From assembly GCA_949358305.1 (NCBI GenBank), contig OX442314.1, forward strand, positions 26,831,118 through 26,895,117: a stretch of DNA of 64,000 nt, read 5' to 3'. The first letter of the stretch is position 1; each line of letters opens with the position of its first letter. This document shows positions 1 through 64,000 of the stretch, piece after piece. The position numbers were made by a program, and so were the translations under genes. The notes beneath the pieces are model-generated. The model searched no databases, had not been told where the DNA came from, and was given only the letters and a program-made list of their open reading frames with translations. This DNA is from Strigamia acuminata (lineage: Eukaryota > Arthropoda > Chilopoda > Geophilomorpha > Linotaeniidae).

Positions 1-1791
1 TTCCGCTTTTCCGTTTTGGGATGGTGAGTGTGGAATAGTCTTCTCGTGTTTTATTCCCTTCTTTTGTAGAAATTCTTGCATTTTCCTATTCACAAATTCT
101 GTGCCATTATCAGTTCTTATACGTTTGACTCGGTTTTCCGTTTGGTTTTCCACTTCATTTACGAAATTGCAAAAAATTTCGTACACTTCGCTTTTCCTTT
201 TGAGGAAAAATCCAAACACTTTGTTTGACGCATCATCGACGATTACCATCGTATACCAACTTCCTCCAATCGACTCCACGCTCATGGGTCCGCAGAGATC
301 CATGTGTAACAGTTCTAAAACGTCCGACTGTCTCTCTTCTTGAATCGATTTGAATGAATCTCGTGCATGTTTGACTTTGATGCATGTTTCACAAACTTTA
401 TTTTCTTTTTCATAGTTTTCGAGCCCTCGTACGATCTGCTTGCGTGCCATTTCCGCGATGCAATCCTTGTTTACGTGCGCATAACGTTCATGCCAATGAA
501 TTGTTTTGTTCGGTCGCACGGCGTTGACTTTATCGTCCGGTCTCACAACACTCATGTCGGCGATGTAAAGATTGTCTTCATCTTTCGCTGTCACGATCAA
601 TTCGCCATTTTGATAAACAAAACATTTATCTTTTCGAAAATCAATGTCCAAGCCACTTGCTGTTAATTTTCTCACCGATAATAAATTGCTGTCAAGTGCT
701 GGCGCGAGAACTACGCTCTCGGTGACTAATTCGGCATTTTTCGACTTAAATCGCACAGTTCCTTCGCCGGTCACTTTAGTTGGGCGTCCGTCCGCCAGGT
801 AGACATCATCCATTTTCTTTTCTTCAAATTTTTCAAATACCGTGATATCCGGTGTCATGTGCAGCGAGCATGCGGAATCCAGTGCCCATGGTCGATCTTT
901 TTCTGGCTGTGATTTCGCAATTTCACATTTTTCTTTACTAGCGATCACGTACGCGTATTGGTTGCGTTTCTCGGTCACGGCTTTTGCCTTCGGATTTGAC
1001 TTCTCCTTGTCCCGTTTCTGTTTCTCAAACTTATCGTGTTTTTCAGATGACTGAGGTGGCAAATCTTCCGTTTTGGTTCTGCAATTGCGCGCGATATGGC
1101 CAGTCTTTTTACAACGGTAACACGTCGCTTTGCTTCGCTCGAAACGTTGATTTTCCTTGGAAGAAATGTGCACCTTATTTAAGCGTTCTACAACTTTTTC
1201 TTCACCGACCTGTCTTTCTTCCTCTTGTTTTATGGCGTATCGGACTTTTTCCCCCGTCAAGTCGACGTGAGATGTGAAATCTGCACACTGCTGCACGCCT
1301 TTATACGACTCCGGAAGTCCCTGCAGCATATAGACGGCTACTTCTTGTCCCGTAACAGCTTGGCCCAGCGTTCGAAGTTGTTCGACCAGTCCTTCGATAC
1401 GTTGCAAATACGTTTCCGCTTTTTCGCCCTTCGTGAACGTCGTTCGATGCAGTTCTCGTTGAATTGCAAGCTTCTTTTGGGTAGCGACGCCTTGGTGTAC
1501 GTCCGCCAATTTTACCCATATTTCTTTGGCCGTCGTTTTATTTAACACATAACTTGCCTGTGAAGCGGTAAGTGATTGGGCCAAAATGTTTCGGGCAGAA
1601 ACATCGTCCTTCACCCATTTATCCTTGTCAGCTTGCGCCGCTGCTGCTGCTGGTGGATCATCATTTATGGCATTTAGAACTGAATGTTTCTCCAAAAGTA
1701 TTTTGGTTTTCCAACACCACGTTGGGTAATTATTTCCCTCAAGCTTCTCGATGTGCGTGAAGCTTTGTGTGCCCGCATTCGGGTCGGCCAT
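1..1791 (-). CDS. Ty1/copia Gag-Pol polyprotein, C-terminal part beyond window
   Basis: An open frame of 597 codons starts at the ATG at 1791-1789 and is still open at base 1, so only its N-terminal part is here. In order it shows a copia Gag domain (about residues 1-200), a CCHC zinc knuckle from Cys224 (CYRCKKTGHIARNC), an aspartic protease site at Asp305 (ALDSACSLHM, where the usual DSG reads DSA), the GAG-pre-integrase/HHCC region (WHERYAH then CETC, about 430-475) and the integrase core. The integrase acids are Asp498 (MDLCGP), Asp561 (RTDNGTEF) and Glu597 (SQNGKAE), with 35 residues between the last two, as in the D,D35E rule. RT and RNase H would lie left of the window. The leader, primer site and LTR lie immediately upstream. 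No stop or frameshift was seen, so the copy may be young. Confidence 0.93.
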   Translation of the reverse strand, partial: MADPNAGTQSFTHIEKLEGNNYPTWCWKTKILLEKHSVLNAINDDPPAAAAAQADKDKWVKDDVSARNILAQSLTASQASYVLNKTTAKEIWVKLADVHQGVATQKKLAIQRELHRTTFTKGEKAETYLQRIEGLVEQLRTLGQAVTGQEVAVYMLQGLPESYKGVQQCADFTSHVDLTGEKVRYAIKQEEERQVGEEKVVERLNKVHISSKENQRFERSKATCYRCKKTGHIARNCRTKTEDLPPQSSEKHDKFEKQKRDKEKSNPKAKAVTEKRNQYAYVIASKEKCEIAKSQPEKDRPWALDSACSLHMTPDITVFEKFEEKKMDDVYLADGRPTKVTGEGTVRFKSKNAELVTESVVLAPALDSNLLSVRKLTASGLDIDFRKDKCFVYQNGELIVTAKDEDNLYIADMSVVRPDDKVNAVRPNKTIHWHERYAHVNKDCIAEMARKQIVRGLENYEKENKVCETCIKVKHARDSFKSIQEERQSDVLELLHMDLCGPMSVESIGGSWYTMVIVDDASNKVFGFFLKRKSEVYEIFCNFVNEVENQTENRVKRIRTDNGTEFVNRKMQEFLQKKGIKHEKTIPHSPSQNGKAE

Positions 1792-1887
1792 TGTTCTCCT
1801 TTGTTTGTTGGTTTCACTTTACACTGTTCGCACTAATCCAATTGTTTTCAACACAAAACAGTCCGCTTACTCACAGTTTTTACTGTT

Positions 1888-1907
1888 CCGCACTGGGCCC
1901 ATAACCC
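1888..1907 (-). promoter_or_regulatory. copia primer-binding site (initiator tRNA-Met type)
   Basis: On the minus strand this reads GGGTTATGGGCCCAGTGCGG, two bases after the LTR. The first 15 bases are complementary to the anticodon-stem region of animal initiator tRNA-Met, the internal primer used by copia-type elements. Confidence 0.85.
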
Positions 1908-1909
1908 AT

Positions 1910-2097
1910 TGTTAGTAATCCAATCTGTAGTAGCTGTGTAGTTGTTGATAAATCAAAGTCACATTAGCAGTAACAAAAACGCGTGTATTAATTCAAGTGA
2001 GTACAAAGATGATGATAAAAACGAGAGTGATAATCATTGGTTACAAAGTGGGGGTTAATAAGGTGGTAGCGCCATCTATCGAGAAGCAATGGTAACA
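1910..2097 (-). repeat. 5' LTR of the left-edge copia element
   Basis: The 188-bp block begins TGTTAC and ends CTAACA on the minus strand, giving the TG...CA ends and short inverted termini of LTRs. It is followed by the primer site and Gag-Pol. The next bases on its outer side (GCCTC, 2098-2102) are DIRS recombinase sequence, so the copia inserted into the DIRS copy. The partner LTR and target duplication are off-window. Confidence 0.85.
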
Positions 2098-2836
2098 GCC
2101 TCTAAAACAGTAGAAGTAAAATCAGTCGAAATCTTGTCAACTGGATGATTGTAAAACTTGAAAAATATAGAGGCGGATGACCAATCAGCCGCCCGAAGGA
2201 TGTGAGAAAGATTAACGCCTTTTGACCAAGCAAAGGAAGTAGCAGCGGCTCTGGTAGAATGAGCCGAAAAAAATAGAAGTGTTTACTCCCGTCATAGATA
2301 GGGTCTCCTTGATCCATCTGGCAATAGTGGAAGAAGTGACTGGTCCAAAAGGACGTGAAGATGCTAAAAAGAATTGAGTGGAGGAACCGCGAAAGGCGGT
2401 CGAGTGATTCAAATAAAATTTGATGGCCGTGACAGGGCATAATTTCTTGTCTTCAAAACAAGGTAGAAAGAAGGGGGCTGTAGAAGCAGACTTTCTTTTT
2501 CCTAGTAGGGGAAAAACACAAGAATTTGCTGAAAAAACAACTTTGGAAGACAAAAGTTTAAGGTCAGAGGCCCTTCCGGTTAATGAGAGGGCCAAAAGTG
2601 TAGCGACATGGCGATTAATATCTAACTTTGAAAAGGTGTGAAGCAAATGAAATCTTGACTTAAGACAGAGAAGAACCGGGCCTACGTGCCAAATAGAAGA
2701 ATATTTGGGAATTTGTGGGCGTGAGTTGGCGATGCCTTTCATGACGCGTCTGATAAGTGGGTGAGATCCTAAAACAATAGACGAAATCAAGCTAATGGTC
2801 TGAGAAATAGCCGAAATAGCCGAAAGGTGCATCTTC
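2098..2836 (-). pseudogene. DIRS-3 tyrosine recombinase remnant
   Basis: The frame from about 2836 matches the recombinase of DIRS-1 (for example GSHPLIRRVMKG and SSRPFGPVTSSTIARWI). It keeps the first catalytic Arg block (TGRASDLKLLSS). A one-base slip in the T-run near 2270 moves the HSTRAAATSFAWSKG block (HxxR) and the terminal tyrosine region FFKFYNHP into another frame. The fourth-motif histidine of FKHY is Phe here. The 5' part is lost in the fusion to ORF1 and the last codons are cut by the copia LTR. Confidence 0.85.
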
Positions 2837-3595
2837 ATCGGCACTATCCGATTCGTCTGATGAACCTGCGGACTCCCCGTCTAAATGGGGCGTTGATTTG
2901 CGCGATTTGACGGTGGATTTGTCCCTCTTATCGAGTTCCCGCCTAAGTCGTCGAATTTCGCGATCCTTACGTGAAAGACTCTCTCGTTCCTCTTCCGAAG
3001 AGCTAGAGTGAGAGGAAGCGGCAGACTCGTACTCTGAAACAGCTGACTACACCCAGTCAGCAACTAAGAGTGAGTAAATATATTCTCATATTTTCGTTTT
3101 TATAAAATTACTTACGTGGGTCTCAGACTGGAACATACCCCACTCGTCTCTACGAGACCGAGACATTTCCGGGTGTCCGGCAGACTCCCCCCGCTGAAGA
3201 GGAGCCCCGCCTGCCTGATTTTGCGAAAAAGCCATGAAAATGAGCTTTTCGATCGCCTGGGTTGATAGCCCTAAGTCGGAAACGGGCGCATGATTGTTCG
3301 TAACATGCGAAGCGATAAAATCGGACCCTACCGGATTCCGTACATCCTCGAAAACTTCACGTATGTGCTCGATTTCTTTATCCGAAATTGGTTGTGGATC
3401 ACTGACGATGGAACCATCTAGTAAAATTCTCGAATGGTTGGAGAGCGGAGGGGAGTTGGGTTCGTGGTGAACCTCTGCACATGTCGTGACATCGTTAGGC
3501 CTAGTGGCACTCGGGCGACCACGCGGGTTCCGCGCTTTTTTGGGGTTCAAAGCAACCTTGGAAGACTTCTTACTTCTAGTTTTGGTCGAATCCAT
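2837..3595 (-). pseudogene. DIRS-3 ORF1 (Gag-like), two exons
   Basis: ATG at 3595 opens exon 1 (3595-3116, 160 codons; basic N-terminus MDSTKTRSKKSSKV, then SQAIEKLIFMAFSQNQAGG). A GTAAGT donor after CAC at 3116 and a GTGTAG acceptor before 3046 bound a 69-bp intron. Exon 2 continues in frame with a Ser/Glu/Arg-rich tract (SSEEERESLSRKDREIRR). The same ORF1 intron position is seen in DIRS-2. Exon 2 then runs into the recombinase at an internal deletion. No enzymatic domain is seen; a Gag-like structural role is inferred from position. Confidence 0.7.
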
Positions 3596-3689
3596 CGTAA
3601 ATGAAGGTTGAAGATCGGAAAAAACGGAAAAAACGATAAAAATAGCCAAAAACTTAAAGAACGCGAAAAACGCGTGCAAATAGCTTGGC

Positions 3690-3843
3690 TAGTAAAATTG
3701 GACTGGGGATCAGGTCTCGGGCTAAACCGGGGGTAAGGGTCAAGCCCTCCCCCTGGTATTTTTTCTTTAAAGTACTAGATTTTATTTAATATATTGGACA
3801 AGCCTATAGTTAACAACATTTATTGCCTAGCTGTAATATAATT
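3690..3843. repeat. DIRS-3 right terminal repeat
   Basis: The block contains the G-rich stretch GGCTAAACCGGGGGTAAGGG and the terminal CTATAGTTAACAACATTTA. Both recur inverted at the other end of DIRS-2. The outermost bases are AATT. Confidence 0.8.
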
Positions 3844-6401
3844 TGATTTTCAATTGTGATTAGTATTTATTTATGTTCTGAATTGTTTTAAAATGAGTAA
3901 AAGGTGTAAAATTTATTAAATATTCACGCGGAATAAACAGTTTTGTGACAGTTTAAGTCGTTTTTCTATGAAGCCAACTCTTGTGACTGGCTTTATAATT
4001 ATGAAATGGTCCTTATCAAATTCACATTTTCCCTGAAATTTTTTTTAGTATTTTTTTTATTTTTTACTTTTTATAAACTTAGACGTTTATTTTAGTCGGT
4101 TTGTTCAATTTAGATATTTTATTTAGTGATTTTGTTTAAATTAGATGAATTCAAACCCGCGACATAATGGAATCCCGCAATCTATTAAAGTATTTAGTAT
4201 ATTTAGTATAAAGTATTAAAGTGTAAATATCGCATACTTATTTCCACTGCTTGCAGCATTCTGATACTTTTTTCCAACCTCATGTTAAGAAAACATTTTT
4301 TTTTTTTTGTAAATAGCCAAAAGTTAAATTAAATGTTGTTATTTAGCTCTTTATTGATTCCATCTAATTCTTTTACACCAATTTTTTACAGGAACTTTTT
4401 CTACTGATTTTTTGAGGCAGAAAAAGTATCGCATACTTTCTGCCAGGGGTTGTATATGTGATATATATTTCACTGGTTTCCCAGATACCAACATTTATGC
4501 ATTGATTATAAGTGTTTAAAACTGTTCCATCACATACAAATTTCCACTGCATTCTGCTACAACCATGTTTGGCTCACAATGCGAAGTTCATGCATTCGAC
4601 ATTAATTGTCATATTATTCTGTTAGGTTTAACTGAGGGGTTGTGCCAAGTTTAAAATAACTTTAGAACAGACTCAAAAATTGAGGCGGCTGACAATCCAA
4701 GAAATCTTTGGTAGCTCGCTGAATTTCTTCAGTCTTTTTTTTTTAACTTTTGCGGTGTTTTTACAAAATTTGCACGAAAGCTAAATCTAAAAGGCTTTCT
4801 GCAGTTAAATTCCAAGTATCTTGTGTGGAAGAACGATACTTATTACTGAGCACCCAAATAATTTGATTCACACATGTTAAAAGGAATGAAATTAACGATT
4901 TGATGAAGGACTTATTTTGGGTACGAAATGGGGAGTAACTCTTGTTTCGTAGTTGTAGGAACCTTGAAAAACATTTTTTAAATAATAAAGAAAGTTTTGC
5001 TTTGGTTAAATGGGTTTATTGAAGTATCATTTTCTCTTTTGTTGTGTCCTTTCCAAAAGAACCATAATTGAGAAAAGGACATTAGCTTTTATTCATATTT
5101 TACAGTTGTAGTGATGGCGAGAAAACATAGAACTAAAAATGGAAGCAGTTGACTGTTGAAAGCTGTAGCGTTTTTGTCAAAGACCTTAACTATTTTTTCG
5201 TCAGGTGGCGATAGTAGCAATGTACTTATGAGCATGGCAGCGTTGTTGCAACTAGCCGAAATGGTAAATTGTATAACGGAACAAAGAAAGCGTATTTAAA
5301 AAAATTGTAAATGATAAAGTATTGTAATGTCTGATATATTTCAAGCCTCGCACCGCATTAAACTAATGGGTTCAAATGAAAATGATAATGCTAAAATGCG
5401 CCTGCGCCAAGTTAAAACCGATTAGTATCAATAAATTACTCTTTCTTTCTTTTTTTATTTTATTTATTTACTTATTTATTTATTTTCCTGTTAGGTTGGT
5501 ACATGACTACTAAAATGAACCGGTATACAACAACGATGAAAGAGACAGACGATACATAGTAAAGAGATATTGACTTTTGAAGGTACGATTTTACAATGCG
5601 TATTTTTAATGTGATGTGATTTCAGTCTTGCAACAAAGTATCGTTTAATTACAAATCAATGCGAGATCAAATTCTTAGGAGTACGTTAAAACAAACCATT
5701 TGCAATCGTGGTTTATCGGTATTTTAACAAACCATTTATTGCTGTCATTATCCGTTAAGGTGCATTTATTTTTAGTTTTATTGTGTATATAGAATTCCAC
5801 ATAAGTAAACCAACTAATACGATAACCTCAATATGCTGATACAGGGTGTAACTAATTTTAAGAATTGAAGTGGGTGTTTTTATTCAGCTAATGATAGGAA
5901 ATGAAGTTTGAGTATTAGACAATTGATACACGGCAAAACATAGAGAAATACACTAGGAACCAGCGTTATGTGGGTCACAAAAGCAATTTTTTTAGATTGT
6001 TATAGTTGTGCAAATAAATAAGTACCTGTATATGTAGTAAAGGAAATCAAAAGTGGAAAAAAAACATTTTTTGATTATGGGTTGACATTTTCTAGCTAGT
6101 GAATAAGTATTACTAATTCTTTTTGATTATGGGTTGACATTTTCTAGCTAGTGAATAAGTATTACTAATTCTTTTTGATTATGGGTTGACATTTTCTAGC
6201 TAGTGAATAAGTACTTGTATTACTAATTCTTTTTGATTATGGGTTGACATTTTCTAACCACTCAATAAGTATTACTAAAAAAATTCATTGCGTTGGGGAT
6301 AAAGTAGGTTGCTAAAATGTTCGAGTATCTTTGCATTAATCTGCAGAATTTGATTTAGAACTCAACATATGGTATACCACAATTGATATAATACCGGGTA
6401 C
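3844..6401. other. 3' flank of unit 1, duplicated beside units 2 and 3; no gene
   Basis: No coding frame with family features is seen. From about 4440 the sequence is paralogous to 18230-19597 plus 25067-25866 (3' flank of unit 2) and, more weakly, to 43440-45400 (3' flank of unit 3). Around 5440-5450 it provides the uninterrupted version of the site occupied by DIRS-1. Confidence 0.8.
6069..6279. repeat. 52-bp tandem repeat, about 4 units
   Basis: Units begin TTTTGATTATGGGTTGACAT. Two are identical 52-mers, the third has a 6-base insertion and the fourth is diverged. Only one related unit is present in the unit 2 flank (about 25695-25740), so the array expanded after duplication. Confidence 0.9.
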
Positions 6402-6777
6402 TTAAGAAAAATAATTTTTAACAGTTGTGTAGCAGTTTTGAAACAACTCTGGTATGATGAGCAACGATAGACCAAACAATAAACCAAAGGCATTTGCCAA
6501 ATCACAGAAAAGAGCTTCGAGGCTGTATTTTAACATTTCAACGTATTGCTCGATGAAATTTGTAGCTGGCATTATTAAAACAAAAGGTACAGTTGTTGTT
6601 TTAGGATCCTGAAAATAAAGATTTGTTTGGTGAATAACTTTATTGCAAGTAGGCCGACAGTCACATTCTCCTTTTGTGTTGATATTCAGAGACAAATTAA
6701 TGAATTTTGCCAAGACTTCTTTAGCTTCTGATGCAGACTTGCACGTGTTTGTAAATGTGTTAGTGGTAAATGGTAAC
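6402..6777 (-). CDS. Unit 1 exon 11: domain 2 C-terminal pore exon
   Basis: This terminal coding exon enters in phase 2 through a CTAG acceptor at 6779-6778, only 54 bp after the exon 10 donor. It encodes LPFTTNTFTNTC, the family motif ECDCRPTC, and the pore helix DLANAFGLLFGLSLLIIPEL. The start resembles the start of exon 6 (LPYMDF), as expected for duplicated domains. Confidence 0.92.
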
Positions 6778-9700
6778 CTAGTCGATAATTCAAATATGTT
6801 TTCACGTGTCATACGACTGCTAATAACTTACCGGCACGAGATTGATTCGAATAACTTGTCTTGAAAGCATTTGTCGTGGCATTGTATATATTCTTCTTCC
6901 TTTTCAATACATGGACGTGATTTCAAATTCAGTGAAGTTTTCTGTAAGTGTAGAGAATTGGTTAAATTACTCTTAAGTGTTTTTTTCCTGTTATGCGATT
7001 TTACATTACAACAAGTAGTTAAACAGTAATTTATAGCTACTTTATTCAGGTTTTTTTGGAAGGTGGAGGATAATATGAGTAAAAAAATTGGCGGGGGATT
7101 ATTAGTTTATTCCTGGGTAAGGTTTAGCTTCGGAATCCAATCCAAACAGGAAACACGAGAGATTCTGGTTTTTGTTAATAATATAATCATAATATCAAAA
7201 TATTTAGATTGCCTAATCATGTGTGGTATTTTTGGAATTACCGTATTCTATAAAAAATGGAAATTATTTGTCGTATAAGTATAATATATTTTACTTCGAA
7301 AGATGATATTTGCAGTATTGACATGGTAGAGAAATCGATGTTCCGTCGACTTGTAAGAATAGATTGGATTTTAGCTCCAGGTGGACGAAAGTACAACTAC
7401 AAATTTAAAATAAAAAAATAAAAAATTGAAGCTATTCGATAATATAAAACGAGACATTCATTATTTACACAGCATGTAGTAATATGAGAGAACCAGATTA
7501 TGCTGTGGCGTAGCAAGAAGTCAACGGGCCCGAAAGCAAGTTGGGTTTGATGGGCTCTTTATCACAGATGCAGCTTACACACCAGTAAGATTTTTCGATA
7601 CTTACCTTCTTAAGCCCTAGGAATTTGTGTAAAATTTTGACCGTTTCTTTTGCGAATCTTTTGTATTAATCTAGAAAGTAAAATAAGTGTACCCCCTCCC
7701 CCCCCCCCCCCTTGAATTCCTGCTAGCATAAAATCCTGAGTTGTGACTCGTTCAAATCGGGTTGTTTCGATTTAACCAAGTTTGGCAAAAGAGCTTATAG
7801 TAATCATTGACGGTATGTCGTCGACTAGTCGTAATCGTCGACGATGTGACCCGAGCTCATTTTTTTTTGCGGTAAAAAATCGTTCTGTTATCTTACCTGC
7901 CACAATCCATCAGAACAGTTACTCTTTACATTTATAAGAGCAATAAAGAATGCAGATGCAGCTCCAGCGTACTTTAGAGGCTCTAAAACAAAATAAAAAG
8001 GATCTTCAATTGTTTATTTTATGTTATTTTTATAACTTTCTCTGTACTTGTAATATATTCCAAGCATGTTCCCGAATGCAGTTGTAAGTCATTGAAACTG
8101 TGAGTGACATTTGTTGAATTTAACCCGAGTATCTGGAATATTGTGAATTTCAGCATTAATTATAATCTACTGAACCTGAAATAGATTGCATAAACAAAAT
8201 AGCAAAAAAAAAATCGTATTCTGCCTCCAACTGCAGTGGTTTTTGAACTTGGTTGCATACTACAGTAGTAATGTAACTGAAACTGACAAAATTGAAATAT
8301 TTTTACTCAGTTTGTTCAATTTAAACACTCTTTATAGAGCACTTGATTTAAAATCCTTCAGGTTCAGTTATTCAGTGTATGGTTCCAATAAGCAATAACA
8401 ATTGGCACACAGAAAGACAAATACTCAGCGAGCTAAGAAATAAACATGAATAACACTTACCTTTGGAACATGTTTCATTACGACTTTATTCAATTGAGGC
8501 TTTTGATATCTCCATAATGTTTCGAGCGATGGTTTCTTATCACTGTTCATTAGATCAATGAAATGAATTCTGCATGGATTTTTCATAATCTTCTTTGCAT
8601 ATCGTTCTCTGTATACGGTCATTAGTTTGCCATCGTTGCAGGCAATTATATTAGGCATGTAAATTGTATCGTTTTCTTTAACTTCAACTATGACTTTGAT
8701 TGGTTCGCTGTAGTATAGCTGTATTTTCGTTGCAGTTAAATATACGGCAATTATGGTATTTGTCAATAACACAATTAAACGCACGAAACGACAAATCGAT
8801 GGCATTTTATGTGAAGTAATGTGGCTTGTTTTAGACATTACTTTCTCATGTATCTCCACTATTTTACTTTTAAGGTTTGTGTTTGATTGACGAAGAGGCT
8901 GAGAATTGTATCTTCTAATTTTCTCGTACAGTCGCTTAATCAATGCTTGTCCTATTGCTACCAAGGATAACAATGATAATCCCAATGAAAATCCCAAATT
9001 TCCGCCAAAGTCTACTAGCAATGCGATTATGTCGTAGTCAGGCACTTCAGTCATGACTATGAATGTTGTATCAGGTTGTTTCATTTCAATGACAACTGTA
9101 CTCTTGTCGGGTGATCTCGCTGAGGCTACTTCCGTTATGTATATTTGCTTCGTGCAAGGTCTCAAGCAACCACAATCCAATGTTGCTTTTGTTGATAATA
9201 CATGTTTGAATGTGTTGCCATGAGTTTTAGCAACAATTGTTTTATTTTTTACCTCGCTGCAATCCCTAATTTCATTGTTAAAATCCATATATGGTAGTCT
9301 GAAATTTAAAAACTCTTTTTATTTATATCAGCTGTGGCAGCTGTGTCAGCCTGGGGACTTTATACCATGGGTGGGATGCATACTCATGTTAAATAAGACA
9401 AAGGACTCCAGATTGATGGGTTGTTGGCCTTTATTATTGTTGTCTAGGGGTTGGAGTCTCCAGTCTACCCATGTGTTTGGCGGTGCCATACCAGCACCGA
9501 CCCGTCACACATGGGGAGGGATCCCCATGAATGACGTGGCCGGTTGGACATAACTATTTTGTCGCACTTAACCGTACAGCCCATGTAACTGCTCATGGAG
9601 GTTGTGGTAGATCAACTATCTCACCACTGAGCGTCACCGTGGTGAATAGGGAAGAGAGCAGAGTCAGCACAGAGCACGACTTCTCTTGCTGGCTTTAGGA

Positions 9701-12700
9701 CTTCGCTTTACATGTCTGTCTCTGTCGAGACTCAGCGCTCTTCTGTCCCTACACCACTCCGCTCCTTCCTTCCCCTTACTGGCGAATCGCCTAAGGGCGA
9801 ATTTCCAAAATTCGCCGTTGGAAACATATTTTGGTGTTTCCAATGGCGAAATGAATAAAATTCGCCATTGGAAACGTTTTTTGAGTGCAGGAATGTTTCA
9901 TTTCTACCATTTGCCATTGGAAACATATTTTCCTGTTTCCAAGGGCGAAAGTGGCAAATTTGTTTTTAATGTAAAATTCTCTATTGTATTTTGGGTATTT
10001 CTTCTTCCAATTCCTAAGAAGGGCTAACCGCGTACCTAACCTTACTGGTTTTTTGATGCAAAACCATTTTTTGGGACGGCTTGTCGCGGTAGATAATGTG
10101 GCAAAATTCAACATCCATATATTCGCCATTGGAAATGCAAAATCCTTTCCAATGGCAAAATTCAACATACAGTCAAAACTCTTTATGACGAATCGCAAGG
10201 AACCCGAAAAATCGATTCAGCCAACCAAACCAGCCATTTTTAGGTATTCGTTATATCGATATATCGTTATATCGCGATTCGTTATAAAGAGTATCGACTG
10301 TACCAATATTCGCCATCGGAAACGCAAAACCGTTTCCAATGGCGAATTTCAACATACACATTCGCCATTGGAAACGTTTTTGCGTTTCCAATGGCAAATT
10401 GTTTTTAATGTTTACCAATTCGACATTATAAAGGTCCAAAAGCCGTCCCAATGGCGAATTGGGAGAAATTTGTCATTGAGACTGCTTTTGGACAGAATAA
10501 CATAGAAATTCGCTATTCGTAGGAATGGACAGATTACGGCACCCCTGGGTCATATCACTCCGTGAGGAGGAGTGACCTTGGGGCCATTGGGCAGTGTATG
10601 TTAGTGACGCAAGTCACCATTGGGTGGCCAAGCGGTCACACAGCAATAGGAAGAAATGTGTTTTTATTTTTATTTTAAAGTTACATTTCAAGTTTGATAA
10701 ACCTGACTATACTGACTAACCGGCATTCAGGGTTCTCATTTCGAGTCAAACAATCTTCGTAACACTTTATACTATCTTCTTCGTTGGAATTGCACCCAGG
10801 GTGTTGTGATGGTAGGAAATTGTACTGGAAATTAAAATGTTAATTCTCAAAGACTTACAATTTTGTATTTACCACATCAAAAACACAAAGGCAATGTCTA
10901 GTGCCAGGGTAAAATAACTTCTGAATCATTCTAATCTATTCTCAATGTAGCAACAAATTTGTAGCAACTGAGAAATCTTTCTTGCAAGAAGAATATGTCA
11001 ACCACAATAATGTTTGTTTTATTAACACATCAGAGTTTTGTCTTTAGTTTGAAATGATAACGCGAGCATACAGTATGCTCTTAATTACAGCATAAGAACG
11101 GAAAAAAATAGGCCGAGGATATTCTTACGTACGTACGTAAGAATAGCGTATTGGCTATTCCTACGTACGTACGTAAGAATAACGTTTGCCCGACGTGCCG
11201 CTATTCTTACGTACATACCTACGTACGTACGGGCAGGGATGAATGAAACCCACCAGCATGTCGCGCTCAGGATTTGCTCCTCAAAACAAACAAAATGAAA
11301 CCAGCGTTTTGTTTTTTTATTTTCTTTTTTTAATAATGGAATATTTTGGTCATTTCAGACATTGAATTCAGTCATTTAGGTCATTTCAGACATTGAATTC
11401 AGTCGTTTTGGTCATTTCAGACAATTTCAGACATTGAATTCAGTCGTTTTGGGCAACACTACTAACAATAGAATCATTCACAACAAATTATTACAACAAA
11501 ACTAAACCTAAACTAACCTCATTGATTGGGTCGAAATAGCGCGACACCACACGTGTAGGTGGTATATAATCCTCCCACATACCGGTACGTAAGAATAATG
11601 ACCCCCCCCTGGCGGCCCGCTATGTACGTAAGAATAGCCATACGTTATTCTTACGTACGTACGTACAAATATACAGTTTTTCAGGGGCCGAGGATGGGCT
11701 TTCCTGCAATTTTCGGTATGTACGTAAGAATAGCGTATCGGCTATTCTTACGTACGTACGTAAGAATAGCCACGGCGAAAAAGGCAACAAAAGAAGTAAA
11801 TAAATAACTAGATTTTTCCCTGTCAGTAGACATTTGCAAACATATAACTTCGGTAGATACCTGTCGGCAATGATAATTCACTAACAACATATTGCCCATA
11901 TCTGCTGGTACTGAATATTCAAAAGTCATTAGAGGATTTATGGCCATTGCCTATCGGAGACAAATTCTATTTAGCAATAAATACTAAGCGCATTCACAAA
12001 TGCGTGCTTAACTTGCAGTTAAACACGTTTTGCTGTTTAAATGTCGTGCGCATGCACACTGCGACTGAAAACAGACTAAATTAGTCGTTATTTTTTACGT
12101 TAGATTGGAATAACAGTTTATAAACTGCTGTTTAAATATGTTGCTTAAGATTTAGTTTAATGTAAATGACTATAAAAATTTCCAGTAAACTAATCATGTC
12201 CATATTAGGTCACAACCGTAATACCCAGCTTTGGAGAGCATGCTCTATCGAGTTTGACCAGATCTGGGGATATGATTGGCTGGTTCATTTGATGCCGTGC
12301 CATAAAAGTTGAATTCCTGCTCGTTTTATCCAGCACTGCCAGAAAATTTAGAACGGGTACCCGTATGAAAAAAATACCGTAGTATGATTGCATACTATTC
12401 ATTGTCAATGGCTAGTTCATCCTAAGTTGAGTAAAATGTATGGCAAATGCTGGATAATTCAAATTTTCTGGCAATTGGGGATAAATTTGTTGGAGGGGGG
12501 GGGGGGAATAAATTTATTAGGGAAAACTAAAGTTAGGGGAGTGACATAATTTAATTGGGGGGGGGTTGAGTGGGGGAAATTAAAATCATATTAGGGGGGT
12601 AAATGAGTCTGAAATGGGGGGAAAATAATTTGTCGCCTTTCCGAACAATAGGTACCAAACCGGTAATCGATTACAATGTCTAATGCGATCTAATGCATTT

Positions 12701-15700
12701 AATGCAATTATGGAGTTCTGATCTGCTTTTAAGTGTCAGTACACAAGTGAAATGGCTCTGCCAATGGGAGAAGGCCCAACTTATAGTGAGTTACCGGTAT
12801 GTACAGTCTGTACCCTCACTCTAGGCTGGCAATTGAAATTGTGACTAATTTCGTGTTTTGCTACTACCGTCTTCCCCCGAATATGACACCATGGTGTTGT
12901 ATTCGTCCAAAATTATGCAAGTTTGACAAAGAAGTAAAATTCGTAAAAACTCTATGAATTTGTATTTATTACTCTGTTTAAAAAAACAAACAAGTAATAC
13001 AAGTTAACAAAAACAACTATAAAAAAAACACTAACTGAAAACGTACGTGAGCTATAATGACAGCAAACGTACGAAAAACGTTCAGTGCACCTTTTGGATG
13101 CATATACTGTACTGTATGTTTTTAATATTTTTAGAAAAATTTGAATATAACACCATGGTGTTATAGCTGAAGTGGTGTTATATTCGAATTTTTGGTCAAT
13201 GTTTTCAAACTTGCCATTTTGACCAAAACTCGAATACAACACCATGGTGTTATATTCGGGGGAAGACGGTAGGTGAAACACCAGACATCAACAGGTGATC
13301 ATACTTGTATAATACTTGTATAGCAGACAAAGGTATATAAGTATTATCACCTGTTGATTTCTGGTGTTTAACCTAGTGGCAAAACACGAAATTACTCACA
13401 ATTTCAATTGCCAGCCTAGAGTGAGGGTCCAGTTTTTTGAACACGACTGTACATACAATATTAAACATCTCATCTATCTTCGATGTTAAATCGTTCGTTA
13501 TGTTACTTGGGAGGAGTTTGTTTTTCCGTAATTTGCCTGGAACAATTTAAAGGAAAGTAAAGTAAACACCCTGTATTCTCACCATCAGAGCTGGTTTCTC
13601 GCAGCTTCCATTTTTCTGAAACTGGTACATCATAGAGAATCCCTCAGCCATGGACAAATCTAAAAATTTCAATGGTATAACTTGAAACTTATTTACTGTA
13701 TCCAGATCAGATAAAAATCCTTTCCTCACTTAATGTTGTAGCAGTTATTGGAGATATTTTTAATTTGATGGTAGATTGGCAGAAAATAGCACATTCTATT
13801 GTTATTAGTGAGTTTGCGGTTGCCAATTGTTCCTTATAATTATGAGTTACAAGCTCATAATTATAAAAATGGACTTATAACATAACGTAACTCCTCAACT
13901 TTTACACTGTTTTGTAAAATAAGGGAGCCAATCAGATCGCTTAACACTATTTGAAGCTCCTCCCACTATTGCAAATGGCGCTGAAGGTGCTGATGGAAAT
14001 TCAAAATGGCTGCCTGACCTGTTTCAACATTCAGCCTCAATCACAATTTTTTTCTGCCATCGAAGGATAGAAACAACTAAAATCATTCCAGGTAAGCAAA
14101 TAAATAAACTGGAAGACAATTTTATGTCTGAAAAATGTCAAATTAGTAAAACTACAGATTTTCATTTTCTTTTGCATATGGATTTGTTCTACCATTACAT
14201 GCAAAGGATTTGTACTGTTAACATGGTATTTATAAGTATAATTTATAAAATATATTTGTTGTACCGCAAGTGCCTATTTCAACAGGGAATCATAATTATA
14301 ATTATGAGCTTGTAACTCATAATTATAAGCAACAATTGGCAACCGCAAACTCCCTATTGATAATGAAGCATCGTTACAACATTTGTTATCAAGGTGTAAT
14401 TTCTGAACCAACAATTCTAGACTAAAAATGTTAATCGAAAATATTGTCTAGCATTGTTGATTAAGAATTTAAAACTGGGAAGACAATGTCGCAACGATAC
14501 TACAAAAACAACAGATGTCTCATTGGATTTGTCATGTCCAATTTCCTACCAATTTTAGTTTTATCTTGGGCGTAATGGCTATGTGCGAGCATGACGAGGA
14601 AAGGACTTTTTTCTGCTTTGTAGAGCAGTTTTTATTACTTGTTTTGAAGATTAAAGCAACGCCCATCATTGTATTTTTTTCACTGATCTCTACATTTGAA
14701 TTAGTTGTTACCATTTTGCCATTATTTTTAGTCATTTTAAAAATAGATTTCTTGTACTAAAAAAAGAAATATCTCACTTAAATACAATAAAGGAATAAAG
14801 CGAATCAAAAAAGGAAATGAGGTGCTGAACTTTACTTTTACATATTTGTTTAAAGCCCATTTACAAACGGATCGTGGTAATTAGATCGAATAAAACAAGA
14901 GTGAAATCGGATTTTGCTCTCATTAATGTCATTAAAATTGAATGGATTTTTATGCCACCTGGTAGATTAACTTAAAACAGCTAAACTGCAGGGAAGTTTC
15001 TTTTGTCCACCACTGTACATGCTTTGTCAACACATACAAGTAGTATGTACATTTTTCTCTGATGATGAGCATCTTGCCTGCGGATTGCTTCACTTTAGTG
15101 ACGCCGTTTTTAAGGTGCTTAAAAACTTCAGTTAGTTTAGGTTAGTTTAGGTGTGGTTAGTTTAGGTTAGGTCATGAAGCTGCATTTGCGATTAATCAGA
15201 GATGTAGCATGTGCGTGGACGCTGGCCCACGAGCCTACAGTAGGGGGCCTATGAGGGATGAAGGGGGTCCGTAGAGATTGAGTGGTGACCATATTTTTTT
15301 CAGCTTTTTAGGCTTTTAGAGTATCAAAATCTTAGCTATGGCTCTGCTAAGGGCCCGTCATCCAACTTGCACACAGGTCACAGACCCATTGGTGTATTAC
15401 TACGCCGCTGATCACGAGTACTGTATTTACGCTGTAACAGCAGTGTGTACCTACTTCTATCTATGCTGTAACAACAGTGTGCACCTATCTATGCTGTAAC
15501 AACAGTGTGCACCTATCTATGCTGTAACAACAGTGTGCACCTATCTATGCTGTAACAACAGTGTGCACCTATCTATGCTGTAACAACAGTGTGCACCTAT
15601 CTATGCTGTAACAACAGTGTGCACCTATCTATGCTGTAACAACAGTGAACACGTATCCATGATATGTAATTGCATCCCTAAGTACCCAATTCACTTTAAG

Positions 15701-16298
15701 CGACGATTTGACAGAACCAAATAATCGCATAAAATGAGGGATACCTTTATTTGCATTTTGAAATAACAGATTTTCTTACTAAATTGATAAACAAATAAAA
15801 CATGCTTACTTGATGTGCTTCTACAAGCTCCAAGTTGTTTAGCATACTTGAATCTAGCCACAACTGAGTGTAATTAAAAGTCTTGGTAGCACTCTTTATA
15901 ATCCCTTTCACTGCATTCCCACAATCTAAAAGATCCTCTATGCCACTTTTTATTGGTCGCCAATATGGAGCCAAAGTTGCTGTATCTAATCCTGCCAACA
16001 TTAAGCCAGCTATTTTTAGTTCTTTCGTGTCTTTATATTCAATCTCAACTTTAATTGGGTTAGTCAAGTAGTGTTGCACTCTTCGGTATGTCTGATAACA
16101 ACAAATGGTCAAGCAAAGCGTTACTGCAACCAACCATGAAATGCGAACTGCAACGGATTTCTGTTTGTCCAATAATTTATTCAATATCGGCAGGGATGTC
16201 TTCTCGATTGAACTTGCAATTTCTTTTCTGCAGAGAAGCCGAATGCGATTTTTTTTCATATTGATAATTCTTAAATTTTCGTTACGTCTCATAATCAT
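6402..16298 (-). CDS. Unit 1: two-domain DEG/ENaC-type sodium channel, 11 exons, intact
   Basis: Exons (minus): 16298-15810, 14756-14639, 13728-13583, 11950-11861, 10824-10721, 9298-8461, 8132-8048, 7982-7897, 7396-7295, 6941-6832, 6777-6402. All junctions are GT-AG and the sum is 2544 nt, giving 847 aa plus stop with no internal stop. Domain 1: TM1 49-71, Cys-rich loop, CxC-type motif CGCLRPC, TM2 405-432 with GLS filter at 422-424. A cytosolic linker of about 55 aa follows. Domain 2: TM1 487-509, MPNIIACND at 530-538 (the family FPxxTxCN site), CDCRPTC, TM2 809-836 with GLS at 825-827, then a short tail. Known members have one domain (two TMs) and assemble as trimers, so a four-TM chain is unusual. 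Function is inferred as a cation channel; ligand and ion preference are not readable. Confidence 0.9.
7692..7712. repeat. Poly-C run in unit 1 intron 8
   Basis: A C-rich homopolymer tract follows ACCCCCTCCC. The equivalent tract is present in unit 2 (about 27218-27230), so it predates the duplication. Confidence 0.8.
8461..9298 (-). CDS. Unit 1 exon 6: fusion exon, TM2 of domain 1 plus TM1 of domain 2
   Basis: One 838-nt exon (phase 2 in, phase 0 out) encodes the Cys-rich end of domain 1, its pore helix (VDFGGNLGFSLGLSLLSLV), a basic linker (RLYEKIRRYNSQPLRQSN) and then TM1 of domain 2 (FVRLIVLLTNTIIAVYL) with YSEPIKV and MPNIIACND. No stop lies between the halves. Splice sites are TTTCAG before 9298 and GTAAGT after 8461. 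Confidence 0.93.
9783..10544. repeat. Array of inverted TTCGCCATTGGAAAC motifs inside the solo LTR
   Basis: About a dozen copies of a 15-base motif alternate in orientation: TTCGCCATTGGAAAC near 9861, 10122 and 10361 and its reverse GTTTCCAATGGCGAA near 9837, 10333 and 10385, with one- or two-base variants. Adjacent opposite copies form hairpins. Long overlapping frames on both strands here are by-products of the repeat. Confidence 0.85.
10170..10300. mobile_element. 131-bp Tc1/mariner-pogo-type MITE
   Basis: Termini are CAGTCAAAACTCTTTATGAC and, inverted, CAGTCGATACTCTTTATAAC, flanked by TA at 10168-10169 and 10301-10302. It sits inside the palindrome array, which sits inside the solo LTR: three nested layers. 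Confidence 0.85.
11112..11786. mobile_element. Inserted block rich in TTCTTACGTACGTAAGAA palindromes
   Basis: This block is absent from the paralogous intron of unit 2 (near 31525). It contains several copies of CTTACGTACGTACGTAAG in both halves (11127-11215 and 11595-11770), twice next to GGCCGAGGAT. A MITE with long palindromic ends is likely; exact ends are not certain. Confidence 0.55.
11341..11455. repeat. Short tandem repeat, about 3 units of 33-45 bp
   Basis: Units read TTTCAGACATTGAATTCAGT followed by a CGTTTTGG-type spacer, with one partly duplicated copy. It lies inside the TACGTA-rich insertion. Confidence 0.8.
12486..12620 (+). other. G-run-rich stretch in unit 1 intron 3
   Basis: Six or more runs of four to twelve G occur within 135 bases on the plus strand (C-rich on the gene's sense strand). 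It is possibly G-quadruplex forming; no gene is seen. Confidence 0.6.
12804..13449. mobile_element. TA-flanked MITE (CAGTC termini) with a second MITE nested inside
   Basis: The ends CAGTCTGTACCC and GACTG are flanked by TA at 12802-12803 and 13450-13451. The arms share CCCTCACTCTAGGCTGGCAA and AATTTCGTGTTTTGC in inverted order. The left arm is split by the element at 12867-13269. Confidence 0.82.
12867..13269. mobile_element. 403-bp MITE with CCGTCTTCCCCCGAATAT termini, nested
   Basis: The termini are inverted and contain the palindrome AACACCATGGTGTT. Flanking TA dinucleotides are at 12865-12866 and 13270-13271. A 105-bp relative with the same ends lies at 36453-36557. Confidence 0.85.
13807..14355. 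mobile_element. MITE family M1 (AGTGAGTTTGCGG termini), copy 1
   Basis: About 60 bp of inverted termini include GTTGCCAATTGTT and TTATAATTATGAGTTACAAG. ATT triplets flank it (13804-13806, 14356-14358). A second copy is at 51589-52082. It lies between exons 2 and 3 of unit 1, at nearly the same point where unit 2 has a different MITE. Confidence 0.85.
15433..15655. repeat. 28-bp tandem repeat, about 8 units
   Basis: Units read CTATGCTGTAACAACAGTGT plus GCACCTAT. The paralogous intron of unit 2 has a single unit near 37268, so the array is a local expansion just downstream of exon 1. Confidence 0.92.
15810..16298 (-). CDS. Unit 1 exon 1: N-terminus and TM1 of domain 1
   Basis: ATG at 16298-16296 opens 163 codons ending phase 0 before GTAAGC. 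It contains a basic cytosolic start, SIEKTSLPILNKLL where the family usually has a His-Gly motif, TM1 (VRISWLVAVTLCLTICCYQT) and NPIKVEIEYKD. The expected FPxxTxCN block is degenerate here. Confidence 0.9.
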
Positions 16299-19200
16299 GG
16301 TGCTTTTGTAAGTATTGAATTTTTTTTCAGTTTTTTAAATTGTTTTCTGGTAGAAACGCGTTAATTCCACACTGATCTGAAAGTCTAGTTAGGGAATTTC
16401 CTATTAATTAAAACTTGCGTTGATTTTTTTACATCTTTGTAATTAATTTTTTTTTGAAATCTTAATATTTCTAAAAGTTACTGGCCTTACCCTAAAGCCG
16501 CCGCTGACAACGTGCTTCAAATTGTTCGATGAAGTTATTTGTTGTGATAAATCCAGAGCACTTGTCAGTCCAGTTCTATAGCTTGAAAATAAACACGCAT
16601 TGGGTAAATTGTGTGTATGCGTATAGGATGTCAGCCGAAGTGTCCCAAGCGGAGAGAATTAATAGATGTTGCTATGGGCTTGTTGTTGAATGTTTGGTAA
16701 GGCGTAATGTTGCATAAAAATGATATTAAAATGTCGTTAATTAAATATTCGAGACAAGCTATTTAATGGCTTTCTTGTTTACAACTTTACAGTTTTATGA
16801 CTGAAAAATTATCAACATTAAAATTAAAAAGGAAGTTTCTTAATGACATGAATTTCCTTTGGCACAAAATAGCTATCAGTAAGTAAAAACTCGATGAGAA
16901 TAAAGAGTGAGTTTGAAACTTTACTACAACCTTGACTGTGTTTAAACTTATCACCAACTGCTTTTTTCGCAGTGTGAATTTATTAACACAGAGTAACAAC
17001 AGCAAAACTGTAACCGATTAACAATAAACGTAAACTTAAAACTATCAAAAATATATTTTACAGTTCACTTATTGCATTCCACAATGTATGGCATTCCGCA
17101 GAATTAAGTATATTATTTATTTGTACCGGACATACAATAATGCATTGTATAATACAATTGAAAAAATTCATTAGAAAATTTTTTTTTTCGATTTAAAATG
17201 CATTTTGCACTTTAATCGCAGGTATTGGATCACTATAAAACATGCCAAAATGCAGGTATACTTACTTCAAATAATTTTATAAAAAGATGTAGCCAGTACT
17301 GAAGCGTTTTTGACAAGGGAGTTAACCATTTTTTCGCCAGGTGGCAATAGTATCAAAGTACTTTCCAGCTGGAGTGCGTGGTTCGCAGCGAGATCAACAG
17401 GCCGAAATGGTAAATTGTATAACGAATTTACTAAACTGTAGGCCTACTAAAAAATAATTGAAATAATTTAATATTTAGTCACATAGATGTCTGAGAAGTA
17501 TCAATTCTCATACGACATTCAACCAAACGGTTGAAACGATGTGTTAAAATGCGCCGAGGTAAAACCGATTAGTATCAATAAATGATTTTTTTTTACATTT
17601 TATTTTCTTTATTTCTTTATCTTGTATTAAGATCATACGTGACAACTAAGATGAATCTTTGAACGACAGCAGAATAACAACGATGAAGGGGACTGATGTT
17701 ACATGATTAACAGATTTTGAGTTTTAAAGGTACAATTTAATAATTCCGCGATGTGATTTACGTTAGTATTATTTAATTTCAAATTAATGTGAGTATGCAA
17801 ATTCTTTGTGTTAAAAAAACAAGCGATTTGCGACCGTGGATGTATTTATTGGCATCTCAATTCAATTTAAAAAAAACCTAAATTATTTATTATCCACCAT
17901 ATCTATTTGTCCAGCCCCCATTATTGTTAATTGATCACATTAAATTTTTTTAAACTGTTTTTAACGTTTTGTACATGTTTATCTGTCGTTTTTGTCATGT
18001 TTGTGACGTTTTTATCCCGTTTGTGACGTTTTCACGGTATTATGACGTATACCAGATGTTTTGACAATGTCTTTCTTAGCTTAATCAGGGCCGGCACCAA
18101 TTCCGTAAATCGCCGATGACTGCCTAGCTCTAAAACGGGCCCAGCATCTTAATGAACCCGGGCGTTTAAAAGACTTGCACATGTTGGCGAATGTGTTATT
18201 GGTAATTGGTAACCTATACTTGTAGTTTATAATTCAAATGTGTTTTCATGTACTGAATGTGATATATGTGATACACTAGTATATTTCACTGGGTTACCAG
18301 CTACTAACATTTATGCATTGGCTTTAAGTGTTTATAACTGTTCCACCACATACAAATTTCCGCTGCATTCTGCTACAACCATGAAGTACACAAGAATAGT
18401 GCAGCCTCTGGCCAAAAAATCTTCATATTTGGCTCACAGTGCGAAGTTCATGCATTCGCCACTAGTTGTCAGATTATTCTGTTTAACTGAGGGGTTGTGC
18501 CAAGTTTAAAATATCTTTAGAACAGACTCAAAAGTGAGGAGGTTGACAATCCAAGAAATCTTTGGTAGCTCACTGAATTTTTTCTTTCTATTTTCAAGTT
18601 TAAGAAACTTTTGTGTTGTTTTTACAAAATTTGCATGAAAGCTAAATTTAAAAGACATTCTGCAGTTAAATTGCAAGCATGTTGTTTAGAAAAGGCAGTG
18701 GCTACGTTCACCTCCGACGTGAACATATTATTTTTGTGACGCGCTGTGATTGGCTGAGAGCCATTGATGTCGATTCGTTTCCTCGACGTAAGTTTTTTCA
18801 AATTCGATGTTCTCGAGGTTTTAGTTTCTTTTTTTCTTACAAGACCTAACCTTATCGGTTTTTAGCAAAGTTGACGAAATGAGGATTTTCAGCAATGTAT
18901 TTCAATGCATCTCTCAACCAATCACAGCGCGTCATAAAAATAATACGTTCACGTCGGACGTCAGCGTAGCCACTTCGTTTAGAGAAACGATACTTATTAC
19001 GGAGTACTTAGCATCCAAATAATTTAATTCTTACATGTTGAAGAAGGTTTAAAAGGAATGAAATTAACGATTTGGTGAAGGACTTATTTTGGGTACGAAA
19101 TGGGATGTAACTCTTGTTTCGAAGTCGTAGACACCCTGAAAACATTTTTTAATTGCAAAAGAAAGTTTTGCTTTGATTAAATGGTTTATTGAAATATCAT

Positions 19201-19597
19201 TTTTTTCTTTTGTTGTGTACTTTCCAAAAGAACCATAATTGAGAAAAGGACATTGGCTTTTATGCACATTTTACAGTTGTAGTCATGGCGAGAAAATATA
19301 GAACTATAACTTAGAAGCAGTTGACTATTGAAAGCTGTAGCGTTTTTGTTTAACAACTCAACTATTTTTTAATCAGGTGGCAATAGCAGCAATGTACTAG
19401 CCAAAATGGTAAATTGTATAACGGTAAAAAGAAAGTGTATTTAAAAAAGTGTAAATGATAAAATACTGCAATATTTAGCCACATACAGTAGGTGTCTGAT
19501 GTAATTTCAAGCCTCGCACCACATTAAACTAATGGGTTCAAATGAAAATGATAATACTAAAATGCGCCAGGTTAAAACCGATTAGTATCAATAAATT
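16299..19597. other. Upstream of unit 1 and decayed repeat of the 3' flank; no gene
   Basis: No supported coding frame. The stretch 17270-17900 is paralogous to 5150-5760 and 25070-25380, and 18230-19597 is paralogous to 4440-5440. The stretch therefore holds two successive copies of sequence that elsewhere lies 3' of a channel gene. The promoter of unit 1 should lie just above 16298, but no convincing core element could be picked out. Confidence 0.7.
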
Positions 19598-19611
19598 ACT
19601 TGTATAACATC

Positions 19612-19741
19612 AACAAATAAATGATGTTATTTATGGCTTGTCCAATATATGTACCTTAAATCAGTACTTTTAAAGAAAATTCCGCCAGGGGGCGCCCCCT
19701 ACTATGGGCTACCGGTCCCTGGCATAACCAGTCCAATTTTT
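19612..19741 (+). repeat. DIRS-1 left inverted terminal repeat
   Basis: This is the reverse complement of 24889-25018. It contains the palindrome AGGGGGCGCCCCCT (19687-19700) within CCGCCAGGGGGCGCC and the family-shared GCTTGTCCAATAT. Confidence 0.93.
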
Positions 19742-20113
19742 ACTGACCACAGGTCAACACACGTTTTTGCATCGATCCGAGAAAAAGTTTGTTTCTACTC
19801 CCTTTTTTCTTCGTAATCGCTGTTTATTTTCGGTAAGATTGTATTTATTGTTTTTGTTTTAACGATTTTTGCATTTCTATTAACTTTTCGCGCTCCGATG
19901 CTCATAAAATCGCGATATATCGTGTTCGGAGACGCGTGGCCCGTGTAGGCCTAACCGTTATAAAATTTTTTATTTTTTTCAATCATTCGTTCTTCCGACG
20001 TTTCTCGTTCGGCGGACGTACGGCCGACGTTTTTTTCGTCATTTTTACCGAAATTTCCTTCGTTTTTCATCTGATTTTTTAAACAAAAAGTTTTTTATTC
20101 AGTTTTTTTCGAG

Positions 20114-23100
20114 ATGGCACAAGCTGCGATTAATCTGAGATCCAGAAGGGCTACTAGTAAGTCTAATCGGAAGAATGCACGTGGTAAGACGGTGCCGCCA
20201 CCTGTTTCCAGCCCGGACTTGTCGTTTCAAGACGAGGAAGACGAATCTGACGGCGATTTGATCATTTCGGATCAAGTCGGTGACGTAGACGTTACATCTC
20301 GCGACAATTTTACATTGTCTAAGCAAATGTTAGACGATATTGTTAGAAACGCCGTCGACGACGCGCTTTCTAAGGACCAGACCCGAAATTCGGTTCCCAC
20401 TTGGGAGGATTTAGCCGGGTCTTCGGTCAACCTTTTACCCAAAAATAATCCTGGGTAAGTAAATGCATCTAATAATAGATTGCGGGATTTATTTTTCTTT
20501 TTAATCTGAAAAAATTTTATTTTTTCCCCAGCCACTCTGATAGTGGTCTGGACAAAGATTTTCAGGCCTGCCGTAGCAGCAGTGTCCGCCATTTTGCTCC
20601 TGATCCGACGGATGGAGATTTTTTCGACCGAGATTCGCGATCACGTCACTCAGACGATTCTCTACGCGATTTTTTCGATTCGCCGCCGCACACAGATTTC
20701 GACGACAATTGTGATGGCGATTACGATGGAGGTTTTGAGGTTCCGACCTGGGGAGACGAGGTTGAAAAACCTTTTCTGTCGGATGGTGCTGCTGCTATGA
20801 TTGAAAAGCAGCTCACCGCTAAATTCTCAGTTAGCTTGCGCTCTTCCCTGATCAGACAATTCCCAATTCCTTCGCGCCAGGTCCCTTTCTTGCGGCCTGC
20901 TAAACTCGATGCAGATATCGAGAGTTATGTTAAGATTAGGTCCACCACCTTCTGTGCTCCACGCGAGAAGCTGTTCAAGGAATTGACCGTTACAGCAATG
21001 AAAACTGCAGCGGTTGCAGCTTCTGTCTTCGACCGAGAATTTAATAACCGCCCGCTGAATCGTACGGAATCCTTAACTGCGATGCAGGCTATATTTTTTC
21101 AGATTCAGTCGGTCGTTAATAAACTTAACGACGAAAGAAGGCGTAATGTGGTTCTCGGTTTGGCTGGACGGAATGGTATTAACATTGCCTCTTCATTCAA
21201 GGAAAGTCGTCATGAATATCTTTTTGAAAACCGGTTTAGCGAAATTTTCAGTAAGAAACTACCTTTCTTCCCAGATAAAATTTTTAATTAATTAATTTAT
21301 TTAAATTTTTCTAAATTTCCAGAAAAACAATCTGAGGAAATTAGCGCCTTAGACAAAATGCGGCCACGCCAAAGATTTGATCGAGCTGGCGGTCGTCATC
21401 TCCAGCACAACAGTGGAAATCGAACCCAGCCGTACCAAAGACCTGTTAATTACTTCGACAATAGTCAACGCGATTATCATAGGAACAGTTTCCCGAGTTC
21501 CTCTCACAACAACAGGGGATTCAAAAAACCGGCACCTCGCGGTCGAGGAGGTTCTCGAGGCCGAGGAGCAGACAAACCTGGTGAGTTGGCCTCTACACCT
21601 CCAGATTTGTCCCTTTTTTCTTCTCCCTCGGTTCCCTTGAATACTTCAAAAACCCTCCAATTGACGGAAATGGTGTTTAAACTTTCCGACCCCCCTTCTG
21701 GTCGTTTAGCTTTATGCTTTCAAAATTGGCAGTCCATCTCTTCGGACGATTGGATTCTTGAGACTGTCAGGGGTTATTGCTTGGAATTTGAATCGGATCC
21801 GATTCAAGTCCCATTTTCTGATCCGCTTTTGTCCCAAGAGGCTTCTCATCTCATCAATGAAGAAGTAGTCAAGATGGTAGAGAAAGGAGCGGCTTACCCG
21901 GTAGAACCAGTACCCGGACAGATTGTTAGTTTCTTGTTTTTGGTTCCAAAGAAAGGTGGCGGTTTTAGACCGATCCTTAATCTCAAACCCTTGAATGCCC
22001 ATATTAAATACCAACATTTTAAAATGGAAGGAATTCACACCGCCCTCGCCTTAGTCGGTCCCGGTTTCTGGATGATTAAAATAGACTTATCTGATGCCTA
22101 TTTTTCTGTTTCAATCGATAAAAGGTTCCGTAAATACCTTCGGTTTTTATGGCAAGGAGTTCTATATGAACTGGGAGTTTTACCTTTCGGACTGGGTCCC
22201 GCCCCTTATGTCTTTACCAAACTTTGTAGGGTTATTGCTGGTCTATTGAGGTATTTGCACTTTTTATTGGCGGTCTTCATTGACGATTGGTTCTTCTGTT
22301 CTAAAGATAGGGAGCTCCTCATCTCACAACGTGATTTCTTTCTTGGTCTCATTCGAAATCTGGGGTTTAATACTAATTTCAAAAAATCTATTTTAGAACC
22401 TCAACAGAAACTTTCTTTTCTGGGTTTTGATATCGACACAATCAACATGACCGTGACACTTCCCACCGAACGAATTAAAAACATTCAGGTCTCCATTAAA
22501 CATTTATTGGATAGTACCCGAATATCGGTTAGAGATCTAGCTTCAGTGATTGGCAAATTAAATGCCACCACTCTTGCGATTTCCTCCGCTCCCCTCCATT
22601 ACAGGGGGTTGCAGCAACTAAAAACCTTCTTTTTGCGTCGAGGATCTTACGAATCTAAATGTTTCATCACCGCAGAATCTCGCGCTGAGCTCAGTTGGTG
22701 GTTGCGTAACTTAACTTTATGCAATGGTCGGTCTTTGGTTCCTAAATCGTTAGTTATGATTTTAGAGACAGATGCATCTCTCGGAGGTTGGGGTGCAGTT
22801 GCAAACGGAATTAGCATTGGTGGTCCATGGAATGGAATTTATAAGAAGAAACACATCAATGTTTTAGAGTTAATTGCTGCTTTCTGGGGTCTTAAAGCTT
22901 TTGCTCGTGATATAAATGGGTCCATAGTTAAAATTAAAATGGATAATACATCCGCCATTGCCGCTATCAACAACCTGGGTAGCCCGCGTTCTCCCGAACT
23001 TACAGCAGTTGCACAGGATCTTTGGTCCTGGGCGATGGAAAGGGACATCACAGTTATTGCCGAGCATATTCCGGGCACGGAAAACTGCCTGGCTGATGCA

Positions 23101-23724
23101 GCTTCCCGCGGAAATATTTTTGATTCCGGGGACTGGAAGTTAGATTCGGATATTTTTTCGGCTATTAGTTGCAAATGGGGCCCATTTAGTTTTGATCTTT
23201 TTGCTTCCCTTAATAACTTTCAACTGAAACCTTACTTTAGTTGGAGGCCGGATCCGTCTGCTTTGGCATTCAATGCCCTCACTCAAGATTGGGGCAAGGA
23301 AGTTCCATATGCTTTCCCCCCTTTCTCTTTAATCTCTGCTTGTTTACAAAAATTAAAGGATTCTTCTCCTTCTCGACAGGAACTCGTTCTAATCGCCCCA
23401 GTTTGGCCAGCCCAACCCTGGTTTCCGATGCTGTGGAAGTTTTCAGCAGCGCCTCCTCTCCTTCTTCCTTCATTTCCACATCTCATCCTCAACCCGCTGG
23501 AAGAATCACATCCACTGGTGCTGAATGGTTCACTCCGTCTAGCCGCTTGGAGGCTATCTTCGCTCAGTTCCAAGAGGGAGAATTATCAGAAGGAGCTGTT
23601 AAGTTGCTGGGGGACTCCTGGAAAAGCTCTTCTTGCAAGACCTATGAGCGAGCTTGGCAACGATGGCTTTCTTGGGCTCAGGGAAAGGATTTGGACCCTT
23701 TTCGCCCCACTCCGGTTACCCTAG
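20114..23724 (+). CDS. DIRS-1 ORF1-RT-RNase H polyprotein, joined by two introns
   Basis: Exons 20114-20454, 20532-21250 and 21323-23724 sum to 3462 nt (1153 aa). Introns are 77 and 72 bp with GTAAGT/CCCCAG and GTAAGA/TTCCAG ends, and both joins keep frame. The first part is acidic and Gag-like; exon 3 opens with an Arg/Gly-rich stretch (PRGRGGSRGRG). RT motifs: IKIDLSDAYFSV, LPFGLGPAPYVF and FIDD (the polymerase Asp pair). RNase H: LETDASLGGWG, NVLELIAAF, KMDNTSAIAAI and CLADAASRG. The C-terminal DLFAS...AFPPF region is typical of this group. Splicing would fuse Gag and RT. The frame overlaps the recombinase ORF at its end. Confidence 0.9.
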
Positions 23725-24515
23725 CAAATTTTTTAGTTTCTCTTTTCGACTCCGGTCTAGCTTATTCTTCAATTAGCGTGCATCGGTCCGCAATTTCTCA
23801 AACGCTTTGCATCAGCGGTTCAGAGCCTCTGGGCTCTCATCCTTTAGTTTGTAGGATTATGAAAGCTATTCTTCTGTCTAAACCACCTCAGCCAAGATAT
23901 TCTTATATTTGGCATGTTGGCCCAGTTTTGTTGTATCTCAAAAGCATCGTATTAACACTAAATTCTTCAAAATCACTAGTTAATCTGAAGACGGTTGGTA
24001 TTTTGGCTCTTTGCCTGGCCGGTAGGGCTTCAGATATTTGTCTGCTATCTTCAGACATCGTTTTTCTAGAATCCTCTTGTTCTATCCCGATACTCTCCTC
24101 TCGGAAATCTGGATCAACCCTCCCATTCAAAATAAACTCCTTTTCGGAACCATCTCTCTGCCCAGTTGCAGCGCTTCGTTTTTATTTAGACTTTTCTAAA
24201 GGTTTTAGAGGCTCTAACAAACCCCTCTTCCTAGCTGCTTCTCGTCCTTTTGGACCTGTCTCCCCTGATACCATCGCTAGATGGATCAAAACCGTGTTAG
24301 ATAACTCCGGCATTGACACCTCTGTTTTTAAAGCGCACTCAACTCGGGCTGCAGCTACTTCTTTTGCCTACTCGAGAGGTGTCGGCCTCTCTCACATAAT
24401 GAAATCAGCCGATTGGTCAACGGCACAAATTTTCTTTAAGCATTATAACAAACCCATTAATGTAATCTCTGAAGAATTCGCCAATACTGTGTTAAGTGGC
24501 TACGAATTGCCATAA
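23241..24515 (+). CDS. DIRS-1 tyrosine recombinase
   Basis: The open frame gives 424 aa if the ATG at 23241 is used; the recombinase homology starts around 23520. It overlaps the RT frame (ending 23724) in a different phase, so its true start is uncertain. The catalytic set is visible: the first Arg in LAGRASDICLLSS, HSTRAAATSFAYSRG (HxxR), then SADWSTAQIFFKHYNKP with the His/Trp and nucleophile Tyr near the end. This enzyme would integrate a circular cDNA copy. Its TAA stop (24513-24515) is the first triplet of the internal complementary region. Confidence 0.93.
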   Translation: MEAGSVCFGIQCPHSRLGQGSSICFPPFLFNLCLFTKIKGFFSFSTGTRSNRPSLASPTLVSDAVEVFSSASSPSSFISTSHPQPAGRITSTGAEWFTPSSRLEAIFAQFQEGELSEGAVKLLGDSWKSSSCKTYERAWQRWLSWAQGKDLDPFRPTPVTLANFLVSLFDSGLAYSSISVHRSAISQTLCISGSEPLGSHPLVCRIMKAILLSKPPQPRYSYIWHVGPVLLYLKSIVLTLNSSKSLVNLKTVGILALCLAGRASDICLLSSDIVFLESSCSIPILSSRKSGSTLPFKINSFSEPSLCPVAALRFYLDFSKGFRGSNKPLFLAASRPFGPVSPDTIARWIKTVLDNSGIDTSVFKAHSTRAAATSFAYSRGVGLSHIMKSADWSTAQIFFKHYNKPINVISEEFANTVLSGYELP

Positions 24516-24610
24516 ATAACATCATTTATTTGTTGATGTTATACAAGTCTAAATTTTGCGAATTTATGAGGCAAAATATTACTTGTATGAATAACAAATA
24601 AATGATGTTA
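24513..24610 (+). repeat. DIRS-1 internal complementary region
   Basis: Bases 24513-24548 are the reverse complement of the outer left end and 24545-24610 that of the outer right end. The two meet at AAGT (24545-24548), the complement of the ACTT found at both outer ends. This is the template arrangement known from DIRS1 for restoring the ends of the circular intermediate. Confidence 0.93.
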
Positions 24611-24888
24611 CTCTCCCACCCGTTATGCAGACCTCACCCTGTAACATTTGTATTTGTTATTTGGTCTAAATAAATGATTTATGTTTTTATTTTCAATAAA
24701 CAGCAATTTTTATTTTCTCTTCAGTCACGAATTAGGAGAAGATTGAAGATATAAACAATGAAGAAATCGGCTCATTCGATTTACATTTTTTCTCTTTAAG
24801 CTGTATCTTTTGACATTAAAGGAGAAAGAAATAATTTTCAATAATAATCTTGTATGTTTAACTTTCTTAACTAGTCTGATTATTTATA

Positions 24889-25018
24889 AAAAATTGGACT
24901 GGTTATGCCAGGGACCGGTAGCCCATAGTAGGGGGCGCCCCCTGGCGGAATTTTCTTTAAAAGTACTGATTTAAGGTACATATATTGGACAAGCCATAAA
25001 TAACATCATTTATTTGTT
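24889..25018 (-). repeat. DIRS-1 right inverted terminal repeat
   Basis: Reverse complement of 19612-19741; no mismatch was noticed by eye. Outside it lie about 48 bp that are unique to the right end and are copied in the internal complementary region. Confidence 0.93.
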
Positions 25019-25066
25019 ATTCATACAAGTAATATTTTGCCTCATAAATTCGCAAAATTTAGACTT

Positions 25067-25866
25067 TCTTCTCTTTAATTTTCTTTTATTTATTCACTTA
25101 TTTATTTATTACTTGTTAGGTTGTTACATGACTACTAAAATGAACCGATATACAACAACGATGAAAGAGACGGACGATACATAGTAAACAGATATTGACT
25201 TTTAAAGGTACGATTTTACAATTATGCGATGTGATTTCAGTCTTGCAACAAAGTATCGTTTAATTACAAGTTCAAATTCTTTGGAGTACGTTAAAACAAG
25301 CGATTTTCAATCGTGGTATTATCGGTATTTTAACAAACCATTTATTGGTATCATTATCTGTTAAAGTGCATTTATTTTTATTTTTATATTGTTATATGTA
25401 TAGACTTCTACTAAAGTAAACCAACTAATACGATAACCTGAATATGCTGATGCAGAGTATAACTAATTTCAAGAATTGAAGTGGGTATTTTTATTCAGTT
25501 AAAGATACGAAAAGAAGTTTGTGTATTAGACAATTGATACACTGCAAAATGTAGAGAAATACACTAGGAACCAGCGTTTGGTGGGTCACAAAAGCAATTT
25601 TTTTTAACTTGTAGAGGAGGTTGAACAACATGTCACAGTTGTACAAATAAATAAGTAAGTAAGTAGTAAAGGAAATCAAAAGGAGAAACAAAACATTTTT
25701 TGATGATGGGTTGACATTTTCTAGCTAGTCAATATTAAGTATTGCTATAAAAATTCATTGCGCTGGGGATAACGTAGGTTGCTAAAATGTTCGAGTGTCT
25801 TTGCATTAATCTGCAGAATTAGATTTAGAACTCCAAATATACCACAATTGATATAATACCTGGTAC
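25067..25866. other. 3' flank of unit 2 (right half); no gene
   Basis: This continues the paralogy to 5445-6400 after the DIRS-1 insertion, including GACTACTAAAATGAACCG and GTTGACATTTTCTAGC. No coding frame is seen. Confidence 0.75.
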
Positions 25867-26242
25867 TTAAGAAAAATAATTTTTAACAGTTGTGTAGCAG
25901 TTTTGAAACAACTCTGGTATGATGAGCAATGATAGACCAAACAATAAACCAAAGGCATTTGCCAAATCACAGAAAAGAGCTTCAAAGCTGTATTTAAGAA
26001 TTTCAACGTATTGCTCGATTAAATTTGTAGCTGGCATTATTAAAACAATAGATACAGCTGATGCATTAGGATGCTGAAAATAAAGGTTTGTTTGGTGAAT
26101 AACTTTCTTGCAAGTAGGCCGGCAGTCACATTCTCCTTTTGTGCGGACATTCAGAGACAAATAAATGAATTTTGCCAAGACTTCTTTAGCTTCTGATGCA
26201 GACTTGCATGTGTTTGTGAATGTGTTATTGGTAAATGGTAAC
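25867..26242 (-). CDS. Unit 2 exon 11: domain 2 C-terminal pore exon
   Basis: 376 nt as in the other units. Motifs GECDCRPTC and FGLLFGLSLLIIPEL; ends with the same NCYTTVKNYFS tail as unit 1. Intron 10 is 60 bp. Confidence 0.9.
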
Positions 26243-29200
26243 CTAGTCGATAATTCAAATTAAAATAATATAATTCAATATGTCATGCGACTGCTAATAT
26301 ACCGGCACGAGATTAATTCGAATAACTTGTCTTGAAAGCATTTGTCTTGGCATTGTATATATTCTTCTTCCCTTTCAATACACGGGCGTGATTTCAAATT
26401 CAGTGAAATTTTCTGTAAGTGTAGAGAATTGGTTAAATTACTCTTAAGTGTTCTTTTCATGTTATGCGATTTTACATTACAACAAGTAGTTAAACACTAA
26501 TTTAATTTATAGCTACTGTATTCAGGTTTTTTTTGGGAGGTGGAGGATAATATGAGTAAAAAAATTGGCGGGGGAATGTATCGTCCTGGGTAAGGTTTAA
26601 CCTCGGCATCCAATCCAAACAGGAAACACAAGAGATTCTGGTTTTTCTAAATAATACAATCTTAATATCAAGATATTTAGATTGTTGCCTAATCATGAGT
26701 TGTAGTGTTGGAATTAATCTATAAAAAATGGAAATTATTTGTCATATAAGTATAATATATTTTACTTCGAAAGATGATATTTGCATTATTGACATGGTAG
26801 AGAAATCGATGTTCCGTCGACTTTTAAGAATAGATTGGATTTTAGCTCCAGGTGGACGAAGGTACAACTGCAAATTTAAATTTTTAAAAAATAAAAAAAA
26901 ACTTGAAGCAACCCGATAATACGAGACTTTCATTATTTATACAGCATGTACCGTAGTAATGTTCTATACAATATTATAGTATAGATTTGAGAGAACCACA
27001 TTATGCTGTGGCGTAGCAAGAAGTCAATGGGCCCGTAATAAAGTTGGGTTTGATGGGCCTTTTATCACAGATGTAGCTTACACACCAGAAATATTTTTCG
27101 GTACTTACTGTACAGGGTCACTTTAAAACGTTCATAGGCCCTAGGCATTTGTGTGAAGTTTTGACCTTTTCTTTTGCGAATCTTTTGCATTAATCTAGAA
27201 AGTAACATTAATGCTCCCCCCCCCCCCATTTGAATTCCTGCAACGGTAGCATAAAATCTTGAGTTGTGACTTGTTCAAATCGGGTTGTTTCGACTTAACC
27301 AAGTTTGGCAAAAGAGCTTAATCATTTACCATGTTTACATGTACTCACTTATCCAGATAAGTGAAAATGCGAATATTACTTTTGTGGAAAACTGCATGCG
27401 TTTACAAAGAATCAGTTTTCTAACAAAGGTGACGTCATAAGACGTTTTTAACTCTTTGTTAACCTTGCGCATTAATCTTCCACAATGCACTGTGCAGAAA
27501 CAACATGTCACAGCATTGTTGTGACGTTAGCTTTTCTAGATAAGTAATGAGTGGGTGTTTACATTGCAAATGGCAATGCGCAAAACACCCAAAATCTACC
27601 TCAAACAAGTGGATTTTAGTTATCCAGATAAGTTTGACTTTTCTGGAAAACTGATTTGTTTACATGATCAGTTTTCCAGAAAAGTAAATTTTGCATTTTT
27701 ACTTATCTAGATAAGTGAGTACATGTAAACATGGTAATTGACGGTGTGTTGTCGACCGTTCATATCGACGACGATTTGACCCGAGCTGATATTTTTGTTG
27801 CGATAAAGAATCGTTCTGTTATCTTACCTGGCCCAATCCATCAGAACAGTCATTATCATTAATCTTTTTTTTATTTATAAGAGCAATAAAGAATGCAGAG
27901 GTAGCTCCAGCGTACTTTAGAGGCTCTAAAACAAAATAAAATGTATCTTCAATTCTTTATTTTATATTATTTTTATAACTTTCTCTGTACCGATAGTATA
28001 GTCCAAGCATGTTCCCGAATGCAGTTGTAAGTCATTGATACTGTACGTGTCATCTGTTGAACTTAACCCGAGTATCTGGAATATTGTGAATTCCAGCATT
28101 AATTATAATCTACTGAACCTGAAATAGATAGCATAAACAAAATAGCAAAAAAAAAAATCGTATTCTGCCTCCAACTGCAGTGGTTTTGGAACTTGGATGC
28201 ATACTACAGTAGTAATGTGACTGAAACTGACAAAATTGAAATATTTTTACTCAGTTATTTGTTCACTTTAAACACTTTTATGTTTTAATGTGATTTAAAT
28301 TCCTTCAGGTTCAGTTATTCAGTTTATGGTTCCAATAAGCAATAGCAATTGGCACACGGAAACACAAATACTCAGCAAGCTATACTCAAAACCACCACAA
28401 CGTTGACCTATTTCAGCCGGTTTACGCCTAACTGTGTACTGTGTTCTACTACGTGGAAAAGTAGTTTTGTGCCTTTGACAATGTTGGTAATCGATTACAA
28501 TGTCTGGAGTTCTTTACAAATATGGTGTTATGAGCCACTTTTTTGTGCCACTACACCAGTGATACGGCTCGAACAATAGGTCAACGTTGTGGTGGGTTTG
28601 AGTATAAGAATAAACATGAATAACACTTACCTCTGGAACATATTTCATTAAGAGTTTATTCAATTGAGGCTTTTGATATTTCCATAATGTTTCGAGCGAT
28701 GGTTTCTTATCACTGTTCATTAGATCAATGAAATGAATTTTGCATGGATCTTTCATAATCTTCTTTGCATATCGTTCTTTGTATACGGTCATTAGTTTGC
28801 CATCGTTGCAGGCAATTATATTAGGCATGTAAATTGTATCGTTTTCTTTAACTTCAACTACGACTTTGATTGGTTCGCTGTAGTATAGCTGTATTTTCGT
28901 TGCAGTTAAATATACGGCAAGTATGGTATTTGTCAATAACACAATTAAACGCACGAAACGACCAATCGGTGGCATTTTATGTGAAGTATTGTGGCTTATT
29001 TTAGACATTACTTTCTCATGTATCTTCGCTATTTTACTTTTCAGATTTCTGTTTGATTGACGAAGAAGCTGAGAACTGTAGCTTCTAATTTTCTCGTGCA
29101 GTCGCTTAATCAGTGCTTGTCCTATTTCTACAAAGGATAACAATGATAATCCCAATGAAAATCCCAAATTTCCGCCAAAGTCTACTAGCAATGCGATTAT

Positions 29201-32200
29201 GTCGTAGTCAGGCGTTTCAGTCATGACTATGAATGTTGTATCAGGTTGTTTCATTTCGATGACAACTGTAGCATTATTGGGTGTTATCGCTAAGGCTACT
29301 TCCGTTATGTATATTTGCTTCGTGCATGGTCTCAAGCAACCACAATCCAATGTCGCTTTTGTTGATAATACAGTTTTGAATGTGTTGCCATGAATTTTAG
29401 CAACAATGGTTTCATTTTTTACCTCGCTGCAATCCTTAATTTTATTGTTAAAATCCATATACGGTAATCTGAAATTTAAAAACGCTTTATTTATATCAGC
29501 AGTAAGAAGAAAATGTGGGCTTTTTAGATTTTAAAGGTAGATTTCAAGTCTGATAAACCTGACTAATAGTCAATATTTTGACTAACCGGCATTCAGGTTT
29601 CTCTTTCCGAGCCAAACAGTCTTCGTAACACTTTATACTATCTTTTACGTTTGAGTTGCATCCAGGGTGATGTGATGGTAGGAAATTGTACTGGAAATTA
29701 AAATTTTAGTTACTTTTTATTCTTGTGCAATCGAAGTCCAAAAATTTTGTATAGAACACAAAGGCAATGTCTACTGCCAGGGTAAAATGACTTGTTCTAA
29801 ATCATTCTACTGTTCTCAATTTAGCAACAAATTTTTAGTGACTGAGAAACTTTGTGACGATTCTACCTTTACAAGATAATTATATCTTTGAGATAACTAA
29901 AACCTACCGAAATAAGCTATAAACTACATGTGTGCGTGCCAAGTGAAAATACAATGCGAATAACTTACAAGAATATCGATAAATAGTATTGTTTATTAAC
30001 AAAAAGTCCCGGTTCTAAATACACGTGAAATAACGGGTGGCAACGTCTGGCTGGATGTCGTGGGCGGGCCGAGGGATAGAGCTGGCTTTGCGGCATCGTC
30101 ACAAAGAATGTTTTTGTGGGTGCGAAGGGTTCTTCGCACCGCTAAGCTACAACCTAAAGTTTATAGATTACTAAAATCGATGTAACGAGAATTTACCAAT
30201 TCTCATGTGCTACGGAAAACATAATAAAGAAGGAATTACTAATTAGATATAATTCGAATGTCGGCGGGGACCATCACAATGGCGCTCAACCATTGCGGAA
30301 GGAAACTTCCATCCGCCATAAAATGCCTTACGACCGAAAGATTGCGTAATCCATGACTGGGTATTTGTTTAGTACGATGTTATCGCTTCGGTGGTACCAA
30401 CCACCAGGTAAATAATTGTACGGAATTACCAGAAGCCGATACAGTTTGTCGGGACGCCAGCGAGGAACAAGCGTTTGTTCCCAACAAGACCGAGTATTTG
30501 TTTAAGTGCGACGAATCGCTTCGGCGGTACCATCCGCCGGGCAAAACATTGTGGGGTTTACCAATTTCCAAGTAGTTGTTTAACGCAAGTATTACAATAC
30601 TGCTCACGGGCTACCAACCCGGCGCTTCGCAGGCTGTCGTTTCAAGATCCATTTACCGTACTATTTCATACGGACGGATCTTCATCAAAATGCAACAAAT
30701 TATTGAAGCAAGACAACGAATCACCCTGGAGAGTCCCCAATCGTGCTGCAAACGCAAGTCACGAAACGTTGGGGGGATTTCCCGATTTTCGATAAAAGAT
30801 ACAAGACCAGATACAAAAACCGAAAGAACCGGAGGTCCGGTGGTCAACCGGAGCTCATATAGCTCTTCAGAACAGAAGGATTAGCGGTAGCCAATCGGCT
30901 ACCAGAATCCACGGATTTCCAAGTCAATGTTGGGATTAGCGAGTCCGGACCTTGCGGAAGACTAGGTCCGAAGGAGTCCAATTGGCTCCTTACTTCCGGC
31001 AAGTATAACTTAGTAATTATTATTGGAATATTGATTCTATGGAATCAATATTCTTCATAATATTTGCTGAGTTTATTCTATTAAATAAACAGCAAAACAT
31101 ACTCTAATTTAAAGTATTTCTAACTCATATTTTGAATTACGCGCTAGTTTTATATTAGCGCCATCTAGTGTGAACTTTCGTGTTTATACGGTCACAACTT
31201 TCTTGCAAGAAGAACGGGTTATAGTCATTTTTACAAAAAAAAAACCCATGTTAGCGATTACGTTTTAGCGACAATATATGGTAACTTTCCCATAGCAATC
31301 GCTAAGTTTTAGCGACGCGACACGATTTATCGCGACAACAATGTACTGCTCAAAAAATGGTTTTGCATAAAAAAACCAGTAAGGTTAGGTTCGGGGGGGT
31401 CAAGCGGGGGCGCAGCCCCCCTCCCTTGTTAGCCCTTCTTAGGAATTAAACCTAAAATATATGTAGTCGCGGTTTCCAAAGTTGCGGTAGATTCCGCGAG
31501 CATGTGCCCTTAAATACAGTGTAAGAACGGATAAAATAAGAAAAAAGTAAATAAACAACTAGATTTTTCCCTGTCAATAGACATTTGCAAACCCATATGA
31601 GATCAAATTATTGAAACCCCCAAATTAATTGAAAAATTACCAAAATCTATTTAATTGCACACTAATTATTTACACACTATTTTTATTTATCGGACCCCCC
31701 ATTCGTAGTTAACAATCCCCCGAAAATATTTATTTCTACACTGTCTTGTAAACGTCTTGTAAACGTTTCCGGAGAAAAAAATGGAATTTGGGGGTTCGGT
31801 TCAATAATTAGGGAACAAACTCAATATGTGCGCAATTAAATATTTCAGGTGTTTTGGAAAATATAAATAGGGGGTCAATAAATACAACCCAACTTATATG
31901 TAGATACCTGTCGCGTATGATAATTCACTAACAACATATTGCCCACAGCTGCTGGTGCTGCGTATTCAAAAGTCATTAGAGGATTTATGGCCGTTAGCTA
32001 TCGGAGACAAATTCTATTTAGCAATAAATAATAGGCGCATACACAAATGCAAACTGAAGTTGCAGTTAAACACGTTTTGCTCTTTAAATGTCGTGCGCAT
32101 GCACATTGCGGCTGAAAACTGTTGGGGACATTCAGGCCTGTGGTGAGTCTGGAAAAGCAGGAATCCATTTTTCAAAGTTTGGCTAACATGCCAAACTGTT

Positions 32201-35200
32201 GGCAGCCATCTTAAATGCATGAGGTTAAAAACAGCAATGACCCATGTTAGAGAGTATACACTCTCTGCATTGAAACATAAAGAACAAATCATAAATACAA
32301 TGGATAACAAATGAGGAGACTTGTCCTATTAAAAGTCAATAACCAAATACAGATGAAATTAAACATAACAAATGATAAGCTGCCAATATAAATAATAATA
32401 ACATAAATTATACAGCAAACTATATAAATATACAAGAGTTGTATATATTTGGCAGTTGTTAAACAACCGAACATTTCACAAATCTCCAACATTCCCCCTC
32501 TGTTCGATTATTCAACAACTTCCTAAATGCAAAAGTAAATGCTAGTCTGATCAAACATCATTAAATCTTAAATAATGTTCAAAAAATAAGATCCATTGAC
32601 TTATCTCTAATGAATTCTGAATTTTTGGACTTAATCCACCGCATGTTATAAACGGGATATGCCGGTTGTATTGGATCTTTATTACAAAAGTCAAATAGGC
32701 TCGAATCAAATTCATAACCCTCTGCAGTACACCACTCCTTCACGTCATTTATATTCTGTATTCGATCATTGCTCGGTGAAGTATAGATAACACTAATCTG
32801 CTCTGTGTAATTATCTATTTGATGCATTGTGGATTGCCTCCACCACCAACTCATGTCTAATTTTTGTTTAAGCCTAACGCCTAAGGAGTCTGAACAATTC
32901 CCAGAACAAACTTCAACCATGCCATTTCCAGCCGTGAGACTCAAATGTTGTTCCATCTCAGTGACCGTCTTGTCTAATATCGGCTCACTAACTGTTAATC
33001 GACAATCATCGTCCTTTGTTGCTGATAAAACAACATCCTTGCATTTCTTATGTCTCTTTTTCTTTTTCTTTGTCTTGCTACATTCCCCCTCTGTGCTTAC
33101 AGTCCCACAATGGTTTAAATCAACCAAACTAGGTGTTACACCTGGGGGAATTTCTAATGACAAATTAATTTTCTCTTTACTGAAACTCTGTTCTCGTTCC
33201 AATTCTTTCAGTTTCTTTTTAATTTCCCCCTCTATCTCAATCATTCTCCCCTCGCTTAATGATGGGGAAATTTCATCCTCTACTGTGTTCACTAAGGAGG
33301 AAGACTTCTGCTCACAAGTGAGGCTCTCACAAAACTCTTCATCACTTCCTAAATGTTCCCCCTCGTTTCTAACACTTTCACATTTATTAATGTCGACTTC
33401 TTCACTTAACGACAATGAGGGATTTTCTAAATTCAACAAGCCTAATGTTGAGGGAACTACCTCATGAGGGGATATTGGCACCTCAACCCTTGATGGAATT
33501 TCAGCTTCCAAACTCTCAGTGCAACTCTCAATGTTGGAAATTTCCAGAGAGGGTTTTAATTCCCCCTCGTGCCAATAACTCCACTCATGTATCTGTACCG
33601 TATTCGTTTGAACAATTCTGTCCCTTGCTTGGTCCCAGACCCGGTATTTCCTATTAGATGTCGAATACCCAACTAAGGCGCCCACCCAGGAACACCTTTT
33701 CCCATCGTTAATGTGGAAAACTCTAACTCTCGACCCCGTGCATCTGAGATGCCGTACCGATACACCTCGGTCATACAATACGTTGTATGACTAAATTAGC
33801 CGTTATTTTTGACGTTAGATTGGGATAATCGGTTTAAACGGCAGTTTAAATATGTTGTTTAAGACTCAGTTTAGTGTACATGACCATAAACATGTGCAGT
33901 AATCTAATCATGTCCATGTTAGGGTTCAACCGTAATACCCAGCTTTGGAGAGCATACTCTAGCGAGTTTGACCTCGTCTGGGGATATGATTGGCTGGTTC
34001 ATTTGATGCCGTGCCAGAAAAGTTGAATTCCTGCTTGTTTTATCCAGCATTGCCAAAAAATTTGTATTATCCAGCATTTGCATACATTTTACTCAACGTA
34101 GGATGAACTAGTCTTTTGGAAATGAATAGTGTGCATCCATACTACGGTATTTTCATACTATTAAAGAAACAGTTCTTTTTTATGCAAATATTGTGTAAAT
34201 TATTGCGTTTATTTTTAATTTGATAATTGATTGGTCGGAAATGTACAAAAGCAACATTTCAATGCGAAGAGTTTATTTTTCCGTAATTTGCCTGGAACAC
34301 TTTAAAGGAAAGGAAAGTAAACACCGTGTATTCTCACCATCACAGCTGGTTTTTTGCAGGTTCCATTTTTCTGAAACTGCCACATCATAGAGAATCCCTC
34401 AGCCATGGACAAATCTAAAAATTTAAATGATATAACTTGAAACTTATTTACTGTATCCAGTTCAGAAAAAAAATCCTTTCCTCACTAAATGTTGTTGTAG
34501 TTGTTGGGAATATTTTTAATTTGATGCTAGATTGGCAGGAAATAGCACATTCTATTGTTAATGATAATTAGACCCCGGATAAATGCATAAATGCATACTT
34601 CATATGTATATTGCATATATAGTCGAAATTGGCTTAAATTGCATATTTTCCGAAAATCGGAAAATAAATGCATATATTGCCATTTTTCCGGGAAAAAACG
34701 GCGATTTATGTCTCTCTTTAACGATACGTAACATGTACGTATTAATTTTTGTCTTTTTTTTAAGACACGTATCGTGTACGTATGCTTACGTTCAGAAAAC
34801 TGAGGATTTCGCCAAAAACAGACACCAGGGGAAGTCACTAAATTAGTGTCTGAAAAAAGTTTTAAGATATAAACAAATACACAAATAAAAAAATAAAAAA
34901 AATGAATTGTAATTACTGATTATAGTTCATTTACATCAAGAACACTTTGAAATGGCATTAAGTTGTTGTTGAACACCTGATTTCACTCAAATAAATTTTT
35001 TTATTTTGCATATTTCACTTTTTTTTTTTGCATATATTGAAATTTTTGGTGCATTTTATATGCGCATATAACGAAATTTATTTTGCATACATATCCGGGG
35101 TCTAATGATAATGAAGCATCGTTACAACATTTGTTATCAAAGTGTAATTTCTGAATTAACAATGCTAGACTAACAGTGTCAATCGACGATATTGTCTAGC

Positions 35201-38200
35201 TTTGTTGGTTAAGAATTTACAAGTGGGAAGACAACGTTGCAACAATGCTACATAAACAAAAAACGTCTCCTTGTATTTGTCATGTCCAATTTCCTACCAA
35301 TTTTAGAGTTCTACCTTGGGCATAATGGCTATGTGTGACCATGACGAGGAAAGGACTTTTTTCTGCTTTGCAGAGCAGCTTTTATTACCTGTTTTGAAGA
35401 TTAAAGCAACCCCCATCATTGTATTTTTTTCACTGATCTCTATATTGGAATTAGTTGTTAAAATTTGGCCATTATTTTTAGTCATTTTAAAAATAGATTT
35501 CTTGTACTAAAAAAGAAATTTCTGACTTAAATAAAATAAAGCAATAAAGCAAATCAGAAAGGAAATGAAGTGCTGAACTGTACTTTTACACATTGGCTTA
35601 AAGCACATTTACAAACTGCAGACGCTCTAGGAATCCTTGTCCTGATTTCTTGGCCAGGGATGACAAATGCATTAATAATTCAAACAGTGGTGAAATTTTT
35701 ATTTTATTGTCTGTGTGGGTGTTTGTTTGATTTGCTTGTTTAACACCTCTGCTTTAGTTCATTGATTTATAATTTAATTTTACTTAATTTTGTGTTGCGC
35801 CTAGAAATAGCATTGTTTGATAGCATTGTCATTGTTTCCAATATTTAAAGTGGGGGTGCTTATTCATTGAGATCAAAGCTGTTGGTTTGTGTTGTAATGC
35901 TTCTTAATCATAGATGGCGCCAAATACCAGTTTTTATGTTAATTCATTACTCTCGTTTTGCACTCATTCCATGTAGAGACATCCTGCATTAAACCTGTGA
36001 ATGTTTTCACTTGTAAGACCGTATTCATTTCATTGTACACGTCAATGCTTAGGACAGTTTCCCACAAACAAAGGTGTGACTGTTCGGACGGCCGCCACGT
36101 GGTCGGGGGAGAGCCACGGGACGCTGGACGCAACACACACTATGATTATCCACCGAAATACGACCAAAGACACAGGTTTAGTTATGATTGATAGCCTTAT
36201 TGTTGTCTAAGGGTGTGATTGGTGTCTCAGGTGTATTTCCCAATGCGATGGTTGCGGATAGCCATCCCTAACCAGACCGCGTGGCACGGCGGCCATTGGC
36301 CGTAACGTTCATGGGAACGTAATACGTACGGTGAACACAGCGGACTTGGACGCTCAGGTCCCGGTGGGCGACAGAGTCGCCACGCCGACGTTTGGGTCGT
36401 CATTACAGTTAGTTTCGGGGAACAATCACAAAAGCGACCGTTTGCCTTGCTACCGTCGTCCACCGAATATAACACCATGGAGTTGTATTCGAATATAACA
36501 TCACCCTGGTGTTGTATTCGAATACAACACCATGGTGTTATATTTGGTGGAAGATGGTAGCTGGAAGAAAACTCCCTGGGCCTCTGTGGGGCTCACCTAC
36601 AGAAGGGCAGAGTCTCGATTGGTGGAACCAACGGCCCTCAGCTCCACCTGGTGCGAGGGACCGCAACAGGGCGTGCACTAGAAACACAGGAGGTGCGCGA
36701 GAGCTGTGAGAGTGCCGTGTGTTGCAGGCAAGTGATCAGCCTGCGTGGGCAGCTGGTCACAAAGGGTTATGGGTCCAGTGCGCAAAATTCTGTGAGAAAG
36801 GAAACTGTAAGTGACTTGAAAACATGTCAATAATAAGTGACGATCAGGAAAAGTGTGGTTCGAAAATCGAAATTAATGGCGGATCCAAACGAGCATGGTT
36901 TTACCCAGACCGAGAAGCTCGATACAAACTATCCGTCATAGAGATGGAAAGTGATGATTTTACTTGAAAAACATGGCATTCTGAATACGATAGACGAACA
37001 AGCAAATTGAGATCACAACCGAGACCAAAATCGTTATCACGATCAAGAACGAAACAAAAATGACGAGGCCAAACATGACAGGAAAAACCTTAAGGCCAAC
37101 GCAATCGCGGTCGGAAACGCAAATAAAAGTGACCAGAAAAATGATGGGCAGCGCAGAGACACCAAGTGGGATGAAAATCTTAGCTATGGCTCTGCTAAAG
37201 GGCCCATCATCCAACTTGCACACAGGCCCATTGGTGTATTGCTACGCCGCTCACCACGGGTACGGTATCTATGCTGTAACAACAGTGTGCACATATCCAT
37301 GACATGTAATTACATCTCTATACTCGAGTTGCACTCAAAAAGGCACCTCACAATGTGTACTCCCATTGGTCGAGCCAGTTTACTGGTGTAGTGATCCGGA
37401 AAAATAGACCCAAACACCAGAATTGCATAACAATGTACAGACATTGCAATCGATTGCCTAGGCAACGGCCTAAAATTCAAACTTCCAGACGATGTAAGTA
37501 ACATTTTTTATTAAATAAAATCAAAATAACATAAACTAAATTAGTCATAACAATCACAACAATAAATAAAAAACAAAACTACTTCTCCTAGTAGTAGTAT
37601 ACAGTCTGGAGTTAGTAGTAAACTGGCTCGACCAATGGGAGTACACATTGTGAGGTGCCTTTTTGAGTGCAACTCGAGTATAAGTACTCAATTCATTTTA
37701 AGCGACGATTTGACGGAACCAAGTGATCGCATAAAATGATGTACATCTTTATTTGCGTTTTGAAATAACAGATTTTCTTACTAAATTGATAAACAAATAA
37801 AACATTCTTACTTGATGTACTTCTACAAGCTCCAAATTGTTTAGTATACTTGAATCTAGCCACAACTGAGTGTAATTAAAAGCTTTGGTAGCACTTTTTA
37901 TAATCCCTTTTACTGCACTTCCACAATCTATAGGATTCTCTCCGCGACCTCTTGTTGATTGCCAATATGGAGCCAAAGTTGCTGTATCTAATGCTGCCAA
38001 CATATTGCCAGCTATTTTTAGTTCTTTCGTTTCTTTATATTCAATCTCAACTTTAATTGGGTTAGACAAGTAGTGTTGCACTCTTCGGTATGTCTGATAA
38101 CAACAAATGGTCAAGCAAAGCGTTACTGCAACCAACCATAAAATGCGAACTGCAACGAATTTCTGTTTGTTCAGTAACTTATCCAATATCGGCAATGATG

Positions 38201-38294
38201 TCATCTCGATTGAACTTGCAATTTCTTCTTTGAACAGATGCCGAATGCGATGTTTTCTCAACTTCATCATTCTTAAATTTTTGATTCGTCTCAT
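25867..38294 (-). CDS. Unit 2: two-domain DEG/ENaC-type channel, exon 3 frameshifted
   Basis: Exons (minus): 38294-37812, 35506-35389, 34484-34338, 31997-31908, 29690-29587, 29468-28631, 28075-27991, 27925-27828, 26867-26766, 26412-26303, 26242-25867. Splice sites and phases match unit 1. Exon 3 is 147 nt instead of 146: an extra T in GGATTTTTTTTCTG (A-run on the plus strand near 34470) breaks the frame, so this copy is either a recent pseudogene or has a homopolymer sequence error. The other ten exons are open. Exon 8 has four extra codons, in frame. TM2 of domain 1 keeps the Glu after the filter (LLSFVEIGQ) that units 1 and 3 have lost. Introns carry many insertions absent from unit 1. Confidence 0.85.
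27327..27736. mobile_element. 410-bp MITE with TACCATGTTTACATG termini
   Basis: Inverted termini of about 40 bp (TACCATGTTTACATGTACTC, then ACTTATCYAGATAAGTG). ATT flanks it on both sides (27324-27326, 27737-27739) and unit 1 has the single-ATT empty site (ATCATTGACGG near 7802). The short target duplication suggests a Harbinger-like source. Confidence 0.85.
28631..29468 (-). CDS. Unit 2 exon 6: fusion exon
   Basis: 838 nt with the same splice phases as unit 1 exon 6. It carries TM2 of domain 1 (GGNLGFSLGLSLLSFVEIG), the linker, and TM1 of domain 2 with MPNIIACND. It differs from unit 1 at 13 sites within the 217 bp where units 1 and 3 are identical. Confidence 0.92.
29853..31196. mobile_element. 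1.34-kb solo-LTR-like element (TGTGAC...GTCACA)
   Basis: The ends TGTGACGATTC and ACGGTCACA are flanked by ACTT at 29849-29852 and 31197-31200. Unit 1 has the uninterrupted intron (GAGAAATCTTTCTTGC near 10972). Two related GGTACCAnCCnCC-containing segments occur near 30390 and 30525. No protein domain is seen; an LTR is inferred from ends and target duplication. Confidence 0.65.
31225..31480. repeat. Interspersed repeat block, unit 2 intron 4
   Basis: The block includes TTTAGCGAC repeats and an AACCAGTAAGGTTAGGT module also present inverted near 10040-10060 in unit 1. The GGGGGCGCAGCCCCC palindrome lies at about 31411. Ends are unclear. Confidence 0.4.
31604..31815. repeat. Inverted-repeat insertion, unit 2 intron 4
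   Basis: AATTATTGAAACCCCCAAATT at the left is matched by an inverted TTTGGGGGTTCGGTTCAATA at the right. The paralogous unit 1 sequence near 11840 lacks it. Probably a small MITE. Confidence 0.4.
32120..32491 (-). repeat. 3' LTR of truncated copia, with adjacent polypurine tract
   Basis: 372 bp from TGTTGG to CCAACA (inverted ends). On the minus strand the polypurine tract AGAGGGGGAA (32501-32492) directly precedes it, which fixes the orientation. Confidence 0.8.
32579..33778 (-). pseudogene. Copia integrase C-terminus plus unusual tail, no RT
   Basis: The 399-aa open frame begins inside integrase: WVGALVGYSTSNRKYRVWD and VQTNTVQIHEW are the copia post-core signature. A long Glu/Ser-rich stretch and a Lys-rich patch (KTKKKKKRHKKCK) follow, then an unrecognised end up to the stop near the polypurine tract. 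RT and RNase H, which should follow, are absent, so this is a deletion derivative. The start Met is arbitrary because the 5' part is missing. Confidence 0.75.
34569..35104. mobile_element. 536-bp hAT-type MITE
   Basis: Inverted termini TAGACCCCGGATA are flanked by a perfect 8-bp duplication ATGATAAT (34561-34568 and 35105-35112). The size of the duplication points to hAT. The inside is AT-rich with repeated TGCATA words; no transposase. Confidence 0.9.
36075..36761 (+). repeat. 687-bp 5' LTR
   Basis: Starts TGTGACTG, ends GGTCACA. Contains the nested 105-bp MITE 36453-36557. Part of it (TTGTTGTCTAAGGG...GGTGTCTC) resembles the solo elements at 9333 and 62388. Confidence 0.7.
36453..36557. 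mobile_element. 105-bp mini-MITE nested in the LTR
   Basis: Ends CCGTCGTCCACCGAATATAA and, inverted, CCATCTTCCACCAAATATAA; TA at 36451-36452 and 36558-36559. It carries AACACCATGGTGTT as does 12867-13269, of which it looks like an internal-deletion form. Confidence 0.8.
36764..36782 (+). promoter_or_regulatory. copia primer-binding site
   Basis: GGGTTATGGGTCCAGTGCG, matching the site of the left-edge copia (1888-1907) except for one base. Confidence 0.75.
36876..37172 (+). pseudogene. Copia gag N-terminus, broken
   Basis: ATG at 36876 begins MADPNEHGFTQTEKLDTNYP, close to the start of the left-edge copia (MADPNAGTQSFTHIEKLEGN). A stop replaces the next conserved Trp, LLEKHGILNTIDEQ follows, and the rest decays. 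Confidence 0.75.
37321..37680. mobile_element. MITE family M3, copy 1, perfect 64-bp terminal inverted repeats
   Basis: Both ends begin TACTCGAGTTGCACTCAAAA and run 64 bases without a mismatch. TA lies on both sides (37319-37320, 37681-37682). Unit 1 lacks it. A diverged copy is at 63360-63779. Confidence 0.9.
37812..38294 (-). CDS. Unit 2 exon 1: N-terminus and TM1 of domain 1
   Basis: 161 codons from ATG 38294 to a GTAAGA donor, phase 0. TM1 is VRILWLVAVTLCLTICCYQT; the SIEMTSLPILDKL and NPIKVEIEYKE blocks match unit 1. Confidence 0.9.
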
Positions 38295-38384
38295 AATCTT
38301 TTTGTGAGTATTGAGTTGCTTTTCAGTTTTTTAATTTGTTTTCTGTCATAAATATGGTAATTGAGGGTTCATCAAGTTAAATGT

Positions 38385-38421
38385 ATAATTATGGAAAAGT
38401 TTGATCTTTTCCATAATTATT
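38385..38421. repeat. Perfect 15-bp hairpin upstream of unit 2
   Basis: ATAATTATGGAAAAG, a 6-7 base loop, then its reverse complement, about 90 bp above the unit 2 start codon. Could be a transcript hairpin or a MITE scar. Confidence 0.6.
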
Positions 38422-38949
38422 CGTTCAACTCGGTGATCAAAAAAATCTTCAAGCAGGGACCAGCCGCTTTCACCAAAAGGCCTTCTTGGTGAAGCAAACC
38501 ATTTTTGAGGACTGTGACTCGTATGCAATGGAGGATCTAGAAGGGTAGCCAAGGGGGCTATGGCCATCCTTCTAAAAGTTTATAAAAAATAGAAGAAAAA
38601 TAATAATTTTTCTTAAATTTTACTGCCCTAAGTTTTAGGGGCCATTCATTGCAAAATATTTTATAAAAATATTTCTGGGAAGGGAAGAAGTGCATATACC
38701 ATAGTTGACAGGACACTGTTGCTGAAACATTTGTAGTGAGTTAGTCATGGTTTGTATTGTTTTTATCCAAAGTTTGACAATTTGTATTCTGTTAGAATAA
38801 GCAATGGTTTTGCAATGTGCTGTTAAGTATATGCCAACAGCATACTTTTTCAGATTCTTATCGTATTCAGTTAGTATTCATTTGTAACGTATAAATTATC
38901 ATTTGTATTGGTTTGCAACTAACCCCCTATGCAGTGTCCTGCCAACTTG

Positions 38950-39895
38950 ATAGTACTAATGGGTGGCCCACATAAAACCGGCCCGACAATACAGATAGGG
39001 TTAGGAAAGGTGACTCAAAAAAATGTATACACACACAAAATTAAATGTACATGAATTATTAGCTGTGACCAGTGTTGTTTAATTAATGTTTCTAGTGCAG
39101 TTTTTTCCGCTCTTTCGTTTGGTGTTTAGTTTTTGACGATCCGAGTTTTCGTTCTCGAGATATTTGCTTCTTTGATCAATTTTTTTCGAAATTTCCAAGT
39201 TTGATGGCACTAGTCAGCTTGAATGTTAGATTTTGTGGTAATTTTGTGGATTTCTTCAGCAGTACCGGTAACGGTACATGTACACAGTACTTTCCCCAAA
39301 ATACCGCAATTTTTGTGACTGGTACAGTACCTGTAACACTTTTTTGGTACCATACAACTTTAATTTAGCAAAATCTGAAAAATGTAGCAAAATCTCACTA
39401 AATCAAGCAAAATCTCATAAAATCAAGCACAATCTTACAAAATCTCACAAAATCAAGCACAATCTTACAAAATCTCACAAAATCAAGCACAATCTTACAA
39501 AATCTCACAAAATCAAGCACAATCTTACAAAATCGCACAAAATCTTGTACTAGTACATCTGAAGAAATCCACAAAAGTACCATTGAAGAGATTCAAAAAG
39601 TACCACAAAATTCAGGAATGGCTAGTGCAATCAAACTTGGCGAATTCGGACAATGATTGATTAAAATCGCAAATATCTCGAGAACAAAAGCTCGGATCGT
39701 CAAAAGCTAAACACCAAATGAAAGAGCGGAAAAAACTGCATTAGAAAAGTTAATTAAACAACCCTGCCCACAGCTAATGATTTATGTATATTTAAGTTTG
39801 TGCTTGTATACATTTTTTTCAGACACCCTTCGTAACCCTCCTTGTATTGTTGGTCGCTTTTATGTGGGCCACCCGGTAGAATGCACTCATCCAAT
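38950..39895. mobile_element. Foldback element with central tandem repeat
   Basis: Inverted arms include GGGTGGCCCACATAAAA (38963) against TTTTATGTGGGCCACCC (39859) and GAACAAAAGCTCGGATCGTC (39679) against its complement near 39138. The centre (39390-39545) is a 30-bp tandem repeat. Confidence 0.65.
39395..39545. repeat. 30-bp tandem repeat, about 5 units
   Basis: Units read AAAATCAAGCACAATCTTAC plus AAAATCTCAC. The repetitive peptides predicted in both strands here are products of the repeat. Confidence 0.9.
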
Positions 39896-40254
39896 TTCAC
39901 ACTTCTTAACAGAATATGTTAGTACTCTATTAGTACTCATTTGTAATGCACAAACGGACATTTGTATTGGTTTACAAAAGCCGCAAAATCGATTTGACTG
40001 ATTCCGGCCCTCTTCTCGTGATTTTTACAATCTTAAGTGTTTTCTCATAATTTTATGTGTTATCTAATGACTAACTTTTTTACATGCCTTTTGATTGAGT
40101 TTTATTCCATTTTTTTATTTTTATTCATTGCTATTAATTTATTGCCTTAATAATTTATAGTTTGAATGAATTATTGAGTGAAAGCTTGTTTCTTATTGAT
40201 TTCTTTGATGATTTTAATTGATGATTTGATTACAGTAGAGCATTGATTACTTAT

Positions 40255-41205
40255 TATAGAGATTTTTATGATTTTGTTTGATTTTTTTATTTGATTTGAT
40301 TAGATTTGATTTTTTTTATTTTATTTGATTAGATTTGAGTTTTTTATTTGATTTGATTAGATTTGATTTTTTTTATTTGATTTGATTAGATTTGATTTTT
40401 TTATTTGATTTGATTAGATTTGATTTTTTTATTTGATTTGATTAGATTTGATTTTTTTTATTTTATTTGATTAGATTTGATTTTTTGATTTGATTTGATT
40501 AGATTTGATTTTTTTTATTTGATTTGATTAGATTAGATTTTTTCATTTTATTTGATTAGATTTGATTTTTTGATTTGATTTGATTAGATTTGATTTTTTT
40601 ATTTGATTTGATTAGATTTGATTTTTTTATTTTATTTGATTAGATTTGATTTTTTTTATTTGATTTGATCAGATTTGATTTTTTTATTTGATTTGATTAG
40701 ATTTGATTTTTTTATTTAATTTGATTAGATTTGATTTTTTTTATTTGATTTGATTAGATTAGATTTTTTCATTTTATTTGATTAGATTTGATTTTTTGAT
40801 TTGATTTGATTAGATTTGATTTTTTTATTTGATTTGATTAGATTTGATTTTTTTATTTTATTTGATTAGATTTGATTTTTTTTATTTGATTTGATTAGAT
40901 TAGATTTTTTTATTTGATTTGATTAGATTTGATTTTTTGATTTGATTTGATTAGATTTGATTTTTTTATTTGATTTGATTAGATTTGATTTTTTTATTTT
41001 ATTTGATTAGATTTGATTTTTTTTATTTGATTTGATCAGATTTGATTTTTTTATTTAATTTGATTAGATTTGATTTTTTTTATTTGATTTGATTAGATTA
41101 GATTTTTTCATTTTATTTGATTAGATTTTATTTTTTTTATTTGATTTGATTAGATTAGATTTTTTTATTTGATTTGATTAGATTTGATTTTTTTATTGGA
41201 TTTAT
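40255..41205. repeat. TTTGATTTGATTAGA satellite, about 0.95 kb
   Basis: Units of about 26-30 bp read ATTTGATTTGATTAGATTTG plus a T-run of varying length. Variants (TTTTATTTGATTAG, TTAGATTAG) recur in a higher-order pattern. Confidence 0.95.
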
Positions 41206-41366
41206 TTGTCTTATTGCTTTTTTGGTATAAATGATTGTCTTCAGCAGGATCCAATTTAGGTTAGTACATACTAACTTACAAGGGGAAGGCACTAATAAGC
41301 TACTCACCAATTTTAAAATAAATTATGTGAGATAACAATTACAAGTAGTTCTTTAACCATTTCAAA

Positions 41367-41545
41367 CAGGGCCGGTGCATAGGGTGAGGCGGTGAGGCGG
41401 TCGCCTCAGGTAGCATATTTCCAGGGGCGGCGTCTTTGGGCGCACAATCCGATTTCTTTACATCAAGAAAAAACAAATTTTTTACTGTTCAAAAGGGCAG
41501 TGTATGCCTTGCTCGCCTCAGGTGGAAATATGTGCTCCGGCCCTG
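41367..41545. mobile_element. hAT-like MITE, copy 1 (CAGGGCCGG termini)
   Basis: Ends CAGGGCCGGTGCA and, inverted, CAGGGCCGGAGCA. About 85% similar by eye to 43013-43203. A clean target duplication was not found, so the superfamily is tentative. Confidence 0.65.
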
Positions 41546-42031
41546 ATATCGATACAGTCTGTATGATTCTCGTAAAATCCAACTAAAATCTCCAAAACAA
41601 CTCCAAGACTTTGTGTTTTTTAATTCTAGCTTGTCAAAATGATGCCTCATTTCCCGTGTTATTATTTTCTCCTCCAAATCGAATTTATAATTTTGGTTTG
41701 AAAGTGTAAACACATAAAATATTAATATTAAGTTATAAAAACTGCAACAGCAACATAGAAGCAACAGCAGTACTTGTATATCCATATTTCATTATTTCAG
41801 TAAACTTTTTGGCAGTTGGAATCTATGTTCTTACATCATAGAGTATCTCATAATTCTGGGATCACAAACCAATACTCACAGCAAATACAAACAACAACAA
41901 AACCTCACTCTCAACTCACACTACCTCATCTAAATAAACAAACCAAGTATTCTTTTATCTCACTCCGTGTGTACCCGTAGTTCTAAGTTTCGGCACAGTA
42001 TAGACTGTGTCCCATTGCAATTGCTTAATTT

Positions 42032-42330
42032 TGTGGCCGCTTGGCCACCCCACCCGAGTGTGACTTGCGGCACTACCACACTTAGCCCAATAGCCCCAAG
42101 GTCACCCCTCCTCGCGGAGTTGGATTACCCAGTACAGAGAAGGAGGGAGCTGAGTGGTGCAGGGAGAGAAAAAAGCGCTGGGTCTCAACTTAGACAGACA
42201 TGTGAAGTGAAGTCCTGAAGCCAACAAAAGCAGTTGTGCTCTTCCTATTCACCACTGCGACGCTCAGTGGTGAGACGTCAATACCACCACAGCCTCCATA
42301 AGCAGTTGCTGGGGCCCATGAAATTCAGAG
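42032..42330 (-). repeat. Solo-LTR-family fragment, reversed
   Basis: Reverse-strand match to the right half of 62388-62958 (GTGGCCGCTTGGCCACCC at the end, CTCAGTGGTGAGA inside). The left half is missing. Confidence 0.65.
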
Positions 42331-43012
42331 TCCTAAGGGGGCACCTCTTGTGCCAAGGTGGAAGGGAATACTACCTGGGTAGGGGAGCACAATACCAGTT
42401 TTGCTCTGCTTGATGGCAACCCATGCTACACCGCTGGTTCTGATTGGTTTATTCAGGAACCTTTCAAAACACGTTACTGTGCATTCGGGCAAATGTCGTA
42501 GCTTCAGTTGTCACAGCAATCCGAAAATAATGCAACTGACGTTTTTCATTAAAAAAAAAACAGAAATTAAAACCGTGTGATAATTACATTCTTGTTGAAA
42601 TACTGACTATTGATAGTATTGAGAGAGTGGGATTCACATAGATTTGAATGTTATTTTGCAAATCCAGTGCTTTTTTTTACTATGATTTGATCCAGATTTG
42701 CAAAACTCGAATATGATTGAATATCTCTCTCATAAGCTCATAATGAATTGAATATAGACATGAAAAAATACATACGGTTTTAAAGTCCACTCAGGTGAAA
42801 ACGTGGCACTCGATCCACTCAAAAACACCGCATTGCAGCTATATTGATGTTTTGTGAAAGTTGACAAGTAATTACTACTCTGTATTTTAAATAATTCATG
42901 AGATTTCTGAGAATTGTAATGAGTGGTTCGTGACTTACCGTATATATCACAAATGTGAAATTTCATTTAGTAGCAAAATACTCAATTTCCCATCACATTA
43001 GATTGTACAATT
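42331..43012. other. Intergenic; nothing recognised
   Basis: AT-rich sequence between units 2 and 3 with no coding frame, tandem repeat or terminal repeat that I can support. Confidence 0.5.
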
Positions 43013-43203
43013 CAGAGCTGGCGCGAGGGGTGAGGAGGTGAGGCGGTGAGGCGATCGCCTCAGGTGGCATATTTCTAGGGGCGGCGTCTTTGGGCGCACA
43101 ATCCGATTTTTTTCCTACAAGCAAAAAAAATTTTTTTTACTGTTCAAAAGGGCGGCATATGCCTTGCTCGCCTCAGGTGGAAATATGTGTTGCACCGGCC
43201 CTG
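43013..43203. mobile_element. hAT-like MITE, copy 2
   Basis: Shares GGCGGCGTCTTTGGGCGCAC and GCCTTGCTCGCCTCAGGTGG with copy 1. The left end has decayed to CAGAGCTGG. Confidence 0.6.
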
Positions 43204-43644
43204 ATTTCAAAGCATTTTGCTCTAATAAGCTAGAGTTAACTAACAATGACATTGTCAAAGTAGAACTTTGTTGGCTGAGGGAGTTCATTTTTCATGCAAA
43301 TAGGCTGAGTAAAAAGCACTACACTTGGTGATTAGCCTGTTCAAACCTTACTCTGGAACCCAAGTAATTTGATATCACATGACATATGACATCACAACTT
43401 TGTTCACGAACATGACCTTGCTACTTTTAAGAACGCCAGTTTTTACCACATGTTGAAGAAGATTTAAAAGGAATTAAATTAAAGATTTGGTGAAGGACCT
43501 ATTTTGGGTATGAAATGGGGTGTAATTCTTGTTTCGTAGTTTTGTAGTGTGAGCTCACAAGTACATTGCTAGGATGGCAGCAGGGTTGCTGGTAGGTAAC
43601 AGGCCAAAATGGTAAAATTGTGTGACGAATTTACAAAAGACATT

Positions 43645-44140
43645 AGAGAGTTTGCGGGATGCATTTTTCCCTTACAGTTAAAGACTATACGGTATAAAAA
43701 TAGTGTAAGGGAAAAATGATAAATTAAGTTTTTGCGGGCTGCACTTTTCCCTTATCACTACACTATTTCAGCCCAACTACTGACAGTTAGTAATTTTGGG
43801 CCAAAAAATTCAATTTGGGGGCGTAAATGTGCAAATTTCTGCATAAAATTCCATTATTATGTCTGTAAAGTATGGTTTTGGGCCTAAAATTCAATTTTGG
43901 GCCTCACTTATCATTCAATCTACGCACCTATGACTGTGATGTGTTTGTTCGGGACAACAAAATAATCGCCATTTGCAATGGGCGGAGATAACAATATAGT
44001 GTTCTCAATTTTGATTGGCTGCACTATATTTTAATTTAGTGTTGAAAACGATACACTAAACATTTTCCCCTTACGAATATGGCACTAAAATAGTGTAACG
44101 TGGCACAAAATAAGGGAAAAATGCATCCCGCAAACTCTCT
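43645..44140. mobile_element. MITE with AGAGAGTTTGCGGGATGCAT termini
   Basis: Near-perfect 28-bp inverted termini ending in TTTTTCCCTTA, with further internal CTTTTCCCTTA copies. The first bases resemble family M1 (AGTGAGTTTGCGG). It interrupts the 3' flank of unit 3. Confidence 0.8.
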
Positions 44141-45403
44141 AATTAAGACATTTTATAAAGACATTAAATAATAAAATATTCTACGGAGTAATATTTATCT
44201 TATTGATGCCCGATATGTTTCAAGTCTCACAAGGGTTCAAATAATGTTAAAATGCTCCATGGATAAACCCAATTATTATTAATAAATTAATATAAGCTAT
44301 TTTATTTTATTTTATTTTATTTATTTATTTTGCATTAGGATGATACAGACAACCAAAATAAACCGCTGCATACCAGTACAATGACAACGGTAAAATAAAC
44401 TCAGCAAGGATACATAGTAAACAGATATTGACTTTTAAAGGTACAATTTCAAAATTATCTGATGTGATTTAAATTGTGCTAGATAGACAGTGCAAATTAA
44501 TTCAAAATCAATACGAGGGCAAATTCTTTGGTTTACGTAACAACAATCGATTTGCGATCGTGGCATTATTTTTACAAACTATCTCTTGCTATCATTGTAG
44601 AAGCAAGTGTTTTTTTTTTGTTTTTTTTTTAAACTGTAAGTTTGGTACATTTACTATAAGTTAGGTGCATTCACTGTAAGTTAAGTGCATTCATTTTTAG
44701 TCGTATGGGATAACAATTTTCCACGTGAGTAAACCCGAATATGCTGGTGCAGAGTAGAACTAATTTTAAGAATTGACGTGGGTGTTTTTATTCAGCTATA
44801 TTAGATGGGAAAAGAAGTCTGTTTATTAGAGAGTTAGGACAAACGGAAAACCATTATACAATATTAGATTTAGATTTAAACATATAGCGTAATTGTTATA
44901 ATATCGATACTTAAAGGGATAGTATGGCTTATTTTGAATTATTTGTATTTAAACTGAATATCTTCCTTCTAATCATTTGAAATGAAAGAAAAATTTAATT
45001 ACATGCACTTATTTAAATGTTGTATTTCAAACAATTTCTATGGCGTCTGACATGACCTGTGGCTGGAATGTGCATCAATTATTTGTCGTAGCGCCTCAGA
45101 GGCGCCCAATGGGAATAAAGCAGTGCTTTCCAGTTGGAGAAATATCAATAAATAGAAGAGCAAAATAGAAGAGCACAAGCAACTTGTCTATATCAGCAGA
45201 TGCTGTTTTTTTTCCTAGTTACAGAACCAGGAATGACAAAGACAATTCACATGCGTGCATGAATTTAAGAAAAAAGAGTCCCACAACAACGAATTTCTTT
45301 CAAATTGTTTGTGTTAATAAATGAAGAAAACTTTATGACAACCGTAATTTATAACAACTTATGTGCATTTTATATCTTAAATATATAGAGCCAGATTGTC
45401 CCT
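44141..45403. other. 3' flank of unit 3; no gene
   Basis: Diverged paralogy to the 3' flanks of units 1 and 2, including CATAGTAAACAGATATTGAC and a TTTTA microsatellite at about 44300. No coding frame is supported. Confidence 0.65.
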
Positions 45404-45779
45404 TTAAGAAAAATAAGTTTTAACAGTTGTGTAGCAGTTTTGAAACAACTCTGGTATGATAAGCAATGATAGACCAAACAATAAACCAAAGGCATTTGCC
45501 AAATCACAGAAAAGAGCTTCGAAGCTGTATTTAAGAACTTCAACGTATTGCTCGATGATATTTGTAGCTGGCATTGCCATAAGAAAATGTGAATCCGATG
45601 TTTCAGGTTCGTCAAAAAAAAGATTTGTTCGTAGAACAACTCTCTTGCAAGTAGGCTGACAGCCACATTCTCCTTTTGTGTTGATATTCAGTGATAAATT
45701 AATGAATGTTGCCAACGCTTCTTTAGCTTCTGATGCAGTACTGCACACATTAGCAAATGTGTTATCGGTAAAAGGTAAC
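45404..45779 (-). CDS. Unit 3 exon 11: domain 2 C-terminal pore exon
   Basis: 376 nt, motifs GECGCQPTC and FGLLFGLSLLIIPEL. It is the most diverged copy in the extracellular part (TNLFFDEPETSD), yet almost identical to the others through the pore helix. Confidence 0.9.
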
Positions 45780-46460
45780 CTAGTTTCAAATAATTTAAAA
45801 ACGTGTTATCTTAAAGGTATTTTAATTTGAATTACAGGTCTTTGTAATGTGATGTGAATGTTAGTGTTAACTAACTTACCGACACGAGATTGATTTGAAT
45901 AACTCTTCTTGAAAGCATTTGTCCTGGCATCTGATGTAATCTTCTTCCTTTTCAACACATGGGCGTGATTTCAAATTGAGTAAAATTTTCTGTGGTGTAG
46001 AGAATTTGTTAAATTACTTATACCTTTAACTTTACGTTATGACAAGTTAACACTACTAATCTGTATGAATTTAGGTTTTTTAGGAGGGAGTTTAAAATCA
46101 TTTAGCTACTTTAAAGTTACAAATCCCTTTTCTTTTAAAACTTTGCAAAGCCCAATATAAATTTTTTTGTTTTTTAATTATACGTATGTTTGTTTTATTT
46201 TCCGTTTCTTTTCTGGAATATGAAAAATGGAAATTATTCGTGTCACAAATATAATATATTTTACTTCAAGAGATGATATTTGCAGGATTGACATGGTAGA
46301 GTAATCAATGTTTCGTCTACTTGTAAGAATAGATTGCATTTTAGTTCCAGGTGGACGAAGATACATCTGTAGAATTTAAAAAAAAATTGAACCTTCAATA
46401 AAACTTTTTGTTATAGAATTTGTAGTAATCCCAAATTACTACTTAAAGGTCAAGTGCACC

Positions 46461-47022
46461 GAGTGGGATTTTTACATTTTCTGAAAGCCCATATTAAAAA
46501 ACCAATAATCATCGAGAAAAAAATTAAATTGTTTCAGTAATTATTTCATAATAACAACCTAAAAACGTAGTTAACAAAAAGCAATGCATGATGGTCGCAG
46601 ACGTCTCCCCCTGCACCATCAGTTCGAATCAGACAGTCATGCACACGCGCAGACTGACTGTCAATTCAAAATTTGATTCGTAATTTTTTAAATGATTCAA
46701 GATTGTTCAAAAATGTTTTTTTTATGTAGCATTGATAGCAACTAAGATGAAATCATATTTTTAAGAATTTAAAATCAATCCTGTCATTGGAAAACAATGG
46801 ATTGATTGAGGTCAGACATCTTGGATCTACCCAGATCCAAGAACTGGATTCAGATCAAATGAACTTTAGAACTGACTACGTCATACTCCCATCACGCATT
46901 GCTTTTTGTTTGCTATGTTTTTGGATTATTATTATAAAATATTTACTGCAACAGTTTAATTTTTTTTCTGATGATTATTAGTTTTTCATTACTGGCTTTC
47001 AGAAAATGTAAAAATCTCACTC
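46461..47022. mobile_element. MITE with GAGTGRGATTTTTACATTTT termini
   Basis: Inverted termini of about 50 bp (GAGTGGGATTTTTACATTTT and TCTGAAAGCC) enclose 560 bp in unit 3 intron 8. No transposase. Confidence 0.7.
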
Positions 47023-47381
47023 ACAAGGGGAGAGCACCAATAAGCTATCACAGATTGTTGTAATATTAAACAAGAAGGATTGTTACATCATGCTGAATGA
47101 GACCCTAAAATAATTTCATTCCATAAACAGCCAACAATGCAAACAATGAGCTGAAAGTTGGCACTATTTTGTCTGTGTATACATCAAATCTGAGCAATCA
47201 GGCCTAGTGTATGAATACTGTAAACAACAGTTGCAAGGTAAAAAATAATTCCAAGATCCAAGTTCAATTTTATCATTTGAGATTCAATGATGTCATTTCC
47301 TCTTTTGATATCACATGACATATGACATCAGAACATTGTTCAACAACATGACTGTCTTCATGAAGACAATAATAGTTTGTA

Positions 47382-47450
47382 GTGGTGGTCCAGTGGTTCA
47401 GGTAATGGACTAGGAATCTTTCCACACAGGTTCAAATCCTGCTGTCTGTG
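47382..47450 (+). other. tRNA-like sequence with pol III A and B boxes
   Basis: TGGTCCAGTGGTTCAGG resembles an A box and GGTTCAAATCC is a B box 37 bases on. The cloverleaf is imperfect (weak anticodon and acceptor stems). A tRNA pseudogene or SINE head is likelier than a working tRNA. T-rich DNA follows. Confidence 0.4.
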
Positions 47451-48279
47451 AAAATTTTTTACTTTAATTTTTTAATTTTTTTTAGCAGTAATTTTAATGT
47501 TTGTAATTTTATGTTTGTTAAAAAATTAAAATTAATTAATTAAAGTTTTCTTATGAACTGGTCAGCTTGACTGAGGGTAATCTCTATCTAACTTTAGAAA
47601 TGGTGGCCAGTTTAGTCTGTTTTCAGTCGCCGTGAGCGTTTGCACCAAGTTTAGACAACAAAACAAGTTAAACTACTCCGTATTATTTTAAACGCACTTA
47701 TACATATTTAAAAAGATATTCATTTAAACAATCGTTAAACAACTTATGTTGATTTAATTTACAGTCTAAAAAATGCATTTACCGGTAGATTGGTATAAAG
47801 AACAAACCAAGCTGAATGCTTTTCAAACTTGTGTACATTTTGTTACATTGAAAATAGTGTAATTATCTTACCTGCCACAAGCCATGGGAACATTGGTTCT
47901 TTTTATTTACTAGTATAACCCCAATCAAGAATGCGGATGCACAGCCAGCATACGGACGAGGTTCTAAAATAAAATTGAATATGTTAGGTCTTTTATCCTT
48001 TGTTTGGCATTGTTTTTGTAATTTTCTCAGTACTCATCGTAAACTCCAAGCATGTTCCCGAGTGCAGTTTAGTGTTATTGATAATGTATGTGTCATCTAT
48101 GGAATTTAACTTTAATATCTAGAATAATGTGAATGACAACATTAATTACAGTCTACGGAGTTGGAAATAGCCACCCCCTTCAGGTGGCATAAAAAAAAAA
48201 TTCTATTTTCCGCCAAGCCGCTCCTGATATCAGTGGTTTTGGAATTTGGATGTATACCGTAGATGAAACTGACAAAATA

Positions 48280-49006
48280 TACAGGGTGGAAGAAAAGTCT
48301 GTTCCCCCAACAATATTTCAGAAGAGAAGAATATTTCCTGAATTTATAATTGGGTCATATACGAAGTCGGCCATGCTGAAATTAATGGTGATCCCGATCT
48401 TGACCTTGAGCACTGGGATCAAGGTCATTTACTTTTTAACTTTTATACTCTTTGAGATAGAGAAAAAAAGTCAATTGCAAAGTTGTAGAGCACCATTTGT
48501 TTAGTCAATATCCACTTTTAAATCTTATTGTTACCTTATCTTATCTATAAATTTCAAAACTTTTACTTTAAAAAAGAAGTATTTGAACCTGAGAACTTTG
48601 TATTGGAAAGCAAGCACTTATTAGGATCAGCTGAACTGATAGTTAAGTTTTTAGGTTCAGTTAATATGCTTAGTTTCTGATTTTTTTTGTTAGAATTTTT
48701 TTGTTGAGTTTGGAAATTTATGTTTTTATTTTTTTCACAAGATAAGATAAGGTAACAATAAGATTTAAAAGTGGATATTGACTAAACAAATGATGTTCTA
48801 CAACTTTGCAATTGACTTTTTTTCTCTATCTCAAAGAGTATAAAAGTTAAAAAGTGAATGACCTTGATCCCAGTGCTCAAGGTCAAGTTCGAAATCACCA
48901 TTAATTCCAACATGGCCAACTTCGTATATGACCCAATTATAAATTCAGGAAATATTCTTCTCCTCTGAAATATTGTTGGGGGAACAGACTTTTCTTCCAC
49001 CCTGTA
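48280..49006. mobile_element. 727-bp foldback MITE with about 270-bp arms
   Basis: The ends TACAGGGTGGAAGAAAAGTC are inverted copies and TA flanks both sides (48278-48279, 49007-49008). The arms 48280-48550 and about 48735-49006 are near-identical inverted copies around a 185-bp spacer. Open frames in both arms are mirror images of each other. Confidence 0.9.
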
Positions 49007-49255
49007 TATCTAAGTCATCTTTGTTCCTAAGTGATGTATCTAGGAGTGTTGGGTGCTTTCGCTTTAGTTAATACAACCAAATCGTTTTTAGAGTGCATCG
49101 GCCCAACAGTAACGTGTATCGGTACTTCGGTAGTTCTGACTTAGTAGAAAGTATCGTACACAGATACCGTGGTACTTTTGGGCCGTTTAAAGTTCCGTGC
49201 ACTTGTTCCGCGGTATGTTTTAGGTGTACCGCGCCCAACACTACTAGGCATGAGG

Positions 49256-49335
49256 GACTTCCACACCCCAGTGGACATCCACACCCCAGTGGACACCCAC
49301 ACCCCAGTGGACATCCACAGCCCAGTGGACCTGTG
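49256..49335. repeat. 18-bp tandem repeat, about 4 units
   Basis: Units read CACACCCCAGTGGACATC with small changes, about 250 bp from the end of unit 3 exon 6. Confidence 0.88.
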
Positions 49336-49585
49336 GCTTCTAGCCCATTGCATCTGCATCTACCGATATGGTACACTTCTCTTTTGCACATGAATTTACC
49401 CTCAAAATGTATTGTTGAATGCTGGTTTATGCCACTGTTGTTAACCGTACAGTTTAAACACTGTGTTAAAAACGTGATTTAAAATACAAAGGGTTCAAAT
49501 AACAATTGGCACACAGAAAGACAAGCACTTACTTAGTCAGCTAACAAATAAATGCGAATACCAACATAAGCTAATCAGCACTTAC

Positions 49586-50423
49586 CTCAGTAGCAATTCG
49601 CATTAAGCCATTATTCAATTTAGGCTTTTGATAATCCCACACATCTTCAAGCGATGGTTTCTCATCAGTATTCATTAGATCAATGAAATGAATCTTGCAT
49701 GGATCTATATTAATCTTGTTTGCATATTTTTCTTTGAACCTGGTCATTTTTAAACCATCGTTACAGACAATTATATTAGGCATGTAAATGGTGTTGTTTT
49801 CTTTAACTTCAACTACGACTTTGATAGGTTCGCTGTAGTATAACTGTATTTTCGTTGCAGTTAAATATACGGCAATTATGGTATTTGTCAATAACACAAT
49901 TAAACGCAAGAAACGACCAATCGATGCCATTTTATGTGAAGTATTGTAGCTTGTTTTAGACATTACTTTCTCATGTATCTCCACTATTTTACTTTTAAGG
50001 TTTGTGTTTGATTGACGAAGAGGCTGAGAATTGTATCTTCTAATTTTCTCGTACAGTCGCTTAATCAATGCTTGTCCTATTGCTACCAAGGATAACAATG
50101 ATAATCCCAATGAAAATCCCAAATTTCCGCCAAAGTCTACTAGCAATGCGATTATGTCGTAGTCATGCTCTTCAGTCATGACTATGAATGTTGCATCAGT
50201 TTGTTTTATTGCGATGATAATTTTTTCTTTGTTACGTGATCTCGTTGTGCCTACTTGCAGTATGGATATTTGCTTTCTGCAAGGTTTCAAGCAACCACAA
50301 TCTGACGTCGCTTTTGTTGATAATACATTTTTATATGCAGTTTCATGAATTGTAACAACTGTGGTTTTATTTTTTATAGCACTGCAATCCATAATTTCTT
50401 TGTGAAAATCCATGTATGGTAGT
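49586..50423 (-). CDS. Unit 3 exon 6: fusion exon
   Basis: 838 nt with conserved splice sites. N-terminal third diverged (CGCLKPCRKQISILQVG); the pore helix and linker are identical to unit 1 over 49949-50165. TM1 of domain 2 and MPNIIVCND follow. Confidence 0.92.
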
Positions 50424-51588
50424 CTGAAATTTAAGAATAATTTTTATTTAGATTTATTTACATTTTATAGTTAGATTTCAAGTCTGATAAACCTGACTAT
50501 TAACTAACCGGCATTCGGGTTTATTTTTTCGAGCCAAACAATCTTCGTAACACTTTATAATATTCTCTTCGTCTGAAATGCACTCACGGTGTTTTGACGG
50601 TAAGAAATTATACTGAAAATTAAAATGTTAGTAAATTTTAATTCTCTGATAAATTTGTATTCACAATAGCTATACCAAACATCAAAAACACAAAAGCATT
50701 GTCTACAGCCAGGGTAAAATAACCCCTCCTATTGTAAATCATTCTATTCTATTCTCAATTTTTATGTCAAAGAAAACATCCTTACAAACAGAACGTTGAA
50801 TCAGAATAATTTTGTACTTACTAATATGCAGTTTGATCTAACACATTTTCCCCTGACACTAGACACTTGCAAAGATACACCTAAGTTATATGTATACCTG
50901 TCGTGATTGATAGTTCACTACCAACGTATTGCCCACATTTATTGGTATTGCATATTCAAAGGTCATTGTTGGATTTACGGTCATTGTCTATGGAAGAATG
51001 ATTTCATTTAGCAATATACTCTATTTCAAAAAACTTATGACAAACTCCTATGTGTCACAAGATCATAGGTACGAATTACTGTTTGTGATCCTTCTCAACA
51101 ATGAAGAAGAGACCAATTTTAAAGGTTGTGATTTTTATTATTACCCTCCAGTGTTTATTGCATATATTGCCCATGAGCCCTTTCCTGCGACAGTTAAATG
51201 AACTGGGCCGAAATTTGAACTCATAATGGTAATTGCTTTTAAAATTATAAATTTTAAAATGTAGTGATAGTGTAACGATGATGATACTAGATTCACTAAG
51301 AAGTTATGATAACGGGATGACCCGTTACTTTTTTGACTAAATAACTATAGCGGTAACTAACTAGCAAATTCCAGTAACACATAAGTTACAACCCTGCCTG
51401 GAACACTTTAACCTTTTCATAGCCATGGAGAGTTAACAAATAACAAATAACAAAAGTAGTAAAACAACTAACTTTTTTTCCTAAAAATTAATTCAGGGGA
51501 CCAACATTAATTCTTCCAAAATTTTTTTTATAATTTTATAATGACTAAGTTCGAATATTTTTTTGGATCATTAATAAAAAAATACAAT

Positions 51589-52082
51589 AGTGAGTTTTGC
51601 CAATTGTTACAAGCTCATAATTATAAAAATGGACTTATAACATAACGTAACTCTTCAACTTTTACACTATTTTGTAAAATAAGGGAGCCAATCAGATCGC
51701 TTAAAATTATTTGTAGTTCCTCCCACTATTGCAAATGGCGCTGATGGTGCTGATGGAAATTACAAATGGCGACATGAACAGTTTCAACTTTCAGTCTCAA
51801 TCACAATTTCTTTCTGCCATCGAAGGATAGAAATAACTAAAATTATTCCAGGTAAGCAAATAAATAAACTGGAAGACAATTTCATGTCTGAAAACTGTCA
51901 AATTAGTAAAACTACAGATTTTCATTTTCTTTTGCATAGGGATTTGTTCTACCATTACATGGTATTTATAAGTATAATTTATAAAATATATCGCAAGTGC
52001 CTATTTCAAGAAGGAATTATAATTATAATTATGAGCTTGTAACTCATAATTATAAGGAACAATTGGCAACCGCAAACTCACT
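51589..52082. mobile_element. MITE family M1, copy 2
   Basis: Shares AACATAACGTAACTCYTCAA and the AGTGAGTTTGCGG end with 13807-14355. The left terminus has lost a few bases. It lies in unit 3 intron 3. Confidence 0.82.
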
Positions 52083-52639
52083 AATTAACTACAACATAAA
52101 ACACTATTGCGGGAGCGCTTTACAACTGTTTTGCCACATTTTAACATTAGGCGGTACATTGTATATTGATATGCTTCTGTGCATTTGCACAATTGCATTT
52201 TTTCAGGAAATATGTGATTGTGCATATGCGCAGAAGCATTTCAAAAGGAGACAGAAATGATCGACCATGGCAATCAATGTGTGGTAACCAGTCATGGGGC
52301 TATGGGAAGGTTAAAGTAAACACAATGTATTCTGACGAGTAATGCTGGTTTATCACAGATTCCATTTCTCTGGAACTGCAAAGTCAAAGAGAATCCTTTG
52401 GTGATGGACAAATCTAAAAATGTCAATAATATAATTTGAAACTTATTTACCAATTGCCATATACAGAGTGGGTAAAAAGTCCTTCATTCACCAAACTTTG
52501 TAAAGGTATTGGAGATTGTTAAAGGAGTATTTTTGTAACATATTTGTTAAGTTCTAACTTCTTTCAACAACAATGTTAGACTAAAAATGTCAATTGTAAA
52601 GTTATAGAACATTATTTTTTTTAACATTTTTTTAACACC

Positions 52640-53122
52640 CAAAATCATGTGGTCACCCTCAGAGACATTCTGTGGGCGACCCCCTTCTGAGCCATAAGAG
52701 GGGTTACTTTCCCCTTCTTGATCCACTTCTTGAAAAAACAAGTGCATGCCCTGAGGGAGTGAAAAGAGTGACAGGCAGCCATACCAATGGTGGCCACTGT
52801 CACCTCACCCCACTGTTTAAAGCTATGGATTTCCCGCCTTTAAGGGAGAAATGGCTTGTCACAGTGGTGAATGGTGAGAGAGGCAGTGTCGACAACAGGC
52901 AGGGTTGCCTTTGCCGGCGTTGGGACAGTGACCGGCACACACTTCTCTCCCATATTGCACACGTCCTTCCTCTCTGCTCTCCCAGCAATGTCTCTCTCTC
53001 ACCACACCACTCAGCTCCCTCCTCCCCAGCTAGGCCAGTCCACTCCAAAAAGGGGACAGCTTGGGGCCACTAGGTGGTATGTGGAGTGACGCAGGTCACT
53101 AAGGGTGGCCAAACGGTCACAA
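52640..53122 (+). repeat. Diverged solo-LTR-family fragment
   Basis: The right end (CAGGTCACTAAGGGTGGCCA, then AACGGTCACA) and the CACCACTCAGCTCCCTCCT stretch match 62388-62958. The left part is not alignable by eye. Confidence 0.5.
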
Positions 53123-54100
53123 ACTATTTGATGTATATTACATGGGTAATCACTAAAGATCACAAGTAAGACAAATCACAGAGTTCGACTTTGAGGGGCT
53201 ACATCTTGTATATTTCCTGTATCTGTCTTAACTCTTTTAGGCCAACTTAATTTCTTTCAAAATATACGTAAAAAAGGATATTCCTTTACCAGTAGTAATT
53301 TTGGGATTAATACAATGTGTTTATTTGCAGCTAAGAAATAAATACTTTCCACTTTTTGTAGTGAAAAATTATTTTGTAGCAAAAAAAATGAGATTATTGT
53401 TTTTTTTATTTTTACTGAAAAATTTCTCCTGTTGACACATTTTTGCCATTGTCCTAAACCAATGACACTCTACAATTTTGCAATTGACATTTTTGTGTTG
53501 AGTTCTTGGTTAAGAAGTTAAAACTGGGATAACAATGTTGCAACAAGATTTGCCATTAAAATATCTACAACACTTTTCAATTCATTTGCCAAAGAAAGGA
53601 TTTTTTTTATCTGTTGTATAAATTGAGCAGTTTTTATTACCTGTTTTGAAGATTAAAGCAGCTCCCATTACTGTATTCTTTTCACTTATTTCTGTATGTG
53701 AATTAGTTGATAAAACTTTGCTATTGTTTCTAGTCATTTGAAAAATAGGTTTCTTGTACTATAAAAACAGTGTTAAATAAAATTAAAGAATATGGAGCAA
53801 CAGAAAATGAAGATGTGCTGAACTATAATTTTACGCATTGATTTAAAGGTGGGAATGTCACTACAATAATAGATCGGACACTTGAGATCCTTTACTTACG
53901 ACGCCAGTCACAAACAAACTTAGCATTATCGCGCAGGTAAATTCGTGTGAAACTTGTTTTGCGCAAGCATTTGTGTTCTAATAATGAATGAGTATTTGTG
54001 CCCACATGCGTGTATCCTTGAGGTATTGTATCCAATTCATCCGATTTCGAATTACTCGATAATTACACAGAACTAATTAATAGCATAACAGAAGGAATAC

Positions 54101-54306
54101 TGTTGGTTTTGAGTGCTCAGTCTTCACGCCAGGTGAACGTTTCACCTGCGCACCCACGACGTCCAGATGACGTACTTGGCCTAAACCAATCAGGGTTGAG
54201 CGCACCTGTATATAATGTGTTAGCAATTAGAATAAAGTCAGTCATTCATGTTAAACCTAACCACGCGTCTTATCATTGTCCCAACCTTCGACACCAAAAA
54301 ACTACA
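54101..54306 (+). repeat. 5' LTR of gag-only copia
   Basis: TGTTGG...CTACA, with a TATATAATG promoter-like word at about 54212. Differs from the 3' LTR at three bases of 206. Confidence 0.93.
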
Positions 54307-54336
54307 GGTTATGGGCCCAGCACGCTTCCACTGCGG
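54307..54336 (+). promoter_or_regulatory. Long tRNA-iMet primer-binding site
   Basis: GGTTATGGGCCCAGCACGCT followed by TCCACTGCGG: about 29 consecutive bases complementary to the 5' half of an insect-like initiator tRNA-Met, the copia half-tRNA primer. It abuts the LTR directly. Confidence 0.88.
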
Positions 54337-54786
54337 ATAAGAATCATCAAGTTTTGTACACGAAACGATCGAGGAAGTCAAAACGTTTTTGACACGAACC
54401 GTTTCGAGAAGCAAAATTGAATATTTTGCTAAGTTATGACGCAAAATATGAATTATATAAAGAGGCAATAAATGTTGTTAACTATAGGCTTGTCCAATAT
54501 TATTAAATAAAAACTAGTACTTTAAAGAAAAAATACCAGGGGGAGGGCTTGACCCTTACCCCCGGTCTAGCCCGAGACCTGATTCCTAGTCCAATTTTAA
54601 GGAACTGAGAAATAAAAACCACAGGAATTCAGAAATAAAACTTTATTTACTGAAAAAGCATCGAAAAGGCATGACGGATCGACTTATTGGCGATCTAAAA
54701 ATTCAATAAAATAAAATAAATAAATGTTGTAAGGGTGGCAAAAAACTTTCAACAAGGAAGCATAGAAAACAAACAGAAGGGTGGGA

Positions 54787-54893
54787 AATAACAACATTTA
54801 TTGCCTCTTTATATAATTCATATTTTGCGTCATAACTTAGCAAAATATTCAATTATATTACAGCTAAGGCAATAAATGTTGTTAACTATAGGC
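54787..54893 (-). repeat. DIRS-2 internal complementary region
   Basis: Complementary to both outer ends, which meet at AATT within ATATTCAATTATATTACAGC. Same logic as in DIRS-1, with a different sequence. Confidence 0.88.
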
Positions 54894-55250
54894 TCTTTGT
54901 AGCCTCCACTAACCACTAAGATAAAATCACTCAAAATCTTTTCGACTGGGTGATTATAAAACATAAAAGACCGAAGCAGAGGACCAATCCGCCGCTCGGA
55001 AGATATAAGAATTATTGTGCCCGGGACTGGACATAATTCCTTGTCCTCAAAATAAGGTAGAACGAAAGGAGTGGATAAAGATGATTTTCTCCTCCCTAGA
55101 AGGGGAAAAAACACACAAATTGGTAGAGAAAACTACCTTGGTCGACACGAGTTTAAGGTTATGGAAGCTTTCCCTGCCAAGGGGAGGGCTAAAAGACGTA
55201 GGCATTCTTAATTCTAATTCAATCTCTCGAAACATCACGTTACCATTATG
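54894..55250 (-). pseudogene. DIRS-2 recombinase remnant
   Basis: Short broken frames match the DIRS-3 recombinase (LLGRRKSSLSTPFVLPYFED, KELCPV, and the FYNHPVEKI tyrosine region). The HxxR block is not seen. Internal deletions and frameshifts make it dead. Confidence 0.75.
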
Positions 55251-55259
55251 AAGAACAAA

Positions 55260-58200
55260 ATTCTCAGTTTGATATTTGATATTTTACGAGGAGTAAACGC
55301 CCATTTACTGCTACTCTGGTAGAGCGACTATTTTGGTATTTAAGATTCATATGTCACGTCGTTAAGTTCAACTAGAAACAAAGGTTTAGAAGAACTAGAT
55401 TTTCAGGGGTGTGTATTAACCAGGCCAGGACCGTGACAATGCTCTTCGCAATTATCGTGTCTAAAAATTAAATCTGTGGTCCGTGTAATTCTTCCCAAGT
55501 TAAGACGTTAAAGTTTAGGCTAATGTTTCATTAATGATATTACACATTCCGATGAATCATCTAGGTATGCCAAATCGAGGGTCATCAGGTTGTTACAAAC
55601 TTGGATTATTTTAATTACAAACCTGTGTGTAGGATGATAATAAAAACCAAACCGAAAAGATAAGACATTGTGTCAAGACGAATAAAATCATGTGGATGCA
55701 AAAGGACCTACATCTTCCCATATTACATAAGTATAAAATAGGCGGGACCTTTATTTGTTAACAAAGTTTTGGTATATATTATTAACAAATGTGTTAGATG
55801 GTGAACCTCGTAATAAAAATGTGCTTCCAAGCACGATTCTTCCAAACTCAACTCTGATTTCTTATGAGGTATGGCGTGGGAAAAATTAGGTGGAAAGTAA
55901 AGATGACAAATCGCTTAAATAGAAGGCATAAATATACGGTTGACTTCAGTGACAATTGAAAAAACGTTTATTCAGATTAGGAGGTAGCTGGCACTGCAGA
56001 GTACGGAATGCTGAGATTATAAAGATGGCAATAGTTTAAAAGAGGGTCAAATCTTCTCCCTCCTTTCTTTCGTCGTCTTCCGAGAGGGCATTATGTATAT
56101 TTTATAAATAAATTTTATATAATAGAAAAAAGACGGCGTCTCGAATCTGGGAAAGAGAAACATCTCGAGAGTGGGACCCGAACCTCGGGTTCATGTGGTA
56201 GGTTGTTCCGCCCACTTTATTACACTGAGCTGATATGAACATAATTTCCAATTACATCTCGAGGTGCGTTGTCGATATTTTGACAACTAACAAGTAACAA
56301 ATATACAAACAGATTTTCATCCTAAAAATTAAAATGTAGCAATATTAATCGTGAGGCTCTCTAAGATTTTGCCGTCATGTTAGTAAAAAATATATATCAA
56401 CCACCACTTAGTGGTGGGAAAGAAAAACTCTGAATTACCTAGATAAATAACCGGTGTTCCAGAAGAAGGATAAAGTGAGGAACAAGTGAAAATTCGGCAT
56501 GAATTTAACAAATTAAGTAAGGAAAATTAACATGCGAGAAAGGTCATGTTGGATGTGACTCCTCACTTGGCAGAAAAAACTACATCATGAAGCAACCTGA
56601 CACACAGAAAAAAGATAAAGTTTATTTTGTAAATAGCCATGCAGTTCTTGTTAAATCTCACATTAATCAAAAGTTTCAATTGATATTGTAAAAGAGCTTT
56701 GTTTTCCTCCACACCAGAGCCTAATCTGATATTTGAGGATGTGGGAAAACTCTAAACGTGCAAAATTCATTTGTTAAAAAGCAAACATGAATGGTCGAAT
56801 TTTTCAAAGGACTATTTGCATTCGCATTAGAAAACATTAAAAGATTTGCAATTTAAGTTCATCTTCTAAGAGAAAAGAAAATTCACCTCCAATTTCTTTC
56901 GTCTCACCTTTAAAATAATGTTAACACTAATCAGTAGTAGTGTAAAATAATTTTATTGAACTGTGTAAAGTAAAATAAAATAAAATAAAATAAAATAAAA
57001 TAAAAGTCAAATTTGATACGAAAACAGTTTCTCGATTGTTGTACGGCGCTACGCAAATAATATGATTGTCTCGGGCAAGAATGAAAGCAAAACACTGGTA
57101 CAGCAAGGTAATGGCAAGTTGCGACAAAAGTTGAGCATGTCGACTATTATATTTGCAAGACAAACAAACATTTGAGGTGATGAGATCACTATTCTCGTTA
57201 TCAACTTAGTAGCACAAAAAAACTAGTTGAAGCTCATGGGTACTGACAATATTTGGCCTCCGCTTGTTGGTAAAATAAATAACTCAACTTCTGCCTTGAA
57301 GCGGGAACATTTCCTTGTTGTGCAGCAACATTCGCAGCCACAACTCATGTGCGCTGTTGAGAGAAAAATCCGAAAACCGGGCAAAAAGGTCCCGTTTTGT
57401 AGCGGACAAAGCCTCTGCTTTCTAGCGGACAAATTTTCCGCTTTATAACGGGCAAAACCTCCGCTGTGTACGAAAGCTACGTTCCTGTTCTCTCTCTCCT
57501 CTGTTCATGGGCGAAAATTGTCTCCCCTTATCGGTTGACCGGTTAAAAGTCCGGCGAGTTCGACTATCATGCCGGAAACCCTTCGCGGGATTTATGTTCC
57601 TGGGTCGGTCTACTAACGCGAACTGAACTGCTTATTTCTCTAAATTTACAAAAAACAATAAGTTGTTAGTGAAAAAATTTTTTGAAGCAATAAAAAATTA
57701 CTGAAAACGTTCAAAAAATTGCCCTTGAAAAGGGATATCTCTATCTGAGTTGCGGATATGCTACACCATATCAGCTTTATGGCGCTCAAACTTTGTACGA
57801 CGTTAAAAAGTCTTTCAGTGCTAATCGCGTTCATCATATTCGTACTATTGAAAATTGCTTTGTTGGCATACAACAGCTCTTCCCTGCTCATAGGGGCGTG
57901 TGTTGTTGTGCTGAACGTTTGAAAATCTGGCCAAAATTGAGCCCACGCGAGCAACTATGCCATTCAATCTACGTAAAAAACGTTCACGCAGAAAATAGAT
58001 GGCTTGTTACGCACTCCTACGTAGGCTTTCACGTCCTCATCCATCTTATTTCCCCTTTTCAGAAGGGAACTTGACGATTTGGGCAAGGAAAATGTGCCTT
58101 AAAACTGTTAGTTAGGGCAGCTGAAGCCAGTTAACTCAAATTTTTTGACACATTTCCTTCGCGGATGACTCGTGCAGAAGGACGCATCATCATTGTGACC

Positions 58201-58300
58201 GCTGGAATCGACTGAAGAACGGACGGAGTCATCATCAAATGGGATGGTGAATTTGAGACTGAACGAGTTGACTGTTATTCTTGAACGAAATTCGTTCGAT
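55260..58300. other. Interior of DIRS-2 of unknown origin
   Basis: Three kilobases where RT/RNase H should be. No homologous frame was found on either strand. It includes a TAAAA microsatellite (56967-57003), a tRNA-like stretch near 56170-56240 and a short run of AGCGGACAAA/CCGCT repeats at 57390-57465. It may be captured host or other element DNA. Confidence 0.5.
56168..56238 (-). other. tRNA-like stretch on the minus strand
   Basis: Minus strand shows CAGCTCAGTG, then GAGGTTCGGGTCCC resembling a T-arm/B box. A full cloverleaf could not be drawn; probably a SINE or tRNA relic. Confidence 0.3.
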
Positions 58301-58407
58301 CATCTGAAGTGCCGGAGCCCGACGATTCAAATTTGAACAGTGAAACATCTGACTACAACCAGTCAGCAACCACGTGTGATCAATCAAAATCAAATCATGT
58401 AGCAAAA

Positions 58408-59089
58408 AACAAAACTTACGTGATTCTCAGACTGAGCCAAACCCCACTCGTCTCTACGAGATCGAGACATTTTTGGTTGGTCGGTAGACTCCTCCCGCTG
58501 AAGAGGAGCCCCACCTGTCTGGTTATTGAGAAAAGGCCATGAAAATAAGCTTTTCAATTGCTTGGGAAGAAAGTTCCATTTCGGAGTTAGGCATTTGACT
58601 ATTCGCAACGTGCGAGACGATTAAGTCGGCCCCAATCAGATTCCGTATACCGTTAAATTCCTCTTTGATTCGTTCAATTTGCTTCTTTGAAGACAAATGT
58701 GGGATGTTGACGATGGATCCAACTAGCAGGGTTCTTATCTGGGCCGAGGTCGAGGACGCGATAGGCTCGTGATGAATCTCGTCACGTGTTGAAATCGTTA
58801 GTCCTAACGGCGCGCAGGCGGCTACGTGCATTTTCTAACCCTTTTGGCACTTGAAACGAGAAAAACGGACTTCCTACCTCTAGATTATACAGGATTCGTA
58901 TTGAAAAAGGGCAAAAATTATTCAAAATAACTAAAAATTCTAGGGCGCGATGGATTCGTGATGAATGTCAGCACGTGTCTTAGTGAAGTTAGGCTTAGCG
59001 GTGGTCGGGTGACCACGCGTTCTCCGTGCTTTTTCGGAGTTTGAAACATCTTCAGATGACTTCTTACCTCTAACTTTAGTAGGGCCCAT
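58408..59089 (-). pseudogene. DIRS-2 ORF1 remnant
   Basis: ATG at 59089 gives MGPTKVRGKKSSEDVSN, like DIRS-3 ORF1. A stop and a partial duplication of the first segment (around 58780-58960) break it; the second half (SSQAIEKLIFMAFSQ) and the intron donor (CAC then GTAAGT near 58419) and acceptor (GTTGTAG near 58353) survive. Confidence 0.75.
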
Positions 59090-59345
59090 CGTAAATTGGG
59101 GGTAGAAGATGTAAAAAAGCAAAAACTATAAAATAACCAAAATTTTTCTTGGACGCGAAAAAACGCGTGCAGAAAGCTTGGCTAGTAAAATTAGACTAGG
59201 GATCAGGTCTCGGGCTAGACCGGGGGTAAGGGTCAAGCCCTCCCCCTGGTATTTTTTCTTTAAAGTACTAGTTTTTATTTAATAATATTGGACAAGCCTA
59301 TAGTTAACAACATTTATTGCCTTAGCTGTAATATAATTAGAAACG

Positions 59346-61181
59346 ATGGCGAATGCAGGCGGAATTTCGGCTAGAATCGAAGCACTGGGGAAAGAGAACT
59401 ACGATGCGTGGAAAGTCCAAATGGAAGCAATTTTGGGGAAGAACGATCTCCTGAAGTACGCGGACGGAACATTGAAGCGACCAGAAGTTGTGCCAGAAAA
59501 CAACAACACCAAGAAAGCCGCCGAAATTTGGGACGCGAAGGACAGAAACACGAGATACGATATCTTGCTACACGTAAAGCAGTCAGAGATTCGATTGTTG
59601 AAAAACTGTAAGACCTCAAACGAATTATGGAGAAAATTGGACGAAATTTACGAAGCGAAAGGACCGGCAAATATGGGCATGTTGCTGAAACAAATTTGCG
59701 GAAACAAAATGGCTGAAAACGAAAACGTGCGTGACTATCTGAAGGGATTTTTTGAAGCAGTCGATAAGCTACTCGACATGGATATGGAAATCCATCCGAC
59801 ACTTACTGGGATGCTGCTGTTGCAAAGTTTGCCGAAATCATTCGATACGTTCAAGATCACGATGGAATCGCAAGACACATTGCCGACGCTGGAAGCGCTA
59901 AAAGCTAAAATTATAGCCGCAGCAATTTCTCAAGAGAAAGATAAAGAAGAAGTATCCGACGCAATGATGGCCAAGAAATCGTTCCAAAAACGGAGGCAAC
60001 CAAAGAACGGCGACGATGAATCGGATTCCGATGAAAAGCTGACTTTTAAATTTAAATGTCACGGTTGCGGAAAAATCGGACATAAAATCGCGGATTGTTG
60101 GAGCAAGAATAAGAGGGAAACTGCGTCGAGGGCCGAAAAATTCAGACACGACGCGTATCATTGTGAATGGATGGAAACGGCGATGAAATGTGAAGCGCCA
60201 AAATCGAAAAGATGGTGTTTGGGCAGCAGTACCAGTTCACACAAACGTTCGGACGAATCGACATTCAAAAACGTTGAAGCATTGAAGAACCGAAAATTGA
60301 ATTTGGCCAGTAATGCGAGCACGAAAATCAACGGAAAAGGAACTGTGAAGATCGAAATTGGTCCCGAAAATGACAATTTACATTCGAAACTGGAAGAAAC
60401 GTTGCTGGTACGTGACTTACAAACAAATTTAATGTCTGTCAGAAATATTACCGACCAAGGTGATAAAGTTATTTTCAAGAAAAAGGCCGCAGAAATTATA
60501 AAACCAAATAGAAAAGTTGTTTTTACGGCGGAGAACACGAGTACGGAAGTCGAGAAGACGAGAACCGGGAACGTGAAGACCGAAAAGGCAAGCATGGAAG
60601 TCGAGAAAGCAAAAACCGAGAATAAGAAAGCATGTACGGGAGTCAAGAAGACGAGAACCGAGAACAAGAAAGTGTGCACGGAAGTCGACAAGACAAGACC
60701 CAAGAACGTAGAAATTCGCGAATGGCACGAGAAGCTCGAGTACGAATCAATTTTGAAGAAACTGAAAAACGACATTGCAGAACAGATAAGTCGAACATTA
60801 ATGGAAATGGCGCGATGTATGTTTTTGCAGTCAAGCAAGGAATCGAGTGTAGAACTTTCCGAAAATGAGAACGAAGTTGAAATTTCCGAAAACAGGGACA
60901 AAGTTGAACTTTCCGAAAACGAGGACGAAGTTGAAATTTCCGAGAACGAGAACGAAGTTGAAATTTCCGAAAGCGAGAACGAATTCGAGGTTTCTGAGAA
61001 CGAGAATGAAGTCGAAGTCGAGATCAATGACGAAGTCGAGAACGAGACGGAACAAGGGGAAGTCGAAACTCCCCAGATCAAAAACGTACGGCCGCCTCCG
61101 CGACAATCTTCGAGAACTTGGAAACTGCATTCAAATCGAAATGGAAAACCACCAGGAAGAATTCGATATGAAGAGTATTAA
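59346..61181 (+). CDS. Copia-type Gag protein with dead protease site and acidic repeats
   Basis: The 611-aa intact frame starts 7 bp after the DIRS-2 edge. Residues 1-200 match the copia Gag domain (IEALGKENYDAWKVQMEAIL, LLLQSLPKSFDTFK). A CCHC knuckle follows at 238-251 (CHGCGKIGHKIADC). The protease position reads WCLGSSTSSHKRSDEST near 289, without the catalytic Asp of the LDSGATSH motif. A remnant of GAG-pre-integrase (REWHEKLEYESI) is near 459. Between and after come 12-13-residue EVEKT-type repeats (about 398-455) and about six 10-residue acidic repeats (ENEVEISEN type, about 498-571). It ends with a copia-like pre-RT tail (RPPPRQSSRTWK, KPPGRIRYEEY). Integrase core, RT and RNase H are lost without breaking frame, so the protein may still form particles in trans. 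Confidence 0.88.
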   Translation: MANAGGISARIEALGKENYDAWKVQMEAILGKNDLLKYADGTLKRPEVVPENNNTKKAAEIWDAKDRNTRYDILLHVKQSEIRLLKNCKTSNELWRKLDEIYEAKGPANMGMLLKQICGNKMAENENVRDYLKGFFEAVDKLLDMDMEIHPTLTGMLLLQSLPKSFDTFKITMESQDTLPTLEALKAKIIAAAISQEKDKEEVSDAMMAKKSFQKRRQPKNGDDESDSDEKLTFKFKCHGCGKIGHKIADCWSKNKRETASRAEKFRHDAYHCEWMETAMKCEAPKSKRWCLGSSTSSHKRSDESTFKNVEALKNRKLNLASNASTKINGKGTVKIEIGPENDNLHSKLEETLLVRDLQTNLMSVRNITDQGDKVIFKKKAAEIIKPNRKVVFTAENTSTEVEKTRTGNVKTEKASMEVEKAKTENKKACTGVKKTRTENKKVCTEVDKTRPKNVEIREWHEKLEYESILKKLKNDIAEQISRTLMEMARCMFLQSSKESSVELSENENEVEISENRDKVELSENEDEVEISENENEVEISESENEFEVSENENEVEVEINDEVENETEQGEVETPQIKNVRPPPRQSSRTWKLHSNRNGKPPGRIRYEEY

Positions 61182-61318
61182 TTAGTAAAACAAAATATTT
61201 GAATTGTTTGAGAAAAATATGTTAAATATTTGAATTGTTTAAGAAAAGCGTTTTTAATTGTTTTGACTTTTGAAATGTAAAAATGTTGGAATATGTGGTG
61301 ACTGGCACTCAGGGGAAG

Positions 61319-61524
61319 TGTTGGTTTTGAGTGCTCAGTCTTCACGCCAGGTGAACGTTTCACCTGCGCACCCACGACGTCCAGATGACGTACTTGGCGT
61401 AAACCAATCAGGGTTGAGCGCACCTGTATATAATGTGTTAGCAATTAGAATAAAGTCAGTCATTGCTGTTAAACCTAACCACGCGTCTTATCATTGTCCC
61501 AACCTTCGACACCAAAAAACTACA
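61319..61524 (+). repeat. 3' LTR of gag-only copia
   Basis: 206 bp, three substitutions from the 5' LTR, preceded by the purine tract AGGGGAAG and followed by AATAC. Confidence 0.93.
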
Positions 61525-61620
61525 AATACCTTTTGGTTTTCAAAATGACAAACAGATTGTGTACCAACGAATAAATACAAATCTAAAAAAAAAAAAAAAA
61601 AAAAAAAAACACACACTTAC

Positions 61621-62079
61621 CTGGTATGCTTCTATAAGTTCCAAATTGTTTAGCAAACTTGAATCGAGCCACAACTGAGTATAATTTGAAACTTCGATAT
61701 TTTGATTTATAATCCCTGTCACTGCATTCCCACAATATCTAGGATTGTTGAAAGCGCCTTTTGCTGACAGCCAGTAAGGAGCCAAAGCTGCTGTATCTAA
61801 TCCTGTCAACATGTAGCCAGGTATTTTTAGTTCTTTCGTTTCTTTATATTCAATCTCAACTTTAATTGGTTTAGACAAGTAGTATTGCACTCTTCGGTAT
61901 GTCTCATAACAACAAATGGTGAGACAAAACGTTACAGCAACCAACCACAGAATGCGAACTGCAACGGATTTCTGCTTGTCCAGTAACTTATTCAATATCG
62001 GCAGAGATGTCTTCTCGATTGAACTTGCAATTTCTTGTTTGCAAAAATGCCGAAGGCGATGTTTATTCAACTTCATCAT
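61621..62079 (-). CDS. Unit 3 exon 1: N-terminus and TM1 of domain 1
   Basis: 153 codons ending before GTAAGT, phase 0. TM1 is VRILWLVAVTFCLTICCYET. The intron begins with a long A-run on the plus strand (61587-61609). Confidence 0.88.
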
Positions 62080-62387
62080 TCTTAAATTTTCGATACAACT
62101 TATAATCTTGGTGCTTTAGTCAGTATAGATTTTTTTTTCAGTTGTTTAATTTGTTTTCTGGTGTAAACATGGTAATTGAGGGCCAACACGCCGAATTGAA
62201 CGTATAAGATCCTGTTAATTAAAACTTGTAATTAATTTTTTGAAAGTTACCGTAATGATGTTAACTTTTCTAAAACATTCATGTTGCAGTTTTGTTTCTT
62301 AATTTAAGTTTTTAGCTTAATACGAATATTTGTGGGTTTGTTGCAACAATTCAAACGTTACTCTGTAATATCTTAAAGTTGACATCT

Positions 62388-62958
62388 TGTGACGTTATGG
62401 TCTTATCTATGGCAGCCTGGAGACTGGTTACCATGGGGTGGGACGCGTACTCACGTAAATGAAAAACAAGGGCTCCAGAATGTTGGGTTGTTGGCCTTTA
62501 ATCGTTGTCTAGGGGTTGGTGTCTCTTGTCTATCCACGTGTTGGCAGTGCTGCGAAGGCACGCCACACCAGCAATCGATCCGTCTCACACAGGGAGGGAT
62601 CCCCATGAATGACATAGCCAGTTGGACATAACTATTCTGTCGTACTTACCTGTATGACCCATGCAACCGCTAATGGAGGCTGTGGTAGATCCAACATCTC
62701 ACCACTGAGCGTCACAGTGGGGAATAGGGAGGAGAGCAGAGTCAGCACAGGGCACGACTGCCCTTGCTGGCTTTAGGACTTCACTTCACACGTCTGTCTC
62801 GATTGAGACCTAGCGCTCTTCTCTCTCCCTATCCCTACACCACTTAGCTCCCTTCTTCCTGTACTGGGTCATCCCACTCCACAAAGAGGGGTGACCTTGG
62901 GGCCTTTGGGCGGTGTGTGGAGTGACCTAGGTCACCCTTGGGTGGCCAAGCGGTCACA
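62388..62958 (+). mobile_element. Solo-LTR-like element, full-length reference copy
   Basis: 571 bp from TGTGACGTTATGG to AGCGGTCACA. Same family as 9333-10640 (without its insertion), 42032-42330 and 52640-53122. The target duplication is imperfect (ATCT/ATCC). Confidence 0.65.
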
Positions 62959-63359
62959 ATCCACTAGCCAAATACATTGAAAAAAATTGCAGCAAAGTGT
63001 GAGAAGCTTTACAATCACAGTTTCAATGTCCCAGTGCAGATTTAACTAGAGGTTTAATGTCGGAATGATACTGAATGGCTGGTCAGAGTGTGTGGCGGGA
63101 CTCATGGAATCATGGAATCATGGCAATTGGTGAAAGTGGTGAAAGATTTTTAGCTAAACTACTGTGCGTCTTCTTTATTTGTTGGTGATATGTTCTCCTT
63201 TGGTTTTTGCCTCTTGTGTTTGGGCTGGATGCTCAGAGTACCTTGTTGTTTGATTGGAGGGTATTCAACGGCGATTTGCGCATCTTGTGCACCATTGCTT
63301 TTTTCGCTCTTCTATGTATAATTATAAGGCTGTTCTAAAGATACTGAAGCTTCCTACTA
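62959..63359. other. Upstream of unit 3; nothing recognised
   Basis: No coding frame, repeat or promoter motif that I can support. Confidence 0.5.
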
Positions 63360-63779
63360 TACTCTGATTCAACTCAAAAGGGCCCCTTTCTCCCCATTGA
63401 CCGAGCCGTTTCACTGGTGTAGTGATCCGAAGAAATAGACACAAACACCAGAAATGCATTACAATGTACAGACATTGTAATCGATAGCCTAGGTAACAGC
63501 CAAAATTTCAAACTTGTTTGCTTTCCAGACAAAGCAACCAATAAACAGAACAAATATGAGTTTTACATTTATATGTGCATAAAACTTTATTTTCTAAATG
63601 AAAATAACATTTTATAATAAAATACAATTAAAATTATATCAATTTAAATGGTCATAATAATCTGAAAAATGAATAAAAATAAAAACTACTTCTCCTAGTG
63701 GTAGTAATACGGTCTACAGTTAGGAGTAATTAGGCTTGGCCAATGGGAGAAGGGGGACCTTTTGAGTTAAACCAGAGTA
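63360..63779. mobile_element. MITE family M3, copy 2
   Basis: Ends TACTCTGATTCAACTCAAAA and, inverted, TACTCTGGTTTAACTCAAAA with TA on both sides. Shares CTGGTGTAGTGATCCG and CTACTTCTCCTAGT with copy 1 (37321-37680); arms more diverged. Confidence 0.82.
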
Positions 63780-64000
63780 TAGTAAATCTTTGTTTTGTGT
63801 TTGACTTAATTCATGGACTTGTTTTCCCACGTCTTCTGGATTTGCTGAATTTTTATGTTTTGGTCTACTATTACACATGTGCTCATCTGACTTTAATCCT
63901 TTCACATGTTGATTTCACTAACCATTTGTGTGTCAATGTAAATAATTTGCCGGATACCCTTGATATTTTTAATGTCATTTAATGATTTTATGTGTGCTTT

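What the first reader, a model, noticed from the sequence alone, without database searches (positions are those of the whole stretch)
6402..16298. A DEG/ENaC channel gene encoding two complete channel domains in one chain
Eleven GT-AG exons of unit 1 join into 847 codons without a stop and contain TM1-loop-TM2 twice, each half with its own Cys-rich motif (CGCLRPC, CDCRPTC) and GLS filter. Described family members have a single two-TM subunit and assemble as trimers; I know of no two-domain member. A linked pair would fix neighbouring subunits and raises a stoichiometry question (2+1 or 2+2+2). The same layout occurs in all three tandem copies.
Basis: partly seen in the sequence, partly recalled or inferred. 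Interest (0 to 1): 0.93.

Follow-up and report, generated by a model that had tools for sequence, protein, structure and literature searches.

The report
Two-in-one DEG/ENaC channel genes
A centipede genome carries a large family of sodium-channel-type genes that each encode two complete channel subunits joined in one protein, a layout unlike the described three-subunit channels of this family, which makes the question of how such a pair builds a pore directly testable.

Summary
On the minus strand at 16298-6402, 11 GT-AG exons join into 844 codons plus a stop. They encode two DEG/ENaC units, and each passes the Pfam PF00858 cut-off alone. Exon 6 (9298-8461) holds TM2 of unit 1, a joint of about 45 residues and TM1 of unit 2, with no stop. 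Intron phases are 0,1,0,0,2 in both halves, so a whole gene was duplicated and fused.

Assembly statistics match the centipede Strigamia acuminata. The TM2-joint-TM1 exon is open in at least 203 genomic places. In five clusters read, 14 of 17 genes show start exon, joint exon, stop exon; one has a stop in the joint exon and two were only partly fetched. No three-unit gene was seen there.

Unit 2 of these five clusters forms one clade (99/99) and has Asn at the second Gly of the TM2 'DxGG' motif (17/17), where unit 1 has Gly (16/16). So the fusion is probably old and the halves differ in role. Copy 1 is intact; copy 2 is open only with an acceptor 5 nt upstream; copy 3 looks broken at exon 3.

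No transcript or assembly data were available. Stoichiometry is unsolved.

The parts
15810..16298 (-). copy 1 exon 1: start codon, cytoplasmic N-terminus, TM1 of unit 1 (about 16083-16154), first part of extracellular domain; donor phase 0
14639..14756 (-). copy 1 exon 2; ends in phase 1
13583..13719 (-). copy 1 exon 3; ends in phase 0
11861..11950 (-). copy 1 exon 4; ends in phase 0
10721..10824 (-). copy 1 exon 5 (Cys-rich); ends in phase 2
8461..9298 (-). copy 1 exon 6, the joint exon: palm end of unit 1 with CGCLRPC (9154-9174), TM2 of unit 1 (about 8938-9030) with GLS triplet (8974-8982), cytoplasmic joint (about 8788-8937), TM1 of unit 2 (about 8710-8787), start of second extracellular domain; no stop; ends in phase 0
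8048..8132 (-). copy 1 exon 7 (counterpart of exon 2); ends in phase 1
7897..7982 (-). copy 1 exon 8 (counterpart of exon 3); ends in phase 0
7295..7396 (-). copy 1 exon 9 (counterpart of exon 4); ends in phase 0
6832..6941 (-). copy 1 exon 10 (counterpart of exon 5); ends in phase 2
6402..6777 (-). copy 1 exon 11: palm end of unit 2 with CDCRPTC (6645-6665), TM2 of unit 2 (about 6438-6521) with Asn in place of the second Gly (6492-6494) and GLS triplet (6465-6473), stop
25867..38297 (-). copy 2: all 11 exons (38297-37812 with the first Met at 38294, 35506-35389, 34480-34338, 31997-31908, 29690-29587, 29468-28631, 28075-27991, 27925-27828, 26867-26766, 26412-26303, 26242-25867); open if exon 3 uses an acceptor 5 nt upstream of that in copy 1
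45404..62091 (-). copy 3: the same 11 exons (exon 1 62091-61621 with the first Met at 62079, joint exon 50423-49586, last exon 45779-45404); exon 3 region at about 52337-52481 gave no open frame with the acceptors tried

Best explanation
The gene encodes a covalently linked pair of DEG/ENaC subunits. Unit 1 ends at TM2 with almost no tail and runs straight into the cytoplasmic N-terminus and TM1 of unit 2. SHOWN: the open, spliced two-unit frame; the repeated intron phases; recurrence of the joint exon in many distant paralogues; one clade of unit 2 in the five clusters read; an Asn-for-Gly difference between the units at an upper-TM2 motif. INFERRED: one ancestral single-unit gene of six exons duplicated in tandem, the two fused once early in the lineage, and the fused gene then spread into large tandem arrays. 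The product is a non-voltage-gated cation channel subunit of sensory type, like the single-unit centipede channels BRTNaC1 and PDPNaC1. The array size and the relaxed recent dN/dS suggest a receptor repertoire. MOST LIKELY ASSEMBLY (inference, about 0.4): the chain fills two neighbouring positions of an ordinary three-fold pore, and the third position is filled by a single-unit subunit (such genes seem to exist in this genome) or by unit 1 of another chain. The confidence below is for a functional, channel-type fused pair; the assembly sub-claim is weaker.
For: Full 11-exon model, phases 0,1,0,0,2 | 0,1,0,0,2. Each half passes PF00858 alone, for copy 1 and for a 27%-identical paralogue on another chromosome. 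That paralogue can be modelled with the same intron phases at the nine introns it shares; its splice sites were chosen with copy 1 as guide. At least 203 open joint exons on eight contigs. The start-joint-stop order in 14 of 17 genes read in full or part; of the other three, one has an in-frame TGA in the joint exon and two run out of the fetched stretches. Unit 2 one clade, 99/99; unit 1 as one clade not rejected, p-AU 0.364. dN/dS 0.19-0.35 between subfamilies on both sides of the joint. Unit 2 matches the solved centipede channel BRTNaC1 over most of its length, E 3.6e-13. Dimeric ASIC1a constructs carry ASIC currents (PMC4529235). Loci with a start exon, a stop exon and no joint exon between them (L003, L007, L008).
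Against: No transcript or protein evidence. dN/dS among close copies of the local family is high (0.44-1.38 where computable), which fits rapid diversification but also relaxed constraint. Copy 3 looks broken at exon 3, and 3 of 137 and 5 of 143 linker-spanning matches carry a stop. In some paralogues unit 1 departs at the filter: L016 and L019 read DLS and L021 lacks an 8-residue stretch that holds it. Two short extra stop-exon-like pieces lie in the C6 cluster and are unexplained. The structure model of exon 6 was useless (pLDDT 32), so nothing structural supports the assembly. The His-Gly motif before TM1 of other family members (recalled) is not seen in either half of copy 1.
Confidence: 0.8

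Rival explanations
1. Three chains assemble as a double-barrelled complex: the three unit 1s form one trimeric pore and the three unit 2s a second pore beside it.
For: Unit 1 and unit 2 carry separate conserved signatures, which would suit two homotypic rings; no added third unit is needed; the joint of about 32-48 residues may be long enough.
Against: I know of no member that forms paired pores (recalled); the joint is about as long as an ordinary N-terminus, so three crossings between two pores look tight. Not tested.
Confidence: 0.2
2. Only unit 1 lines the pore (three chains, unit 1 trimer); unit 2 is a peripheral regulatory unit.
For: Unit 2 departs from the family motif at the second Gly of DxGG in 17 of 17 and in copy 1 scores lower in Pfam (45.6 against 74.2 bits).
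Against: Unit 2 keeps a GLS or GVS filter triplet in all 17 rows, and copy 1 unit 2 aligns over 12-453 of the 455 profile positions, which a non-pore domain need not do; where a filter is altered (L016, L019, L021) it is in unit 1.
Confidence: 0.15
3. The locus makes two separate single-unit messages by an internal promoter or polyadenylation site, and the joint exon only looks fused.
For: 14 of 25 joints hold at least one Met codon (copies 1-3 have two).
Against: No stop after TM2 in the joint exon; 11 of 25 joints have no Met; dN/dS between subfamilies is below 1 in the joint too (0.26-0.89); an unbroken reading frame across the joint is kept in at least 203 places.
Confidence: 0.06
4. Decaying relics: a fused gene that multiplied but no longer encodes working channels.
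For: Copy 3 frame break; a stop in 3 of 137 and 5 of 143 joint-spanning matches, two of them shared; altered filters in L016, L019 and L021.
Against: Copy 1 open in all 11 exons; 134 of 137 and 138 of 143 linker-spanning matches open; dN/dS 0.19-0.35 between subfamilies.
Confidence: 0.05

Closest known systems
[quoted passage not shown]
   Same: Best matches of known structure: PDPNaC1 to the joint exon, BRTNaC1 to unit 2; animals of the same class; sensory use (PMC12714832, abstract start and passages).
   Different: One unit of 421-431 residues per chain; PDPNaC1 is a homotrimer (abstract). Here two units per chain.
ASIC, ENaC, FaNaC, pickpocket and degenerin subunits
   Same: Two TM helices, Cys-rich extracellular domain, GxS triplet per unit (PF00858).
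   Different: ASIC1 and ENaC chains carry one unit and three chains form a channel (PMC10148893, passages).
Engineered ASIC1a concatemers (PMC4529235, passages)
   Same: Two to four units joined tail to head in one chain; currents from the dimer construct too.
   Different: Made in the laboratory, with identical units and an 8-residue added linker; smaller products were also seen; that paper argues for a tetramer. Here natural, two diverged units, almost no tail on unit 1.
P0001, an unnamed 1016-aa protein from an assembled public contig (9,936 bases)
   Same: More than one DEG/ENaC unit in one open frame: three PF00858 stretches at the lax limit used, E up to 1 each.
   Different: Three units by eye, the middle one short; source organism unknown; 26% identity over 18% of the query; no second copy found.

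Membership tests
DEG/ENaC (PF00858) | Profile match over the curated cut-off | tested here: met
   Copy 1: unit 1 74.2 bits, unit 2 45.6 bits, cut-off 23.6; paralogue on C11 75.1 and 59.9
DEG/ENaC (PF00858) | Two TM segments flanking one large extracellular domain, per unit | tested here: met
   Hydropathy finds four TM segments in copy 1 at about 49-67, 415-433, 484-505, 810-828; at the same threshold it found three in copy 2 and two in the C11 paralogue
DEG/ENaC (PF00858) | GxS selectivity-filter triplet in TM2 | tested here: met
   GLS in both units of the three window copies; GLS, GFS or GVS in the other rows. Exceptions among further paralogues: unit 1 of L016 and L019 (DLS) and L021 (stretch missing)
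DEG/ENaC (PF00858) | D-x-G-G motif at the start of TM2 | tested here: inconclusive
   Met in unit 1 (16 of 16), not met in unit 2 (0 of 17; second Gly is Asn)
DEG/ENaC (PF00858) | His-Gly motif before TM1 (recalled) | tested here: not met
   By inspection of the copy 1 translation, no HG before either TM1; the motif is recalled, and that it is not universal is recalled too
DEG/ENaC (PF00858) | One unit per polypeptide | tested here: not met
   Two units in one spliced frame. This makes it a variant, since the units themselves are members
DEG/ENaC (PF00858) | Trimeric channel | not testable with these tools
   Needs biochemistry or cryo-EM
BRTNaC1/PDPNaC1-type centipede channels | Sequence similarity over most of the unit | tested here: met
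   Unit 2 residues 47-382 of 392 to BRTNaC1 72-411 of 431, E 3.6e-13; unit 1 was compared only through its last part in exon 6
BRTNaC1/PDPNaC1-type centipede channels | Proton or heat gating | not testable with these tools
   No functional data

The most novel reading that the evidence does not exclude
Centipedes evolved a receptor superfamily of more than 200 genes whose members are natural, obligate DEG/ENaC heterodimers in one chain. Unit 2 is a separate class with an Asn at the upper pore, and each channel is completed by a shared single-unit co-subunit (2+1), in the manner of tuning receptor plus co-receptor. The alternative is a paired-pore complex. Either would break the three-chains-one-unit-each rule of the family.
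Probability: 0.35. Interest if true: 0.92.

Novelty: new variant of a known kind. Interest (0 to 1): 0.82.

Why it matters
The solved DEG/ENaC channels are trimers of single-unit chains, and how heteromers fix their order and stoichiometry is a long-standing problem (even trimer against tetramer was argued for ASIC1a, PMC4529235). A natural two-unit chain, whose joint exon is kept open in at least 203 genomic places over deep divergence, is an experiment done by evolution: the two units cannot segregate and carry different conserved pore-region residues, yet a three-fold pore cannot be filled by whole pairs alone. It gives a direct test of assembly rules.

Tried and rejected
Extra exon at 10922-10872 (conserved YPG-like block): rejected, since copy 2 lacks a donor and exon 4 joins exon 5 in frame without it. 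Chance or annotation-style merging of two neighbouring genes: rejected because the joint lies inside one open exon in 16 of the 17 genes or part-genes read, or shown by the genome search, in the five clusters, the 17th having a TGA there. Three-unit genes in this genome: looked for only in the stretches of five clusters, none seen. Structure of the joint exon: job done but pLDDT 32, pTM 0.20, so no fold search was run on it. Homologues in 5.8 billion proteins: none with copy 1 alone (7991 candidates), one with a two-row alignment (P0001, 6250 candidates), none but itself from P0001 (4256 candidates); a piece of P0001 finds nothing in this genome. That collection seems poor in annotated animal genomes, so this says little about rarity. 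Mitochondrial COX1 search to name the organism: not completed; the organism was named by assembly statistics instead. First tree with fewer families gave the unit-2 clade 91/87; the wider tree replaced it. In the wider tree I left out six near-identical C11 rows and put the unit-1 half of the stop-broken C6 exon with unit 1 by its position; the tool warned of long branches that meet. One search used the wrong strand for most loci and was discarded. The strict hydropathy scan missed TM segments in the C11 paralogue and one in copy 2; in three C11 rows it placed TM1 too late, so their joints were read by eye. Two short stop-exon-like pieces in C6 (51 and 122 aa frames) were not followed up.
Full report
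What is there. On the minus strand, copy 1 runs from 16298 to 6402. I re-derived its exons from conserved open blocks shared by the three tandem copies and from frame-keeping splice sites. The result is 11 GT-AG exons, 2535 nt, 844 residues and a stop. Exon 6 (9298-8461) is the core of the finding: one open exon with the palm end and TM2 of the first unit, a joint of about 45 residues, and TM1 and the first extracellular part of the second unit.

Two complete units. Cut at the joint, each half passes the Pfam ASC profile on its own (74.2 and 45.6 bits, cut-off 23.6); unit 1 matches in two pieces, unit 2 in one from profile position 12 to 453 of 455. Unit 2 matches the solved centipede channel BRTNaC1 along most of its length, E 3.6e-13. 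Hydropathy of copy 1 shows four TM segments; the same threshold found three in copy 2 and two in the C11 paralogue. Both units have the Cys motif before TM2 and the GLS triplet.

Origin by whole-gene duplication. The introns in half 1 end in phases 0,1,0,0,2 and those in half 2 in 0,1,0,0,2, with exon 1 matching the tail of exon 6, and the head of exon 6 matching exon 11. A six-exon gene was therefore duplicated and fused, the last exon of the first copy joined to the first exon of the second.

The other copies. All 11 exons are found in copies 2 and 3. Copy 2 is open only if exon 3 starts 5 nt upstream of the copy 1 site. In copy 3 the AG acceptors of a 190-nt stretch were tried for exon 3: the best two keep the downstream frame but bring two stops, and the others shown lose the frame; other exon-2 donors were not tried. 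Joint exons of seven close relatives lie between 26.82 and 27.00 Mb of the contig, the three in the window among them and one of the seven with a TAA.

The organism. Contig 1 has 66,985,994 bases and contig 11 has 9,836,499. The genome note of the centipede Strigamia acuminata (PMC10556566, parts 1 and 2 of 3 read) gives a longest scaffold of 66,985,994 bp, an N90 of 9,836,499 bp and a total of 237,534,282 bp in 158 scaffolds, against 237,517,015 bases in 157 contigs here. I take the source to be assembly qcStrAcum1.1 or a slightly edited version of it.

How widespread. The exon 6 protein matches 142 places in this genome. Of these 137 span the joint, and 134 of the 137 have no stop. The joint exon of a distant paralogue on contig 11 matches 144 places; 143 span the joint and 138 are open. 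The union of open, spanning places is 203, on eight contigs, 108 of them on contig 1. Both searches scored only their best candidates (139 of 1521 and 144 of 1583), so this is a lower bound for open joint exons. It is not a count of whole genes: start and stop exons were checked only in the clusters below. A few rows have equal scores and may be recent or assembly duplicates.

Two units, not three. In contig 11 all seven genes read show the order start exon (TM1), joint exon, stop exon (TM2). In contig 6 three genes do, and a fourth has a TGA in the joint exon. In contig 8 one gene does, and a second shows only its stop exon because the stretch ended there. On contig 1 at 45.54 Mb a joint and a stop exon were in the stretch fetched. 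With the three window copies this is 14 of 17. No gene with two joint exons was seen. Two short stop-exon-like pieces in contig 6 are unexplained. One contig 11 gene was modelled in full: 801 residues, ten exons, 27% identical to copy 1, with the same phases at its nine introns (one intron of half 1 is missing); its splice sites were chosen with copy 1 as guide. Loci with a start exon and a stop exon but no joint exon between them also occur (L003, L007, L008), so single-unit genes seem to exist; the loci are only about 3.3 kb long.

Selection and history. Nei-Gojobori dN/dS between subfamilies (L009 or L014 with L016, L009 with L020, L016 with L020) is 0.19-0.35 on both sides of the joint and 0.26-0.89 within it; dS there is 0.67-2.33, so often near saturation. 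Among close copies it is higher, 0.35-1.38 where it could be computed (14 pairs of 13 sequences). In a tree of the TM2 regions, 14 unit-2 rows from five clusters form one clade (99/99). The 13 unit-1 rows do not form one in the best tree (12% of bootstrap trees), but a single clade is not rejected (p-AU 0.364); the tool warned of long branches. This fits one fusion followed by spread, and does not prove it.

The two units differ. At the start of TM2, unit 1 has D-x-G-G in 16 of 16, the stop-broken C6 exon counted. Unit 2 has Asn at the second Gly in 17 of 17 (the script had listed that C6 half among unit 2 and I moved it). The eight further TM2 exons have Gly-Gly; three of them are in the apparent single-unit loci, the other five were not placed. 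In chicken ASIC1 the Asp of this motif forms the upper gate (PMC10148893, figure-legend passage); that the second Gly faces the pore is recalled. A conserved difference at such a place, kept over five divergent clusters, argues that the two units have separate roles. On the other side, unit 1 of L016 and L019 reads DLS at the filter and L021 lacks the stretch, so not every paralogue need conduct.

One message or two. No RNA data were at hand. Against two messages: no stop after TM2 in the joint exon, no Met in 11 of 25 joints examined (three of these read by eye), and more than 200 open joints. For it: copies 1-3 do have two Met codons in the joint.

How it may work. The units belong to non-voltage-gated cation channels. 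The nearest solved relatives are centipede sensory channels: PDPNaC1 is a proton-responsive homotrimer of antennal sensory neurons, and BRTNaC1 a thermal receptor (PMC12714832, abstract start and passages). Dimeric ASIC1a constructs with an 8-residue linker gave typical currents, although smaller products were also seen and the authors argue for a tetramer (PMC4529235, passages), so a linked pair is workable but its stoichiometry is open even there. A three-fold pore cannot be filled by whole pairs. Options are pair plus one single unit, pair plus one unit of a second pair, three pairs making two pores, or unit 2 outside the pore. I favour the first two (about 0.4 together), because single-unit genes seem to coexist and unit 2 keeps a filter; none of this is shown.

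Novelty. The S. maritima genome paper (PMC4244043, searched for words) reports expansions of gustatory and ionotropic receptors and has no occurrence of the DEG/ENaC names I searched. Most subscription papers and public gene predictions were out of reach, so uncharacterised database entries may exist. Among 5.8 billion proteins only one multi-unit relative came up, a three-unit frame of unknown source. I rate this a new variant of a known kind.

Noticed in passing
P0001 (1016 aa): An unnamed public protein with three PF00858 stretches (each at E up to 1) in one open frame, by eye TM1-TM2 three times with a short middle unit: a possible natural three-unit DEG/ENaC chain in another organism.
   Followed up: partly
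window 6492-6494 and the TM2 of unit 2 in C11, C6, C8 and C1 clusters: Unit 2 has Asn at the second Gly of the DxGG motif in 17 of 17 genes from five clusters, unit 1 Gly in 16 of 16.
   Followed up: partly
L016, L019, L021: Unit 1 of these paralogues departs at the filter: DLS in L016 and L019, an 8-residue stretch missing in L021.
   Followed up: no
window 52337-52481: Exon 3 of copy 3 gives no open frame with the acceptors tried: possible pseudogene.
   Followed up: partly
window 18171-18212 (-): A short isolated match to the start of exon 11 (LPITNNTFANMCKS), probably a relic of another copy between copies 1 and 2.
   Followed up: no
window 20479-24515 (+) and 2212-2880 (-): Open frames that by eye look like a DIRS-type retroelement (reverse transcriptase region followed by a recombinase-like frame) between copies 1 and 2, and a similar recombinase-like fragment near the left end; recalled resemblance, not searched.
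   Followed up: no
window 59337-61181 (+): A 614-aa frame that by eye resembles a Copia-type gag inside the first intron of copy 3; not searched.
   Followed up: no
window 15457-15661; 40277-41203; 6068-6278: Tandem arrays (28-, 28- and 52-base units); the first lies in intron 1 of copy 1.
   Followed up: no
C6:4136551-4137399 (L036): A joint exon split by a single in-frame TGA between TM2 and TM1, with a start exon upstream and a stop exon downstream.
   Followed up: no
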